Shown: in pieces, positions 1 to 48,863 of the stretch | Position numbering within the stretch: position 1 is the first letter of the stretch | Layout of the letters: each line of letters starts with the position of its first letter | IMG/VR virus record: IMGVR_UViG_3300047361_000192 | Coordinates: 1 to 48,863 of that record | DNA from: a virus | Length of the DNA stretch: 48,863 nt | Strand: one strand, 5' to 3' | Notes under the pieces: model-generated | Seen by the model: only the letters and a program-made list of their open reading frames with translations | Told to the model about the DNA's origin: nothing | Database searches by the model: none | Made by a program: the position numbers and the translations under genes

Positions 1-94
1 CATAACGAAACGAGTCAGATTCGATGATAAACTTACCATCCTCCAACCATACTTGTGGAAGTTGTTTCTTGTAAACTGGGAGATCGAAAAGCAT
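1..94 (-). CDS. Partial small phage protein, C-terminus outside window
   Basis: An open frame begins with ATG at 94 and runs off the left edge after 31 codons. The translation starts MLFDLPVYKKQLPQVW and has ordinary charged and hydrophobic composition without a signal peptide. It is the last gene of the small-gene run in the direction of transcription. The 65-base gap before it contains a TATAAT hexamer on the minus strand at 142-147, but no convincing -35 element, so a separate promoter is only possible. No Shine-Dalgarno sequence is obvious. I do not recognise the family and cannot assign a function. Confidence 0.45.
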   Translation of the reverse strand, partial: MLFDLPVYKKQLPQVWLEDGKFIIESDSFRY

Positions 95-159
95 GATGAA
101 GAAAGAAAAGAATGAGGGAAGGTCTCGCGGCTGGAGACACAATTATATAAACCCTCGGA

Positions 160-411
160 TCAACCTACTGCCATTGGAGCATACTCGGAGCGTGGCATTT
201 GTGACATGTTGTATCCATTAACTGTAGCACCGTTAGCGATACGTGTCTCCCACTCATTCTGTGCTGTCAACATAGTCACAGTGCTGTAAGATTTAGTGCC
301 ATTGTTGAATGTAACACGCTTCTGGAAACGCTTGACGATCACGTTGTCACCTTCAGCAATGAATGCCTCGGGAAAGAAGTCAACAGTGCAGACGTTGTTT
401 GTGAGTTGCAT
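160..411 (-). CDS. Hypothetical protein, 83 aa
   Basis: I chose the ATG at 411, giving MQLTNNVCTVDFF, because longer versions starting at 531 would run through the end of the preceding gene and add a low-quality, proline- and cysteine-rich N-terminus. The protein alternates short hydrophobic and polar stretches, as expected for a small beta-rich domain, and has no membrane segment. It lies in the run of small same-strand genes at the left of the window, 46 bases after its upstream neighbour. No family recognised. The start has no strong ribosome binding site, so the exact N-terminus is uncertain. Confidence 0.5.
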   Translation of the reverse strand: MQLTNNVCTVDFFPEAFIAEGDNVIVKRFQKRVTFNNGTKSYSTVTMLTAQNEWETRIANGATVNGYNMSQMPRSEYAPMAVG

Positions 412-457
412 GGTGTGGGTTGGTTGCTGATGAATTAAGTATAGGGCATCTGGTGCC

Positions 458-709
458 CTATTTCGACAAGTTGGTGGGCACTTCGTCTGCTGGCACACGG
501 GAGACAGTGAAACGCTTGATCTGACTGTCAAACTGACGCCAGTCCTCGATAACCTCGCTCACGATGCGTTCGTGCTGACGCTCCATGCCCTTGGCAGTCT
601 TACACTTGCCTTCTTTACGGAAATACACGATTGGAAACGAGAGATCCTTGGTGTCGATCTCGATCTTGTAGTGAGAGTGCTTGACGACTTGGACTGTCAT
701 GGGGTGCAT
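458..709 (-). CDS. Hypothetical basic protein, 83 aa
   Basis: The frame is open from a GTG at 766, but the ATG at 709 is preceded by AAGAGAG at a sensible distance and is preferred, giving MHPMTVQVVKHSHYK. If the GTG is used instead, the gene follows its upstream neighbour by one base and has 102 residues. The middle is rich in Lys, Arg and Glu, which could suit a small helical protein. No catalytic motif or membrane segment is visible, and I do not recognise a family. Confidence 0.5.
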   Translation of the reverse strand: MHPMTVQVVKHSHYKIEIDTKDLSFPIVYFRKEGKCKTAKGMERQHERIVSEVIEDWRQFDSQIKRFTVSRVPADEVPTNLSK

Positions 710-767
710 TGCGTTGACTCTCTTAATATACACGGTTATGGGGTGCTGTGCCACAATAGTGGACACT

Positions 768-983
768 TCAAGAGGTGGTCAGCTTGGACATGCTGATCAT
801 GAGCAAGAACACTACCATGATCACCACGTCCCATGATTTTGTCCTGATGAAGTATGGAATGCTGATCACATCAGCAATACAATTTAACACCACACCAGTG
901 ATTACATTCACATGCAAGATAATAAAATAGGCAGTGATGACTCCAACACTGCCTACAACTCTCGCTTTACTATCGAGTTTCAT
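768..983 (-). CDS. Small membrane protein, 71 aa
   Basis: Two long hydrophobic stretches, roughly residues 9-40 and 50-66, are separated by a short polar loop with basic residues (IRTKSWD), so the product should span the inner membrane twice. The start ATG shares its first base with the TAA stop of the upstream gene (TAATG), which implies coupled translation. A GAGATAG ahead of the start could be a weak ribosome binding site. Small membrane proteins of this kind are common in phage accessory regions, but nothing here shows a specific role such as holin or superinfection exclusion. Confidence 0.6.
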   Translation of the reverse strand: MKLDSKARVVGSVGVITAYFIILHVNVITGVVLNCIADVISIPYFIRTKSWDVVIMVVFLLMISMSKLTTS

Positions 984-1330
984 TAGTCTATCTCTGCTAT
1001 GTTAATGTTGTTTCTTTCGATAAGTGCATCACGTAGGTCTCCGTTCACCCATGTAATAGCTGAACCACATTTATCACAACGTAGCAGACCAAAGTGAGAC
1101 AATCTCTTCTTTCCTGTATCCCAACGTTTGTAATGATATTCTAGGAAGAACTTATCATGATCACAACATTGACACTTACGATGAGGGAGGTATACAGGAT
1201 CATATTTAAACAGGGGATCTTCAGGCAAGATAAACTTATCATTACTTTCAAAGAAATTATCAACCTGCTCGTGAGCGGCACTGTTTATCTGATCTTGTGT
1301 TAGGTGTCTGTCTAAATGATGATTGTTCAC
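983..1330 (-). CDS. Zinc-ribbon-like protein, 115 aa
   Basis: The protein carries two cysteine clusters, CQCC near residue 53 and CDKC near residue 86, separated by about 30 residues with aromatic and basic positions (FLEYHYKRWDTGKKR). This spacing is typical of a zinc-ribbon or treble-clef nucleic-acid-binding fold. The start is a GTG at 1330 overlapping the TGA of the upstream gene; no in-frame ATG is available nearby. It overlaps the next gene by one base (TAATG). The target, DNA, RNA or protein, cannot be inferred. The zinc site is inferred from Cys spacing only. Confidence 0.6.
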   Translation of the reverse strand: MNNHHLDRHLTQDQINSAAHEQVDNFFESNDKFILPEDPLFKYDPVYLPHRKCQCCDHDKFFLEYHYKRWDTGKKRLSHFGLLRCDKCGSAITWVNGDLRDALIERNNINIAEID

Positions 1331-1593
1331 ATTGTTTTCGCGTTGATAAGTTGTGTACGAATAGTTTCGAGTGAAAACAACGCAGATTTGATGCTAGCAG
1401 CAGTCCAACCATATGCATATGCATACGAAGGAGCAGGAGAGTCGTCTAGACAGTCCTTCAGAGCGTCTCCATCAGAGTCTACAGGGGAATCTAGGTTAGT
1501 AGCATTCTCACCCACTTGCAGGGCATCCTGGAGGGACTCGATGACGGAGAGCAGTTGGGTGTCAATCAGCATTTGTTCTGGTGTTGATAGCAT
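1327..1593 (-). CDS. Hypothetical acidic protein, 88 aa
   Basis: The frame starts at an ATG at 1593; a second ATG lies seven codons later, and neither has a strong ribosome binding site. The sequence is acidic in its centre (SPVDSDGDALKDCLDDS) and alternates helical-looking stretches. It ends with ATG-TGA overlapping the GTG start of the zinc-ribbon gene. It belongs to the same chain of closely spaced genes. No family recognised. Confidence 0.5.
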   Translation of the reverse strand: MLSTPEQMLIDTQLLSVIESLQDALQVGENATNLDSPVDSDGDALKDCLDDSPAPSYAYAYGWTAASIKSALFSLETIRTQLINAKTM

Positions 1594-1608
1594 CAGTATA
1601 GTCTGTGG

Positions 1609-1755
1609 TCAGAACTCGTCCAGTTCTGGTGGTACAGTTTCGATACTGTCCCACAGCACCTGCTCGGCTGCATCACGCAAGATAGACTCCCGAACTGCTG
1701 GATCATCTGTCCAGTCGCCTTCGTAGTTACCCATTTCAAAGTTGTATTGTTCCAT
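1609..1755 (-). CDS. Small acidic protein, 48 aa
   Basis: A short frame runs from ATG at 1755 to TGA at 1609. The translation begins MEQYNFEMGNYEGDWTDD and ends PPELDEF. It fills the only gap between the flanking genes, its codon choice resembles theirs, and it is strongly acidic. It begins four bases before the previous gene's stop region. There is no recognisable domain. I accept it because the strand, spacing and composition fit, although the ribosome binding site is weak. Confidence 0.5.
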   Translation of the reverse strand: MEQYNFEMGNYEGDWTDDPAVRESILRDAAEQVLWDSIETVPPELDEF

Positions 1756-1759
1756 GATG

Positions 1760-1951
1760 TTAAGAATCGCTTCGGTTTCCGTTGATGAGGTGAATTTTGT
1801 GAAAGTTTTGTTTCGTTACTACGAGACAGACTGATCTAGGGATGTCATCAGGTATGACTTTGATGCATATGGTGCATTGTTTATCTTCATAGTTGAAGGT
1901 CACAACACCAAGATATCCATCATACTCTACTTCTGTCCCTACTGGATACAT
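1760..1951 (-). CDS. Hypothetical protein, 63 aa
   Basis: I chose the ATG at 1951 (MYPVGTEVEYDGYLGVV) because it has AGAGAC just upstream and gives a compact beta-rich domain; a longer frame to 2020 overlaps the upstream gene by 100 bases. The pattern of short strands with Gly turns (VEYDGYLGVVTFNYEDKQCTICI) looks like a small SH3-like or OB-like barrel, but this is a guess from composition. Two cysteines sit three apart in the middle. Function unknown. Confidence 0.5.
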   Translation of the reverse strand: MYPVGTEVEYDGYLGVVTFNYEDKQCTICIKVIPDDIPRSVCLVVTKQNFHKIHLINGNRSDS

Positions 1952-2186
1952 AGTTGTCTCTCGTACATGGTTGATCGTCAATCGTGATGAATGAAATGTC
2001 AGGATATAGTGTGTGAGCAATATACATTGCTAGATCTTGATTAGGTGCGATGACGTGAGTTGAGACAGTATACACACCATTAGGTGGTTCTGCTTGATCA
2101 TCTTGCCACTCTTGTTCGAGTTCAAGTCTCCACACATGACCACTGTCTAGGTGTGAATCAAGGTCATGAATAACATCAACAGTCAT
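1920..2186 (-). CDS. Hypothetical protein, 88 aa
   Basis: The frame extends up to 2249, but the first part lies inside a better small gene (2176-2340), so I start it at the ATG at 2186 (MTVDVIHDLDSH), an 11-base overlap with that gene's end. The C-terminal half (VIAPNQDLAMYIAHTLYPDISFITIDD) has the strand-helix-strand character of a small alpha/beta fold and is the best supported part. It is acidic overall. It overlaps the following gene start by 32 bases. No function assigned. Confidence 0.5.
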   Translation of the reverse strand: MTVDVIHDLDSHLDSGHVWRLELEQEWQDDQAEPPNGVYTVSTHVIAPNQDLAMYIAHTLYPDISFITIDDQPCTRDNYVSSRDRSRV

Positions 2187-2340
2187 AGAATCTATCGTGC
2201 ATGTCGGACATTTGTTGTTGCAGTTCTTGAATGTAAGCAGCTTGATCATTGATCGTGTCTGCGTGATCTTTGATGAGTGATTTCATCTCTTCTACCATGG
2301 ATTGTTCGATATCAGTCATGGGTGAATAGTCGTATGTCAT
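2176..2340 (-). CDS. Small coiled-coil-like protein, 54 aa
   Basis: The frame from ATG at 2340 to TGA at 2176 translates to MTYDYSPMTDIEQSM followed by a long amphipathic helix (EEMKSLIKDHADTIND) and a glutamine-rich stretch. Heptad-like spacing of Met, Ile and Leu suggests a short coiled coil that may oligomerise. It follows the upstream gene by 15 bases. The composition is convincing for a real small phage protein, but the family is not recognised. Confidence 0.55.
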   Translation of the reverse strand: MTYDYSPMTDIEQSMVEEMKSLIKDHADTINDQAAYIQELQQQMSDMHDRFYDC

Positions 2341-2355
2341 TCAATGATATGTATA

Positions 2356-2427
2356 CTATAGAAAAAACTCCTCGATGTAATAGTCTACGGTCACTTCATA
2401 GAATGCAGCACGTTCTTCTAGTGCCAT
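2356..2427 (-). CDS. Possible microprotein, 23 aa
   Basis: An ATG at 2427 opens a 23-codon frame starting MALEERAAFYEV and ending in a very hydrophobic-acidic tail. GGTGAT lies about 11 bases upstream. The same frame extends to a GTG at 2574, but that longer version lies almost wholly inside the 53-residue gene at 2447-2608 in another frame, so I prefer the short form. Its small size makes it uncertain; the alternative is that this stretch is untranslated spacer. Confidence 0.35.
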   Translation of the reverse strand: MALEERAAFYEVTVDYYIEEFFL

Positions 2428-2446
2428 GGCGAATGCATCACCACTG

Positions 2447-2608
2447 TCAGTAACAACATTCTGCGACGATGAGTTTAACATCGGCGTAGTTTTTGTATCC
2501 GTTGTATTTGACGAAATCGCAGACAGTTTGTGCAGTTTGTCGAGAAACGATGTGTCGTTGAAGAAATTTTCCACTGTTAGATTGGATAGTGAGTTCGTAC
2601 TTTTGCAT
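2447..2608 (-). CDS. Small phage protein, 53 aa
   Basis: ATG at 2608 to TGA at 2447 gives MQKYELTIQSNSGKF then a region with RHIVSRQTAQTVCDFV and KYNGYKNYADVKL. It has a clear strand-helix-strand layout and natural composition, unlike the overlapping frame that starts at a GTG at 2574. It begins two bases after the stop of the upstream acidic gene. I believe it is a conserved small cyanophage-type protein, but I cannot name it. Confidence 0.6.
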   Translation of the reverse strand: MQKYELTIQSNSGKFLQRHIVSRQTAQTVCDFVKYNGYKNYADVKLIVAECCY

Positions 2609-2610
2609 GA

Positions 2611-2757
2611 TCAGTTGTTGTCTTCAGTGTTTGCTTCATGCTCGTCAATCAACTGATTAATGTCTTCATCAGTGAGCGACAGAATGGAGGGAAGATCATC
2701 ATCAACGTCTAAACGATCGAAGATTTCGCCTTCCATGTCGTTGATCTCATCCCACAT
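2611..2757 (-). CDS. Small acidic protein, 48 aa
   Basis: The start at 2757 is decided by a perfect AGGAG eight bases upstream; the frame is open further to 2841, but that N-terminal addition is low quality. The product (MWDEINDMEGEIFDRLDVDDD) is about one-third Asp and Glu and is probably a helical hairpin. Strongly acidic small phage proteins sometimes mimic nucleic acid or bind host RNA polymerase, but nothing here demonstrates that. Confidence 0.6.
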   Translation of the reverse strand: MWDEINDMEGEIFDRLDVDDDLPSILSLTDEDINQLIDEHEANTEDNN

Positions 2758-2837
2758 AGGGTGCTCCTGTTGTGTACTTGCATATTGTAGAGCGCAACGA
2801 GTGCGTGGCGAGCTGATGTGTGGCGGTTTGTATACTG

Positions 2838-3026
2838 TCACAGCAGGTCTAGATCTTTCCCATGTCTTCCTGTAGACAGGTAGAAGTCAATTCTTTGTGC
2901 CAACTCGGAGACACTACCATACTTTGTCGTGACAACACTCTCTTGTCCGCGTGTCATGTATTGTAGTGCGCTCCAAATGATGTTTAGTTCTTCTTTGGTC
3001 AGTGTTACTTGAATGGACATTGCCAT
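2838..3026 (-). CDS. Conserved-type small helical protein, 62 aa
   Basis: The product starts MAMSIQVTLTKEELNIIWSAL; the second Met (3020) is an equally good start. Residues 10-25 and 41-55 look helical with regular hydrophobic spacing (ELNIIWSALQYM, SELAQRIDFYLS). I recall similar short LTKEEL proteins from T4-like cyanophages, without known function. The gene overlaps the end of the upstream one, consistent with coupled translation. It is followed by an 80-base gap in which I see no gene. Confidence 0.55.
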   Translation of the reverse strand: MAMSIQVTLTKEELNIIWSALQYMTRGQESVVTTKYGSVSELAQRIDFYLSTGRHGKDLDLL

Positions 3027-3208
3027 GTTGCGTGGTCTTCATCAGATATTCTACCACAATTGTGTAGTGTGTCAAGGAAAAATGACCAGTATAATTGCTT
3101 ACCTGATGCATCTCCACGCAATTCTTTATGCCACACCTTGATCATGCGTCTGCAGATCCACACTGCTTCACGCTTTGTCAGGGTCTTTTGGGTTGTTGTG
3201 TGTGCCAT
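3005..3208 (-). CDS. Hypothetical basic protein, 67 aa
   Basis: ATG at 3208 starts MAHTTTQKTLTKREAVWIC. The region LTKREAVWICRRMIKVWHKEL is an amphipathic basic helix. The C-terminus contains DEDHATWQCPFK. It overlaps the upstream 57-residue gene by 41 bases in a different frame, which is more than usual; an internal Met at codon 22 would remove the overlap but would cut the best-looking helix. No family recognised. Confidence 0.5.
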   Translation of the reverse strand: MAHTTTQKTLTKREAVWICRRMIKVWHKELRGDASGKQLYWSFFLDTLHNCGRISDEDHATWQCPFK

Positions 3209-3341
3209 ATACTGATATGAAATTGAGAAATGAATTGATGCTGCGTTCTGTACATAATGATCGCTTCGCTTCTAACCAATACTCATACTCATCCTGTAAG
3301 TCTGATCCTAGTTCGATCTCTACTCTACGATTGGTCCCCAT
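3168..3341 (-). CDS. Small protein, 57 aa
   Basis: ATG at 3341 to TGA at 3168 gives MGTNRRVEIELGSDL then a helical segment QDEYEYWLEAKRSL. Composition is natural and the start overlaps the end of the upstream conserved gene by 22 bases, as is typical in this region. Its own 3' end overlaps the next gene by 41 bases. I judge it real but do not recognise the family; it is probably a soluble helical protein. Confidence 0.5.
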   Translation of the reverse strand: MGTNRRVEIELGSDLQDEYEYWLEAKRSLCTERSINSFLNFISVYGTHNNPKDPDKA

Positions 3342-3541
3342 GTTCCACTATCTCCAAAGTTACGGTTATCAAGCTTATCCATGATGCTATCCATTTGTTT
3401 CATTGAGTCAATCTTGCTGATCATCTCTGCAATAGCATTACAAATGAAAGGTTTCTCTTGTCTTGCAGCATATGACAATGCATTACGTAGGTTAGACTCT
3501 GCTTCATCTAGTGAGTCTTCAACTGATTTTGATAGTGCCAT
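3320..3541 (-). CDS. Conserved cyanophage-type helical protein, 73 aa
   Basis: The product (MALSKSVEDSLDEAESNLRNALSYAARQ) is almost entirely helical, with two or three helices of regular hydrophobic spacing and a short C-terminal tail DSGTWGPIVE. I recall small proteins beginning MALS-S--DSL-EA-S-LR-AL from T4-like cyanophages, where they are conserved but uncharacterised. The start ATG shares its first base with the stop of the upstream gene (TAATG). Function unknown. Confidence 0.65.
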   Translation of the reverse strand: MALSKSVEDSLDEAESNLRNALSYAARQEKPFICNAIAEMISKIDSMKQMDSIMDKLDNRNFGDSGTWGPIVE

Positions 3542-3684
3542 TAGTTTTCTTTCTTTAGTGTAAATGATCCATCTTTGTTATCTATCCACAATAGTGTGTC
3601 ACCTGGATGCCAATCTAATTTATCCATGAGTTCATCAGGAAATGTAAGCACACCTTCATCATCAACAGGAACAATATATTTCAT
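3541..3684 (-). CDS. AbrB/MazE-like small protein, 47 aa
   Basis: ATG at 3684 to TAA at 3541 translates to MKYIVPVDDEGVLTFPDELM with a second half LDWHPGDTLLWIDNKDGSF. The order strand, turn, P-D-E-L helix, L-x-W-x-x-G-D-x-L strand is the swapped-hairpin pattern of AbrB/SpoVT DNA-binding domains and MazE-type antitoxins. A single domain of this size usually binds DNA as a dimer. It is flanked by TAATG overlaps on both sides. No toxin partner is evident nearby, so a transcriptional or structural role is as likely as an antitoxin role. Confidence 0.65.
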   Translation of the reverse strand: MKYIVPVDDEGVLTFPDELMDKLDWHPGDTLLWIDNKDGSFTLKKEN

Positions 3685-4196
3685 TAAATCCAGTCAGGTT
3701 TGCGGTTCGGTAGTCGTAGGTAGTTGCTAGATACCCATGGTTTAGAAGCAATATACATTTTATATGCTGTCAGTGTATCTATGCTATCATCAAACTTGTA
3801 CTCTTCAGGCATTGCACGAACAAATGGAGTATGATTATCCCATTTAACATAAGGAATGATCTCATCAGCAACAAGGAGAGTCTTGAAACAAGTATGGCAT
3901 TTACCATATCGATTGAAATACTCTTCACATAATGCTATACCATGAGCAAGCAACCATCTAGAGTTCTCTACAGTCTCATTAGCCCATTTAGTACAAGGAT
4001 GATTACGGAATGCACCTTTATCAGTAGCATATGGATTACCATCTGCTTTAGGTATTGTGCCATAACCATGACCCCACTTGTCAGAGCATACAATAGATAG
4101 CATCTGACATGTTTCTAATGGCATCTTGACAATGTGCTTGTCAGGTAAACACTCTGCTGATTCAGTCGGATGTTGACTCGTCACGAAAATATTCAT
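3684..4196 (-). CDS. Conserved phage protein (MNIFV family), 170 aa
   Basis: I start at ATG 4196 (MNIFVTSQHP), because members of this phage family that I recall begin MNIFV and the longer frame to 4226 would overlap the preceding oxygenase further. Signature stretches are DKHIVKMPLETCQML (about residues 19-33), NHPCTKWANETVENSRWL (65-82), and the MPEEYK segment near residue 130. Conserved His, Asp, Lys and Cys positions suggest an enzyme. The family occurs in many phages and has no established activity that I know of. It overlaps the oxygenase end by 35 bases and the AbrB-like start by one base. Confidence 0.65.
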   Translation of the reverse strand: MNIFVTSQHPTESAECLPDKHIVKMPLETCQMLSIVCSDKWGHGYGTIPKADGNPYATDKGAFRNHPCTKWANETVENSRWLLAHGIALCEEYFNRYGKCHTCFKTLLVADEIIPYVKWDNHTPFVRAMPEEYKFDDSIDTLTAYKMYIASKPWVSSNYLRLPNRKPDWI

Positions 4197-4860
4197 CAGG
4201 TAAGTACGCACTCCTATTAATAGCAAGATTAAAACTGAATGTCAACCTCATCTTATTACGATTCTCCTTACCCACCTTTACAGCATGTTTCAGATGTGGT
4301 GGGAACAACAATATATGTCCATCATGAATGTATGATGTCCAGAGTTCTTCGTAATAGTCACAGATCTTACTATCACTATGCTTAAACAATTGCTGTGTAC
4401 GCATGGAAAGATCTGTTTTCTGGAATGTCAACTGTCCTTCACAACAATTGCTTGCAAAGTATATGCCAGACCAGTATGGGTTTAAGTTATCAGGTGACAA
4501 ATGATCGTGTGGTTCTTGACCATGTTCTTCATAGTATGCATTATACCAGAAGCCGTTGTATCGTATGTCAGCTGGCATATTATAGCAAGCAAGGACTTTC
4601 TTGCAATGCTCTAACACATCTCTCTTAACATTCTCCGCAGTCTCATTATCAATATACGGATCATCCTCCTTAATATTAGGGAATGATGTATTGAGAGGAG
4701 TAAACCATACCTCTGGTTTTCTAACTACCCTATCAAATGACTTCCATTCATATGATTCATGCTTTGGGAATTTAGTAACTATCAATGGCGTTGCAAAGAT
4801 AGGTATAGTAGCAATTTCTACTGTCTCACCACTTATATCATTACTAAATTGTTCCATCAT
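4162..4860 (-). CDS. 2OG-Fe(II) oxygenase-like protein, 232 aa
   Basis: This looks like the phage 2-oxoglutarate/Fe(II) oxygenase group with the SGxYY(F) signature (Pfam 2OG-FeII_Oxy_5 type). The centre reads EPHDHLSPDN followed by YWSGIYF, with the first iron ligands at H118/H120. The distal ligand lies in FPPHLKHAV (H192) and the 2-oxoglutarate-binding Arg in RLTFSFN (R205). Such enzymes hydroxylate protein side chains or small molecules using O2 and 2-oxoglutarate. It starts with tandem ATGATG overlapping the upstream stop. It is the most divergent of five oxygenases in this window, and the substrate is unknown. Confidence 0.75.
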   Translation of the reverse strand: MMEQFSNDISGETVEIATIPIFATPLIVTKFPKHESYEWKSFDRVVRKPEVWFTPLNTSFPNIKEDDPYIDNETAENVKRDVLEHCKKVLACYNMPADIRYNGFWYNAYYEEHGQEPHDHLSPDNLNPYWSGIYFASNCCEGQLTFQKTDLSMRTQQLFKHSDSKICDYYEELWTSYIHDGHILLFPPHLKHAVKVGKENRNKMRLTFSFNLAINRSAYLPDEYFRDESTSD

Positions 4861-5126
4861 AACTTGACGCCCTGGGTACTATTGACAACTCTAGTGTATA
4901 GATGTAGTGTACCCTCTTGCTCACACTTAAGATGCCAACGTGTCATAAGACAGACACCATCTTTAGTGCCACCAGTCATCATGTTGCGACCTGCCTTTGT
5001 CATCGTAGAATACAGTCCATACCTAGTTTCCCAGACGTAGAAGCATTCATCAATAAGTTCTGCACCTTCGGGTACAATAACTTCAGTCACTTGCTCTCCA
5101 TTGGTACTGTCCATTGTGGACTCCAT
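4857..5126 (-). CDS. Conserved cyanophage-type protein, 89 aa
   Basis: ATG at 5126 (MESTMDSTNGEQ) is preferred; extending to 5159 would need a TTG start. The core FYVWETRYGLYSTMTKAGRN and LMTRWHLKCEQEG resembles a short protein I recall as conserved in T4-like cyanophages, without a function. The composition suggests a compact alpha/beta fold with several aromatic residues. It ends with TGA overlapping the ATG of the oxygenase gene, so the two are probably co-translated. Confidence 0.65.
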   Translation of the reverse strand: MESTMDSTNGEQVTEVIVPEGAELIDECFYVWETRYGLYSTMTKAGRNMMTGGTKDGVCLMTRWHLKCEQEGTLHLYTRVVNSTQGVKL

Positions 5127-5295
5127 AATTAGTTTTCTTTGATTGTTGGTGATCCTCAACCAATTCTAGAATATGTTGAGAGATTTGTGATGCTGTGTCG
5201 TCGTCCCAATCACTATCATCCAATGTCCTGCCCATGTTGAACACTTCGTGCAGCTTTAGGTTAATGGAGTCGATCAACATGTCATGTTTAGTCAT
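5083..5295 (-). CDS. Hypothetical helical protein, 70 aa
   Basis: ATG at 5295 opens MTKHDMLIDSINLKLHEVFN followed by an acidic stretch (DDSDWDDDTASQ) and a helix ending VEDHQQSK. It overlaps the next gene by 44 bases in another frame; the last ten residues may therefore be constrained by both. There is a 29-base gap before it with no clear promoter. No recognised domain. Confidence 0.5.
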   Translation of the reverse strand: MTKHDMLIDSINLKLHEVFNMGRTLDDSDWDDDTASQISQHILELVEDHQQSKKTNYGVHNGQYQWRASD

Positions 5296-5324
5296 GGCAA
5301 TAAATGTAAACTAGAGTATATAGA

Positions 5325-5510
5325 TCAGAATTCACGATTCCTTCTATCATCTAGATACGAAATGATATCAGATCGCCACTCCATTAGTTCATTGTAGCAC
5401 TCTTGGTTGTGAGCACATGCTCGAAGTCTATTGTCAGGCTTCAATACACTCTCATAAAAGAGATTGAATGCATCACGTCGTCTTTGTTGCTTAAGTTCTT
5501 CGTCAGTCAT
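5325..5510 (-). CDS. Hypothetical charged protein, 61 aa
   Basis: The ATG at 5510 overlaps the end of the upstream CP12-like gene by eight bases and gives MTDEELKQQRRRDAFNLFYE. The product is highly charged and helical, with Cys at CAHNQECYNE and an arginine-rich tail (DDRRNREF). A longer frame upstream would overlap the CP12-like gene more and has poor composition. Function unknown; tight linkage to the CP12-like gene is the only context. Confidence 0.55.
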   Translation of the reverse strand: MTDEELKQQRRRDAFNLFYESVLKPDNRLRACAHNQECYNELMEWRSDIISYLDDRRNREF

Positions 5511-5733
5511 CGAATACCTTACACATAGGGGAACCAGGGTGATCATCACAGAACTTATCTAGCACCTTATCTTGGTGACGATTCTGTGGATCAGCAATCT
5601 TACCTTCTGTATTAGGATCCCACTCATCAGGTGAGTGTTCTTCATTACAATGCAGATCTACCTTATACTCATTCCACTTATCATTTGCATCATAAAGTGG
5701 ATCGGAGGGATCTTTTTGGCGTGGTTGTGACAT
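5503..5733 (-). CDS. CP12-like protein (C-terminal GAPDH-binding tail), 76 aa
   Basis: The last residues are FCDDHPGSPMCKVFDD. This matches the C-terminal loop of CP12, where two Cys eight residues apart (here C62 and C71), a Pro four after the first Cys, and a final C-[RK]-x-[YF]-D-D motif form the redox loop that binds glyceraldehyde-3-phosphate dehydrogenase. CP12 shuts down the Calvin cycle by bridging GAPDH and phosphoribulokinase, and cyanophages are known to carry it. The usual N-terminal Cys pair and AWD-VEEL motif are not visible; that half is charged, with one Cys. AAGGAC precedes the ATG. I am fairly sure of the tail, less sure of the function. Confidence 0.65.
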   Translation of the reverse strand: MSQPRQKDPSDPLYDANDKWNEYKVDLHCNEEHSPDEWDPNTEGKIADPQNRHQDKVLDKFCDDHPGSPMCKVFDD

Positions 5734-5736
5734 GAT

Positions 5737-5916
5737 TCAGCAGTCCTTATTTTTGAATTGTTTACGGCATAACTTAACTTCTTTGAGTTCATCCTTAATC
5801 ATCTGATAGGCATCTTCAGGTGATATTTTCTTTGCCATTTCCATAGCAGTGATGATCTCTACTCTTGTTCCAAAGTGCTTGAGTGCTTCTTCAAAACAAT
5901 TTAGTTCTTCGTACAT
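5737..5916 (-). CDS. Conserved-type helical protein, 59 aa
   Basis: ATG at 5916 to TGA at 5737 gives MYEELNCFEEALKHFGTRVE then AMEMAKKISPEDAYQMIKDEL. Three helices with regular hydrophobic spacing are likely, and the composition is typical of a soluble phage protein. It lies three bases upstream of the CP12-like gene in the same direction, overlapping the gene before it by 16 bases. I recall similar MYEEL-FEEAL-HFGTR proteins in cyanophages but know no role. Confidence 0.6.
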   Translation of the reverse strand: MYEELNCFEEALKHFGTRVEIITAMEMAKKISPEDAYQMIKDELKEVKLCRKQFKNKDC

Positions 5917-6221
5917 GATAACTCCTTCTCTGCTTTTGCTTCCGCTTGCTTGCGCTTACGAGCATCTTCAACTACACTGTAGTCAACACTATCAGGGTAA
6001 ACACGGTTCAGAGCATCACAGATGCCCTTGAGAGAGTCCTCACGCTTCTTTGACTGTAGACCCTTGGCACGTAGTTCCTGACGTGTTGGAATGTCACCGT
6101 GAGGTGCTTGAGCACGAAAGAAAGGAGCGAGGCAGGCAGCGTCATGAATATTGAGCGCAGAACGATCAGGCAATGAACCTTGCATTATGTAGGGGGTGAC
6201 AACCCACGAATCATACAGCAT
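5901..6221 (-). CDS. Hypothetical basic protein, 106 aa
   Basis: The ATG at 6221 is preceded by AGGGG four bases away and follows the previous gene by 13 bases, so I keep it; an internal Met at codon 13 is the alternative. The N-terminal half contains ALNIHDAACLAPFFRAQAP; the C-terminal third is a Lys/Arg/Ala/Glu-rich helix (ARKRKQAEAKAEKEL), as in a ribosomal or nucleic-acid-binding tail. No domain recognised. Confidence 0.55.
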   Translation of the reverse strand: MLYDSWVVTPYIMQGSLPDRSALNIHDAACLAPFFRAQAPHGDIPTRQELRAKGLQSKKREDSLKGICDALNRVYPDSVDYSVVEDARKRKQAEAKAEKELSCTKN

Positions 6222-6234
6222 CAGCCCCTGCTTG

Positions 6235-7221
6235 TCAAGGGATCAGGGTCTCGATCTCCTTAAACTCATTGTGTGTTGTCCTAAACAATAGAATATCTAC
6301 CAATTCATTGTTCTCAAACACAAACTCAAAGTCAACTCTAAAGTTCTGCAATCCTTTCCTAAAACCATTGTCAAATACTACTTGACGAGTGTCAGGAAAT
6401 ACACTATTGATATACTTTCCATGTTCTTCTGTCAAGAAATCACCCTTTGCAGATGATAATCCATATAGATGTTCTCTTGAAATCTGTTCATCTCTCAACT
6501 CAATCTTCTCACGATTTCGTTCAGCAGTCATAACACTTCTGGTCTCTTTAACACTAGACTTTCTTTCTCTCCAGAATGCTGTATGATATTGACAGTTTAA
6601 TCTAAATGATTCTCTACCATTAGCATGGAAGATCATCTCACCGTCTAGGTATAAAGGATTTCTTTTACAATGTGCGGCAAGTCTAGACATTACTTCATTA
6701 TCAGTAATGTTATAATCTAGACCCTGACCTTGTTTCACCTTCACTGCAATAGGAGTACCAGAGATATCATACAAATAACCACAAAATGTAGCGCCTTTAT
6801 CACAACTTGGACGTGCGTCTGGATTAATGTGGTGTGTACGAATAGATTCTGTAACCTTATTGTATACCTCCCTCAAATGTGAAGTATTTGTCTCATCAAT
6901 TAGATGTTGTAAATTGCGCTGTTGATATAATGCATTGTAAGATAAATCTATACCACTCTCATAAGACAAGTGCTCATTACTATTATGATTAACACAAAAC
7001 GTCTTGTACTCGTTTTTAATAGTAGGAGCGACCTCGCTAATTAAATAATCAAATACAAAGATCTCATTCATGTTATTACGAGCATCATCTGCTATTGCAG
7101 GTTGATACTTCACATCTTTCAATGATGTGTATAACCATGGCATCATCGAACTTGTGTATAGATGCTCTTGCCTCAATACACTGTATACTTCTTTTACTGT
7201 GTAAGTGTCGGAGAAGATCAT
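6235..7221 (-). CDS. Hypothetical protein, 328 aa
   Basis: A soluble alpha/beta protein without signal peptide or membrane segment. Visible blocks are HHINPDARPSCDKGATFCGY (about 130-150), a strand-rich stretch GTPIAVKVKQGQGLDY, a basic helical region with ERNREKIELRDEQIS, and a C-terminal FRVDFEFVFENNELV. It overlaps the preceding gene by four bases (ATGA). It sits among oxygenases and may serve the same fibre-related block, but I see no catalytic motif and do not recognise the family. Confidence 0.65.
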   Translation of the reverse strand: MIFSDTYTVKEVYSVLRQEHLYTSSMMPWLYTSLKDVKYQPAIADDARNNMNEIFVFDYLISEVAPTIKNEYKTFCVNHNSNEHLSYESGIDLSYNALYQQRNLQHLIDETNTSHLREVYNKVTESIRTHHINPDARPSCDKGATFCGYLYDISGTPIAVKVKQGQGLDYNITDNEVMSRLAAHCKRNPLYLDGEMIFHANGRESFRLNCQYHTAFWRERKSSVKETRSVMTAERNREKIELRDEQISREHLYGLSSAKGDFLTEEHGKYINSVFPDTRQVVFDNGFRKGLQNFRVDFEFVFENNELVDILLFRTTHNEFKEIETLIP

Positions 7222-7571
7222 TCGTTTGATGCGATAAGTTGTCCTAGATCATTATACAATGCATAAAACACATACATCTCTGGATTAGCAACAGATGCTT
7301 GACTATCAGGGAAGTTGTCATCAAAGTAATCAAGTACACCCTGATCTAGTCTCTCAAGTTCTACAACCACATACTCTGACTGTTTCATGTCAGCAATAAG
7401 ATCTGACTCTAGCATTTTTGAGTATCGAGCAATAGATGTATTGATAGCATCAACATTGGTGCTATTGTTCCATCCAGTTACTCTAATGAACGCTAGTGGC
7501 ACTCCAGCTGTCATTGCATAACGTCCAAGAATCTCTTGTAGATTGAAGATCTGATAGTTTTGGTTAATCAT
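7218..7571 (-). CDS. Hypothetical protein, 117 aa
   Basis: The product begins MINQNYQIFNLQEILGRYAM and has a strand-helix pattern throughout, with a short acidic motif DYFDDNFPDS near residue 82. It overlaps the oxygenase before it by eight bases and the 328-residue gene after it by four, so the three are probably translated together. No family recognised and no membrane segment. Confidence 0.6.
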   Translation of the reverse strand: MINQNYQIFNLQEILGRYAMTAGVPLAFIRVTGWNNSTNVDAINTSIARYSKMLESDLIADMKQSEYVVVELERLDQGVLDYFDDNFPDSQASVANPEMYVFYALYNDLGQLIASNE

Positions 7572-8100
7572 CGATAAACAGTTTCCAGGCGACAGTGACT
7601 CTTAATCCTTTGAAGTTTCTAGTACACGGTGCAGCACAGTGTGGTATTTTACCAGGAAACAATACTGCTTTGTTTGCTTTTGGGAATACACCATGCACTT
7701 CACCGTTGTTGATGTAGAAATTAGTTTGCCCACCTAGCATTGTATGCCATCTAGGGTTTACATATAACAATAGTGTTCTTCCGTTGTCGGTCTGTGCATC
7801 AACGTGAACTGATCCATCTTGACCGAAAGTATGCCCATTAGCATACGTATGTTGTAGTTTAAATCGTGTGTTTAGTTTCTTCTGTATCTTATTTAGAAGA
7901 TGATCGTAGAAGAATGGATCTTCAGCAAAGTCTATCTTCCAGAATGGTGTGCAACTATGATACTCTGGATGCTCTTTACCTAGCGAGGTGTGACCAAAGG
8001 TCCATCGCGATCCGTGTCCTGTCTTATTCTGAATCTCTTGAAAATCTTCTTCATCGAAGAAATCAAAATATTGTACAACATCATCAGTAGTATATGTCAT
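7564..8100 (-). CDS. 2OG-Fe(II) oxygenase, 178 aa
   Basis: The iron and cosubstrate residues are readable: SVHVDAQTD gives the H99-x-D101 pair, LFPGKIPHCAAP gives the distal H154, and LRVTVAWKL supplies R167 for 2-oxoglutarate. Between them lie LLLYVNPRWHTMLGGQTNFY, the strand that follows the first ligand in prolyl-4-hydroxylase-like enzymes. The whole protein is little more than the double-stranded beta-helix, so it is probably a soluble hydroxylase. It overlaps the next oxygenase gene by four bases. The substrate is unknown; linkage to fibre genes suggests a virion protein. Confidence 0.85.
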   Translation of the reverse strand: MTYTTDDVVQYFDFFDEEDFQEIQNKTGHGSRWTFGHTSLGKEHPEYHSCTPFWKIDFAEDPFFYDHLLNKIQKKLNTRFKLQHTYANGHTFGQDGSVHVDAQTDNGRTLLLYVNPRWHTMLGGQTNFYINNGEVHGVFPKANKAVLFPGKIPHCAAPCTRNFKGLRVTVAWKLFIDD

Positions 8101-8744
8101 GGTCTATCTACAAATTCCCTAATCATATTCATCCTTGCGGATTCAAGTTTCTCTAGTTGTTCGTGACTAACGTCATCAGCAACATCATTGATTGCATGTT
8201 TAAGATCAATAATATTCTGTCTCATGGCAGATTCTTTAATGTAACTCTCTGCCCACCCAATAGCAACCTTTCTATTACCTGCAGTGACTTCATTTACTTT
8301 ATGCCATAGACCAGTATTATATAAAATTACTGATCCTTTTGGTGGTTTGAATTCATGTTCAGTATTGCCAACACGAATGACTAACTCTCCACCCTCATAT
8401 TCATCAGGGTCATTGAGAGCTACAGTGAAACTAAAGTGTGGTGCAATACCAGCGATAGGGAATGCATCTAAATGCCATTTATAAAATCCACCAGTCTTAT
8501 ACCAGACAAAGTATGGTTGTCCAGATCTCCTGATTAGAAAATCAGATAATCCTTTTTGTAGAGGAGTATACAGAGTTTGCATACATCTCTTGTAGTCTGG
8601 GTCATCGTAATTAAGTACAGAACTTTTCTTTACACCTTCTCTGGGATTACTATCACTCCCACAGTGAAATCTATGCTCTGTGTATACAGAAAGTATATTG
8701 CCTGACTCTGCAGGAGTCAGAACATCATTCAGCAGCCATATCAT
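8097..8744 (-). CDS. PKHD-type 2OG-Fe(II) hydroxylase, 215 aa
   Basis: This is closest to PiuC/PKHD-type hydroxylases. GGFYKWHLDAFP contains H91-x-D93; DEYEGGELVIR is the usual strand after the ligand; GSVILYNTGLWHKVNEV gives H148; and NRKVAIGWAES gives R158 for 2-oxoglutarate. The C-terminal 50 residues form a helical tail. The usual length for such proteins is about 220 residues. The gene overlaps the 178-residue oxygenase downstream and the upstream chaperone-like gene by 20 bases, so these are one translational unit. Confidence 0.85.
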   Translation of the reverse strand: MIWLLNDVLTPAESGNILSVYTEHRFHCGSDSNPREGVKKSSVLNYDDPDYKRCMQTLYTPLQKGLSDFLIRRSGQPYFVWYKTGGFYKWHLDAFPIAGIAPHFSFTVALNDPDEYEGGELVIRVGNTEHEFKPPKGSVILYNTGLWHKVNEVTAGNRKVAIGWAESYIKESAMRQNIIDLKHAINDVADDVSHEQLEKLESARMNMIREFVDRP

Positions 8745-9696
8745 TTAAATCTTCCTCATCATAAAATGTTGAATAATCGATACCGTGTTCAACGAAGTCT
8801 TCGACTCGCATCAACTTCATTAAATCTTGAACTCCTTGTGCTACCACTCTCTTGGCGTTAGTAGATCTATCTCTCCATTCAATGACAGTTGTTAGTCTAT
8901 CATTGACATAATCTTTAGATGCATCAACGTCTCTTTCAGTCCACAACCTCGCATCATCTATATCAAGATTATATTCAATTGCGTTACCAGCAGGATCTAC
9001 GTTATCAGGATATGCAATTCTATAAATTGATGGGTCAATAGGCCATTTAATAGCCTTGATTGCCTTGAAGAGATCCAGAGGATCATCATACTTTTTATTG
9101 AATGCATCCATGCTACGGAGTGCCTTTCTCCACTTCTTCCACATCTCTTTCTCACCTTCGTAAGAATCTTCGATATCAGGTAGGACACGCCAGTCAGAAC
9201 CTTTGAGCATTGCTGTTCTTTCAACTAGCCTCTTATTCATAGTGGCATCATAAAACATCTGCTCTTCAGAAATTTTAGTAATCTTATCTCTGATCTGTCT
9301 TTCTCTCACAACATGAGAGGCAGCAGTAAGATCTACTACTCTTTGACGCAACTCTTTAATTTGATCTGTAGTAGCACCATTGAAAATATATTGAATAGAG
9401 GTTGACTGATCAGTCGCAAAATCATATTTGTATTTTCTACGTTGGATGAGTGCAGTATCATCACTATAGAAAAGAACGTGCTCTAGTTCATCAACTGTAT
9501 CTGTATGGAATATATCACCAACAACCTCGTTCTTAAATCTTTCCATGATATCAGGAAGGATTTTAATTGGTTGATTGATTTTATTACCATTAGGCAAGTC
9601 CAAAATATGAGTAGAATCGATAACGAGACTGTTCAGTAAATCAATCTCCATTATCACCTTGTTAATATTATCTACCAATTCGATGCTATCAGCCAT
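8725..9696 (-). CDS. Tail-fibre-assembly/chaperone-like protein, 323 aa
   Basis: The centre contains RLVERTAMLKGSDWRVLPD followed by MWKKWRKALRSMDAFN. This is the signature of phage tail assembly chaperone and tail fibre assembly proteins (R-x-x-x-L-x-x-S-D-W-x-x-L-P-D ... W-x-x-[YW]-R-x-A-L-R). The N-terminal 120 residues are helical and strand-mixed, and a C-terminal part includes DARLWTERDVDASKDYV. Placement immediately after the fibre genes and between two oxygenases supports a role in fibre folding or attachment. It could also be a minor structural protein; the match is limited to about 50 residues. Confidence 0.6.
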   Translation of the reverse strand: MADSIELVDNINKVIMEIDLLNSLVIDSTHILDLPNGNKINQPIKILPDIMERFKNEVVGDIFHTDTVDELEHVLFYSDDTALIQRRKYKYDFATDQSTSIQYIFNGATTDQIKELRQRVVDLTAASHVVRERQIRDKITKISEEQMFYDATMNKRLVERTAMLKGSDWRVLPDIEDSYEGEKEMWKKWRKALRSMDAFNKKYDDPLDLFKAIKAIKWPIDPSIYRIAYPDNVDPAGNAIEYNLDIDDARLWTERDVDASKDYVNDRLTTVIEWRDRSTNAKRVVAQGVQDLMKLMRVEDFVEHGIDYSTFYDEEDLNDMAAE

Positions 9697-10381
9697 GAGT
9701 TTTGATATACCAACCTGTTACTATATATTTATCCTTATCACCTAAAAGGAAACCTCCCCTATGAACATGTGTTAGACCAGCAGGGAAAATAACTACTGTG
9801 CCGACTGTAGGTTTAATCCTACGTTTCTGATACATGAACTCGGTTTCACCACCATCTTCAATATCATTTAGATAAATCATCCATGTCAATTCACGAGCAG
9901 CACATTCAATTGTACCATTTTCATAGTGCCATGAGTGATATCCACCACCAGTTGGAGTTTTCTGAAACTTGATGTCAGAAGAAAACATTTTAGTCTTCTT
10001 CAATGTAGAATAGTAACAGCAATAGTGATTAGCACATGATTTCAGCATCTGGTTAATATTATTAGTATATTTTGCTGATGCATAGTTTAGCATGAATGAT
10101 CTATCATGTCTAGTAAATGCAGACCCATACATGGCAGAACCTTCCATGATGTTAATCTCGCCTTCTGAAGCTCCTAGATCACCTTGATCTTCATCATCTT
10201 GGTTCAGAACACTAGCAACATCTTCATTGAAGACTCTATCACCATATGTGACAAGTTGTTGACATAGAGCTGCTGGTACGAAATTTTCCCACACACCAAT
10301 AAAATCTGTAAAATCACACTTGGTGATTTTTGGATTTTCCATTAGTTCAAGTGGACGATAAGGAGCGATTTGTTGTGTCAT
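9689..10381 (-). CDS. 2OG-Fe(II) oxygenase with H-x-E ligand set, 230 aa
   Basis: A prolyl-hydroxylase-like protein. GGGYHSWHYENG places the first ligands at H152-x-E154, followed by LTWMIYLNDIEDGGETEF, FPAGLTHVHRGG (distal His 205 or 207) and DKYIVTGWYIK, in which K218 is the probable 2-oxoglutarate contact. Most relatives use H-x-D; Glu in place of Asp is uncommon but is shared with the oxygenase at 35459-36037. The N-terminal 130 residues, including a Asp/Glu-rich loop (QDDEDQGDLGASEGE), form a cap. It starts 16 bases after the 1183-residue fibre gene. Confidence 0.85.
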   Translation of the reverse strand: MTQQIAPYRPLELMENPKITKCDFTDFIGVWENFVPAALCQQLVTYGDRVFNEDVASVLNQDDEDQGDLGASEGEINIMEGSAMYGSAFTRHDRSFMLNYASAKYTNNINQMLKSCANHYCCYYSTLKKTKMFSSDIKFQKTPTGGGYHSWHYENGTIECAARELTWMIYLNDIEDGGETEFMYQKRRIKPTVGTVVIFPAGLTHVHRGGFLLGDKDKYIVTGWYIKTHG

Positions 10382-10396
10382 GATAATAAAATAATA

Positions 10397-13300
10397 TTAA
10401 TATGCCTTGATTATATATTTGACTTTGTGAAACTCTTGTATGATAGGAACTTGTATGTTGGGTTTCATCTTGACGCTAGGAATTGGTTTCTTGATATTCT
10501 GATTAAGAGTGAATGTACCAGTATTCAACACATATCCAACTGGTGGTGTGTTACCAACAAATTGATTATTGTCAAAACTGACGTTAAGTGTAGTACCAAA
10601 ACCACCCAATCCTGTTTTGAAAAGACCAGGACCATTTTGGTTACCATAACTATAATCTTGCGTTGGATCTAAAACAGGAGTTAACCCCATTAGGTGATTG
10701 TGAGAAGAAGTTGTAGTGTCACTATCTTCTAGAATTGCTGGTGGAGTATATGCCTCAATTCTAAATCTTGATCCAGTAACATCAATAGCAGCAGAAACAG
10801 CAGTTGGTCCACCACCAGTTGTTCCATATACATCGTCTGGATATCTCTTCAAGTTCAGATGATTTCCTGCTACTGATACAACATCGTCAGAGTTAAGACT
10901 GTTGAAAGGTGATGGCCAGAATACTTTCGCAGTTAGTGTCAAACTAGCTGTTCCTGGAGGATCTCCCTCTTCAAGAGGAGCGTCTCCAAATGTTCCTGCC
11001 CATTCAACAATGCGTTCCTTAAAACTTCTACCTTCATTTGACTGAAGAATATCATCCCAAAGTTGATCGAAGTACAGAGCATTGCCACCTGGTTGAGTTT
11101 TTGATTTCAACTCTGACAGATATAGTGGATACCATACATCAGGTTGCTCTCGATAAATTTCATCTTCAGCAATACCACCGCCACCAATGAAGTTAATGTA
11201 TGGACCATCACCAGTACCAGTTGATTTATTCACCTGTCCTAGACCACTATTAGCAAAAACTTGACTGTTCCATGGAATCAATCCTGTACCACCAAATCCT
11301 TCAGCAGTAAATGCAGTAACAAATAGGTGACTATGTGTAGGAACATCAATGATTTTCTCCTGTAACTGTCCAATCTGTGCAGTTACCGTACCATTAACAG
11401 TAAACTCAACGTCAGCTTGAATTGGTGCATTGAATTGTGTCTTAACTGTACCAAAGTTAAAGAAGTTACTCTCGGTGCCTTCATCAGAATTGATTACTGG
11501 TGTTGACGTTACTGTTAATACTTTAATGCCAGGAGAAAGTATAACAGTGCCACCACCAGGTGCAGCAGTGGAGAATCCAATGTCCATCAAATCCCCAGAT
11601 TGATATCCAGTACCAGGATCTAGTATTGACACAACTGTAACTCTTGTATCATCTGGATTACCTGATCCATCCAAATCATTTGCTTCTGCTCTAACTCGCA
11701 GTCGTAGTCCACTACCAGTACCACCAAGAACTAAAACATCCTCCTCTTGAGATTCACCGAATGCAGTCCAATAGTCAGGATTACCACCCTCACCTCTATT
11801 TACATATTGACCGACTGTTCTTTCAATATATTCAGCATCAACAGAAGGTTTATTCTGCCACAATGCAAATGTCTGAACCTTACCTTCAGCTTGTGAACCA
11901 CCTTGCAGTATTTGCTCATAGGGATTATCACCAGCAACATCTACCTTGTCAACATACCACCACCCACCAGTGTTACCTGGTTCGTTGATGTTATTTGTTG
12001 GAAGGAAAGCAGATGATGATCTATTACCATCAACAACACCAACTCCAGTAAGTTTCCTGTTTCTATAGTCAGGAACTTTAAAGTGTGTAGTTCCAGTATT
12101 ACCATTGGCATCAGACTGTCCATAATGTGTACCAATAACAGCAAACAAATCAAGGTATTCAGTTTTTGATAGTGGTCTACCATCACACTCAATGAAACCA
12201 GGATATCTAGAATCCAGGTCACCATCTATTGTACCATAAGATCCGTTTGGTTGCTTAAGAACGGAAAGAACTGTACCAATAGCAAGACCATCATCCTTCG
12301 CATTTCTTAATTGAACATCACCATTAGTATCTTCATATGTGTAAGAGTTCTTTCTACTATACCATGTTCCTTTTAATTCTGGCGCTGGTGGTGCTACGGC
12401 ATATGTGGATACATTCCAAGTAAATTGATTACTAGCACCAGTACCTACAACAACAGTAGTGCTTACAGTGCTAGCAAGACCACTAGCGTTTAGATATAAC
12501 TGAAAACTACTGTTAGCAGGTGTAAATGTTCTTGGTCCTACAACTGGTGTATCAAAGTCAATGGAAATGAGTACACCATTTGTGCCAGTGATTGTAATAT
12601 CTCTATTGATACCAGTGACAGCAACAATAGAACTAACATATTGTCTATTAGGTGCCCTGTTAGTAAGATTATTTGGTGGTGTAAATGCTGCGTCAGTATC
12701 AGGACCAGTGTTTGTAACGATAGACCATGTAGGAATCTGTAGTGTACCAACTTTAATCGTGGTAGATACTGTACCACCAAATGTGGCATCGGATTTGTTA
12801 TAGATCTGAATTTTATCACCATTACTCACATCTGTAGGGAAGATTCCGACAGAACTTTCACTACCATTATCATAGTAGATTTTAACTCTTGGTTCTGTAC
12901 CATCTGTGGATACTAGTGTTACAGGTACAGTTACACCATTACCTAATCCAACGATACCACTAGCTGGTTTTACATCAGATGCAATCAAAGTATCCTCAAG
13001 TGCATCAAGTGCATCATTGAATACAAAGGATCCAGGCGTAGTAGATGGGAAACTACCAGTAGTAACACCCCAACTAGATCCAGCAACAGCATCACCAATA
13101 CTCAAGAGATTTGTAGTGGTAGTAGTTGATGTTGCTGGTGTAGTTAATACTAACTGTATATACTCACCATTCTGGATGGTTGGGTTGGTACTAGAAGCAA
13201 CAAATGTGGTGTTATCTAAAACATTATATCCTTCATCGTTTACAATAAAAGCATTGCTAGTAGAGATACCAATTAGAGCACCATTATCAGTATTGACTAT

Positions 13301-13948
13301 TGCCTGGTCATTCAGACCAGTAACTCTTAAGATCTCACTATAAACATCTGTGTCAACTGGACTACCAATGATTTCGTCAAAATCAGGGAATGGTTCTGGA
13401 ATGTTAGGTGGTTGTATTGCCGAGGTGATAGTCCATCTCTCGGTTCTAGCACCAATAGTTAAGTCAGCAACTCTTGTAAGACCACCAGTATCATTAGACT
13501 TCAGTCTTAACTGGACTCTATCACCATTTTGTACGAAGATATTACTAGATGGAATAACCCATGATCCAAAGTCTGCTTCACCTTGGTGTACTAACTGAAT
13601 ACGAACAGCATAGTCATCAATATTAGCTCCAATATAAGATGATACTAGTGAAACACTAGCAGATGATCCAGGTGTTAATCCAGAAACTTCTATAATATCT
13701 TCTTGTGCTCTAGTACCATCACCATAGACATACATGATGTCTGGTGTTGCCTCATCTAATGGTGTAAATGGATATGGATCTGGTGCAAAATCTTCTGGAA
13801 TCGTAGAGATATACCAGATTGTCTGCTGATCACCAATCTGAACCGTTACGCTTTGAGTTGTATCCCAAGCCGATGGCGCTTTAAACTTCAGGCGAATAGT
13901 TTGCCCTTCGCTTACATATACAGGTGTAGTTCCGAACGAAAAGGTCAT
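10397..13948 (-). CDS. Tail fibre with Ig-like repeats and tail collar domain, 1183 aa
   Basis: The N-terminal half holds about four and a half Ig-like repeats of roughly 100 residues, marked by V-x-V-T-G-[LI]-N and NGxxIxI motifs. A phage tail collar domain follows at about residues 560-640 (PGFIECDGRPLSKTEYLDLF, then FKVPDYRNRK). The C-terminal half has two H-x-H motifs (THSHLF, SHNHLM) like the metal-binding histidines of T4 gp12 and gp37, and ends in KYIIKAY. It is probably a host-contacting fibre. A GATAAATA late-promoter-like box lies just upstream. It is followed by four oxygenases and a chaperone-like gene. Confidence 0.8.
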   Translation of the reverse strand: MTFSFGTTPVYVSEGQTIRLKFKAPSAWDTTQSVTVQIGDQQTIWYISTIPEDFAPDPYPFTPLDEATPDIMYVYGDGTRAQEDIIEVSGLTPGSSASVSLVSSYIGANIDDYAVRIQLVHQGEADFGSWVIPSSNIFVQNGDRVQLRLKSNDTGGLTRVADLTIGARTERWTITSAIQPPNIPEPFPDFDEIIGSPVDTDVYSEILRVTGLNDQAIVNTDNGALIGISTSNAFIVNDEGYNVLDNTTFVASSTNPTIQNGEYIQLVLTTPATSTTTTTNLLSIGDAVAGSSWGVTTGSFPSTTPGSFVFNDALDALEDTLIASDVKPASGIVGLGNGVTVPVTLVSTDGTEPRVKIYYDNGSESSVGIFPTDVSNGDKIQIYNKSDATFGGTVSTTIKVGTLQIPTWSIVTNTGPDTDAAFTPPNNLTNRAPNRQYVSSIVAVTGINRDITITGTNGVLISIDFDTPVVGPRTFTPANSSFQLYLNASGLASTVSTTVVVGTGASNQFTWNVSTYAVAPPAPELKGTWYSRKNSYTYEDTNGDVQLRNAKDDGLAIGTVLSVLKQPNGSYGTIDGDLDSRYPGFIECDGRPLSKTEYLDLFAVIGTHYGQSDANGNTGTTHFKVPDYRNRKLTGVGVVDGNRSSSAFLPTNNINEPGNTGGWWYVDKVDVAGDNPYEQILQGGSQAEGKVQTFALWQNKPSVDAEYIERTVGQYVNRGEGGNPDYWTAFGESQEEDVLVLGGTGSGLRLRVRAEANDLDGSGNPDDTRVTVVSILDPGTGYQSGDLMDIGFSTAAPGGGTVILSPGIKVLTVTSTPVINSDEGTESNFFNFGTVKTQFNAPIQADVEFTVNGTVTAQIGQLQEKIIDVPTHSHLFVTAFTAEGFGGTGLIPWNSQVFANSGLGQVNKSTGTGDGPYINFIGGGGIAEDEIYREQPDVWYPLYLSELKSKTQPGGNALYFDQLWDDILQSNEGRSFKERIVEWAGTFGDAPLEEGDPPGTASLTLTAKVFWPSPFNSLNSDDVVSVAGNHLNLKRYPDDVYGTTGGGPTAVSAAIDVTGSRFRIEAYTPPAILEDSDTTTSSHNHLMGLTPVLDPTQDYSYGNQNGPGLFKTGLGGFGTTLNVSFDNNQFVGNTPPVGYVLNTGTFTLNQNIKKPIPSVKMKPNIQVPIIQEFHKVKYIIKAY

Positions 13949-13979
13949 TTACCGCAGGCGATGGTCACGATTTCTTTAG

Positions 13980-13987
13980 TATTTATC
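13980..13987 (-). promoter_or_regulatory. Late-promoter-like box GATAAATA
   Basis: On the minus strand the sequence GATAAATA lies 32 bases upstream of the ATG of the 1183-residue fibre gene and overlaps the stop of the preceding paralog. It differs from the T4 late consensus TATAAATA at one base. It would give that fibre its own late transcript. Confidence 0.5.
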
Positions 13988-15344
13988 ACATCTCTCTAAC
14001 ATCTTGGAATGTACCACCATCAACTTCAACTTGAATAGGATAGTTGGATTTAATCTCCACAGGGATGTCTACATCCTCAACAACAATTTGTTCACTAGTA
14101 ACTATTGCATCAGGTGTAATGACTGGAAGTTCATCACGTAGTTTATCTTCTGATGATGGAATGTCAATAGCATCTGGTATTCGATCAATATTAATAGGAA
14201 CTGTAACTACTTTGATAGATTGAAGTCCACCAGCTCCCTCACCATATAACTCATATCTGATAGAAGATGGTCCTCTATCATGATACGCAACAGTATCTGT
14301 ATATGTACCACTAGCAGCAAAACCTAGATCCACAACTCTATCAGTTTCACTTAAATCAAGATCATACTCTTTAATCCTCAATTCATATGTTGTAGTTGCT
14401 CTCACTTGTTCATGGGATAATATAATATCATCACCATAATTTACTGATAGAGGACCAGCAAGATCAACTTCTGGTGGTTGTATTACAGTGATAGTAATTT
14501 GTTGACTATCAGTTCCACCTAGACCAGATGCAGTTGCAGTATATGTAGTGGTGATTGTCGGAGAAATAATTTGATTACTTACTAAATTAGTTGATCCAAT
14601 TCCAGGAGTGATAGTCATGGTGCTAGCATCTCCAGTAGTAGTCCATCTCAATCTAGTGGTTTCTCCAATAACAATTGTAGAATTGTCAAGCGTTAATGTT
14701 ACTTGAGGAGGTTGATATACGTACAATACAACAGAATTACTTCGATTACCGCCATATCCATATCCTGTTAACGTATAAGTCGTTGTACTAGTAGGAGATA
14801 CCGTAATACTACCAGATGTACTAACAGACCCAATGCTAGTAATTGATCTAGAATAAGTATTTGATGTACTCCAATAAAGAGTTGCAGATCCTGGATTTAT
14901 AAACGAAGTTGGACTAACAGATATGTTTACATACGGTGGATTGAAATAACATGTACCATCATCTTGTTGTGCTCTTGGATTATAGTTTACTGCGTTTGGA
15001 TTAGTACATCCCCTGATTATTGGTGGTGGACAAGTACCACTAGCCATGCCAGTATGCCTACCCCTTGACTGAACTTGACCATATTCACCACTGGATATAC
15101 CACCCCTTTTGACCATATTTGTGATAGTACCATATACCTGCTGTCCAGTACCATATACCCACGTACCTACGTATCCTTCTACACCAGCCTGTTCTCCGTA
15201 TCTACCAAACAATGACATATATGCATATGTAACTTGATTGCGGTAGGTATCATTAAAATCTCCACCGCCACCAGGGAACCATATACTATAGTTGGTGACA
15301 CATGATCCACCGTAATTATTCCAATGTCCAATACGATATGGCAT
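13986..15344 (-). CDS. Adhesin paralog 1, DUF4214-like tip, 452 aa
   Basis: First (leftmost) of five tandem paralogs. The N-terminal ~110 residues contain VTYAYMSLFGRYGEQAGVEG, resembling the DUF4214 repeat of bacterial surface proteins. Next is a GCTNPNAVNYNPRAQQDDGTC motif, a cysteine-bearing linker known from surface proteins of marine bacteria. Then come Ig-like domains joined at Pro-Pro junctions (YQPPQV, IQPPEV), and the shared C-terminal foot AIDIPSSEDKLRDELPVI. No signal peptide. I infer a virion fibre with a variable N-terminal tip and a conserved C-terminal anchor. The start shares one base with the upstream stop. Confidence 0.75.
   Translation of the reverse strand: MPYRIGHWNNYGGSCVTNYSIWFPGGGGDFNDTYRNQVTYAYMSLFGRYGEQAGVEGYVGTWVYGTGQQVYGTITNMVKRGGISSGEYGQVQSRGRHTGMASGTCPPPIIRGCTNPNAVNYNPRAQQDDGTCYFNPPYVNISVSPTSFINPGSATLYWSTSNTYSRSITSIGSVSTSGSITVSPTSTTTYTLTGYGYGGNRSNSVVLYVYQPPQVTLTLDNSTIVIGETTRLRWTTTGDASTMTITPGIGSTNLVSNQIISPTITTTYTATASGLGGTDSQQITITVIQPPEVDLAGPLSVNYGDDIILSHEQVRATTTYELRIKEYDLDLSETDRVVDLGFAASGTYTDTVAYHDRGPSSIRYELYGEGAGGLQSIKVVTVPINIDRIPDAIDIPSSEDKLRDELPVITPDAIVTSEQIVVEDVDIPVEIKSNYPIQVEVDGGTFQDVREM
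14116..14162 (-). repeat. 47-bp direct repeat in paralog 1 foot (copy 1)
   Basis: Within the sequence encoding the shared foot, 47 bases are identical to 15477-15523 in paralog 2. More diverged versions occur at the same place in the other three paralogs. Exact identity of this length is enough to support homologous recombination between neighbours. Confidence 0.85.
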
Positions 15345-16900
15345 TATAGTTCCTCTACTGGCAGATATGTACCACTATCATCAATTTCTACCTGAATAGG
15401 TTGACTTGCTTTAATTGTTACTGGAATATCTATGTCATCAATAACAATTTGTTCGGTGGTAACTTCGATATTGGGAGTAATGACTGGAAGTTCATCACGT
15501 AGTTTATCTTCTGATGATGGAATCTCAATAGCATCAGGTGTCTGGTCAATGTTAATAGGCACAATAAGTTGATCAATAGCAGTTAAACCAGCCTGTCCAA
15601 CTGCATACAAAACATATGAAATAGAGCGTGGTCCTCTATCATGATATGTAACATAATGAGTATATGTGCTATTCGCAGATTGTCCTGGTCCAAGATTAAC
15701 AGGACTTACAGGTGGTGCTGCGGTGTTATTATCCAGATCAGTTTCTAGTATTTGCAACTCATAAGTTGTTACTGCTTTCACCATCTCATGAGAAATAGTT
15801 ACGTTGTCTCCATAATTTACCACTATAGGACCATTAATCGCAACTTCTGGTGGATCAACTACAACAACTGTGACTGTTCCGCTACCAGTTCCACCAGGAC
15901 CAGAAGCAGACAGAGTATATGTGGTGGTTACTGTTGGAGAAATATTTTGGTAAGAATTTAGATTAGTAACACCAATTCCATTATCAATAGTAACTGAATT
16001 TACACTACCAGATACATTCCAACGCAGTGTTGTATTAGCACCACTAACAATCTCACTATCATCTACATTAAATTGTATACTGGGAGGTTGATAAACAGTG
16101 AGGGTCCTACTAACAGACGCATTTGTATATCCATAATAATTTCCAGTAAGAGTATATGATGTAGAAGTGGTAGGACTTACTGATTGACTTCCACTGCCAC
16201 CAACATTACCGAGACCAGTTATATTTTGAGAGGTAGAGTTATATGCACTCCATGATATTGTGGCGCTTTGTCCTCGAATAATAGAACTAGGACTAATACT
16301 CAAACTTACACTTGGAGTAGGATATGTACACCCAGAATTAACATTAGCACTTGGATTATAGTTAGAGGCATTTGGATCAGTACACCCGTATACAGTATAG
16401 TTACATCCTGTGCTGGGTTGATTTGCCCATCCGTTATAGTTAGTAGCATTGGGATCTTTGCATCCATAGACGAGAATAGGAGAATACCACGCAATACCCT
16501 CGAATACATATCCGCTAGGTGTACTACTACTAGTGTCATATCTATGGTCGCCAGTAGAACTTTTATAATATCTATAGATTGCTTGGCGATATGGTCCATT
16601 GCTCGTAAATGCCACACCAATAATACCTTCACGACGATAGTTTTGAGGAGTACCAGATGAAGTCTTGAATAGGTGATCATTGATGCTAGAACTCCAAAAT
16701 CTGTAGACATAAGACACACTTTGACCATTAATTCCAGTAGAACTCATGCCCATGAATAGGTTCCATACATTAGTTCCAGTCTGGTAGTATGCACCCAAAG
16801 ATTCTCCACCAGGATTTGAGGTATAAAAAGAATCCCCGCCAGGATTATTAGGGTTAAAAAACGAATCAAATCTATGTAGTTGTCCAGCACTTCCCGCCAT
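15344..16900 (-). CDS. Adhesin paralog 2, DUF5648-like tip, 518 aa
   Basis: The N-terminal 150 residues carry two or three repeats of the form YRYYKSSTGDHRYDTSSS followed by GYVFEGIAWY, which resembles the DUF5648 repeat found in extracellular hydrolases and lectin-like proteins. Two GC-DPNA-NYN cysteine linkers follow (GCKDPNATNYNG, GCTDPNASNYNP). The shaft has Ig-like domains with Pro-Pro junctions and the protein ends with the shared foot AIEIPSSEDKLRDE. It overlaps paralog 1 by one base (TAATG). The tip could bind a glycan; this is inference from the domain type. Confidence 0.75.
   Translation of the reverse strand: MAGSAGQLHRFDSFFNPNNPGGDSFYTSNPGGESLGAYYQTGTNVWNLFMGMSSTGINGQSVSYVYRFWSSSINDHLFKTSSGTPQNYRREGIIGVAFTSNGPYRQAIYRYYKSSTGDHRYDTSSSTPSGYVFEGIAWYSPILVYGCKDPNATNYNGWANQPSTGCNYTVYGCTDPNASNYNPSANVNSGCTYPTPSVSLSISPSSIIRGQSATISWSAYNSTSQNITGLGNVGGSGSQSVSPTTSTSYTLTGNYYGYTNASVSRTLTVYQPPSIQFNVDDSEIVSGANTTLRWNVSGSVNSVTIDNGIGVTNLNSYQNISPTVTTTYTLSASGPGGTGSGTVTVVVVDPPEVAINGPIVVNYGDNVTISHEMVKAVTTYELQILETDLDNNTAAPPVSPVNLGPGQSANSTYTHYVTYHDRGPRSISYVLYAVGQAGLTAIDQLIVPINIDQTPDAIEIPSSEDKLRDELPVITPNIEVTTEQIVIDDIDIPVTIKASQPIQVEIDDSGTYLPVEEL
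15477..15523 (-). repeat. 47-bp direct repeat in paralog 2 foot (copy 2)
   Basis: Identical to 14116-14162. The spacing between copies is 1361 bases, almost exactly one gene unit, so a crossover here would fuse the N-terminal part of paralog 2 to the foot of paralog 1 and delete one tip. Confidence 0.85.
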
Positions 16901-16902
16901 GT

Positions 16903-18573
16903 CTAGATCTCCCTAACCTCTTGGAATGTACCGCTATCATCTATCTCAACCTGAATAGGTTGATCTGCTTTGATTTCAACAGGAACATCAATATCATCAA
17001 CCACAATTTGTTCTGATGTTACTACCGCATCAGGTGTAATAACTGGTTGTTCGTCACGAAGTTTATCTTCTGATGATGGAATATCAATAGCATCAGGTGT
17101 TCTATCGATATTGATTGATACATTGAAAAGAGCAGTAGAATACAATCCAGCATCACCAATGACATATAACTGGAACAAAATAACATCTGGTCCAAAGTCA
17201 TCATAATCTGGTTGGAATAAAATGCTTCCTTGACTAGTATTTCCTGCTGGCACAGTTGTATACAAGGTCCAATCTGGATCTGGATTACCTTGACTGACAT
17301 ATTTTCTCAATAACTGTGGTGGTTCAGTAGCATTTGTTGTGCTATATGTCAGGAGTATATCATTACCATAATCAACAGATATTGGACCATTTAAGGAAGC
17401 TTCTGGAGGATACACAACCTCAACAGTAATCTGGTCTGTATCACTTCCACCAAGACCGCTAGCAACTGCCGTATATGTTGTAGTTTGTGTAGGTTGGAGT
17501 GCTATACTTGAAACAAGATTGGTCGATCCAACTCCAGGATTGATATTAACAGTATTAGCATCTCCAGTAGTTACCCACGATAAGGTAAAAACATCTCCAA
17601 CTGTAATCTGGGGTTTATCTACTGATAATATAATTTCTGGCGGTATCTTGATATCAACAGGAATACTTTGCGCTACTGTTCCACCAGGTCCACTTGCAGT
17701 TAATGTATAAGTTGCATCTTGAGAGGGAGTAAATGTACCACTACCAGAAGTAGATGATGATCCAGGTTCTGGAGTAATATTTACGCTCGAAACTGCACCA
17801 GTAACATTCCACTGCATCTGGAAAGAATTTCCAAGAATTAGTGTAGAAGGATTGATTGTAAATACACTAATCGTTGGTGGTGGATTTGTATATGATAGAA
17901 CACCATATCCGTTACCAAAGTTTCCATAACCACTGTTAGTAATCCAACCAATATCTCCATTATTATACCACCCAGAGTTGCCCCCAATACCAGCATATCC
18001 ATTAGTGGTTGTTGCACCTCCATATCCACCAGCGCCACCAGCAGTTGATCCACCACCACCACCGCCACGGTGACCAGCAGGGGCAGTTCCACCTGTTCTC
18101 CAGCTCGGAGAACTACTAGTGCCTCCACCACCAATACCACGACCAGCAGAATAATATCCACTAACACCAGTTTGGTTATCAAACCTACCAGCACCACCAC
18201 CGCCACCGACCCATGCGATGTATCTTCCTAATCCACTATCGTAAACGCCAGAAGCTCCGCCTCCGCCACCACCAGAACGGTGACCCCTACCACCACCTGC
18301 TAATGGAGAACCACCACCAGATCCACCAGGATTCTGGGGTCCTTGTCCTTTAGCACCTGCAGAACCGAGATAGAAAGTTAAATTATATGCATAAGATCTT
18401 GTTGCAATAGTAAAGTTACCTGCTCTACCAAAACCACCACGCGAATGATTCCATGTAGTAGATTGAGATCCTCCACCATTTGCTGCAGCCACTGTAAAGG
18501 TTACGTTAGTAGCATATGCTGGGACCGACCAAGTAATACTTCCAGGACTAAATTTACTAAAACTTACAGTCAT
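16903..18573 (-). CDS. Adhesin paralog 3, glycine-rich tip, 556 aa
   Basis: The N-terminal ~70 residues form a beta domain (FSPGSITWSVPAYATNVTF), followed by about 150 residues dominated by glycine runs (GGGGGGASG, GGGGGGST), which may fold as a polyglycine-II-type sandwich as in some phage receptor-binding tips. Then come Ig-like domains with NPPPT, KIPPEI and VYPPEA junctions and the shared foot AIDIPSSEDKLRDE. It lacks the cysteine linker of paralogs 1, 2 and 4. The gap to paralog 2 is two bases. Inferred host-contact fibre. Confidence 0.75.
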   Translation of the reverse strand: MTVSFSKFSPGSITWSVPAYATNVTFTVAAANGGGSQSTTWNHSRGGFGRAGNFTIATRSYAYNLTFYLGSAGAKGQGPQNPGGSGGGSPLAGGGRGHRSGGGGGGASGVYDSGLGRYIAWVGGGGGAGRFDNQTGVSGYYSAGRGIGGGGTSSSPSWRTGGTAPAGHRGGGGGGSTAGGAGGYGGATTTNGYAGIGGNSGWYNNGDIGWITNSGYGNFGNGYGVLSYTNPPPTISVFTINPSTLILGNSFQMQWNVTGAVSSVNITPEPGSSSTSGSGTFTPSQDATYTLTASGPGGTVAQSIPVDIKIPPEIILSVDKPQITVGDVFTLSWVTTGDANTVNINPGVGSTNLVSSIALQPTQTTTYTAVASGLGGSDTDQITVEVVYPPEASLNGPISVDYGNDILLTYSTTNATEPPQLLRKYVSQGNPDPDWTLYTTVPAGNTSQGSILFQPDYDDFGPDVILFQLYVIGDAGLYSTALFNVSINIDRTPDAIDIPSSEDKLRDEQPVITPDAVVTSEQIVVDDIDVPVEIKADQPIQVEIDDSGTFQEVREI

Positions 18574-19916
18574 AGCTCTCTTATGTTATACCAGACATTA
18601 GAATTATCGATCTCAACCTGAACAGGAAAATTAGATTTAACTTCTACAGGAATATCTATATCATCAACAACAATCTGTTCACTAGTAACCTCAACATCAG
18701 GGGTAATAACTGGTTGCTCATCTCTCAATTTATCTTCAATTGAGGGAATATCAATAGCATCTGGTGTTTGATCGATACTAACAGGAACGGTAACTTGCCT
18801 AATCCTTATCAATCCTCCTTGACCATTAGCAGTCATAGTAACAATAATTGCCATAGGTCCACGATTTCCCCAGACTGGAGTATATTCATATAAAGATGCG
18901 TCAGTAGAAGTAGTGAAATTATAAGTGGTATCACTATTATCTAAATCTCTCTGTATCACCTCTACATCTACACTATTTGCATTTGTTACTTCGTAAGAAA
19001 AATTAATAGTTTCCTGACCATATGGTACTACAATTGGACCACTAACTTCTAGTGATGGTGGTTGAATTACTGTTAAAGTGAGTTGTTCACTAGTAGATCC
19101 AGCAACACCATTAGCAGTAAGCGTATATGTGGTTGTCAGTGTTGGTTGTACTATTGCATTACTACTCAACAATGTCGCTCCAATGCTAGGACTGATAGTC
19201 ATAGTGCTGGCATCACCACTAGTTGACCACCATAATCTAGTATTTCCTCCAAGAACAATAGTATTTGTATCAAAATATGCTGTAATTTGTGGTGGTATAT
19301 ACACAGTCTGCTGCAAGCTCGTTGATCTACTTCCCCCATTCCATGATACTGTGAATGTATATGTGCCAGAACTTTGGGGTTGTATACTACTACTACCAGA
19401 TGTATTTACATTACCAATACCAGTTACTGTTGCACTTTGCATGTACTGTCCATAAGAAGTAGACCACGATATATTAGTGCTTTGTCCTCTGATAAGTGGA
19501 TTATTACTAGAAGTAAGATATAGTGTTGGGTTTACAACAACACAAGATCCATCATCTACTTGTGCAGATGGATTGTAATTAATTGCAGCACTGTTTGTAC
19601 ATCCATATACAGGTGTGGGACTACGATACTGACTGTTATTAATAAATCCACCATTGTTGACATATATGATCATGTCATTGTAGTCACCATCAGCTCCAGC
19701 ACCTTGTCTATCGTCAAGACCAAGTGTGTTGTTGTTTAGTCTTCGCATGGCAACATTGCCAGGACCGCTACCATTAGCAGATAGATTGTATGTTTGATTC
19801 CACCCAACATTTACAGTTCTACTACCACTATTGGGACCAATAGTTCCACCAGGCATACCATATAGGTAGTTACTGTCTCCTGCGTTTCTAGACCATGAAA
19901 TACTAACTTGTGGCAT
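18570..19916 (-). CDS. Adhesin paralog 4, calcium-loop tip, 448 aa
   Basis: The N-terminal ~100 residues include DRQGAGADGDYNDMIIYVNN. The D-x-D-x-N-D spacing followed by hydrophobic strand resembles the calcium-binding site of DUF4114 domains in cyanobacterial and other surface proteins. A GCTNSAAINYNPSAQVDDGSC linker follows, then Ig-like domains with YIPPQI and IQPPSL junctions, then the foot AIDIPSIEDKLRDE. It overlaps paralog 3 by four bases. Calcium dependence is inferred from the motif alone. Confidence 0.75.
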   Translation of the reverse strand: MPQVSISWSRNAGDSNYLYGMPGGTIGPNSGSRTVNVGWNQTYNLSANGSGPGNVAMRRLNNNTLGLDDRQGAGADGDYNDMIIYVNNGGFINNSQYRSPTPVYGCTNSAAINYNPSAQVDDGSCVVVNPTLYLTSSNNPLIRGQSTNISWSTSYGQYMQSATVTGIGNVNTSGSSSIQPQSSGTYTFTVSWNGGSRSTSLQQTVYIPPQITAYFDTNTIVLGGNTRLWWSTSGDASTMTISPSIGATLLSSNAIVQPTLTTTYTLTANGVAGSTSEQLTLTVIQPPSLEVSGPIVVPYGQETINFSYEVTNANSVDVEVIQRDLDNSDTTYNFTTSTDASLYEYTPVWGNRGPMAIIVTMTANGQGGLIRIRQVTVPVSIDQTPDAIDIPSIEDKLRDEQPVITPDVEVTSEQIVVDDIDIPVEVKSNFPVQVEIDNSNVWYNIREL

Positions 19917-21421
19917 TAGATTTGCCTCACATCATACCAGACATCACCGTTCTCGATTTCAACCTGAATGGGATAATCAGACTTAATCTCAACAGGGATA
20001 TCAATATCCTCAACCACAATCTGTTCTGTTGTAACCTCAACGTTAGGTGTGACAACAGGCGCTTCATCTCTCAACTTATCTTCAGTTGAGGGAATATCAA
20101 TAGCATCTGGTGTCTGGTCGATATTGACAGGAATAACTACTTGCTCATATGCCAGCAATCCACCATATCCATTGGCAGTAAACAAAAATGTTACTGATGT
20201 TGGACCAAAATTATCATATGCAGGAGTATATGAAAAATCTGTAATCTCAACCAGATCACCATTACTACCTGGAATAGTTACTGAAGCTTCCTGTTCTTGA
20301 CTCTGATTTGTATTAAGATATGCAGTAGTAAAACTAACACCACCAGGTACATTTGTAGCACTGACGCTAAAAGCCATGTCATCCAAATAGTCAACAACAA
20401 TTGGACCAGAAACACTCAATGATGGTGGTGGCAATACTGTTAGCACAGCAGTGTCACTACCTGTTCCACCAGCACCAGTAGCAGTTCCTGTATAAACTAC
20501 AGATTGTGTTGGTGTAACTATTTGACTACCCGTCAGGTTAGTAACACCAATTCCATTATCAATAGACATTTGACTAGCATCACCACTAACATTCCAGAAC
20601 AATTCAGCACTTTCTCCCAAAACAATAGTGTCATTGTCAAAATACATGTTAACTATTGGTGGAATTAATACCGTAACTGTAACTGTATCCTGTGTTGTAT
20701 ATGCTGGATTAATTGCATTAATTGTCCAATTTCCTGATCCTGATGGAGTAATAGCTAAAGATCCACTCGTACTTACATTACCTATTCCACTAATGTTAAC
20801 ACTATCAATATCGCCAGATGTAGTCCAGGTTAATGTAGTGGAGCTTCCTAAAATGATAGAAGAAGGATTGGCACTTATACTAGCAGCAGGTCTATCATAA
20901 GTGGTTTGATTGATATAAATCCCGCCAACATAACCTCTTCTTCTATTACCATTACCACCCTGCACTCCACCTTGTCCGATAGTCCAACCTACGCTTTGAC
21001 CACCAACAGCACCATTTGATCCTCGATAATATGTTGCGATTGACGCACCGCCGCCACCACCACCGCCAGAGTTTGGCGGACCTCGCCACTGTCCTGCACC
21101 ACCAAATCCATATGGTCCATAACCAGACGCAGCACGCAAAAACTCACCACCAGAATTATTGATCTGACCATTCCTACCATAGGAATAGTTTCCGTATCCA
21201 CCATAACCACCACGATTTAGTTCGCCAGCTCTACCACCTTGAGACCATAATCCTGTTGTGTTGAGTCTGGTATCGCCACCATTTTGAGGAATTCTACCAG
21301 CTCCAGCAAAAGGTCTAGCACCACCTCCACCACCAGCAACAGTAATATACTGGACGTATTTTACATCAGCTCTTAATGTTAAGCTACTACTATAAGTATA
21401 TTGACTGTTGTATTGAGCCAT
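19916..21421 (-). CDS. Adhesin paralog 5, second glycine-rich tip, 501 aa
   Basis: Residues 1-45 form a strand-rich N-terminus (YSSSLTLRADVKYVQYITVA). Residues 30-180 are glycine-rich with GGGGGARPFAGAG and NSGGGGGGGAS blocks, different in detail from paralog 3. The Ig-like shaft has LIPPIV and LPPPSL junctions, and the protein ends with AIDIPSTEDKLRDEAPVV. It is the first of the five to be transcribed and overlaps paralog 4 by one base. It follows the 305-residue collar gene without a separate promoter. Two glycine-rich paralogs in one array suggest they bind distinct receptors. Confidence 0.75.
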   Translation of the reverse strand: MAQYNSQYTYSSSLTLRADVKYVQYITVAGGGGGARPFAGAGRIPQNGGDTRLNTTGLWSQGGRAGELNRGGYGGYGNYSYGRNGQINNSGGEFLRAASGYGPYGFGGAGQWRGPPNSGGGGGGGASIATYYRGSNGAVGGQSVGWTIGQGGVQGGNGNRRRGYVGGIYINQTTYDRPAASISANPSSIILGSSTTLTWTTSGDIDSVNISGIGNVSTSGSLAITPSGSGNWTINAINPAYTTQDTVTVTVLIPPIVNMYFDNDTIVLGESAELFWNVSGDASQMSIDNGIGVTNLTGSQIVTPTQSVVYTGTATGAGGTGSDTAVLTVLPPPSLSVSGPIVVDYLDDMAFSVSATNVPGGVSFTTAYLNTNQSQEQEASVTIPGSNGDLVEITDFSYTPAYDNFGPTSVTFLFTANGYGGLLAYEQVVIPVNIDQTPDAIDIPSTEDKLRDEAPVVTPNVEVTTEQIVVEDIDIPVEIKSDYPIQVEIENGDVWYDVRQI

Positions 21422-21422
21422 A

Positions 21423-22340
21423 TCAAAACTTGATAATGTAATGTACCATAATGAAAGGAGTTACAACCTGGTTCAATACTTCTAAATTAGTTGTGTCAAC
21501 ATCGATGTATGATTCCATGTCATCTAGTGGAATATTAGCAGCAGGGAAAGAATAACTGAAGTTTTGAGAGTAAGTGAAAGGTTTTGAAATTCTGTGATCG
21601 TGACTAGGTGAACCTCTCTGAACGTTTGGTTGAGTTTCATCCAAAATATTTTCTGCCTCTACATTTGCACTATATGCTGTGGAGCTGTCGCCAGTTAGTC
21701 CATCACCATCAATACGATATTGAGACGCTGTGGTGTTTAGAACGTGTGAGTCAGCCTCATGTTGATGTGCTTGATACTGTTCAATAGAAAGAATCTCTGG
21801 ACTTACATAAGAGGGCATGTTGTACTTGATATTGCCTCTAAAAGGAATAGATGTTTGTGCAGTAAGTTTCATGCCATCACCAGTATTAGAGACGTAATTT
21901 GTAAATAGTCTTTCGCCAAGAGGTGTCTGTGGAGTTACTTCAACACCAACCTTATTCTGGTTGGGCTTGTTCTCCATTGTTGTATCACGATACTCACCAG
22001 ATCCTCTACCACCGATGATAACTTTAGATCCTAGGTCAGGTATCTGAAATGTTCCAAGATCTCCTGTGTCAGCATCTGGATCACGTAGAACTGCATTTTC
22101 TTTTGCAAATCTACATTCGGTTCCTACACCTAAAATTTTAGACAATAGCAGATAATCTTTTACATTTAGAATAGATCCATCACACCTCAAAAATCCACCA
22201 GGAATATTATCTCTGAATACTGCCGTACTAGGATCATTATTAAATCCCATTCCGTAAACAGTATGCATCTGAATAGTTCCAGGAACACCACCCCAGTGAG
22301 ATTTCTGTCTGGCGTAATTAGTAGATATTGACTTTGCCAT
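21423..22340 (-). CDS. Tail collar fibre protein, 305 aa
   Basis: Contains a phage tail collar domain (IPGGFLRCDGSILNVKDYLLL, about residues 47-67; FQIPDLGSKVIIGG about 98-111). Downstream are two histidine motifs, AHQHEADSH and SHDHRI, similar to the H-x-H iron or zinc sites that knit T4 gp12 and gp37 trimers. The C-terminus FIMVHYIIKF resembles the ends of the other two collar proteins here. A short tail fibre or fibre tip is likely. It abuts the neighbouring collar gene with one base between. Confidence 0.75.
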   Translation of the reverse strand: MAKSISTNYARQKSHWGGVPGTIQMHTVYGMGFNNDPSTAVFRDNIPGGFLRCDGSILNVKDYLLLSKILGVGTECRFAKENAVLRDPDADTGDLGTFQIPDLGSKVIIGGRGSGEYRDTTMENKPNQNKVGVEVTPQTPLGERLFTNYVSNTGDGMKLTAQTSIPFRGNIKYNMPSYVSPEILSIEQYQAHQHEADSHVLNTTASQYRIDGDGLTGDSSTAYSANVEAENILDETQPNVQRGSPSHDHRISKPFTYSQNFSYSFPAANIPLDDMESYIDVDTTNLEVLNQVVTPFIMVHYIIKF

Positions 22341-22341
22341 T

Positions 22342-23718
22342 TTAGTATGCTCTGATGATGTATATGCAGGAAAGTGTTGGTTGTGAGATGTTCATATCTA
22401 TTTGCAATGCTCTCTCATTCTGTGTATTATCTACATTGACTGTACCAGGCAAGTTAACGTCAGTGATAATACTAGTTGCAGGTCTCAAACCACCAGAGTC
22501 AAACTCAATATCAAACTCTCCGTGATCATGTGCTTCAATGGAATCACCTACATTACCACCTAAACCCAGATCATTAGAGGTAAAATTAACTCCAGCATGA
22601 CTCATCATCGTAGCACGAACTTGTGATGCTGTTTGATTTGAAGAATCATAGTAGTTCTTAAGACCAGAAGGAATATTAAAACTACCACCACGAGCTGCAG
22701 CTGGAACCGCACGATTAGAATCCAAAAATGGTCCTTCAGGTCTTAAATTAGTTACAGCAAATTGACTTGAAATTGGAGATCCTAGTACGGATTGGGGTTT
22801 CATGTTAACGGGAGGGTTCTCCGATCTCACATGTGCTACAACAACACCCTGCGATCCTCCATTATATCCAGATGGTATTGTAGCATTAGCTGCTGGCCAA
22901 GTAAACATGTAATCAAGTTCTGCACCAGCTGGAGTTGTACTACCAGTTACATTACCAGCTGCGAGTCCAGGAGCAGCATTAACATTACTAGTCGAACCAT
23001 CACCAGCACTATCATCAGACCAACCAAAGTAATAAGTATCTCCTGTTTGACCACCACCCTCGTTATCAACGTGTGAGTGATATAAGGTGTACGCAATATT
23101 CTCGTAACCAGCAACACCATCTCCAGGTAATTGTGGATTCTGAACCTCCAGAGTTGGATATGTTCCTGGGTGATTATGTCTCTTGACGTGCTTTCTTCCT
23201 AATTTTCTGGGACCAGTATAAACTGTAGCAACACCTTCTCCATCTTCTTTTGTGTTGCCTGTAATTTTTCCTTGGTATCCAGTTCTGTCATCTGCATTGA
23301 TATTAAAGATAACATCAATAGTGACATTTGTGAAGATAGTAGTAATACCATTATCCTCATTGTCACCGATAATTGGCGACATAATAGTGAGCGCATCAGG
23401 ATCTATATCTGCATCCCTACCAGTACCACCAGATGCTCTGGGAGCAAAGTAAGAAGTTTCAATATCCATCAAAGCTTTTTCATTCAAATCAGGGAGTTTA
23501 ATTGTCCCAGTATAATTTGGGAAATTTCCTGTAATAGATCCACCTAAAGCATCATATGTATTACCAACTGCTTGTGTAAGCAATGGATAATCTGCAGCAT
23601 CTACAACACCACCACTACATAAAATCCACCCAGGAGGGATGTCACTCAACCCTCCCGTCCATGGCATGATGGTTCCAACCACTGCCGCTCTTGCTGTCTT
23701 TGACTCCTGGTAGAACAT
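22342..23718 (-). CDS. Tail collar fibre protein, 458 aa
   Basis: The N-terminus carries the collar domain: PWTGGLSDIPPGWILCSGG then DAADYPLLTQAVGNTY and IKLPDLNEKALM, about residues 18-88. Three H-x-H motifs follow (KRHNHPG, LYHSHVD, EAHDHGE), more than in the other collar proteins. It ends SCIYIIRAY. These features match a trimeric metal-stabilised fibre tip. The gene lies four bases downstream of the giant fibre gene, so both are on the same transcript. It could be a paralog of the 305-residue collar protein after domain insertion. Confidence 0.75.
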   Translation of the reverse strand: MFYQESKTARAAVVGTIMPWTGGLSDIPPGWILCSGGVVDAADYPLLTQAVGNTYDALGGSITGNFPNYTGTIKLPDLNEKALMDIETSYFAPRASGGTGRDADIDPDALTIMSPIIGDNEDNGITTIFTNVTIDVIFNINADDRTGYQGKITGNTKEDGEGVATVYTGPRKLGRKHVKRHNHPGTYPTLEVQNPQLPGDGVAGYENIAYTLYHSHVDNEGGGQTGDTYYFGWSDDSAGDGSTSNVNAAPGLAAGNVTGSTTPAGAELDYMFTWPAANATIPSGYNGGSQGVVVAHVRSENPPVNMKPQSVLGSPISSQFAVTNLRPEGPFLDSNRAVPAAARGGSFNIPSGLKNYYDSSNQTASQVRATMMSHAGVNFTSNDLGLGGNVGDSIEAHDHGEFDIEFDSGGLRPATSIITDVNLPGTVNVDNTQNERALQIDMNISQPTLSCIYIIRAY

Positions 23719-23722
23719 TAAA

Positions 23723-26700
23723 TCAAACCTCGATTAAGAACCATCCGTCTTTTCCTATTGGAACTGCGGTATTACCATCTGGATCAGTTGTACCAGCAAA
23801 TACTAGTGCAAATCCAGCGTTAGGTGTCTGAACGACTAGTTCGCCACCATCATAACCATTTAGGTCAGCAGTATTACCCGTCAATAGAGTGGTGCCTGTG
23901 TTATCACTTGCATTTTGAACTTTAATTGTAGATGGTGCTCTTACAACCAGCGAGAGGTTGTAGGTAAGTAGACCGCCGATATCAACGATTCTAATCATGT
24001 CACCAATCAAAGCTCCTGTAGGCAATTTAACGACCGTATTTTGAGAGATATTGAGGAAGTAGTTTGTATTTGCTTCTGCATCAACATCAAAGGAATCGCT
24101 GTAGACCCACTTACGACCACCAGTTTGTGAGAAGTAGTTGGAGATACCAGCGACAGTAACAGCGCCATCTTCATCAACACCGAAGACTTCAGTGCCACCA
24201 GAGTTAACCGTTAGATCACCGCCGTTGACAGTAAGATCACCACCAGCAAGGATACTACCACCAAATACAGATGTTCCAGTTCCCAGAGCAGAGAATGAAC
24301 CGAAGGTAGTGAAGTCACCTGAAGAATTATTGAACTGTAGACGTGGTGTAGTGCCATCAGGTCCGAAGATATTGAAGTCGCCACCATAAATTTCTAGATC
24401 ACCAGTTGCAGTATCAACACGAAGTGTGTTTCTTTCAGCAATACCTGATGAACCGCCGTTGGTTAGTGTGAAGAACTGGGTCAGTTCTACAACAGATCCT
24501 CTTACCTTCAGAGTATCATTGGTGGTTAGTTTACCTTGAGTTACGGTATCACCAGTTCCACCATCAACAATGAACTTGTTAAATCCTTGTCCAACCGATA
24601 GTGTGTTGCCTACGAATGTTTTACCAGTTGTAGACTCAACCTTAAATACCTCAACTTCAGGATCACCACCGTCTGTGACAATCAGAGACTGAATGTCGGT
24701 AGATACCAAAGCATCAACCTTAACAATTTCAGAATCAGATAGGAGCAGGTAATCGCTGGTAGTTAGAACACCACCAAATTCTGCAACGCCGATTCTAACA
24801 GATGCCGAATCTGCCAGTAGACCAGCACCACTATTGATCTTAAGTTCGGCAGATGCCGCCTGATCAGACCAGACGTAAGTTCCTGTCGAAACATATTGAC
24901 TTGTCTTGATCTGTAGACTAGATGCAGGACCACTGATACCACCTTGAATTGGCCATGTACCATTTAGACCAACGATGTCCGTCTGCGCGATTGTAATAAA
25001 CTCACCGTAATCAGCACCAACACTAGTGTTAGTCTCGTTATTCCAATTAATGGTGACGATATCAGTGCCATCAGCAACGATTGTTAGAATTGAATTATCG
25101 TTAATCGTAACACTAGATGTAGGATCTAGAGTTCCATTGTTATCAAAGTCAAATCCAGTGATAAACGAAGCATTGAGTTGCTTATCAAACTTGGAGACGA
25201 TTGCATTATCTGGGTGATCAGTTCTTGCAGTCGTACCATCTTTAGCACGAGTAACCAAGATTCTGAAACCGAGAGGATCAGCAGGGTCGGTGATATTAGT
25301 AAGACCAGCAACTTCAAGAAGTTCACTGTACTGTTCACCAACAGGAGAAATGTTTGTATCCTGTCCAGTTACCTGTACTGATCTCTCGATAAACAGTAGA
25401 TCACCAATCTGGAAATCATTGACAGATGGTTTAGTGACTGGTAGTAAGTATACGTTACCAGAATCATTAGTTCCATTAACCCTAAATGATAGATCAGCAC
25501 CGCCAGAGTTACCCAACTTCGCTGCTTCAATAGTCAGCAGATCGTTGTCAGAGTAACCAGAACCAGGAGATACTAGACTAATGTCTGCTGTACCGTCAGA
25601 TAGAACCTGAACAGTGAACAGAGCACCGTTACCTGTACCACCAGTAGGTGTGATGAACGAATAAGTCTCGTTAGCAACCCATGTTGCACTCGATTCTGGA
25701 GTAATGTTATCAATTGCAGCAACCTGACCACCAGATAGGAGGTACTGATCGCCACCCCAAGGTCCAACACCAGCGGTATCAATTTGTCTACCAAGCTGGA
25801 TGTACTTGAGGAACGTGATGTTAGGATTGTCGAGAGATCCAACGATATGCTCCGATGGAGAAGTGCCGAATCTTGCTCTATCAATTGCAATAATACCAGC
25901 ATTTAGACCACCAGACAATTTAATGGTGGAGTTGGATGTGGTGCTACCCTGAACGAGTAGCGAGTTTCTAATCGTGGTGCGACCACCAAGTGCTGCGATG
26001 TCTACCGTAGAAGAGTTAGCACCAACAGTAACTCTCGTAGTGTTCTGTCCGTCACCAATATTCAGCGTAGCTGCAGTGGTGAAGATTCTAGCGATAGATG
26101 TACCAGCGAAAGCACCAACTTCCAGAGTACCATTTAGTCTAGTCTGATATGTACCAATTAAGGTTTGAGAGTTCAGGTTAGGAGCAGCACCACCAATCTT
26201 GATCGAACAAGCAGAACCTACTACATCCTCTACTGATGCGATATCAACAAATGCGTTAGTAGAACGCTTGTGAACCTCGAAGGTAGTGACACCAGCGTTA
26301 GCACCAACTCTCAATGTATGAGAAGAAGAATCAGAAACATTGTTACCAATGTTGATGAGTTGATCACTTGTAGTGTTGTTACCGATGTTAAACGATTCGG
26401 TATCACTTGCAGCAATAAGGAAGTCAACGTTATCAGTTAGGAACCTGAATGTTTCTGAAGTAGAGTTAATGTCTCCACCATCTACACTCAAGTCATCCTG
26501 AATCTGCATGTTTCCAGTAAATCTGGAATCACCGATTACAACGAAGTTCTTATCAAGTTCAGTAGATGCATCTAGACCGATGCTGGTGTTAACACCAACA
26601 CGACCACCTGCTCTGTAAGTAGAGGATTGATTAGCACTTGCTAGATCAGAAGTTGCAACACGAAGAGTAGCAAAGTCATCAGGATCAGAACTGTCACCAC

Positions 26701-29700
26701 CAACCAAGAATGCATTAGTGAGTGCAAAGTATGTCTTACCAACAGAAGGTTCTGCTAGGTAGTTGTTTGCAGTTACTGCACCAACAGCATCATAGGTTAC
26801 TAAATTCTTACCACTGATGAATGCGTTACCAACAACATCCAAGTTAGATCTTGGATCTGTTTCAGCAGTTACGGAAGCGGTGAGTACACCTTCCTTCGCC
26901 ATTCTGCCGACAGTGTTGATACCCAGTCTGTAATCACCAGGTACTTCAGTTCTTGTGCGAAGTGTTTCAGCACCGATGACGCCAGTCTCCTTCCATCTGG
27001 ACTTGGAGATTTCCATCTTCGCACCAGGACCTTCATCTCCCCATGCATAGACATTCTGTGCGATCTCATTGAAGATTCTGATCGTACAGGTGTTACCTGT
27101 TCCAGAGAATCCACCAGCAAGAACTGCCCACGTACCATTCAAGAACGAGTTACTGAAGTTAGAGATACGTAGATTTTCACCAACTCTAATTCCTAGTCCG
27201 TTATTGTCTAGACCAGCAGCCCATGTGATTGTAAGTTCTGCTGTATTATTAGAAGTAATCGAGAAGATCTGTAGATCACCTAGTTCAGTAAAGAAGTTGG
27301 AGTAAACCCAACCCATCGAACCGCTACTACCAACTTCTAGACCCTTGTATAGAACATCACCAGCTGCAGGTAGGATAGAAGATCCATAAGTAATACTCTG
27401 TAGAGTATAGAAGGCAGTTCCACCTTGACCAGCAGATAGAAGACCAGTGTTATCAGGAGAAGCATTAGAGGGAAGACCACCAGTGTAATGTGTTCTCCAG
27501 GTATAAACTTGACCAGGATCATTTACATTACCGCGTGGGTTAAACTTGTAAACCGCAGCTTCAATCTGGTTCTTGGTGAGAATAATATCACCATCTCTTG
27601 TATCTCTGAAGGAAGATCTGTCTTGTGTGGGATCATCACCAGTGTCAACCAGAGATAGGATGCGAAGTGCATCACCTTCCAGAGGATCGACGTTAATCGT
27701 AACAGGATTGTTAAGGAAAGTATCACCTTCGATGGTTACCTTATCATTAAAGGTAACTGCTGTATCGAAAGTAGTAACTAGTGCGCCGATTCCTTCATCG
27801 TCATCACCACTATCCTCAAGAACTGCCTGCTCAAGGAACGTCTCTTCGCCTGTAATAGCGTTGATCTTACGATTACCAATATAGAGGTCACCGTTAGAGT
27901 TTAGACCCGTGTAGAAGACAATACCGCCGTCTTCACGTTTTGCTTGTGCGTAGAAGTCTTGCTTATCAGATAGAACAACTTCCTGGCGAAGTGGGAAACC
28001 AGTTGAGTAGTTACCAGGACCGAAACCAAGGTACTCAAACGTGTGGTTACCAGATCTTGCAATCGAAGGACGACGCAATTCTGTATAGAATCTCTTCTCC
28101 AGAGGATATACAGAGTCACCAGAGATAGGAATCTGTCTGTTCTCGGAACCTACAGATGCATTACCTTCTTGTGCCTGCAATCTGTTGTCCAGAATTGCAC
28201 TGTTCAGATCACTTGTAGTATTAGTAAACTCATAAGCAGCAAAAGGCGAAGTTCTAGTCAGGTCAACAACTGCTTCTTTTGTTTCACTGAACTTGTAGTC
28301 GTTAAGAGTAACAAGACCATGAACGTAGTTATCTGCAGCAGCTGCTGATGCTGGGGGATCAAGAATAGTTAGATCTCTAGTTCCAGTGGTAAGACTGACC
28401 TGGAACCACAGTGGATCATTCTTATAATCCAGAGGATACAGGTTAGAAATAGGTTGAGAGAATTTGTAGTAGTGGAAGTTAGTTCCAACACCAGCACCCA
28501 GAGGATATGGAGAGATGTTACCACGAACAGCAGTCAGATAGTAGATACCATCTTGCTGAAGAGGAATCTGTTCTTGAATAGTCTCAATATTGAAGATGTA
28601 GAAGGTATCATCAATATCAGGAACATCTTCGAGTCTAGAAATAGTATATGTGTCGCCACCAGGTGTGGTGATCTTATCACCAGGAACTGCAGTATAAACA
28701 TTAGCACCCTCAATTCTATACAGGAAATTTTTTCTGTCCGATCTAGAAAGAGAAGTGGGATATGCATCAGGTTGTCCAGTTAGATTGAAGAACGTCCCAT
28801 TGTTCTGAACAAAGTTAGTAGGACTATAGACATTATAATCAATCTTACCAGTGATGTTCTTCAGGATAACAAATGCTGTTGCATCGGCTTGATAGTATGC
28901 ATGAACATAACCAGATCCAGAGCAATAACCAGTCCAACTGATATAGTTGTCGGAATTACTATTGTAAATACTGGTTTGGATGCCTGCACCTTGTGGAGGT
29001 CCAATCTCAATAACAGTGAAGATTTCATTCTTCAATTGCTGGTTGATAATTGTATGATCAAATACAGTCAACTCAAGTCTGTCTACTTCAGTTCCTGTTC
29101 CTTGAGGGTCAACAGAAATAGTTTTAGCAGACTGAATTGTCGTCGCAATCTTGGACTCAAACTCAACTTGTAGTGGATTTTCGTATGGATCATAGAATCC
29201 ACCACTAATATCAACACTAGCAGCGTCCAGATCCGCTAGAGACAGTCCTAATTGCTCGGTAGGTCTCGCAGGGTTAAAGAACTGTGCAACCGCTGGTGCG
29301 CCGTTGCTGAAGGGTTCTAGATAGAACTTCTGTGCCTTCAGGCGTCTTCTATCATCAGTTCTTGACTTAATAACATAACCATTGAGTGGTTCACGAACTG
29401 TCTGTAGATACTGTGGCAGAACATAACGCAAGCGATAAATTCTATCGAGAGCAGGTCTATCATCCTCAATTCTTTCATACCAGGTATCTGGGGTGAATAG
29501 ATTACCAGTTCCATCTACAAAGTCAGTAGCATGGAATCTGGTGAGGATAGCATTAGGATCAGTACCACCTGAAGACTCATCCTTGACATTTAGATACCAT
29601 CTTTGGAAGCTAACTGGGTCGTACTTGAGGGGGGAAGTCTTTTTGTTTCCATAGACAACAAAATCACTTCCGCTATTTGCAGTAAATATGACAGCGTTTG

Positions 29701-32700
29701 TACCAGCTTGAGCATCTGCTTGGGTGGTGTGAACGCTAAACTTCGTCTTGGAGATAAAACGTGGGAAGTAATACACATCTGTTGCCACATCACCAGCACC
29801 CGAAATAGTCGGTAGTTGAGAACTTGCATCACCAGATGTAGCGAAGAAGATGGTTTGTGCTGGGACATTTGGTACAGGTACGTCGAATGTGTGCGGAATA
29901 TCTGTTTCGATGTAAATGCCAGAGACATTACAAACATATCTGTGCAAATCATAATTCTCGTCAAGAATCTGTTGCTGAACCAATAGTTCAACGTCAGGAC
30001 TCATACTCTCTGTTTCAGAAGAGTAGATATAGATACCAGCAGCAGCATTTTCTTTAGTAGCAGCAAGCAGCAACTTGGTGCCTGCACTATTATCGAACTC
30101 TGAAGTATTATTAAACGAATTTGGATATGTATCTCTGCCAGGAGCAATTACATAGTATGGTCTGTTAGTCTCAAAACCACGAGGTAGTCTGACTAGACGC
30201 TTGTCAACACCAGCATTAGTTGCTCTTGGAATAAGTCTTACAGGTGTTCCTGTTTGGAATCCATGAGGATCAGTATCTCCATTACCAGTATCAATTACAA
30301 ATACAGTTGCTCTACCAATTAGAGCCGAAGACTCAATGATAGGTTCAACTCTGGTTACCTGATTAGCATTACCATTCAGTACCAGGTTAACAACATCAAA
30401 ATATCCTTCGATAGCAGTAACAATGTTAGTACACTCGGGATATGTATCGTCTTGAGTGATCGAAAGATCTACAAGACGGGGGGATGAAGAGTATTGGTTA
30501 ACGTTCTCAAAATACAACCAAGTAGTGCTGCTATCCAGTTGTGGTTGATAAACCTGTCCAGTTGCAGGATCAGCCAATACAATAGTAGTTGCATTGACAA
30601 TATCTGCGATAATAAGTGGACTACTTCCAAGTAAGTTAGTGCCAAGACGTGAAGAACCTTGGGTCAAGAAACCATTAACAAAATCATTCTCGGCATACTC
30701 ACTGACCTGCATACCAACTACAAGACCAGAAGTATCACCAACAATAACGTTGGTGCTGCTGGTAGACGTGGTGCAGTTCTTGATTAGGAGTGTACCATTA
30801 CGGATTACACCGAAGATCAATCTCTTCAGGTAGTCATATGCAATAAGAGTTTCAGTTAGTTCGGTATCAACATAAGATACATTGCCACTAGAAATGTAAG
30901 ACTCGGAAGCATATACAGTGTTGATGTTACCACCAACACGAAGATCCTTGACAACAGCATCAACAATAAATCCAATGTCTCTCTCACACTTGGTAATAGT
31001 TAGAGATGTGTTAGTCAGAAGTGCTGGATATTGAGCGGTGATATATCCATAAGTCTCTCCAGCAAGATAAGATCTGTTCTTCTCAATAAGATTAGCAGCA
31101 TCATATGCCTTGTTAAAGTCGTCATTTCCATCACCATCTAGATCGAACAATACGTTCAAGTTACTAGGTGTTAGAGTAGACAGAGATGCCGTGACTGATT
31201 TGATACCAGACGGTTCTAGTGTACCATGATATGTCTGCTTACCACCTACACCACCAGAAGGCAGTTTGACATATAGTCTGTCATCTTGCTTGGCACCAAT
31301 TCTATATCCATCAATAGATGCTGCAGGACGTGAAGCTGGATCCTTATTAGTATCACCAGCAAGATATAGTCTGGTGTTATTAGCAACATCGTTTGATGCT
31401 TCGATGTCAAGAGTGTAGTAAGAATTCTTCTTAACCGACTCTACATTAGTATCAACAACTTTGGGAGGAATGATAGCATCAATATAACCACCTTTATCTT
31501 GGTTGAAGGAGAATCCTTTGAAACCAATAGAGTGGAGTGAAGTGTTACCAAAGTTGGAGTTCGAGTTGGTGATAGACATGTCACCACCACTTTCCATCAG
31601 GAAGTGATCGTGGAAACCAACAGCGAAGACCGAGACGCACTGAATGAAGGAGTCATCCGAAGCACGAATGTGGAAGTTTCTCCACTCATCCTTCCAATAT
31701 GCATCACCTTTAGTGTGATAAGGAATGGTAGCAAATGCATCAGTTAGTGATGCTTGATTCCATGTGTTAGTAAATCTGTCGTAACGAATGAACGCTCTGT
31801 CATCTTTCTGGAGCGAAACACCCGTGTACTGTGCAACAACCATCGACTTGAATCCAGTTGCCTTGGATCCATCCGCCCACATGCCGCACTGACCCCAGGT
31901 AGAACGGATCGAGCAGTTGAAAACATACGGAGATGCGGACTCAACAGAGTCAATTTCCGCTTGAATCACTGCACTAGTGCCAAGACCGTTAGCAGTGCTG
32001 TAAGTTGTACCAGAAACCAGTCCTAGACCAGCAGCTGTGATAGGAATGATGTAGGTGAATACCTTTGGATTGTTATCATCAATGGTATCAACCTTGAATG
32101 TTCCGTTGACTTCATCAGATAGACCACTGTTGATAACAGCGATGTACTGACCTTTGAAGTATCCGTGCTCAATCTTGGTAGTAACAGTGAGTCTAGAAGT
32201 AGATGTACCAGGGATATCAACAACTTCAATTTGCTCAACAGTTCTGGTATCAGATAGAGGACCAACAATTCTAGTCTCTTGTACCAGTGCTTCCAGTTCG
32301 CCATCATCAATTGTAGGCTGGAACTGTGCAAATGCTCTACCAACTTTCTCGTAGTAGCGATCTAGTTCATCATTACCTGCATAGGTCATGATGCAGATCT
32401 TGTGGTGAGAATACTCGGGAATCTTCAGATCCGTAGAGTTCTTCTTGTAGTAAACCTTACCTACCTTATCTGTTTGATCATATAATGGGGAGTTTTCGGA
32501 GAGGTCACCATCCTTGATAGTGAACTGCCATAGGTAACAACCACCAGTCAGTTTGAAAACACCAGTTCTCTCTTGATCACCATCAACGGGATCAGGTACA
32601 TATAGAGGTCTGATGATGGTACGACGGAGGTCATAACCAATTAGAGAACAACCTCTGGGGACGATACAACCGCCCTCGGTAGAGTTGAACTTATAGAATA

Positions 32701-35089
32701 CGTTATCAGGGTTACCTAGGTCAATGATGCTGTCATCTTGCCATTCCTGAAGTGCTCTGTTGTAGTCAAAGATAGGTACAACACCAGTAACTGTAACTGA
32801 ACTCAATACACTCAAGCTACCAGCACTAATAACATCGGTAAGGATTGTTACCAGGGTTTGAATGTTTGTCTGAACATCAATACATGCACCAGGGTTACCA
32901 GACTCGTCATACTCGATGTCAGGGGTGTTAGCGCCTGCAATAGCAGGACCAGGAGAGATAGTCAGATCCTTGTCTAGCAAGGAGTTCGTGACTGCCAACT
33001 TCATTAGATCACGCGCTTTATTGTATGCGGTGATGCTCTCTGCCTCTTCGCCAACAATACCATTTGCTAGAGGAGCTCCTTCTCTGTCAAAGTAAGTCTT
33101 TGCTACAGAGATAGTGTTGCTGTTGCCACCGTTTCTGATGTCAGCAAGAACAGCCTCAACAATCAAACCGATATCACGTTTACACTTGGTCTCGCCAGGT
33201 GTCTCGTGATCAGTAACAACTTCAGCAGGAAGTTGTGTTAGGTTACCATCAGTTAGGACAGTCTCTACAATAGCAGCAAGAGTGCCAACCATGCTAGCAA
33301 CATCAGCACACAGAGGAGTGCCGTTAGGATCAGCAGTGATAGTCGAATCTTTTGAGAAGAGTTCATTTCTGAACGCATCAATCATCAGATCTCTTGCCTT
33401 ATTGAAAGCAGATATTGCTTCTGCCTGCTCACCATCTAGAGAACCACTAATGAAAGCATTTCCTGCCTCATTGAAGTAAGTCTTCAGATACTTACGAGTG
33501 TATCTGTTACCACCTGCAAGTGCAACGTCAAGAGAAAGGGAATCGATGTACTCACCGATGTCACGCTTACACTCGATTTCATTTGCACTAGCGAAGTTTC
33601 CTAGGTTTTCAACAGGAAGTTGAGATAGGTTGCCATCATTAATGACAGTAGTAAAAATTTGTGTTAGTGTAGCGATTGCAGACTGTACGTTAGCACAACC
33701 ACCACCATCTACAGTGATGGTAGAATCTTGAACCAACAAGATGTTATTGACTGCAGATTGCATCAAATCACGAGCTTTATTGAAAGCAGTGATAGCCTGT
33801 GCTTCTTCCCCTAGTAGACCATTAGAAATTGGGGATCCGCTGTTATCAAAATATGTACCAGTAAAACGGCGAGTGTACTCGTTACCACCACTAACCAGAT
33901 CAAGCCCAAGATAGTCAACAAATATACCCAGATCTCGCTTACATTTTGCTTCATTTGTTAGATCAGATCCTAGTGTTTCTGCAGGAAGTCCTGATGCATC
34001 AGCAGCAGTAAATGCATCGGTAACAATCTGAACCAAGACATTGATTGCAGACTCTACGTTAGCACATGAATTAGGATCAATCGTGATAGTAGCATCAGTG
34101 ATTGTCAACTCATTCTTCATTGCTTGGATCATCAGATCCCTAGCAGCATTATATGCGTCATTCGTAGACAACACTTCACTAATGATGTAAGAGAATACAC
34201 CACCTTGGAAATACTTCAGGGTGAACTTACGAGTATACTCGTTACCACCTTTTACAAGGTCAACACCAACATAATCAATTAGAAGACCGATGTCACGCTT
34301 ACACTTTGTTTCATCAGAAGGATCTGCAGGGTTAGAACCAGCCTGCATTGCAGTCCAGGCACTATCAATAATTTCAGTTCTATTCTGCTGAATCAGACGA
34401 TATGCATCCTTAAATCTGTATACAGGATCGTCTGCAGGGTCGCCAGGGAAGAAGAAATCAGGGTGTGCTACAGCAATCTCTGCTGCTGCCCTATCAACAA
34501 TTTCTCTCTTGTTCTGTTGGATTAGGCGATATCCATCTTTAAATCTATATTCAGCTTCTGTTGTACCATTGCCACCAGGATAGAAGAAGTCAGGGAATTG
34601 AATTGCGAGATGTGCTGCAGATTTGTCTACAATCTCCTTACGATTCAACTGTACTAGACGATATGCGTCAGCATATCGAGACCCATCATCAGATGCAGCA
34701 TCACCAGGATAGAAGAAATCAGGGTGTTGTACGAAAATTTCTGCAGCAGAACGATCAACAATGAGCTGTTTATTCGCTTCAATTAGATTACCAGAATCAA
34801 AATATCTAGATTCAGGATTAGCAGTCTCTACAAGACCAGGACGGTTATCAATGTAGTGGTTACCAGGCATCAGCATGATGCTGAACTGGTCAAACCTATC
34901 ATTATCCTTACCAGGTAGGTAAGAGTATCGTGCTACCTCAAGGAATGCCCTCTGGATAGACTTAAATGGACGTAATGGGGAGTTACCTCTATTGTCTAAC
35001 TCGTCTGTCGCATTAAAGTCATCTGGCGATACATATAGATACTTACCTGTTTTACTTGAGTAAAGATTATCAAGTCTTGTAAGAGGCAT
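23723..35089 (-). CDS. Giant virion fibre protein, 3788 aa
   Basis: One uninterrupted frame of 11.4 kb. Residues about 105-260 hold tandem ~45-residue repeats (EIVD-AA ... HPDFFYPGD). About 260-760 hold four ~120-residue repeats marked CKRDIG, GGN-YTR, ARDLM and a late Cys. A fifth diverged copy (CERDIGFIVDA) sits near 1370, just after a calcium-loop-like DLDGDGNDDFN. The C-terminal half is beta-rich with many NG, GD and VG turns typical of fibre helices. The ATG has AAGGA upstream. It is preceded by a terminator and a perfect late promoter. Probably a long tail fibre or baseplate-attached structural protein; exact T4 counterpart unclear. Confidence 0.8.
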   Translation of the reverse strand: MPLTRLDNLYSSKTGKYLYVSPDDFNATDELDNRGNSPLRPFKSIQRAFLEVARYSYLPGKDNDRFDQFSIMLMPGNHYIDNRPGLVETANPESRYFDSGNLIEANKQLIVDRSAAEIFVQHPDFFYPGDAASDDGSRYADAYRLVQLNRKEIVDKSAAHLAIQFPDFFYPGGNGTTEAEYRFKDGYRLIQQNKREIVDRAAAEIAVAHPDFFFPGDPADDPVYRFKDAYRLIQQNRTEIIDSAWTAMQAGSNPADPSDETKCKRDIGLLIDYVGVDLVKGGNEYTRKFTLKYFQGGVFSYIISEVLSTNDAYNAARDLMIQAMKNELTITDATITIDPNSCANVESAINVLVQIVTDAFTAADASGLPAETLGSDLTNEAKCKRDLGIFVDYLGLDLVSGGNEYTRRFTGTYFDNSGSPISNGLLGEEAQAITAFNKARDLMQSAVNNILLVQDSTITVDGGGCANVQSAIATLTQIFTTVINDGNLSQLPVENLGNFASANEIECKRDIGEYIDSLSLDVALAGGNRYTRKYLKTYFNEAGNAFISGSLDGEQAEAISAFNKARDLMIDAFRNELFSKDSTITADPNGTPLCADVASMVGTLAAIVETVLTDGNLTQLPAEVVTDHETPGETKCKRDIGLIVEAVLADIRNGGNSNTISVAKTYFDREGAPLANGIVGEEAESITAYNKARDLMKLAVTNSLLDKDLTISPGPAIAGANTPDIEYDESGNPGACIDVQTNIQTLVTILTDVISAGSLSVLSSVTVTGVVPIFDYNRALQEWQDDSIIDLGNPDNVFYKFNSTEGGCIVPRGCSLIGYDLRRTIIRPLYVPDPVDGDQERTGVFKLTGGCYLWQFTIKDGDLSENSPLYDQTDKVGKVYYKKNSTDLKIPEYSHHKICIMTYAGNDELDRYYEKVGRAFAQFQPTIDDGELEALVQETRIVGPLSDTRTVEQIEVVDIPGTSTSRLTVTTKIEHGYFKGQYIAVINSGLSDEVNGTFKVDTIDDNNPKVFTYIIPITAAGLGLVSGTTYSTANGLGTSAVIQAEIDSVESASPYVFNCSIRSTWGQCGMWADGSKATGFKSMVVAQYTGVSLQKDDRAFIRYDRFTNTWNQASLTDAFATIPYHTKGDAYWKDEWRNFHIRASDDSFIQCVSVFAVGFHDHFLMESGGDMSITNSNSNFGNTSLHSIGFKGFSFNQDKGGYIDAIIPPKVVDTNVESVKKNSYYTLDIEASNDVANNTRLYLAGDTNKDPASRPAASIDGYRIGAKQDDRLYVKLPSGGVGGKQTYHGTLEPSGIKSVTASLSTLTPSNLNVLFDLDGDGNDDFNKAYDAANLIEKNRSYLAGETYGYITAQYPALLTNTSLTITKCERDIGFIVDAVVKDLRVGGNINTVYASESYISSGNVSYVDTELTETLIAYDYLKRLIFGVIRNGTLLIKNCTTSTSSTNVIVGDTSGLVVGMQVSEYAENDFVNGFLTQGSSRLGTNLLGSSPLIIADIVNATTIVLADPATGQVYQPQLDSSTTWLYFENVNQYSSSPRLVDLSITQDDTYPECTNIVTAIEGYFDVVNLVLNGNANQVTRVEPIIESSALIGRATVFVIDTGNGDTDPHGFQTGTPVRLIPRATNAGVDKRLVRLPRGFETNRPYYVIAPGRDTYPNSFNNTSEFDNSAGTKLLLAATKENAAAGIYIYSSETESMSPDVELLVQQQILDENYDLHRYVCNVSGIYIETDIPHTFDVPVPNVPAQTIFFATSGDASSQLPTISGAGDVATDVYYFPRFISKTKFSVHTTQADAQAGTNAVIFTANSGSDFVVYGNKKTSPLKYDPVSFQRWYLNVKDESSGGTDPNAILTRFHATDFVDGTGNLFTPDTWYERIEDDRPALDRIYRLRYVLPQYLQTVREPLNGYVIKSRTDDRRRLKAQKFYLEPFSNGAPAVAQFFNPARPTEQLGLSLADLDAASVDISGGFYDPYENPLQVEFESKIATTIQSAKTISVDPQGTGTEVDRLELTVFDHTIINQQLKNEIFTVIEIGPPQGAGIQTSIYNSNSDNYISWTGYCSGSGYVHAYYQADATAFVILKNITGKIDYNVYSPTNFVQNNGTFFNLTGQPDAYPTSLSRSDRKNFLYRIEGANVYTAVPGDKITTPGGDTYTISRLEDVPDIDDTFYIFNIETIQEQIPLQQDGIYYLTAVRGNISPYPLGAGVGTNFHYYKFSQPISNLYPLDYKNDPLWFQVSLTTGTRDLTILDPPASAAAADNYVHGLVTLNDYKFSETKEAVVDLTRTSPFAAYEFTNTTSDLNSAILDNRLQAQEGNASVGSENRQIPISGDSVYPLEKRFYTELRRPSIARSGNHTFEYLGFGPGNYSTGFPLRQEVVLSDKQDFYAQAKREDGGIVFYTGLNSNGDLYIGNRKINAITGEETFLEQAVLEDSGDDDEGIGALVTTFDTAVTFNDKVTIEGDTFLNNPVTINVDPLEGDALRILSLVDTGDDPTQDRSSFRDTRDGDIILTKNQIEAAVYKFNPRGNVNDPGQVYTWRTHYTGGLPSNASPDNTGLLSAGQGGTAFYTLQSITYGSSILPAAGDVLYKGLEVGSSGSMGWVYSNFFTELGDLQIFSITSNNTAELTITWAAGLDNNGLGIRVGENLRISNFSNSFLNGTWAVLAGGFSGTGNTCTIRIFNEIAQNVYAWGDEGPGAKMEISKSRWKETGVIGAETLRTRTEVPGDYRLGINTVGRMAKEGVLTASVTAETDPRSNLDVVGNAFISGKNLVTYDAVGAVTANNYLAEPSVGKTYFALTNAFLVGGDSSDPDDFATLRVATSDLASANQSSTYRAGGRVGVNTSIGLDASTELDKNFVVIGDSRFTGNMQIQDDLSVDGGDINSTSETFRFLTDNVDFLIAASDTESFNIGNNTTSDQLINIGNNVSDSSSHTLRVGANAGVTTFEVHKRSTNAFVDIASVEDVVGSACSIKIGGAAPNLNSQTLIGTYQTRLNGTLEVGAFAGTSIARIFTTAATLNIGDGQNTTRVTVGANSSTVDIAALGGRTTIRNSLLVQGSTTSNSTIKLSGGLNAGIIAIDRARFGTSPSEHIVGSLDNPNITFLKYIQLGRQIDTAGVGPWGGDQYLLSGGQVAAIDNITPESSATWVANETYSFITPTGGTGNGALFTVQVLSDGTADISLVSPGSGYSDNDLLTIEAAKLGNSGGADLSFRVNGTNDSGNVYLLPVTKPSVNDFQIGDLLFIERSVQVTGQDTNISPVGEQYSELLEVAGLTNITDPADPLGFRILVTRAKDGTTARTDHPDNAIVSKFDKQLNASFITGFDFDNNGTLDPTSSVTINDNSILTIVADGTDIVTINWNNETNTSVGADYGEFITIAQTDIVGLNGTWPIQGGISGPASSLQIKTSQYVSTGTYVWSDQAASAELKINSGAGLLADSASVRIGVAEFGGVLTTSDYLLLSDSEIVKVDALVSTDIQSLIVTDGGDPEVEVFKVESTTGKTFVGNTLSVGQGFNKFIVDGGTGDTVTQGKLTTNDTLKVRGSVVELTQFFTLTNGGSSGIAERNTLRVDTATGDLEIYGGDFNIFGPDGTTPRLQFNNSSGDFTTFGSFSALGTGTSVFGGSILAGGDLTVNGGDLTVNSGGTEVFGVDEDGAVTVAGISNYFSQTGGRKWVYSDSFDVDAEANTNYFLNISQNTVVKLPTGALIGDMIRIVDIGGLLTYNLSLVVRAPSTIKVQNASDNTGTTLLTGNTADLNGYDGGELVVQTPNAGFALVFAGTTDPDGNTAVPIGKDGWFLIEV

Positions 35090-35125
35090 AATTAACCCGT
35101 TCCTTCTAGGACTATTCTTCTGGAT

Positions 35126-35133
35126 TATTTATA
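35126..35133 (-). promoter_or_regulatory. Late promoter TATAAATA
   Basis: A perfect T4-type late box TATAAATA on the minus strand, 37 bases upstream of the giant fibre ATG. Just before it lies a terminator, so the fibre block from 35.1 kb leftwards is likely a separate late transcription unit. Confidence 0.75.
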
Positions 35134-35137
35134 CAAT

Positions 35138-35162
35138 AAAACCTCCCCTTGCAGGGAGGTTT
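35138..35162 (-). terminator. Rho-independent terminator after tRNA-Asn
   Basis: A 9-bp perfect stem (AAACCTCCC / GGGAGGTTT) with a 6-base loop, followed on the minus strand by TTTTATT. It ends transcripts carrying the tRNA and small genes. The A-rich start of the stem means it could also work weakly in the other direction, but no plus-strand gene is present to use it. Confidence 0.8.
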
Positions 35163-35202
35163 CATAGCACACGGAAGGGGTTTGGTTTGGCAGTATCGCC
35201 AA

Positions 35203-35275
35203 CTCCTCCACCTGGACTCGAACCAGGGACAACAGAATTAACAGTTCCGTGCTCTACCAGCTGAGCTATAGAGGA
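35203..35275 (-). tRNA. tRNA-Asn (anticodon GUU)
   Basis: A full cloverleaf is readable: 7-bp acceptor stem TCCTCTA with TGGAGGA (one G-U), a D-arm starting TAGCTCAGCTGG, anticodon loop CTGTTAA, and T-arm CCTGG-TTCGAGT-CCAGG. The discriminator is G and the 3' CCA is not encoded. Its first ten bases overlap the 3' end of the upstream coding gene, which uses U8-A9-G10 as its stop. Phage tRNAs usually supplement codons used heavily by the phage. Confidence 0.95.
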
Positions 35276-35475
35276 TTGTTTGCCTTCTCTTCCTTCTTTT
35301 TTTGATAGTAGAGTTTGTAATATCTACGTTTCATTTCATCAATAATGTCCATATCTTCTCTCAATCCCATATATTTGAGATTTTGATAAGATCCTTCTAA
35401 CTCGCTGATGAGAAGAAGGATATTCATGGAGGTCACTGGACGACCATTAAAATTGTATTCATCCAGTGATTTCAT
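35266..35475 (-). CDS. Small helical protein ending inside tRNA-Asn, 69 aa
   Basis: The product (MKSLDEYNFNGRPVTSMNIL) has a clear two-helix core SELEGSYQNLKYMGLREDM and a very basic tail (KRRYYKLYYQKKKEEK). An internal Met at codon 17 is an alternative start. The start overlaps the oxygenase end by 17 bases. Its last two codons and TAG stop lie in the acceptor stem and first D-arm bases of tRNA-Asn, so RNase P cleavage of the transcript would remove the stop codon. I recall similar MNILLLISELEGSY proteins in cyanophages, without known function. Confidence 0.65.
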   Translation of the reverse strand: MKSLDEYNFNGRPVTSMNILLLISELEGSYQNLKYMGLREDMDIIDEMKRRYYKLYYQKKKEEKANNPL

Positions 35476-36037
35476 AGTTAAACCAACCAGTAATTATATA
35501 CTTATCTTCATTCGGAGCAACTTCGCCTCTATGAGTATAAGTCCAGTCTGCAGGCCATATCAAGGTTTTACCTTTCTTCGCTCCTACAGTTGCGTTTTGG
35601 TGATAGAACTGTGTTCCACCTCCATTTTCAACATCATTTAGATATGTCATCCAAACAAGATGTCGATCTCTCATGGGAGAACTAGCATCACACCGCTCTG
35701 TGTGCCAATCATAATACCCCTCACCTGGTTTGTACCATTGGATATTGATACCTTCGGTCAAACCCCAAGGAGCATATTCATTACACCATGGGAATTTTGC
35801 GATATATTGATCAGCACACGAAATTAATTGATTTAGATATCGCATGATTATAGGAAATTGTCGCTGTTCTGAAGGAAATACAGAGAGATCTGTGGACTTT
35901 TTACCCACTTTTCCTCTGCTGCCATATACAGTACCAGGACCGCGATTCATACTTGAGAAACGAGACTCATGAAAGAATTTAATGAGATCATCACAGACAG
36001 AAATGTCTTTAATGTAAGTTTCTAAAGCGAATTGCAT
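35459..36037 (-). CDS. 2OG-Fe(II) oxygenase with H-x-E ligand set, 192 aa
   Basis: A prolyl-4-hydroxylase-like enzyme. EGYYDWHTERCD gives H112-x-E114, LVWMTYLNDVENGGGTQFY is the following strand, ADWTYTHRGE gives H169, and EDKYIITGWFNYE gives K179 for 2-oxoglutarate. The same H-x-E and DKYI-TGW layout is found in the oxygenase at 9689-10381, so these two are paralogs, although their N-terminal caps differ. It lies between tRNA-Leu and tRNA-Asn and just upstream of the giant fibre unit, which makes fibre protein a reasonable substrate guess. Confidence 0.85.
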   Translation of the reverse strand: MQFALETYIKDISVCDDLIKFFHESRFSSMNRGPGTVYGSRGKVGKKSTDLSVFPSEQRQFPIIMRYLNQLISCADQYIAKFPWCNEYAPWGLTEGINIQWYKPGEGYYDWHTERCDASSPMRDRHLVWMTYLNDVENGGGTQFYHQNATVGAKKGKTLIWPADWTYTHRGEVAPNEDKYIITGWFNYEITG

Positions 36038-36047
36038 AATTTCCTAA

Positions 36048-36129
36048 TGTCGATGAGAGGACTTGAACCTCCACGAGTTACCCCACCAGAACCTAAACCT
36101 GGCGCGTCTACCAATTCCGCCACATCGAC
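36048..36129 (-). tRNA. tRNA-Leu (anticodon UAG)
   Basis: An 82-base class II tRNA: acceptor GTCGATG paired with CATCGAC, anticodon stem CCAGG/TCTGG around loop TTTAGGT, a long variable arm (GGGGTAACTC), and T-arm GAGG-TTCAAGT-CCTC. It reads CUN leucine codons. CCA is not encoded. Its 5' end directly touches the CCA of tRNA-Thr, leaving no spacer. Confidence 0.93.
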
Positions 36130-36205
36130 TGGAGCCCCCGACAAGATTTGAACTTGCGACAACCGCTTTACAAAAGCGGTGCTCTACCAGCTGAGCTACA
36201 GGGGC
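36130..36205 (-). tRNA. tRNA-Thr (anticodon UGU)
   Basis: Acceptor GCCCCTG pairs with CGGGGGC, D-arm TAGCTCAGCTGG, anticodon loop TTTGTAA within CCGCT/AGCGG, and a T-arm with TTCAAAT. Unlike the other two tRNAs in the window, the 3' CCA is encoded. The first ten bases are also the last codons and TAG stop of cpeT. Confidence 0.93.
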
Positions 36206-36738
36206 ATACGTTTGAATTGAAACTCTCCAAAACGACCACCCCATACTTGGTCTACAGTTCCTACAAGGAATCCACGATCAACCACATTATAAAAGTCTAC
36301 GCCAAGAGTTGCCTCATTTCTGACATAGGTCATTTGATCTACCTTGTAGGGAACCAAGCACTCACAACCGTCAATAGAACCGTTAAATTGGTTTTTATTT
36401 GGGTCGTAAGTCATAATTGTATCACACTTTTGCTTGTGTGTCAACCCTTTGTCGTACTTGATTTGATCTAGATTTAGAGCACCCAAATAACGCCATTTCT
36501 CGAAATCATAGTTAAGAACCCTAATTTGACCATTAGGGTCTTCAATTGCTTCTACAATAAACTGCCTGTAAGGGGCATGTAGTTGATAATTGTAAGCTTG
36601 TTCGCCATAGAACATAGCGTCCGTTCCAGGTACTTTGTGGTGCTGTAGGCGCACCATAGCAAACCTAGCGGGATTTGAAAATGCCTGGACTTTGTTCTCC
36701 CATGTTCCTTCAAACCATTCTATAAATTGTTCAATCAT
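36196..36738 (-). CDS. cpeT: CpeT-like phycobiliprotein lyase, 180 aa
   Basis: The sequence fits the CpeT/CpcT family, which attach phycobilin chromophores to cysteines of phycobiliproteins. Visible are the N-terminal FIEWFEGTWENKVQAFSNP block, GEQAYNYQLHAPYRQFIVEA, the central CDTIMTYDPNKNQFNGSIDG with CECLVP, and a C-terminal DRGFLVGTVDQVWGGRFGEF. Family length is about 180-200 residues. I start at ATG 36738, eight bases inside the upstream gene; the longer frame to 36777 overlaps more. Cyanophages carry cpeT as a host-derived metabolic gene for photosynthetic antenna maintenance. Its stop codon is inside tRNA-Thr, so the last residues (MPL) are encoded by tRNA sequence. Confidence 0.85.
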   Translation of the reverse strand: MIEQFIEWFEGTWENKVQAFSNPARFAMVRLQHHKVPGTDAMFYGEQAYNYQLHAPYRQFIVEAIEDPNGQIRVLNYDFEKWRYLGALNLDQIKYDKGLTHKQKCDTIMTYDPNKNQFNGSIDGCECLVPYKVDQMTYVRNEATLGVDFYNVVDRGFLVGTVDQVWGGRFGEFQFKRMPL

Positions 36739-36997
36739 CTTTAGGTAATAGTTCAGGATCATTAACTTCAATATCAAACATCAGAGGATTACATTCCTCT
36801 TCCACAAGATATGAAGAGCACTTATATAATTCTTCATCATCCCAATCACGACCTTGCAATGCTTCAGTCTGAACTGATGGATGCTCTTGAATAATTAATG
36901 GCAATTCGTCAAATGTATACGGGATACCTTGTATGAAATACATACGCACCACCATACCCATGTAAAAAACATATGCTTGAGATAATGAGTATTTCAT
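36731..36997 (-). CDS. Hypothetical acidic protein, 88 aa
   Basis: ATG at 36997 opens MKYSLSQAYVFYMGMVVRMY; later Met codons at 15 and 19 are also possible starts. The C-terminal half is strongly acidic (DWDDEELYKC, NDPELLPKDD) with two Cys. A CTAAATA late box lies 19 bases upstream, so this gene and cpeT may have their own late transcript. It overlaps cpeT by eight bases. No family recognised. Confidence 0.6.
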   Translation of the reverse strand: MKYSLSQAYVFYMGMVVRMYFIQGIPYTFDELPLIIQEHPSVQTEALQGRDWDDEELYKCSSYLVEEECNPLMFDIEVNDPELLPKDD

Positions 36998-37015
36998 AAC
37001 ATTTTGACCACATTT

Positions 37016-37022
37016 TATTTAG
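37016..37022 (-). promoter_or_regulatory. Late promoter box CTAAATA
   Basis: CTAAATA, the form of the T4 late motif seen in cyanophages, lies in the 47-base gap between the glutaredoxin-like gene and the 88-residue gene that precedes cpeT. A TATAAT hexamer also occurs at 37039-37044 in the same gap, so host-polymerase use cannot be excluded. Confidence 0.55.
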
Positions 37023-37044
37023 TCGCCAACATGTTGTTATTATA

Positions 37045-37281
37045 TCACACAAACATTCCTTTGTCACTCATGTAATGAAGTGTGTCATGCAAGTTACCAA
37101 GGTGCTTGGCACCAATAGAAACTTGTGGATATGTAGCTTCTTCTCCAAACTCTGCTTCAAATGCTCTTTGAGTAAAATGTTCATTGAGTTTATACTCAAG
37201 AAACTCACCACCCATCGACTTAAGTAGTGCTGCAATACGCTGACACTCTTGACTACCGTTAGAATAGATTACTGCTGTCAT
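37045..37281 (-). CDS. Glutaredoxin-like protein, 78 aa
   Basis: The fold is recognisable: strand MTAVIYSNGSQEC, helix IAALLKSMGG, strand FLEYKLNEHF, the cis-Pro segment ATYPQVSIG with AKHLGNLHDTL, where glutathione binds. The active site is S-Q-E-C (residues 10-13) instead of C-P-Y-C; the first cysteine, normally the nucleophile, is Ser. Phage glutaredoxins often reduce ribonucleotide reductase, but with this site the activity may be altered or lost. The start overlaps the upstream gene's stop (ATGA). Confidence 0.8.
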   Translation of the reverse strand: MTAVIYSNGSQECQRIAALLKSMGGEFLEYKLNEHFTQRAFEAEFGEEATYPQVSIGAKHLGNLHDTLHYMSDKGMFV

Positions 37282-37430
37282 TTATTTACGTGGTTGTATT
37301 CGATTACAATTTTTTCGTGTTGAGTTTTCTTATCGGTGCAAATATAATGCTTGACTTCACCCCCTAATATTCTGCATATATTATCTAGTTGCATTTCAAG
37401 TGCAAAGTTTTTATCATTTTTGAACTTCAT
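37278..37430 (-). CDS. Small basic protein, 50 aa
   Basis: ATG at 37430 to TGA at 37278 gives MKFKNDKNFALEMQLDNICR followed by a strand-rich part (GGEVKHYIC, EKIVIEYNHV). It overlaps its upstream neighbour by 17 bases and the glutaredoxin-like gene by four, which is good evidence for a real co-translated gene. No family recognised. Confidence 0.6.
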   Translation of the reverse strand: MKFKNDKNFALEMQLDNICRILGGEVKHYICTDKKTQHEKIVIEYNHVNK

Positions 37431-37626
37431 TAGGGCGTCCTCCAATAGCATCCCACATTTCTTGTACCATATCTACTGCTGGTGGTGTCTGATAATGTTG
37501 CGCTGGTTGCGATTGCCACTTATCAATTGCTTCCTGTGTAGGTATACTAATACGAAAAGGAATATCATCTTTGATAAATTCCTCATTCATATCAATATAT
37601 GTTTGAGGGGTGATCTTAATTGTCAT
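37414..37626 (-). CDS. Hypothetical protein, 70 aa
   Basis: Starts MTIKITPQTYIDMNEEFIK. Strand at residues 2-5, a strand-containing FRISIPTQEAIDKW, and a C-terminal helix MVQEMWDAIGG. Proline and glutamine are common near residues 40-50. It is coupled to the upstream gene by an ATGA overlap. Function unknown. Confidence 0.6.
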   Translation of the reverse strand: MTIKITPQTYIDMNEEFIKDDIPFRISIPTQEAIDKWQSQPAQHYQTPPAVDMVQEMWDAIGGRPNEVQK

Positions 37627-37754
37627 AACCGTTCTTGCTCTGGGTTAAGATTTTTCACGAATTGCACGGGGTCCTTTTCTGACTTGTGTACCCAATGATA
37701 GCGCATCATCTCGAAAATAGGATCCCACATGGGGATACAGACATAATCAGTCAT
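37623..37754 (-). CDS. Small protein, 43 aa
   Basis: The start at 37754 (MTDYVCIPMWDPIFEMMRYH) is chosen because GGAG lies eight bases upstream and it overlaps the end of the upstream gene by eight bases; longer frames would overlap it much more. The C-terminal part is HWVHKSEKDPVQFV. It lies in a chain of coupled small genes. No recognised domain. Confidence 0.55.
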   Translation of the reverse strand: MTDYVCIPMWDPIFEMMRYHWVHKSEKDPVQFVKNLNPEQERL

Positions 37755-38061
37755 GTTGTCTCCAGTCATCAGGTTTATCTCGTCGGAACCAGTCTTTGAT
37801 GTCATCTGCACCATCGAATCTAGTCTTGTGGTTGGATGGGTCAGGATCACCTAAACCCATCCTATTCAAAAAATCATCGGTACTACCTTCCTCAATATTT
37901 TGTGCTGATTGGCGTCTCGCCATCTTTAACATCTCATTTGCTGTTGTGTTTGCTTTTGCTAATTTTTGTGCCCAAATGATGTCATCTAGTTTTACATCGT
38001 CATTATTTGCTATTCGTTTACAAATAAATTCCAGTCGTAGTCGGTATTGTGTAGATAGCAT
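37747..38061 (-). CDS. Conserved cyanophage-type protein, 104 aa
   Basis: I start at ATG 38061 (MLSTQYRLRLEFICKRI); a frame-extending TTG at 38073 is less likely. Helical N-terminus (DIIWAQKLAKANTTANEML), then LGDPDPSNHKTRFDGADDIKDWF and an Asp/Trp/Arg-rich end DDWRQHD. I recall this combination from T4-like cyanophages as a conserved protein of unknown role. A CTAAATA late box lies 24 bases upstream. Confidence 0.7.
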   Translation of the reverse strand: MLSTQYRLRLEFICKRIANNDDVKLDDIIWAQKLAKANTTANEMLKMARRQSAQNIEEGSTDDFLNRMGLGDPDPSNHKTRFDGADDIKDWFRRDKPDDWRQHD

Positions 38062-38084
38062 ACGCTCACTCAATTTCCCTCTAG

Positions 38085-38091
38085 TATTTAG
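38085..38091 (-). promoter_or_regulatory. Late promoter box CTAAATA
   Basis: CTAAATA on the minus strand, 24 bases ahead of the conserved 104-residue gene and immediately after the 18-bp repeat at 38102-38119. It could start a late transcript for the small genes down to the tRNAs. Confidence 0.55.
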
Positions 38092-38101
38092 TTACATCAA
38101 C

Positions 38102-38119
38102 CTTTTTGGAGATTTTTTG
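38102..38119 (-). repeat. 18-bp direct repeat, left copy
   Basis: Identical to 39353-39370 (minus strand CAAAAAATCTCCAAAAAG). It sits directly after the stop codon of the 89-residue gene. The two copies enclose that gene and the homing endonuclease. Confidence 0.8.
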
Positions 38120-38389
38120 TCAGTAAATCTCTCCATTGATAATACCTTCACGGTTCTTTAGTTTCCATACTATGTAATCCATTGTTGGGATACACATAGG
38201 GTTCCAACCAACAAAGGTTGTTGACTCTCTACTTGGTATCTTCCAACAGGGAGCATCATCATTTTCAAGGTCTAATGATTTACGATACTCTTCCTCACCA
38301 AACATAACAACAGCACGTTCTGCTTCATTCAAACTCTTGAAGCAATCAAAAGAATTCTTTCTAATGATATCAGGGATGTGGTGTTTCAT
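38120..38389 (-). CDS. Hypothetical protein, 89 aa
   Basis: ATG at 38389 overlaps the endonuclease stop by four bases (ATGA) and gives MKHHIPDIIRKNSFDCFKS, a start five codons after another ATG at 38404. Conserved-looking parts are ERAVVMFGEEEYRKSL, CWKIPSRESTTF and FVGWNPMCIPTMDYIVW. Coupling to the endonuclease is tight, and both lie between the 18-bp repeats, so they may have moved together. No known function. Confidence 0.6.
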   Translation of the reverse strand: MKHHIPDIIRKNSFDCFKSLNEAERAVVMFGEEEYRKSLDLENDDAPCWKIPSRESTTFVGWNPMCIPTMDYIVWKLKNREGIINGEIY

Positions 38390-39327
38390 TTTACTATTGT
38401 CCATCCACGAAGAATATCTATTCTACCTCTCAACAAATTATTAAAACTGGTTGTTGGTAATCCATGTTCTCTAGCAAATGGTTTAGCACCTTTACCTTTA
38501 TAAATTTTTCCTTCTGGACTTTTTACACAAAATTCTCTAAATCCTTTTGCATTTTTATATCTAGTCGCGACTAACTTTTCACGAACTCCTGGTGCAAACG
38601 CTCCTGTTCCATTCTTATGATGCTCACTCTGCTGCTGTCTATAAACCTTTCTTCTTTCTTCACCTCCTTCACCTTCAAATAATGCTTTTGTATTAGCACT
38701 TCTCTGTTCCTTTGTTAACCCACATATTCCAAGACCAAATTCTTTATTTTTTGCTCCTCCTTTTTTCCCCATATCAGAACGAAGAGAATATCTCTCCTCC
38801 TCCGTCATAGACTTCCAATATTTTACACAACCACTCTCAATAGCTTTAGCACTATCAGCACTATGTTGTTCTGGAGTTCTGCCAAGAGAACCTCCATTAT
38901 ACTCTGGATTATCTTTCAACCACTCACCAGCCAATCTTGATTGAATCGCCAAAGCTTGATTTTTTTTTCTCTCTTCATAAGTAAGTCCACCAAGACCAAT
39001 ACCCATTTGCCACTGAAGTCGTGAAGATTCTGCGTTCTTTCTTCTTGCTTCTGGTGAAGGATTTGAATGACCCTCACCACCATCAGACATATTACGAAGA
39101 ATTCCAGTTCCTAAATCTTTTCTACCGAGAACAGCAATCATATACTTTTCGTGATTGAATGCTTCTTCTTCTGTAAGATTTTGTTTTAGAAAAATAATTC
39201 TATCTTTATCATCAGGAACTTTTACATTATGCTTGGAGTCATATGCTCTCTTCCCCTGACCCTTTCCAATATAATATGGTGTTCTATCACCTTTACGAAG
39301 ATATGCGTAAGTATAAAAATAACTCAT
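38386..39327 (-). CDS. GIY-YIG homing endonuclease, 313 aa
   Basis: The N-terminus has the GIY-YIG nuclease signature in the form YFYTYAYLRKG ... PYYIGKGQGKRAYD (about residues 3-30), with a conserved Glu in EEAFNHEKYM near residue 55 as metal ligand. NUMOD3-like DNA-binding repeats follow (SPEARRKNAESS, TYEERKKNQALA, TKEQRSANTKA). The C-terminal REFCVKSPEGKIYKGKG with FAREHGLPTTSFNNLLRG looks like an IENR/NUMOD1-type recognition domain. It is free-standing, not in an intron, and its Lys-rich, A-rich coding differs from neighbours, suggesting recent entry. Such enzymes cut alleles lacking the insert and spread by gene conversion. Confidence 0.85.
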   Translation of the reverse strand: MSYFYTYAYLRKGDRTPYYIGKGQGKRAYDSKHNVKVPDDKDRIIFLKQNLTEEEAFNHEKYMIAVLGRKDLGTGILRNMSDGGEGHSNPSPEARRKNAESSRLQWQMGIGLGGLTYEERKKNQALAIQSRLAGEWLKDNPEYNGGSLGRTPEQHSADSAKAIESGCVKYWKSMTEEERYSLRSDMGKKGGAKNKEFGLGICGLTKEQRSANTKALFEGEGGEERRKVYRQQQSEHHKNGTGAFAPGVREKLVATRYKNAKGFREFCVKSPEGKIYKGKGAKPFAREHGLPTTSFNNLLRGRIDILRGWTIVK

Positions 39328-39352
39328 TGAATAGCAAGTGGTTGTAGTCGGT

Positions 39353-39370
39353 CTTTTTGGAGATTTTTTG
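39353..39370 (-). repeat. 18-bp direct repeat, right copy
   Basis: Identical to 38102-38119. A similar half-motif (AAAAAATCGCCA against AAAAAATCTCCA) lies next to it at about 39374-39385, so this end is a small A-rich repeat cluster ahead of the endonuclease gene. Confidence 0.8.
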
Positions 39371-39397
39371 GTGGCGATTTTTTTTCGGAATTTCTGT

Positions 39398-39419
39398 AAC
39401 TGAAAGTTGATTTTCAGTT
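39398..39419 (-). other. Hairpin at the 3' end of the spike gene
   Basis: AACTGAAA and TTTCAGTT form a perfect 8-bp stem with a 6-base loop, overlapping the stop codon of the spike gene. No U-run follows on the minus strand, so it is more likely an mRNA 3'-end stabiliser or attenuator than a full terminator. The remaining gap to the endonuclease start holds only the A-rich repeats. Confidence 0.45.
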
Positions 39420-40520
39420 GAGGAAAATTGACAGTGCTTTTACAGTCATCGTACCACCTGCAGTAACATTTAGTGTTCCTACTTTATTAACAAAGAAACT
39501 GTTACCTATTGAAGCAGTGATACCAATACCACCAGCAGATTTCATCGTCATACCCATGGCATTGGGTCCTAGCTCAAGTTTATATGTTTGTGTTGGATCA
39601 GTTGTAGCGGATGGTCCTTTAATACCGTAAATTTTTTCTTCTTTTGGACCCCAAATTGTGCTATAAGATGCTCCAGCTACCTTGGTATACATTCCACCAG
39701 TTGTAGACTCAAAGTTGAGGTTACCTAATGCTCTAACGCGATAACGTCCTTGAGCATCGACTTCATAATTACCTTGAATTCTATGAGTAACAGTACCAAC
39801 AGAGTTAATAACATGGGTAGCACCAGGTTTAGTCTGCTGATCAACAACAACTTCACCAGATCCTTTTGTAATCTTACGACCATCAATATTTTCATTCAAA
39901 AATTCTGCATCAAAGGTGATATCACCTGCAAATACATTGAATTTACCGCTACCATCACCAACCTCGATGTTAACAAGTTCACCTGCTTTAAGAGTTAATG
40001 TCTTAACAGCATGGATGAGAACGTTATCGCCCTTAACGTTACACTCATCTCCCTGTGCTTCAATAGCAACACCCCCTTCGGCATAGACAGAGTATGCAGG
40101 ATCTTTACTTTCGGCAGAACCTGTTCCTGTTCTACCAGATCCTGTACGTTCCGATGTTCCACCAGTTGCTTGAATTGCAATTGATCCACTAGCTTTGTGT
40201 AATTGATCACCACTATTAATAATTAATTTACCACCACAACCTGATTGACCTGGAACGCCAGTAGAGAAGGTCATGTTGCCGTTCTCGTCAAAGAACATAG
40301 CACTTTGACCGTTAGTAACGGTATAACCCCCTGGTTGACCGTCAGCACCCTCCCAACTCATGCATGTCCAACCATCAGACACCCAGTGTACTGTTGGTTT
40401 TGCTGAACAAAATTGACCTTCTGATACTGCAGATGTTCTACCACCAGCAGGTTCTTTAACAGGTTGCCCCGAATTAGCACCTTGGTGTTGAGTGTCAGAA
40501 TTATTTGATGGATGTGACAT
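39414..40520 (-). CDS. Baseplate spike-like beta-helical protein, 368 aa
   Basis: The ATG at 40520 shares a base with the TAA of the gp5-like gene, so the pair is coupled. The protein has a Gly/Ser/Thr-rich linker (residues 105-145), then a long run of short strands with G and D turns (GGVAIEAQGDECNVKGDNVLIHA, KTLTLKAGELVNIEVGDGSG), ending GTLNVTAGGTMTVKALSIFLN. That is the pattern of the gp5 C-terminal or VgrG-type triple beta-helix needle. In T4 this is part of gp5; here it would be a separate polypeptide. An early part includes Cys and Trp residues (SDGWTCMSWEG). Spike role is inferred from order and composition. Confidence 0.65.
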   Translation of the reverse strand: MSHPSNNSDTQHQGANSGQPVKEPAGGRTSAVSEGQFCSAKPTVHWVSDGWTCMSWEGADGQPGGYTVTNGQSAMFFDENGNMTFSTGVPGQSGCGGKLIINSGDQLHKASGSIAIQATGGTSERTGSGRTGTGSAESKDPAYSVYAEGGVAIEAQGDECNVKGDNVLIHAVKTLTLKAGELVNIEVGDGSGKFNVFAGDITFDAEFLNENIDGRKITKGSGEVVVDQQTKPGATHVINSVGTVTHRIQGNYEVDAQGRYRVRALGNLNFESTTGGMYTKVAGASYSTIWGPKEEKIYGIKGPSATTDPTQTYKLELGPNAMGMTMKSAGGIGITASIGNSFFVNKVGTLNVTAGGTMTVKALSIFLN

Positions 40521-43500
40521 TATGGGCAATCAATATAGCGACCAGTTCCGATCTTAACAAGTCCTCTGCTGTTAAGATCTTCAGAGGAGAGACAGATCAT
40601 GTTTGGCAACACAATAGCACCAGATCCTCCGCCACCAATTAGTTTAATAATTGGTGATTTTTCATATGTTGTTGTTCTATCTTTAATTTGAACAGAGATA
40701 ACATAACCTCTATCGTCAATGATAGCAGTTGCTCTGCCTTCCTTACCATCTATGTATACCTCTGGAGCAGACTTATATCTAATACCTGGAGAGATGAGAG
40801 TAAAAGAATCAATGATACATTGTACGTCATTTGTAGTTGCAAGATTACGCTTGTATCCTAAACCAGCTCTAGTAACTCTAACTTCAGAAACAAATCCTTT
40901 AGTATCTAGAAGGGCAATAGCAGTAGCACCGAATCCTTCGCCAGAAACGATGACTTGAGGTGCTTCAGCATATGACTCACCCGTGTCTGTAATGGGAATA
41001 CTAACAATAGATCCATCGTCTCCAGTAATAGGATTGCCTGCCTTTGGCTTGTTTGGAACATATGGATCAGGTTTGTTCGCATCATCAGCATCATCAATAC
41101 CATCACCAGTAAGATCTTCAAATCCACCACTAGAGAAAATTGTTGCATCAGTTGATGCTTCAGTTCCTAGAATCTGGAATGTTAATTGTTCAGCAGGTTC
41201 TTTTCTTTCATCATCCAAGATACCAACAACAATTTGTGCTGTGTTGTCAACAATTTTAAACGATCCTGCAGTTGTACCACCAACAAAATCATCCGAGTCA
41301 ACATCACCAATGATAATCCAGTCAAATTCTGTACGATCAGGGATATTTGTACTGGTAACAGTAAAGATGATGTCTTCTCCCTCAATATATGCAGGTTTAT
41401 CACTAGTAACAGAGATAGTAGGATCTGCAACAGGATTCTCTGGTCTATCAGGGAATACAATTGACTCATAGTCTGCTGCAATTTCTACATCAGCAAACGA
41501 TCCAGTATCAAAGTTAACATCAGATAGATCTGAATTTCCTGGGTCAAACAGAGTAAATCTGAATGTTTGAGAAGCATTCAATTCAATATCCTCATTCATA
41601 GGAAGAGATACCGTACCACTACAGCGTGGGATGCTAATATTTTGTAGATCCCCATTTTCATCAACAAACTCTTCAGTAAGAGTCTCAAATTCAATAACCG
41701 TAACAGTTCCTGTCAAAGATGGATTAGCATCATTAATATATTCTTCTACTATATCACCAGTCAATGTATATGTCAATACACTACCGCTAGGTACGTTAGA
41801 AGTATTAATGGTGTACGTTACTGTCCCACCACCAGCTACAATAGTTGGATCTACAATGACAGAGTATACTCTACTACCATCAAATGTGATAGGCAACACA
41901 ACCTCCTCATCGTCCTCGGGGGGATCATCTGGAACGATAGGTGGAACCGAGGGATCATCGTCATCAGGTAATTCAGGTGGAGGATCGACAGGAATTGGTA
42001 CAAGAACTGGATTAAATGGTGGCGTGTCTTCTCTACCAGGACCAGGCGGTTCTGGATCTTGGTTAGGAATAGGAATAGGTTCGTTAGGAATACCACCAAC
42101 AAAAATAATCCTAGTTGGTTTGGGATCCAAGTAATCAGCTGACTCTTCGCAGTAGAATCTTTCTCCAGTATCACCATCGGCAATATTGTCTAGAAGATTG
42201 TCTAACCAATCATCCTCATCATCTTTGCTACAGTCAGTACATTTAACAGTTGACTCTGGACAGCTACTACTAGGACCACTACATGAGATACCTAGGAATG
42301 ACATTACCTTTCCGATAGCACCACCAATCATGTTTAGAGGTGATGCTAATATTCCTAATATACTTTGCAGTGGTCCTAATATACTACTGATTAAACCTTC
42401 CAGAAGTTCTAGAATTTTGTTGACGATACCCTCAACTAGGTTGATGACAGCACAAGCAGCAGGAGAGAACACATCCATGATGAAGTCGAACAGCAGATTT
42501 GTTAAGAATCTTGCCAACATGTCAGTGATATTCTCAATAGAACATCCAAGTGCCTTAAGAATCTGATCAAGAACTTTCTGCACACCGTCTAATAGACGAC
42601 CTTTCTTACCAATAGTCTTCTTTGTTACTTTTGGATCTGCAGGTACTTGCTCCTTCGCTTGTAGTGCTCCTTGAATGCCTAGGAGACCATCAACTAGGTT
42701 CTTGATACCCTCACGTAGATTCCTAATAATCTCGGACTGGGCACGACCCATCAGACTACGGACAAGTTTAGTAATCCTACCAATGTGATGTCTTGCAATA
42801 GATACTTTATCATACAAGAATCCATTGATCTTACTGACATAGAAGTCACCTAACTGTCCACCAGATGCTTGGTTAGCAGCGAGCATATCACCAATAATAT
42901 TCTGTACCTGCTTACCAAAGTTACTCTCTGTACCACACTTGGGGTTGGCAATAGTAACACAGTTCTGGGAGCCAGTAGGATTGGTTTCACTATGCTTGCC
43001 ACGCAGTGCAGCAATGATAGCAGGAGGACCCTTCTTTTCGTGTGATTTAGCAGCAGCTGGTTCGCCACCATCTATGTTAGCACCAGTCTCTGGATCTACA
43101 CCGTCTTGACTTGCTTGAGAGTAATGTGCTTGTGGTTTAACAGTGCTATCAGTATGAGTAGTGAAGTTCCTAGGTCCATCATCACCAGCAACAGGGTCAG
43201 TATTCTTAACGACAGTAGCACCAGCGGTGTGCCCAACAGACCCCATGATAATAGGTCTCTGCTTATCATTGTCAAGGAAGAAACCAATGACCCAGTTACC
43301 TGCTCGCAGCTCTGCTGTAGCACCAGTCACACCACCATCACTGAATGGTGTGGTCACAGGCATGACTACGTTTGCCCATGGTAGTTGCTCTGTCGGTGTC
43401 TTCTGACCTTCTCTTAAGTGTACGCCAACAATACGCACACGATATCTACCAGATTGTTTTGGGTCGCTTTCTCTCCCTGTCTCAACCTGTCCGATCCACC

Positions 43501-43561
43501 AGTTGAAACCATCAGCGCCTATCTGATTAGTCGATATAAATGACGATAGAACTGGATCCAT
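40520..43561 (-). CDS. gp5-like baseplate hub OB-fold protein, 1013 aa
   Basis: Residues about 18-115 form the gp5/VgrG OB-fold (WIGQVETGRES, RYRVRIVGVHLREG, LPWANVVMPVTTPF, NWVIGFFLDNDKQRPIIMG). A helical amphipathic region (about 225-425) with many Leu/Ile and a Cys-rich hinge (SCSGPSSSCPES, KCTDCSK) follows, then a proline-rich linker, two Calx-beta-like modules (GEDIIFTVTSTNIP; EPAEQLTFQI) and a C-terminal region of repeated short strands. I see no lysozyme domain, unlike T4 gp5; the wall-cutting activity appears to be on the two upstream proteins. A late box overlaps the preceding stop. Confidence 0.75.
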   Translation of the reverse strand: MDPVLSSFISTNQIGADGFNWWIGQVETGRESDPKQSGRYRVRIVGVHLREGQKTPTEQLPWANVVMPVTTPFSDGGVTGATAELRAGNWVIGFFLDNDKQRPIIMGSVGHTAGATVVKNTDPVAGDDGPRNFTTHTDSTVKPQAHYSQASQDGVDPETGANIDGGEPAAAKSHEKKGPPAIIAALRGKHSETNPTGSQNCVTIANPKCGTESNFGKQVQNIIGDMLAANQASGGQLGDFYVSKINGFLYDKVSIARHHIGRITKLVRSLMGRAQSEIIRNLREGIKNLVDGLLGIQGALQAKEQVPADPKVTKKTIGKKGRLLDGVQKVLDQILKALGCSIENITDMLARFLTNLLFDFIMDVFSPAACAVINLVEGIVNKILELLEGLISSILGPLQSILGILASPLNMIGGAIGKVMSFLGISCSGPSSSCPESTVKCTDCSKDDEDDWLDNLLDNIADGDTGERFYCEESADYLDPKPTRIIFVGGIPNEPIPIPNQDPEPPGPGREDTPPFNPVLVPIPVDPPPELPDDDDPSVPPIVPDDPPEDDEEVVLPITFDGSRVYSVIVDPTIVAGGGTVTYTINTSNVPSGSVLTYTLTGDIVEEYINDANPSLTGTVTVIEFETLTEEFVDENGDLQNISIPRCSGTVSLPMNEDIELNASQTFRFTLFDPGNSDLSDVNFDTGSFADVEIAADYESIVFPDRPENPVADPTISVTSDKPAYIEGEDIIFTVTSTNIPDRTEFDWIIIGDVDSDDFVGGTTAGSFKIVDNTAQIVVGILDDERKEPAEQLTFQILGTEASTDATIFSSGGFEDLTGDGIDDADDANKPDPYVPNKPKAGNPITGDDGSIVSIPITDTGESYAEAPQVIVSGEGFGATAIALLDTKGFVSEVRVTRAGLGYKRNLATTNDVQCIIDSFTLISPGIRYKSAPEVYIDGKEGRATAIIDDRGYVISVQIKDRTTTYEKSPIIKLIGGGGSGAIVLPNMICLSSEDLNSRGLVKIGTGRYIDCP

Positions 43562-43577
43562 ACCAATACTTTTATTT

Positions 43578-44957
43578 TTATTTAGTCTCTACATCAGAGG
43601 GTTCATCTGGCATGCCATAAGAATCCCTTACTAAAGTAAGATATGTATTTGCTTTTGCATTCAGAACATCAGCGGAGTGCTGTAGTTTTGCAATCAAATA
43701 AGCACCGCTATGTTCCTTGTCATAAATGTCATTCTCTTCTCTTTCTGATGAAGGAATGTTATTAGGAATCATAATCTCAACTGTCTGTCCCGCACGTAAA
43801 TCTGTTCGGAAAGGTATCTGAATAAAGACTTGCTGGTTGTTCTGTGATTGTTTTCTAGCAATCGACTGCGCTACGACATATTTCTGCCAGTCAGGAAATT
43901 CTGCTGTGTTCTTCTTACCACCATCTGGTTTCTCTGGTGATGCTACTTCCACACCATCAAACCAAGTCTCATGATCCATCAACACAGACATAATTCTACT
44001 GGGATTGACTGCAAGATCAGCCTGACCTTTAGCAAGACCAGACTGGGATCCTAGATGCTCCATGTCATCAAAGCGATCACCTAAATTATAAACATACTCT
44101 TCGTAAGTACCAGTGCTATAGTTATAGAAACAAATAACATTAGAGAACGTACCCATTCTCAACTTGGATAAGATGTCAATCTCTTGTTGGAAGTCAATGT
44201 CAAGGATTTTACGGCGAGCATTCTGTGGATTGAGTTGATCATTCTCTTGAAAGAATGTCTCCACAGGTGGATTAGTTTCGATAGAGTTTAGTGAGTCAAT
44301 TGATCTAAAATGATATCCATCATAGTTTTCGTAGAAGTAATACCCTGCACTACCCTTTGATATTTGTAATTCTGATGTTGTACTAGAACCTGAAGGAAAT
44401 GTCTTCTTATCTTCAGGTACAGTTCTCTCTTTCAACGAGCTGATAATAGAGAAAGGTGTCTTCTTACCTGGCAAGAAAGTTACCTTAAACATAGAAGGAT
44501 CATTGAGAAGTCTCTTTGTAGTTCCTAACTTTTCTGTTACTAGTTGAGATACAATGCCTTCTGCTTTACCTGATAGTCTTTCTCCTAATCTAGTAGTTTC
44601 ATTGACCAACAGTTCATTGGAAACCAACCCAAGAGAATACTCTTGATACCTGTCTGCAGAAAAGCGATTGTATATCTTTGACACCTTCATGTTCAGTGTC
44701 AATAGTTCTTCATCAGCAGCACCAAATACCAGTTCAACATTCTCGTATCCAGAAATAGGAAGAGAAGAAATAATATTTGCTGCGTTGTCAACGATGTCTA
44801 GGTTGACAGAAATACTTGGCATGTCAATGTCTTCAAAGTATTGAAAACTTTTGATCAACCCTGTTAGTGGCACTTCAGTTCCATCTAGACCAGTAATAGT
44901 TGCCTCTTCTAGTTTTAAACTAGAGGCATATGGAAACTCTTGGTTATTATCACTCAT
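43578..44957 (-). CDS. gp27-like baseplate hub protein, 459 aa
   Basis: Begins MSDNNQEFPYASSLKLEEAT; the two N-terminal regions (about 15-130 and 170-330) resemble the pseudo-sixfold barrels of gp27-type hub proteins, with SFQYFEDIDMPSISVNLDIVD and DIDFQQEIDILSKLRMGTFSN. The C-terminal part includes FRTDLRAGQTVEIMIP and HSGAYLIAKLQHSAD, typical of hub proteins that contact gp5. Gene order hub, gp5-like, spike matches contractile tail cassettes. Overlap with the upstream gene by four bases (ATGA). Identification rests on pattern and position. Confidence 0.7.
   Translation of the reverse strand: MSDNNQEFPYASSLKLEEATITGLDGTEVPLTGLIKSFQYFEDIDMPSISVNLDIVDNAANIISSLPISGYENVELVFGAADEELLTLNMKVSKIYNRFSADRYQEYSLGLVSNELLVNETTRLGERLSGKAEGIVSQLVTEKLGTTKRLLNDPSMFKVTFLPGKKTPFSIISSLKERTVPEDKKTFPSGSSTTSELQISKGSAGYYFYENYDGYHFRSIDSLNSIETNPPVETFFQENDQLNPQNARRKILDIDFQQEIDILSKLRMGTFSNVICFYNYSTGTYEEYVYNLGDRFDDMEHLGSQSGLAKGQADLAVNPSRIMSVLMDHETWFDGVEVASPEKPDGGKKNTAEFPDWQKYVVAQSIARKQSQNNQQVFIQIPFRTDLRAGQTVEIMIPNNIPSSEREENDIYDKEHSGAYLIAKLQHSADVLNAKANTYLTLVRDSYGMPDEPSDVETK
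43579..43585 (-). promoter_or_regulatory. Late promoter box CTAAATA overlapping a stop codon
   Basis: CTAAATA on the minus strand spans the last Lys codon and TAA of the hub gene, 18 bases ahead of the gp5-like ATG. A transcript starting about ten bases downstream would have a very short leader. Confidence 0.45.
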
Positions 44958-47527
44958 GTGGTCACACCATCAACTGTAAATACTGATTTGGATAGAGAAG
45001 AAACAGAAGGAGCTACTGTAGTTCCCTGTGATGTAGGAACCGCACCAGTAGCAGCAGATTGTGTTTGCTCACCGCCCATATTTATCATTGCTACTTGTGC
45101 TTTTTCTGCTGCTGTAGAACCTCGCATCGCCTGTGTTGGATCTACTTTAGTTGCTGGTGGTTTAGTTGCTGGTGGTTTAACTCTCTCCTGACCATACTCT
45201 ATGAATGACTTAAGTATAGCAGCATTTTTACCACCAGTGGTATCTATCTTCATACTACCACGATATAAGTCAAACCCGCCACCACCTAGTTTGAATGCAT
45301 TGTATTGTTTACCATCATGCTCGAAATATATTCTTTCCCCTGTTCTTGCACCAAAGGTTTCTGTAATTCCTTGTGAAGATTTTGATTGTGCTTCTAGATC
45401 TGAAGTATCTCCTGTTGTTTTTGGTTCTGGTTTTGGTTCTACTAACGGTCCTGGTTTTGATCCTGGTTTTGCATAAGCAATACTATATCCCTCGCCAGTA
45501 CCAAGATAATTTTTAGCTGCGACACTCAAGTCAAGCATATGATTACTTGAGTGTCCTTCTACTCCAGGTCCAACATCATTAACCCTAACAACAGCAGACT
45601 TTCCTGTCTTGGTATTAGTTACAACTACATTAAAAGGTTTCTTGAGAGTTCTACCGCCAGGAAATCTCGCTGCAGGAACTGTCATATTTTTGGGAAGAGT
45701 GGCTAGCAATGGTGGAAATGCTGCCGCAGAAAAAACATCTTCCTTATATCCTTCACCAGTAGATGTAGCAGGCAATCCTTCAGCAGTCTTATGTCCGCTG
45801 GCGTTAATACCACCAAGTGATGGATCATAGTAAGTTGTCTTGGCACCAGTGCTAATCATCTCACCAGCTTCTCCTGATCCTGTAGTAGAAGGATTATGTG
45901 TGTCTTTTGGTGGTGCAGGATCGTTATCTGGATTGAACAGGTTTTTTAGACCATCAAATACTTTCTGGAATACATTTTTCTTTTCTTTTTTCTCTTCATC
46001 ACCACCAGTCAAGATAGAAGGTTCTTTCTTCAAACTTTCACCAGCCTTTGCTTTACCTACCAGTGATTTAGGTAGGTCAAATACACTGGCAAGTGGAGTG
46101 ATAACTTTTGCCATCTCACTAGCAACCTCGGGACTGTCTCCAGATAGTCGTTTGACTAACTCACTACTAGCAGCCAACGCCATACCACCAGCAACCTTTG
46201 TTGGTAGTGCCATAGCATCTACTAATGGTTGTTCCAGACTACTATCTGCCATCAGGTTAGGTATCTCAATGGGAGATGATTTACCCATAGGAGTTCCCTC
46301 TTCATAACTGTTATTGACATTAGAAAATGATTTACCCATCTCATAACTGTTATTGACATTAACATTCATAGGAGGAACCATAGGTTCTGATGGTGTTGGT
46401 CTTACCTTACCATCAACCGCACTTGGTTCTCCTTGCGTGTAGTTGTTGTCTAATGGTACGATTGCCTCATCACCATGTAGTGTCAAACCAGGTACTTTAT
46501 ATCCACTATCAGGTCCAGATAAGATAGCACCTCGCTCTGCTTGTGGACCTTCTTTGACATCATCCGATGGCGATTCATTATCTGATTCTGGATCATAATC
46601 TAGTTTTATATTAGATGCTGCATCCTTTAGATCGAATGTATCATCAGTGGTGTCCACTGGGATATTAGTGGTGACAACTTTGGCTTGTTTTTCTAGATTG
46701 GATTCTTTGACCGTTCCTTCTGCATCATCAGTTTGTTTTTTCTTCAATGCAGTCTGTGCATTGATTGCTTCAGCAATCTTGGTTAACTTGTCCTCAATAC
46801 TATCTGTTCTTTCACTCAACTGATTAACAATATCAGTCTTCATTGCATGAACATCAGAAGCAACCTGTTTAGAGTCACCGATGCTGTTGTTAATAGACTG
46901 TGCTGTCTTGTCTAATGACTGGGCAATAGCATTGATTGCCTGGAGAAGGTCTTCTCTAGTTGCTCTCTGCTTGTTACCAGATGCTGCTGCCGCTACTTTC
47001 TTTTCAGTTTCAGCAAGCATCCTCTCTTGAGAAAGAGACTGTCTCTTCTGCTCAAGTTCAAAGGGAGACATCTTTTTAGGGATTGCAGGTGTCTCTGCTT
47101 TTACACCTTCAGGTGGTCTCTTTGCACTCTGAAAATTATAGTTATCAAATTGCCTACGGAATCTCTCAACGTCAGACAGTTTCTTTATGTCTTTACCGTC
47201 AGCGTCTCTATTGTCTACGAAGTTCCAGAACTGTGCCTTTGGATTCTTTAGCAGTTTGACACGATCAACTGCCTGTTCAATGTCTTGCTTCTTGCCACTG
47301 ATATATGATCCACCAAACTTATTCTTTAGTGCTGCCTTAAAAAAGAAACCTTTCTCTACACCTGCTTCTTCTAGGCTATCATATCCTGCTTTCTTTGCCT
47401 TCTCTTCTGCTGCTTCTCTCTCTTGTCTAGCAAATTTTCTTGCAGCAAGAACCTTCGAGATCATACTACCAATATGATCCTTACCTGGTTTTGTTGTATC
47501 TGTAAACCCTTCGGTAAATGCTGCCAT
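44954..47527 (-). CDS. Tail structural protein with RlpA-like double-psi beta barrel, 857 aa
   Basis: Residues 1-150 are charged and helical, 155-265 a likely coiled coil, 330-360 carry ERGAILSGPDSGYKVPGL with HGDEAIVPL as in tape-measure-type proteins, and 430-490 a helical block (LAASSELVKRL, VFDLPKSLVG). At about 562-690 is an RlpA/expansin-like double-psi beta barrel: TTYYDPSLGGINASGHKTA, VVRVNDVGPG (D651) and HMLDLSVAAKNYLG (D666), the usual catalytic acid positions of lytic transglycosylases. It probably cuts or opens peptidoglycan during injection. AGGGGG lies ahead of the ATG and a CTAAATA late box just upstream. Confidence 0.75.
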   Translation of the reverse strand: MAAFTEGFTDTTKPGKDHIGSMISKVLAARKFARQEREAAEEKAKKAGYDSLEEAGVEKGFFFKAALKNKFGGSYISGKKQDIEQAVDRVKLLKNPKAQFWNFVDNRDADGKDIKKLSDVERFRRQFDNYNFQSAKRPPEGVKAETPAIPKKMSPFELEQKRQSLSQERMLAETEKKVAAAASGNKQRATREDLLQAINAIAQSLDKTAQSINNSIGDSKQVASDVHAMKTDIVNQLSERTDSIEDKLTKIAEAINAQTALKKKQTDDAEGTVKESNLEKQAKVVTTNIPVDTTDDTFDLKDAASNIKLDYDPESDNESPSDDVKEGPQAERGAILSGPDSGYKVPGLTLHGDEAIVPLDNNYTQGEPSAVDGKVRPTPSEPMVPPMNVNVNNSYEMGKSFSNVNNSYEEGTPMGKSSPIEIPNLMADSSLEQPLVDAMALPTKVAGGMALAASSELVKRLSGDSPEVASEMAKVITPLASVFDLPKSLVGKAKAGESLKKEPSILTGGDEEKKEKKNVFQKVFDGLKNLFNPDNDPAPPKDTHNPSTTGSGEAGEMISTGAKTTYYDPSLGGINASGHKTAEGLPATSTGEGYKEDVFSAAAFPPLLATLPKNMTVPAARFPGGRTLKKPFNVVVTNTKTGKSAVVRVNDVGPGVEGHSSNHMLDLSVAAKNYLGTGEGYSIAYAKPGSKPGPLVEPKPEPKTTGDTSDLEAQSKSSQGITETFGARTGERIYFEHDGKQYNAFKLGGGGFDLYRGSMKIDTTGGKNAAILKSFIEYGQERVKPPATKPPATKVDPTQAMRGSTAAEKAQVAMINMGGEQTQSAATGAVPTSQGTTVAPSVSSLSKSVFTVDGVTT

Positions 47528-47546
47528 TTATTAGATTCCCCCTAGA

Positions 47547-47553
47547 TATTTAG
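47547..47553 (-). promoter_or_regulatory. Late promoter box CTAAATA overlapping a stop codon
   Basis: CTAAATA on the minus strand overlaps the TAA of the M15-peptidase gene, 20 bases ahead of the next ATG, with AGGGGG between. It repeats the arrangement at 43579-43585. Confidence 0.55.
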
Positions 47554-48776
47554 TTAAAGAGAGCGATGTGCATTGCTGCTTTTCCTGGCGCAACACCCAT
47601 CGGAGGTCTAGTTATAGATTTATTATCACGAGGTACATCTACAGTTGGTTCTGGTGGTGCTTGCGGTGGAGTCATGACAATGATAGTCTGTGCCATTGAT
47701 TCTGCCTCTTCATCATACTCTAACACTTCAGGTACAAAGGTACGATAAGTTTGAATTAATTCAGATGGTGTACTAGACGCATTCATTGCCAGCAGGTGAT
47801 CAAGAACTGGTGGTGTACCATACACCAAGTTTTTCATAACAATCTCTGGTCCTTCTTCACCAACAGTAATCTGTTCTTGACCTGACATACCAGCAACACC
47901 ACCTTCGGCATATGCAGGACCACCTTTATCAAATAAATCAAAATCTCTATTGCCGCCCTCTTTCTTCATAGCAGAGAAGTGCATCGCATCTTTAACACTT
48001 CTCCATGCACCACCCCATCCTAGTCCATGCTTTGCAGCAATTTCACCGATGTTGGATGGCATATCAGTAACTAAATTATTGCCAGTAGGATCATATGGAT
48101 TTTCGTTTGCGTTTATATCAATTGATGCTCCATATGGATGAGAATATCTATTTTGATCATAATCAGGATCATCAGGACCAGCGCCACCACCAGTGCCTGC
48201 ATTTCTGAACCCACCAATAGTTCTAATTTTATATCCAGTCTCTTCTAATTCAGCAACGAATCCTTTAAATTGATTAGCAACAACACTAGCTACCTTGTAT
48301 GTATGACCATCTTTTGTAGTCAAATTAGTTAGTTTAATACCAGTGTTCCATGGTCTATCATTAATTGAACCTGTTGATTCTAATTTAGAATCTACTGCTG
48401 GAGAAGGTGGAACTGGTTTTCCATCAGGACCCATTGGTCTGATACCAAAAAATCTAGCTAGATTTGAAAAGAAATTACCACTACCTTCATCTGCTTCTTC
48501 TAAATCCTTCTTTTCCTTTTCATTTAACTGCACCGTTTCTTCTCTAAATAAAGGATTTTCTTCTTCCGTTTTTCTAGAAATCTTATTAAGACTATTAGCA
48601 ACACCGTCAATTGATCCACCAACATTTGTTGATGCAAGTGATTTAGGAACATCAAATGCGGTTGCTATTTTTGATGCCTCTTGCTGGAAGCTAGGTGCTA
48701 CTGTCGCTGCTAGTGGTCCAACATCAGACAATACTTTACTACTAGCAGCCAAGATTGTACCACCAATAGGACGCAT
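47550..48776 (-). CDS. Tail structural protein with M15-type peptidase domain, 408 aa
   Basis: At about residues 155-272 is an M15/VanY-like D,D- or L,D-peptidase: GYKIRTIGGFRNAG, RYSHPYGASIDIN (zinc ligands H213 and D220), and GWGGAWRSVKDAMHFS (H266). This would cleave peptide cross-links of the cell wall. Before it lies a helical block IGGTILAASSKVLSDVGPL ... FDVPKSL that matches residues 440-490 of the neighbouring 857-residue protein; after it, GGVAGMSGQEQITVGEEGPE resembles tape-measure ends. The first in-frame ATG is at 48776, without a clear ribosome binding site. Coding-like sequence continues upstream past a TGA, so the true start may be outside the window. Confidence 0.75.
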   Translation of the reverse strand: MRPIGGTILAASSKVLSDVGPLAATVAPSFQQEASKIATAFDVPKSLASTNVGGSIDGVANSLNKISRKTEEENPLFREETVQLNEKEKKDLEEADEGSGNFFSNLARFFGIRPMGPDGKPVPPSPAVDSKLESTGSINDRPWNTGIKLTNLTTKDGHTYKVASVVANQFKGFVAELEETGYKIRTIGGFRNAGTGGGAGPDDPDYDQNRYSHPYGASIDINANENPYDPTGNNLVTDMPSNIGEIAAKHGLGWGGAWRSVKDAMHFSAMKKEGGNRDFDLFDKGGPAYAEGGVAGMSGQEQITVGEEGPEIVMKNLVYGTPPVLDHLLAMNASSTPSELIQTYRTFVPEVLEYDEEAESMAQTIIVMTPPQAPPEPTVDVPRDNKSITRPPMGVAPGKAAMHIALFN

Positions 48777-48863
48777 TAGATCTTTGTAGAATCCAGGTTC
48801 AATTAAAGCCTCTGTACCATGTAATTCTGGAACACCAGTTCAACTACCGCCCTGCTCAAACTT
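48777..48863 (-). pseudogene. Upstream part of the M15 protein gene, interrupted by TGA
   Basis: In the same frame as the M15 gene, the translation from the right edge reads KFEQGGS, then TGA at 48840-48842, then TGVPELHGTEALIEPGFYKD running into the annotated ATG. The part after the stop matches VPGLTLHGDEAIVPL in the paralogous 857-residue protein, so it is probably genuine coding sequence. Either the gene carries a nonsense mutation or small indel, or the edge of the assembly contains an error. Confidence 0.5.

Follow-up and report, generated by a model that had tools for sequence, protein, structure and literature searches.

A conserved fibre-linked cassette of predicted 2-oxoglutarate oxygenases and a chaperone-like gene with late promoter motifs in a T4-like Synechococcus phage fragment and its relatives

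Comparative analysis of a linear 48.9-kb IMG/VR fragment from a T4-like Synechococcus phage that infects marine cyanobacteria revealed a conserved cassette in which three predicted 2-oxoglutarate (2OG) oxygenases and a chaperone-like gene are linked to the tail fibre genes and bear late promoter motifs. The best explanation of this arrangement is that the cassette hydroxylates a fibre protein, to which we assign a probability of roughly 60% from gene context and sequence. A fibre-linked late modification of protein is well supported by context. More tentatively, at somewhat below even odds, the three unlike oxygenases around the chaperone would form a dedicated late fibre hydroxylation line, so that the virion's receptor-binding end would depend on host O2 and 2-oxoglutarate. 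The entire stretch of DNA analysed (48,863 nt) is referred to below as the window.

Organisation and conservation of the cassette

All five oxygenase ORFs named in the original prediction were present in the window, on the minus strand, and all passed Pfam cut-offs (Table 1). Scores against PF13640 (cut-off 27) were 41.5 bits for oxyA, 53.2 for oxyB, 30.4 for oxyC and 44.2 for oxyG, and the ORF at 4162 matched PF13759 with 32.4 bits, again above the Pfam cut-off. The terminal collar fibre gene is followed on the coding strand by a 15 nt gap and then by oxyA, from which the genes for oxyA, the chaperone-like protein, oxyB, oxyC, PHROG 4883 and PHROG 4851 run as one string with overlaps of 4–20 nt. 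The nearest isolate, S-CAM1, shares this gene order, all five oxygenases included.

Four oxygenases had been proposed to lie directly behind the fibres, and this holds for oxyA, oxyB and oxyC but not for the gene at 4162, with several small genes intervening between it and the cassette. Relatives of the latter were found among the phage records only in S-CAM1, AG-345-P14 and S-SCSM1, and the S-SCSM1 relative adjoins a nucleotide-sugar gene and is not fibre-linked; the 4162 gene was therefore excluded from the cassette. The fifth oxygenase, oxyG, does adjoin the giant fibre as proposed but belongs to a tRNA cluster, where a tRNA gene immediately precedes it, whereas a late motif of its own precedes the giant fibre. 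oxyG is probably outside the transcription unit of the cassette. The idea that all five oxygenases make up one system is accordingly not supported.

Table 1. Features of the fibre and oxygenase region, in coordinates of the window.
Feature	Position	Strand	Basis
Giant tail fibre, 3788 aa	23723..35089	-	PHROG 4527
Five paralogous adhesins (13986, 15344, 16903, 18570, 19916)	13986..21421	-	PHROG 2155 for three scanned
Terminal collar-domain tail fibre (term), 1183 aa	10397..13948	-	PHROG 4924 short tail fibre; Pfam Collar PF07484
oxyA, PF13640 oxygenase, prolyl-4-hydroxylase-like fold	9689..10381	-	Pfam, profile, AF2 model
Tail fibre assembly chaperone-like protein, 323 aa	8725..9696	-	PHROG 4697
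oxyB, PF13640 oxygenase, PiuC/YbiX (PKHD-type) kind	8097..8744	-	Pfam, NCBIfam
oxyC, PF13640 oxygenase	7564..8100	-	Pfam
PHROG 4883 gene, after oxyC in the string	7218..7571	-	PHROGs
PHROG 4851 gene, end of the string	6235..7221	-	PHROGs
oxyG, PF13640 oxygenase among tRNA genes, 5' of giant fibre	35459..36037	-	Pfam
PF13759 oxygenase outside the conserved cassette	4162..4860	-	Pfam
Late promoter motif ATAAATA before giant fibre	35126..35132	-	
Late promoter motif ATAAATA, 38 nt before terminal fibre start	13980..13986	-	
Late promoter motif ATAAATA in oxyA 3' end, 36 nt before chaperone start	9726..9732	-	

Conservation was evaluated by tblastn against 50,697 phage records. The chaperone was found in 51 of these, and nearly the same records had relatives of oxyA at 46% identity or more. 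The common order in 18 complete phages was giant fibre, gp12-like fibre, collar protein, zero to six adhesins, terminal fibre, oxyA, chaperone, oxyB and oxyC, and it was kept even though the proteins are only about 28–60% identical between phages. These 18 phages were picked by their chaperone rather than by their oxygenases and were searched genome-wide for PF13640 and PF13759. Of the 156 oxygenase genes obtained, 45 were located in the interval from -1.0 to +1.3 kb around the chaperone, where 2.6 would be expected, and 18 were located no more than 2.5 kb 5' of the giant fibre, where the expectation is 2.0. Neither count was reached in 20,000 rotations, although the phages share ancestry and the counts are hence not independent trials. 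The conserved synteny may be due in part to shared descent. The slot 5' of the giant fibre often holds oxygenases of different kinds in these phages.

IMG/VR was then scanned with an oxyA alignment and with single chaperones, as a 16-sequence chaperone alignment was too divergent for the scan. The oxyA alignment returned 586 relatives, and the loci of the best 80 of these were used for counting. In 78/78 loci that could be read (two end at contig edges) oxyA directly follows the terminal fibre, and in 76/76 (four contig ends) the chaperone comes directly after oxyA. Next comes oxyB in 66 loci or PHROG 4883 in 6, and oxyC stands behind oxyB in all 59 readable cases. Both oxyB and oxyC are missing from six loci, a joint absence which suggests that the pair works together. 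An additional oxyA-like or oxyB-like gene was present between adhesin and terminal fibre in two loci (L066 and L072). The majority of S-WAM2-type chaperone loci have no oxyA, while seven carry it in the identical slot. As the fibre and chaperone are kept without cassette oxygenases in Sf-FR1 and in most S-WAM2-type phages, the cassette oxygenases are not essential.

The cyanophage late promoter is reported as NATAAATA (PMC2984593), and this motif was found at the cassette roughly 30–50 nt before start codons, as is characteristic of T4-type late genes. The window has four ATAAATA sites, each of them on the coding strand, and three of the sites precede the genes for the giant fibre, terminal fibre and chaperone by about 36–43 nt, a distance measured to the start codon from the motif's first base. 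Within the best 80 of the 586 IMG/VR loci the motif was counted 145 times on the coding strand versus 6 times on the other; it lies no more than 60 nt from the chaperone start in 75/76 loci and 29–39 nt before the terminal fibre in 32/74. The chaperone-side motif falls on the oxyA codons that encode DKYI, a segment of the active site. This segment is coded xAT-AAA-TA in 78/78 readable oxyA genes compared to 8/72 other [DN]KY sites, the latter drawn from the same oxyA genes and their neighbours, and on this account the codons look constrained by the promoter. The formal P value is inflated by relatedness. A scan for the sigma-70 consensus gave nothing beyond chance. Of the late fibre modification system originally envisaged, the fibre linkage and the lateness are thus upheld by synteny, enrichment, gene overlaps and motifs, along with a prolyl 4-hydroxylase-like oxyA, whereas the proposed Pro-Pro target is not.

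Predicted properties of the cassette proteins

In a profile search of oxyA against all PDB sequences, prolyl 4-hydroxylases (P4Hs) were the sole matches (E 6e-7). The AF2 model of oxyA (pLDDT 84) was nearest to PHD2, P. putida P4H, an algal P4H and the chlorella virus collagen prolyl hydroxylase at Z scores of about 19–20, with SnoN and 3dkq, a putative oxygenase from bacteria, scoring within 2 Z units of the prolyl hydroxylases. The active site is composed of H152-x-E154, H207 and K218, and the facial triad and basic 2OG-binding residue are intact in 78/80 orthologues. The iron motif reads HxE in place of HxD in 78/78 orthologues with a readable motif. The D315E variant of PHD2 was among the structural matches, meaning that an HxE site is at least structurally tolerated in the P4H fold; as oxyA nevertheless lacks the HxD motif it is termed P4H-like and not P4H. 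Judged by the fold of the model, proline would most likely be the side chain acted upon by oxyA.

Both oxyB and oxyC have a complete HxD...H...R motif, and the triad together with the basic 2OG-binding residue is intact in 73/75 and 62/62 orthologues, respectively. oxyB scored 113.5 bits against the NCBIfam Fe2+-dependent dioxygenase (YbiX/PiuC) models, missing the equivalog cut-off of 143, and by its sequence is related to the YbiX/PiuC PKHD hydroxylases without being an equivalog. The best NCBIfam match of oxyC was the FlmC family 2OG-Fe(II) oxygenase model NF052475 at 63 bits, where the cut-off of 240 is far above. A literature search on the role of FlmC returned nothing.

The chaperone-like gene noted among the oxygenases was confirmed as a member of PHROG 4697, 'tail assembly chaperone' (E 7e-85). 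The protein scored 22.8 bits against the Pfam tail assembly chaperone family PF16778, below the cut-off of 26.6, and a short segment of it matches tail fibre assembly proteins in unrelated phages. Its AF2 model had no significant match in the PDB; a likeness to the Hsp70 substrate-binding domain (best Z 4.8) was not trusted.

Taken together, fibre hydroxylation by the cassette would proceed with new fibre chains held by the chaperone during modification, while the oxygenases would consume host O2 and 2-oxoglutarate and hydroxylate side chains before assembly. The substrates would be the terminal fibre and/or the adhesins. The modification might tune stability or receptor contact and would be dispensable in some lineages.

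Candidate target residues and alternative explanations

The five adhesins of the window have a common Ig stalk, Pro-Pro junctions and differing N-terminal tips. The Pro-Pro enrichment that had been noted at the Ig junctions is real within the window, with 19 dipeptides compared to 9.3 in composition-preserving shuffles (P 0.0008) and Pro-Pro at 10/10 C-terminal junctions, two per adhesin; no enrichment over shuffles was found in the giant fibre, the collar protein or the terminal fibre. Hydroxylation of these dipeptides by the oxygenases, as originally proposed, would suit the prolyl hydroxylase-like oxyA and the result of a co-occurrence survey in which all 49 phage records with the adhesin (tblastn, 50,697 records) also had the chaperone and oxyA. 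The reverse relation fails, however, as the cassette occurs without this Ig-stalk adhesin family in S-H9-1, ACG-2014h, S-RSM4 and seven IMG/VR loci, with S-H9-1-type loci reading oxyA, chaperone and oxyB in the absence of adhesins. Furthermore, Pro-Pro is found at only 103/179 (58%) and 78/182 (43%) distinct junctions at the two C-terminal Ig positions in cassette-bearing relatives, even though one junction proline is near-invariant in the stalk alignment (176/179 and 177/182), a pattern that a structural hinge would produce, and several adhesins of cassette-bearing phages have no Pro-Pro at all. Pro-Pro as the target is consequently unlikely. The junction proline may still be a candidate, the dipeptide as such not being conserved in the alignment.

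Pro676 of the terminal fibre was considered as a target, being present in 86/88 cases with oxyA and 0/10 without, and was rejected as it fails a within-lineage test. It would still be the best residue-level candidate, weakened by the S-WAM2-type loci L149 and L165, in which oxyA is present and Pro676 is missing from the terminal fibre. The proline and Pro-Pro content of S-WAM2-type terminal fibres did not differ by oxyA presence. Collagen-like G-X-Y repeats were likewise rejected as a prolyl hydroxylase target, as just Gly-rich stretches were seen, both with and without oxygenases.

The structures nearest oxyA include B. anthracis P4H and the EF-Tu complex of P. putida P4H. On this basis translation factors of the host or phage could be the substrates, EF-Tu being the target of P. 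putida P4H, and late translation of very long proline-containing fibres would be aided. This is just as improbable as the Pro-Pro target, since it leaves the tight fibre-chaperone placement unexplained and the giant fibre is not rich in Pro-Pro.

A metabolic role, either in drawing down 2-oxoglutarate or in modulating the host nitrogen response, is put forward by Sullivan et al. 2010 (PMC3037559); the clustering would then be due only to the location in a variable region. Each of the 18 phages does carry 4–13 such oxygenase genes, the majority outside the chaperone region, but a gene order and chaperone overlap that stay fixed although the sequences have diverged to low identity, together with the late promoter motifs and three adjacent unlike active sites, make a metabolic role of the cassette decidedly improbable. 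Least probable of all is DNA or RNA repair, whether AlkB-like as suggested for Syn9 (reported in PMC2984593) or by a nuclease after the PHROGs and RefSeq name of oxyC, 'DNA endonuclease V': no AlkB-type 2OG domain was matched in Pfam at E 0.1 in the oxygenases scanned, oxyC has just PF13640 and the related PF13661, and the true pyrimidine dimer glycosylase domain PF03013 is carried by a separate ORF (3684–4226) and not by oxyC, so that the name is wrong.

Relation to known systems

In marine cyanophages, oxygenases rank with the most common 'auxiliary' genes, and no substrate is reported for them in the open literature searched. A conserved fibre cassette points to a specific substrate class, fibre proteins, that is testable in cultured phages. 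If hydroxylation of fibres by the cassette holds true, enzymatic modification of phage host-recognition organs would be tied to the oxygen and nitrogen state of the host.

The cassette enzymes are of the same superfamily as the cyanophage 2OG oxygenases that are treated as auxiliary metabolic genes in the accessible text of Sullivan 2010 (PMC3037559), the S-SCSM1 and S-CREM1 papers and Phold 2026 (PMC12774648), none of which describes a fibre-chaperone cassette in that text. EGLN3-like phage oxygenases, with one from S-H9-1 shown, are reported in the Phold paper. No report of an oxygenase-chaperone fibre cassette was found in the open literature, to which the search was confined. ORF23 of S-TIM4, a 2OG gene mutated in host adaptation (PMC6224464), was considered as a counterpart and set aside, as it lies beside baseplate genes and outside a cassette of this kind.

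Among cellular enzymes, oxyB is matched by the NCBIfam models for YbiX/PiuC and differs in its fibre context, while the FlmC family model is the nearest to oxyC, yet with a score well under its cut-off. The chaperone-like protein shares with chaperones of the PF16778 family its position behind a fibre and the short segment, but is unlike them in its length of about 320 aa, its long extra domains and a gene interleaved with oxygenases. Finally, oxyA has in common with the P4Hs (PHD2/EGLN1, P. putida, B. anthracis, Chlamydomonas P4H-1 and PBCV-1 vCPH) its fold and the facial triad plus 2OG-binding lysine, in keeping with its PDB sequence matches, whereas it is set apart from them by an identity of 16–22%, by HxE instead of HxD and by the location of its gene inside a phage fibre string.

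Phycobilisome-like segment of the giant fibre

Residues 134-181 of the 3788-aa giant tail fibre match the Pfam Phycobilisome family PF00502 significantly (E 1.3e-10, 41.9 bits against a cut-off of 22.2). The matching segment is duplicated, and each of the 18 complete phages compared has relatives of it in its giant fibre.

Oxygenase genes, their names and neighbours

Extra oxyA-like and oxyB-like genes, resembling two oxygenases of the fibre-chaperone cassette, were observed in two IMG/VR loci (L066:1155-1793 and L072:3879-4475), where they are inserted in the interval between an adhesin and the terminal fibre. The third cassette oxygenase, oxyC, is named 'DNA endonuclease V' in PHROG 274 and RefSeq, and PHROG 2297 and PHROG 3531, with the names DNA endonuclease and ferrochelatase, likewise match oxygenases of the window. 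The PF13759 oxygenase gene at 4162-4860 overlaps, at its 3' end, an ORF with a pyrimidine dimer DNA glycosylase domain (Pyr_excise). Synonymous sites of the oxyA active-site codons underlying a late promoter motif are apparently fixed.

Features of the window
Feature	Position	Strand	Remark
Pyr_excise ORF	3684-4226	-	
oxyC	7564-8100	-	
Late promoter motif	9726-9732	-	in oxyA active-site codons
Five adhesins	13986-21421	-	named by lower coordinate
Gly-rich N-terminal tip	adhesins 16903, 19916	-	
DUF5648 N-terminal tip	adhesin 15344	-	
DUF4114-like N-terminal tip	adhesin 18570	-	
Cys motifs, GCTDPNAxNY kind		-	among the differing adhesin tips
Giant fibre	23723-35089	-	
CpeT-like antenna protein gene	36196-36777	-	adjoins tRNA cluster
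GIY-YIG-like ORF, weak	38386-39327	-	close to baseplate genes

Adhesin tips

One Ig stalk is common to the five adhesins while their N-terminal tips differ, an arrangement that resembles a set of swappable receptor-binding heads.

Follow-up and report, generated by a model that had tools for sequence, protein, structure and literature searches.

Cyanophage CP12 is a standard case of a virus commandeering the carbon metabolism of its host, and it has two targets, either of which could be the important one. In the solved complexes, PRK is bound by a domain of two N-terminal helices, and the C-terminal tail sits in the active site of GAPDH (PMC10253348). The viral DNA stretch analyzed here (48,863 nucleotides, IMG/VR record IMGVR_UViG_3300047361_000192; hereafter the window) carries at positions 5503-5733 a small gene whose product ends like a CP12. 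The question raised by this locus is whether a phage protein can keep the GAPDH-binding part of CP12 and dispense with the PRK-binding part, a reading first put forward in an initial annotation made from the sequence. In the literature searched, we found no earlier account of the loss of the hairpin, the near-exclusive distribution or the Synechococcus chromosomal family described below, part of which may be known.

The gene at 5503-5733 and its family

The gene occupies exactly the interval assigned to it in the initial annotation. Its open reading frame lies on the minus strand, with the ATG at 5733 and the stop codon, which is included in the interval, at 5505-5503; the plus strand of the same interval is interrupted by stops. 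The open frame, a family match and purifying selection identify it as a gene for a protein of 76 amino acids (MSQPRQKDPSDPLYDANDKWNEYKVDLHCNEEHSPDEWDPNTEGKIADPQNRHQDKVLDKFCDDHPGSPMCKVFDD). The C-terminal end (FCDDHPGSPMCKVFDD) displays the CP12-like C-x8-C spacing, a proline and an acidic terminus. Residues 58-76 (LDKFCDDHPGSPMCKVFDD; 5506-5562, minus strand) form a putative CP12-type GAPDH-binding tail, recognized by Pfam, hhalign, the Cys pair and pN/pS, in which Cys62 (codon 5550-5548) and Cys71 (codon 5523-5521) are presumed to be the redox pair. The remaining N-terminal and central part (residues 1-57; 5563-5733, minus strand), set apart by AlphaFold2 modelling and column permutation, is rich in Pro and Asp, and Pfam, PHROG and NCBIfam searches detected no known domain there.

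CP12 (PF02672) was the top Pfam match of the window protein (E 3.3e-4), with residues 47-75 aligned to model positions 41-70 and a score of 21.8 bits, just under the gathering score of 22.7 bits. The nearest solved chains were the CP12 peptides 3zdf (E 0.14) and 6gfo (E 0.25), both weak matches. When the 943 six-frame open reading frames of the window were searched with a host-CP12 HMM, only this one passed the inclusion threshold, and the tail pattern occurred in 0 of 188,600 residue-shuffled frames.

The PHROG 2603 profile matches the window protein over its full length (residues 1-76, E 7.7e-41); that of PHROG 627, the ordinary cyanophage CP12, reaches residues 48-76 only (E 0.0033). A first scan of IMG/VR recovered relatives on 124 stretches. 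One close relative, Syn1_235 (90.8% identity), carries in its record the note 'T4-LIKE GC: 63', and the record of another, PSSM2_066, carries the T4-GC 63 note as well. Table 3 of Sullivan et al. 2010 (PMC3037559) lists T4-GC 337 and 63 as 'CP12 = carbon metabolic regulator' and gives gene lengths of 231 nt for Syn1 and 267 nt for P-SSM2. These are the exact lengths of Syn1_235 and PSSM2_066, and the assignment of T4-GC 63 to CP12 has thus already been published. The window gene is a real CP12-tail gene in an already tabulated cluster, and the initial description of its product as otherwise unfamiliar does not hold.

This assignment is seldom reflected in databases. Members of the family are mostly labelled 'hypothetical' in GenBank and 'unknown function' in PHROGs, and an NCBIfam search with the family gave no match. 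Two recent isolates, RB11-B and RN05-S, have the gene annotated as 'carbon metabolic regulator' in GenBank, and the Pfam CP12 cut-off is exceeded by the members from P-SSM2, RB11-B, AG-345-E15 and AG-345-L05. A 2023 review recorded CP12 in 31 of 153 cyanophages; since the CP12-tail class is mostly left as hypothetical, such published counts appear to be too low. At one locus (L065:3782-4228), the frame stays open upstream for about 73 residues, and the protein may be fused to the preceding small protein.

As the initial annotation stated, the gene lies among small unknown genes on the same minus strand, and none of the ten annotated neighbours in the window was recognized as a further carbon gene. 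Upstream, at 5737-5916 (minus strand), a 59-residue protein of the DUF7219 family (PF23856, PHROG 765) is encoded, a neighbour conserved by position that was found within 60 bp at 49 of 106 distinct loci. Downstream, at 5325-5510 (minus strand), follows a PHROG 495 gene for 61 residues, identified by sequence and likewise a conserved neighbour (within 60 bp at 51 of the 106 loci); at 14 loci the gene directly downstream encodes thymidylate synthase. The PHROG 495 gene starts inside the CP12-tail gene, its ATG (5510-5508) lying across the last two codons of the latter, which suggests that the two belong to one operon. This overlap could also constrain the final Asp pair in the lineage of the window; ACG-2014f and other members without it have the Asp-Asp end too. 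DUF7219 was considered as a partner conserved in hosts and was discarded, being present in one of seven host genomes tested and in none of the six with a CP12-tail gene. Nearby genes in the window, at 3684-4196, 4162-4860 and 7564-8100, match a pyrimidine dimer DNA glycosylase and two 2OG-Fe(II) oxygenases, as is typical of a cyanomyovirus.

Tail and hairpin compared with ordinary CP12

The tail is of the CP12 type, as initially claimed. Profile-profile comparison by hhalign with ordinary phage CP12 aligned 24 columns (P 7.6e-10), all of them in the tail, and a second comparison covered 28 columns (P 1.2e-7) with no extension beyond it. The family was also examined for members lacking the Cys pair, a finding that had been named at the outset as speaking against the idea, and C-x8-C stands near the C-terminal end in 97 of 97 distinct sequences. 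Besides the Cys pair, H, P, V and the penultimate D are invariant in the tail. Constraint on the protein is tightest here, with pN/pS values of 0.049 for residues 58-74 and 0.065 for residues 58-76, against 0.177 for the whole gene and 0.355 for the centre, which is the least constrained part. A second conserved region is the N-terminal DPNDK-Y-V block (pN/pS 0.12 at residues 14-30).

Within the tail, the residue before the second Cys is usually Met or Gln, a position at which Glu is invariant in the aligned host and phage CP12 sequences. Phe usually takes the place of the aromatic Tyr, and the protein sometimes ends in Val, Leu or, in some hosts, Cys. Such substitutions could alter affinity or redox potential. 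P-SSM2 and related members retain near-canonical tails (LEIYCDNHPDADECKVYDD); they differ from the window protein in being longer and in this more canonical end (DECKVYDD).

Upstream of the tail the resemblance fades. Residues 27-53 can be matched weakly and without gaps to host CP12, in a register that beats all shifts from -12 to +12 and also permuted columns (p 0.0019). This register lends weak support to the idea that the whole protein derives from a CP12 that would have lost its helices. A search with phrog_2603 reaches host CP12 over residues 25-76 (E 2.6e-7). Full-length homology beyond the tail was not adopted, the register signal being weak and the profile comparison staying within the tail.

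Structure prediction separates the two families. For the window protein, aligned with 43 family members, AlphaFold2 predicted a tail helix at residues 59-64 only (mean pLDDT 57.5), and no helix of four or more residues outside the tail. For ordinary phage CP12, it predicted hairpin helices at 4-15 and 22-41 and a tail helix at 56-63 (pLDDT 92.9), from fewer aligned sequences than were available for the window protein; the best PDB match of this ordinary protein was the CP12 chain 6gfo_E, though with a weak E-value (0.03). That no helices are predicted argues only weakly for disorder, and binding could induce a helix. On these models, the distinctive loss in the CP12-tail family is that of the PRK-binding helical hairpin and not that of the N-terminal Cys pair. 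The initial annotation had stressed the latter. The pair is indeed missing, the single Cys29 being replaced by Ala or Thr in many relatives, but this is no special feature and was set aside as such: all 62 distinct CP12 sequences of the picocyanobacterial type have the C-terminal Cys pair only, and so does ordinary cyanophage CP12. The central AWD_VEE motif, absent from every aligned sequence of PHROG 2603, is not recognizable either in the marine host or phage CP12 sequences examined.

Ordinary cyanophage CP12 (PHROG 627, T4-GC 337; for example P-SSM4_018) resembles the CP12-tail protein in size, in being phage-borne, in its C-terminal helix-loop tail with C-x8-C, Pro and an acidic end, and in having the C-terminal Cys pair only; the two are seldom found in the same isolate genome. 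It differs in the predicted hairpin, in Glu before the second Cys and Tyr in the tail, and in N-terminal and central parts that profile comparison does not align to the CP12-tail family. Marine picocyanobacterial host CP12, which probably corresponds to the CP12-C(M) class of Stanley et al. 2013, shares the tail and, in the sequences examined, likewise lacks the N-terminal Cys pair and a recognizable AWD_VEE motif. In contrast to the window protein, it keeps the MKSIDEHI...RHLEEEL..L.EYK helices and passes the Pfam CP12 cut-off. Another parallel is the C-terminal extension of plant GapB, a CP12 tail without the PRK-binding half whose disulphide-closed loop and acidic end inhibit GAPDH; it is of plant and not phage origin, measures about 30 residues and is fused to the enzyme that it inhibits. 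The CP12-CBS fusion proteins of cyanobacteria likewise place a CP12-like part on a different protein. They differ in carrying a CBS domain, and modelling by others suggested that they are unable to bind GAPDH (PMC3906501).

Distribution in phages and in Synechococcus

All nine complete isolate genomes with the CP12-tail gene (Syn1, S-RIM44, S-CAM1, ACG-2014f, P-SSM2, RB11-B, RN05-S, Sf-FP1 and Sf-CH11) are devoid of ordinary phage CP12, and the tail gene is their only CP12-like match. Two metagenomic contigs of 192 kb and 197 kb show the same pattern, and a third of 231 kb has both genes. Among cyanophage-type records, gp33 was detected in about 466, ordinary CP12 in 362 and the CP12-tail gene in 81 (E 1e-3 or better), but these records are redundant and the nine isolates are related, hence no exact probability is attached to the exclusivity. 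The CP12-tail gene thus looks like a stand-in for ordinary phage CP12 in most of the phages that carry it. Six cyanophage contigs (L009, L015, L023, L030, L033 and L077) contain both genes on the same strand, about 1.0-1.8 kb apart; coexistence is therefore possible and the gene is not purely a replacement. Two records labelled Nonlabens xiamenensis and Euryarchaeota archaeon (L172 and L185) also contain a phage-type CP12 gene and are probably misassigned cyanophage contigs.

The family extends to hosts. A PHROG 2603 search of 400 genomes from the family of Synechococcus sp. SynAce01 returned 27 genomes with strong matches (E down to 4e-27), several of them in single contigs of over 2 Mb and hence on chromosomes. 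In a phylum-wide sample, 8 of 386 genomes matched, all of them among the same 27. An invention of the gene by phages only is rejected by these chromosomal copies. From their family and the relatedness of the genes to those of marine phages, we infer that the carriers are marine Synechococcus. The host proteins are mostly of 64 amino acids (for example MTDITDKYEKFKVPYSTNEKHSADEFDPKENGGLDNPANRHKDKVLDDICDTHPGSPMCKVFDC), with one class ending in Cys (FDC), and two representatives matched no model in Pfam and NCBIfam searches. An ordinary CP12 recognized by Pfam is encoded elsewhere in the genome in 24 of the 25 carriers checked.

Host copies are under purifying selection, with pN/pS values of 0.045 and 0.184 for the whole gene and of 0.020 and 0.071 for the tail. 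They occur in at least three conserved settings (loci L289-L308, for example L308:7993-8187). The neighbours include lptF/G, cytochrome c assembly and DUF309 genes as well as typA- and dnaK-like ones, the last two identified only by inspecting the sequence; in another setting they include gamma-glutamyltranspeptidase and amine-oxidase genes. These look like ordinary host genes, and a prophage origin of the copies is not supported. A tree of 58 sequences, rooted at the midpoint only, places one host clade (100/98) beside the phage sequences. At two further host loci (L311 and L312; G165:C3:567-776 and G178:C5:332-541), the match crosses an in-frame TGA, and these are perhaps decaying copies or genes with a later true start.

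A GAPDH-only reading and its alternatives

A CP12-type tail with an invariant Cys pair, on a protein with no predicted PRK-binding hairpin, makes a role confined to GAPDH the natural reading, as the initial annotation proposed. We accordingly favor, with a probability of roughly 0.7, that the CP12-tail protein is a minimal GAPDH-only CP12 and a phage auxiliary gene product that would slow the Calvin cycle of the infected cell. We infer that the disulphide forms, that GAPDH is bound and that flux is affected. The conserved tail, made of a helix, the Cys-x8-Cys loop and the acidic end, would be closed by a disulphide, and the acidic end would enter the coenzyme and active-site cleft of host Gap2, as is the case for CP12 and the GapB extension, and lower the NADPH-dependent GAPDH activity. 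Lacking the N-terminal helical hairpin, the protein would not recruit PRK; GAPDH would be inhibited or sequestered and no GAPDH-CP12-PRK complex built. The infected cell would then lose less ATP and NADPH to the Calvin cycle, in favor of nucleotide synthesis. The GapB extension offers a known case of GAPDH being regulated by a CP12 tail that lacks the PRK half (PMC4436894). For phage P-HM2, which has an ordinary CP12, phage cp12 is highly expressed in light and the NADPH/NADP ratio doubles in infection (PMC5082946). The shift of flux from the Calvin cycle to nucleotide synthesis, which the initial annotation had put forward for the window protein, is not particular to it, being a published proposal for cyanophage CP12 in general (PMC5082946, PMC3906501).

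An unlikely alternative is a fast-evolving ordinary CP12, whose diverged N-terminal half still folds on PRK so that the ternary complex is still built. In its favor are the similar length (76 versus 72-75 amino acids), the register that runs without gaps along about 50 residues of host CP12 and the reach of the phrog_2603 search, and CP12 is described as conditionally disordered (PMC9406205). However, the profile comparison covers the last 24-28 columns only, the counterpart of the long helix contains Pro and Gly (HSPDEWDPNTEGK) with no helix predicted there, and the hairpin of the ordinary phage protein (pLDDT 93) emerged from the smaller alignment; the centre, moreover, is where constraint is weakest.

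It is less likely still that the tail serves as a GAPDH-targeting tag, recruiting an N-terminal activity or a different phage protein to GAPDH or, conversely, GAPDH to them. CP12-like tails do occur on GapB and CBS-domain proteins (PMC3906501), an interaction between adenylate kinase 3 and GAPDH in Chlamydomonas is reported in a reference cited in PMC9406205, and the DPNDK-Y-V block is conserved; against this, the N-terminal part, of about 57 residues, is without a known domain and predicted to be unstructured. Convergence of the tail, with another job such as redox buffering or a different binding partner, seems very improbable. The strong match is short, at 24 columns, and Glu before the second Cys is substituted, but many positions besides the Cys residues are shared, the P-SSM2 group is near-canonical in its tail and above the Pfam cut-off, and the distribution is complementary to that of ordinary CP12.

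If the GAPDH-only reading applies, a natural family that has kept the GAPDH tail alone and takes the place of ordinary CP12 across entire phage lineages would provide a ready-made separation-of-function test of which target matters. The chances are about even that marine Synechococcus and its phages have in common a second CP12-derived family, for the most part unannotated, which no longer binds PRK and has GAPDH as its only target. The homologues on marine Synechococcus chromosomes suggest that a host regulator has been overlooked.
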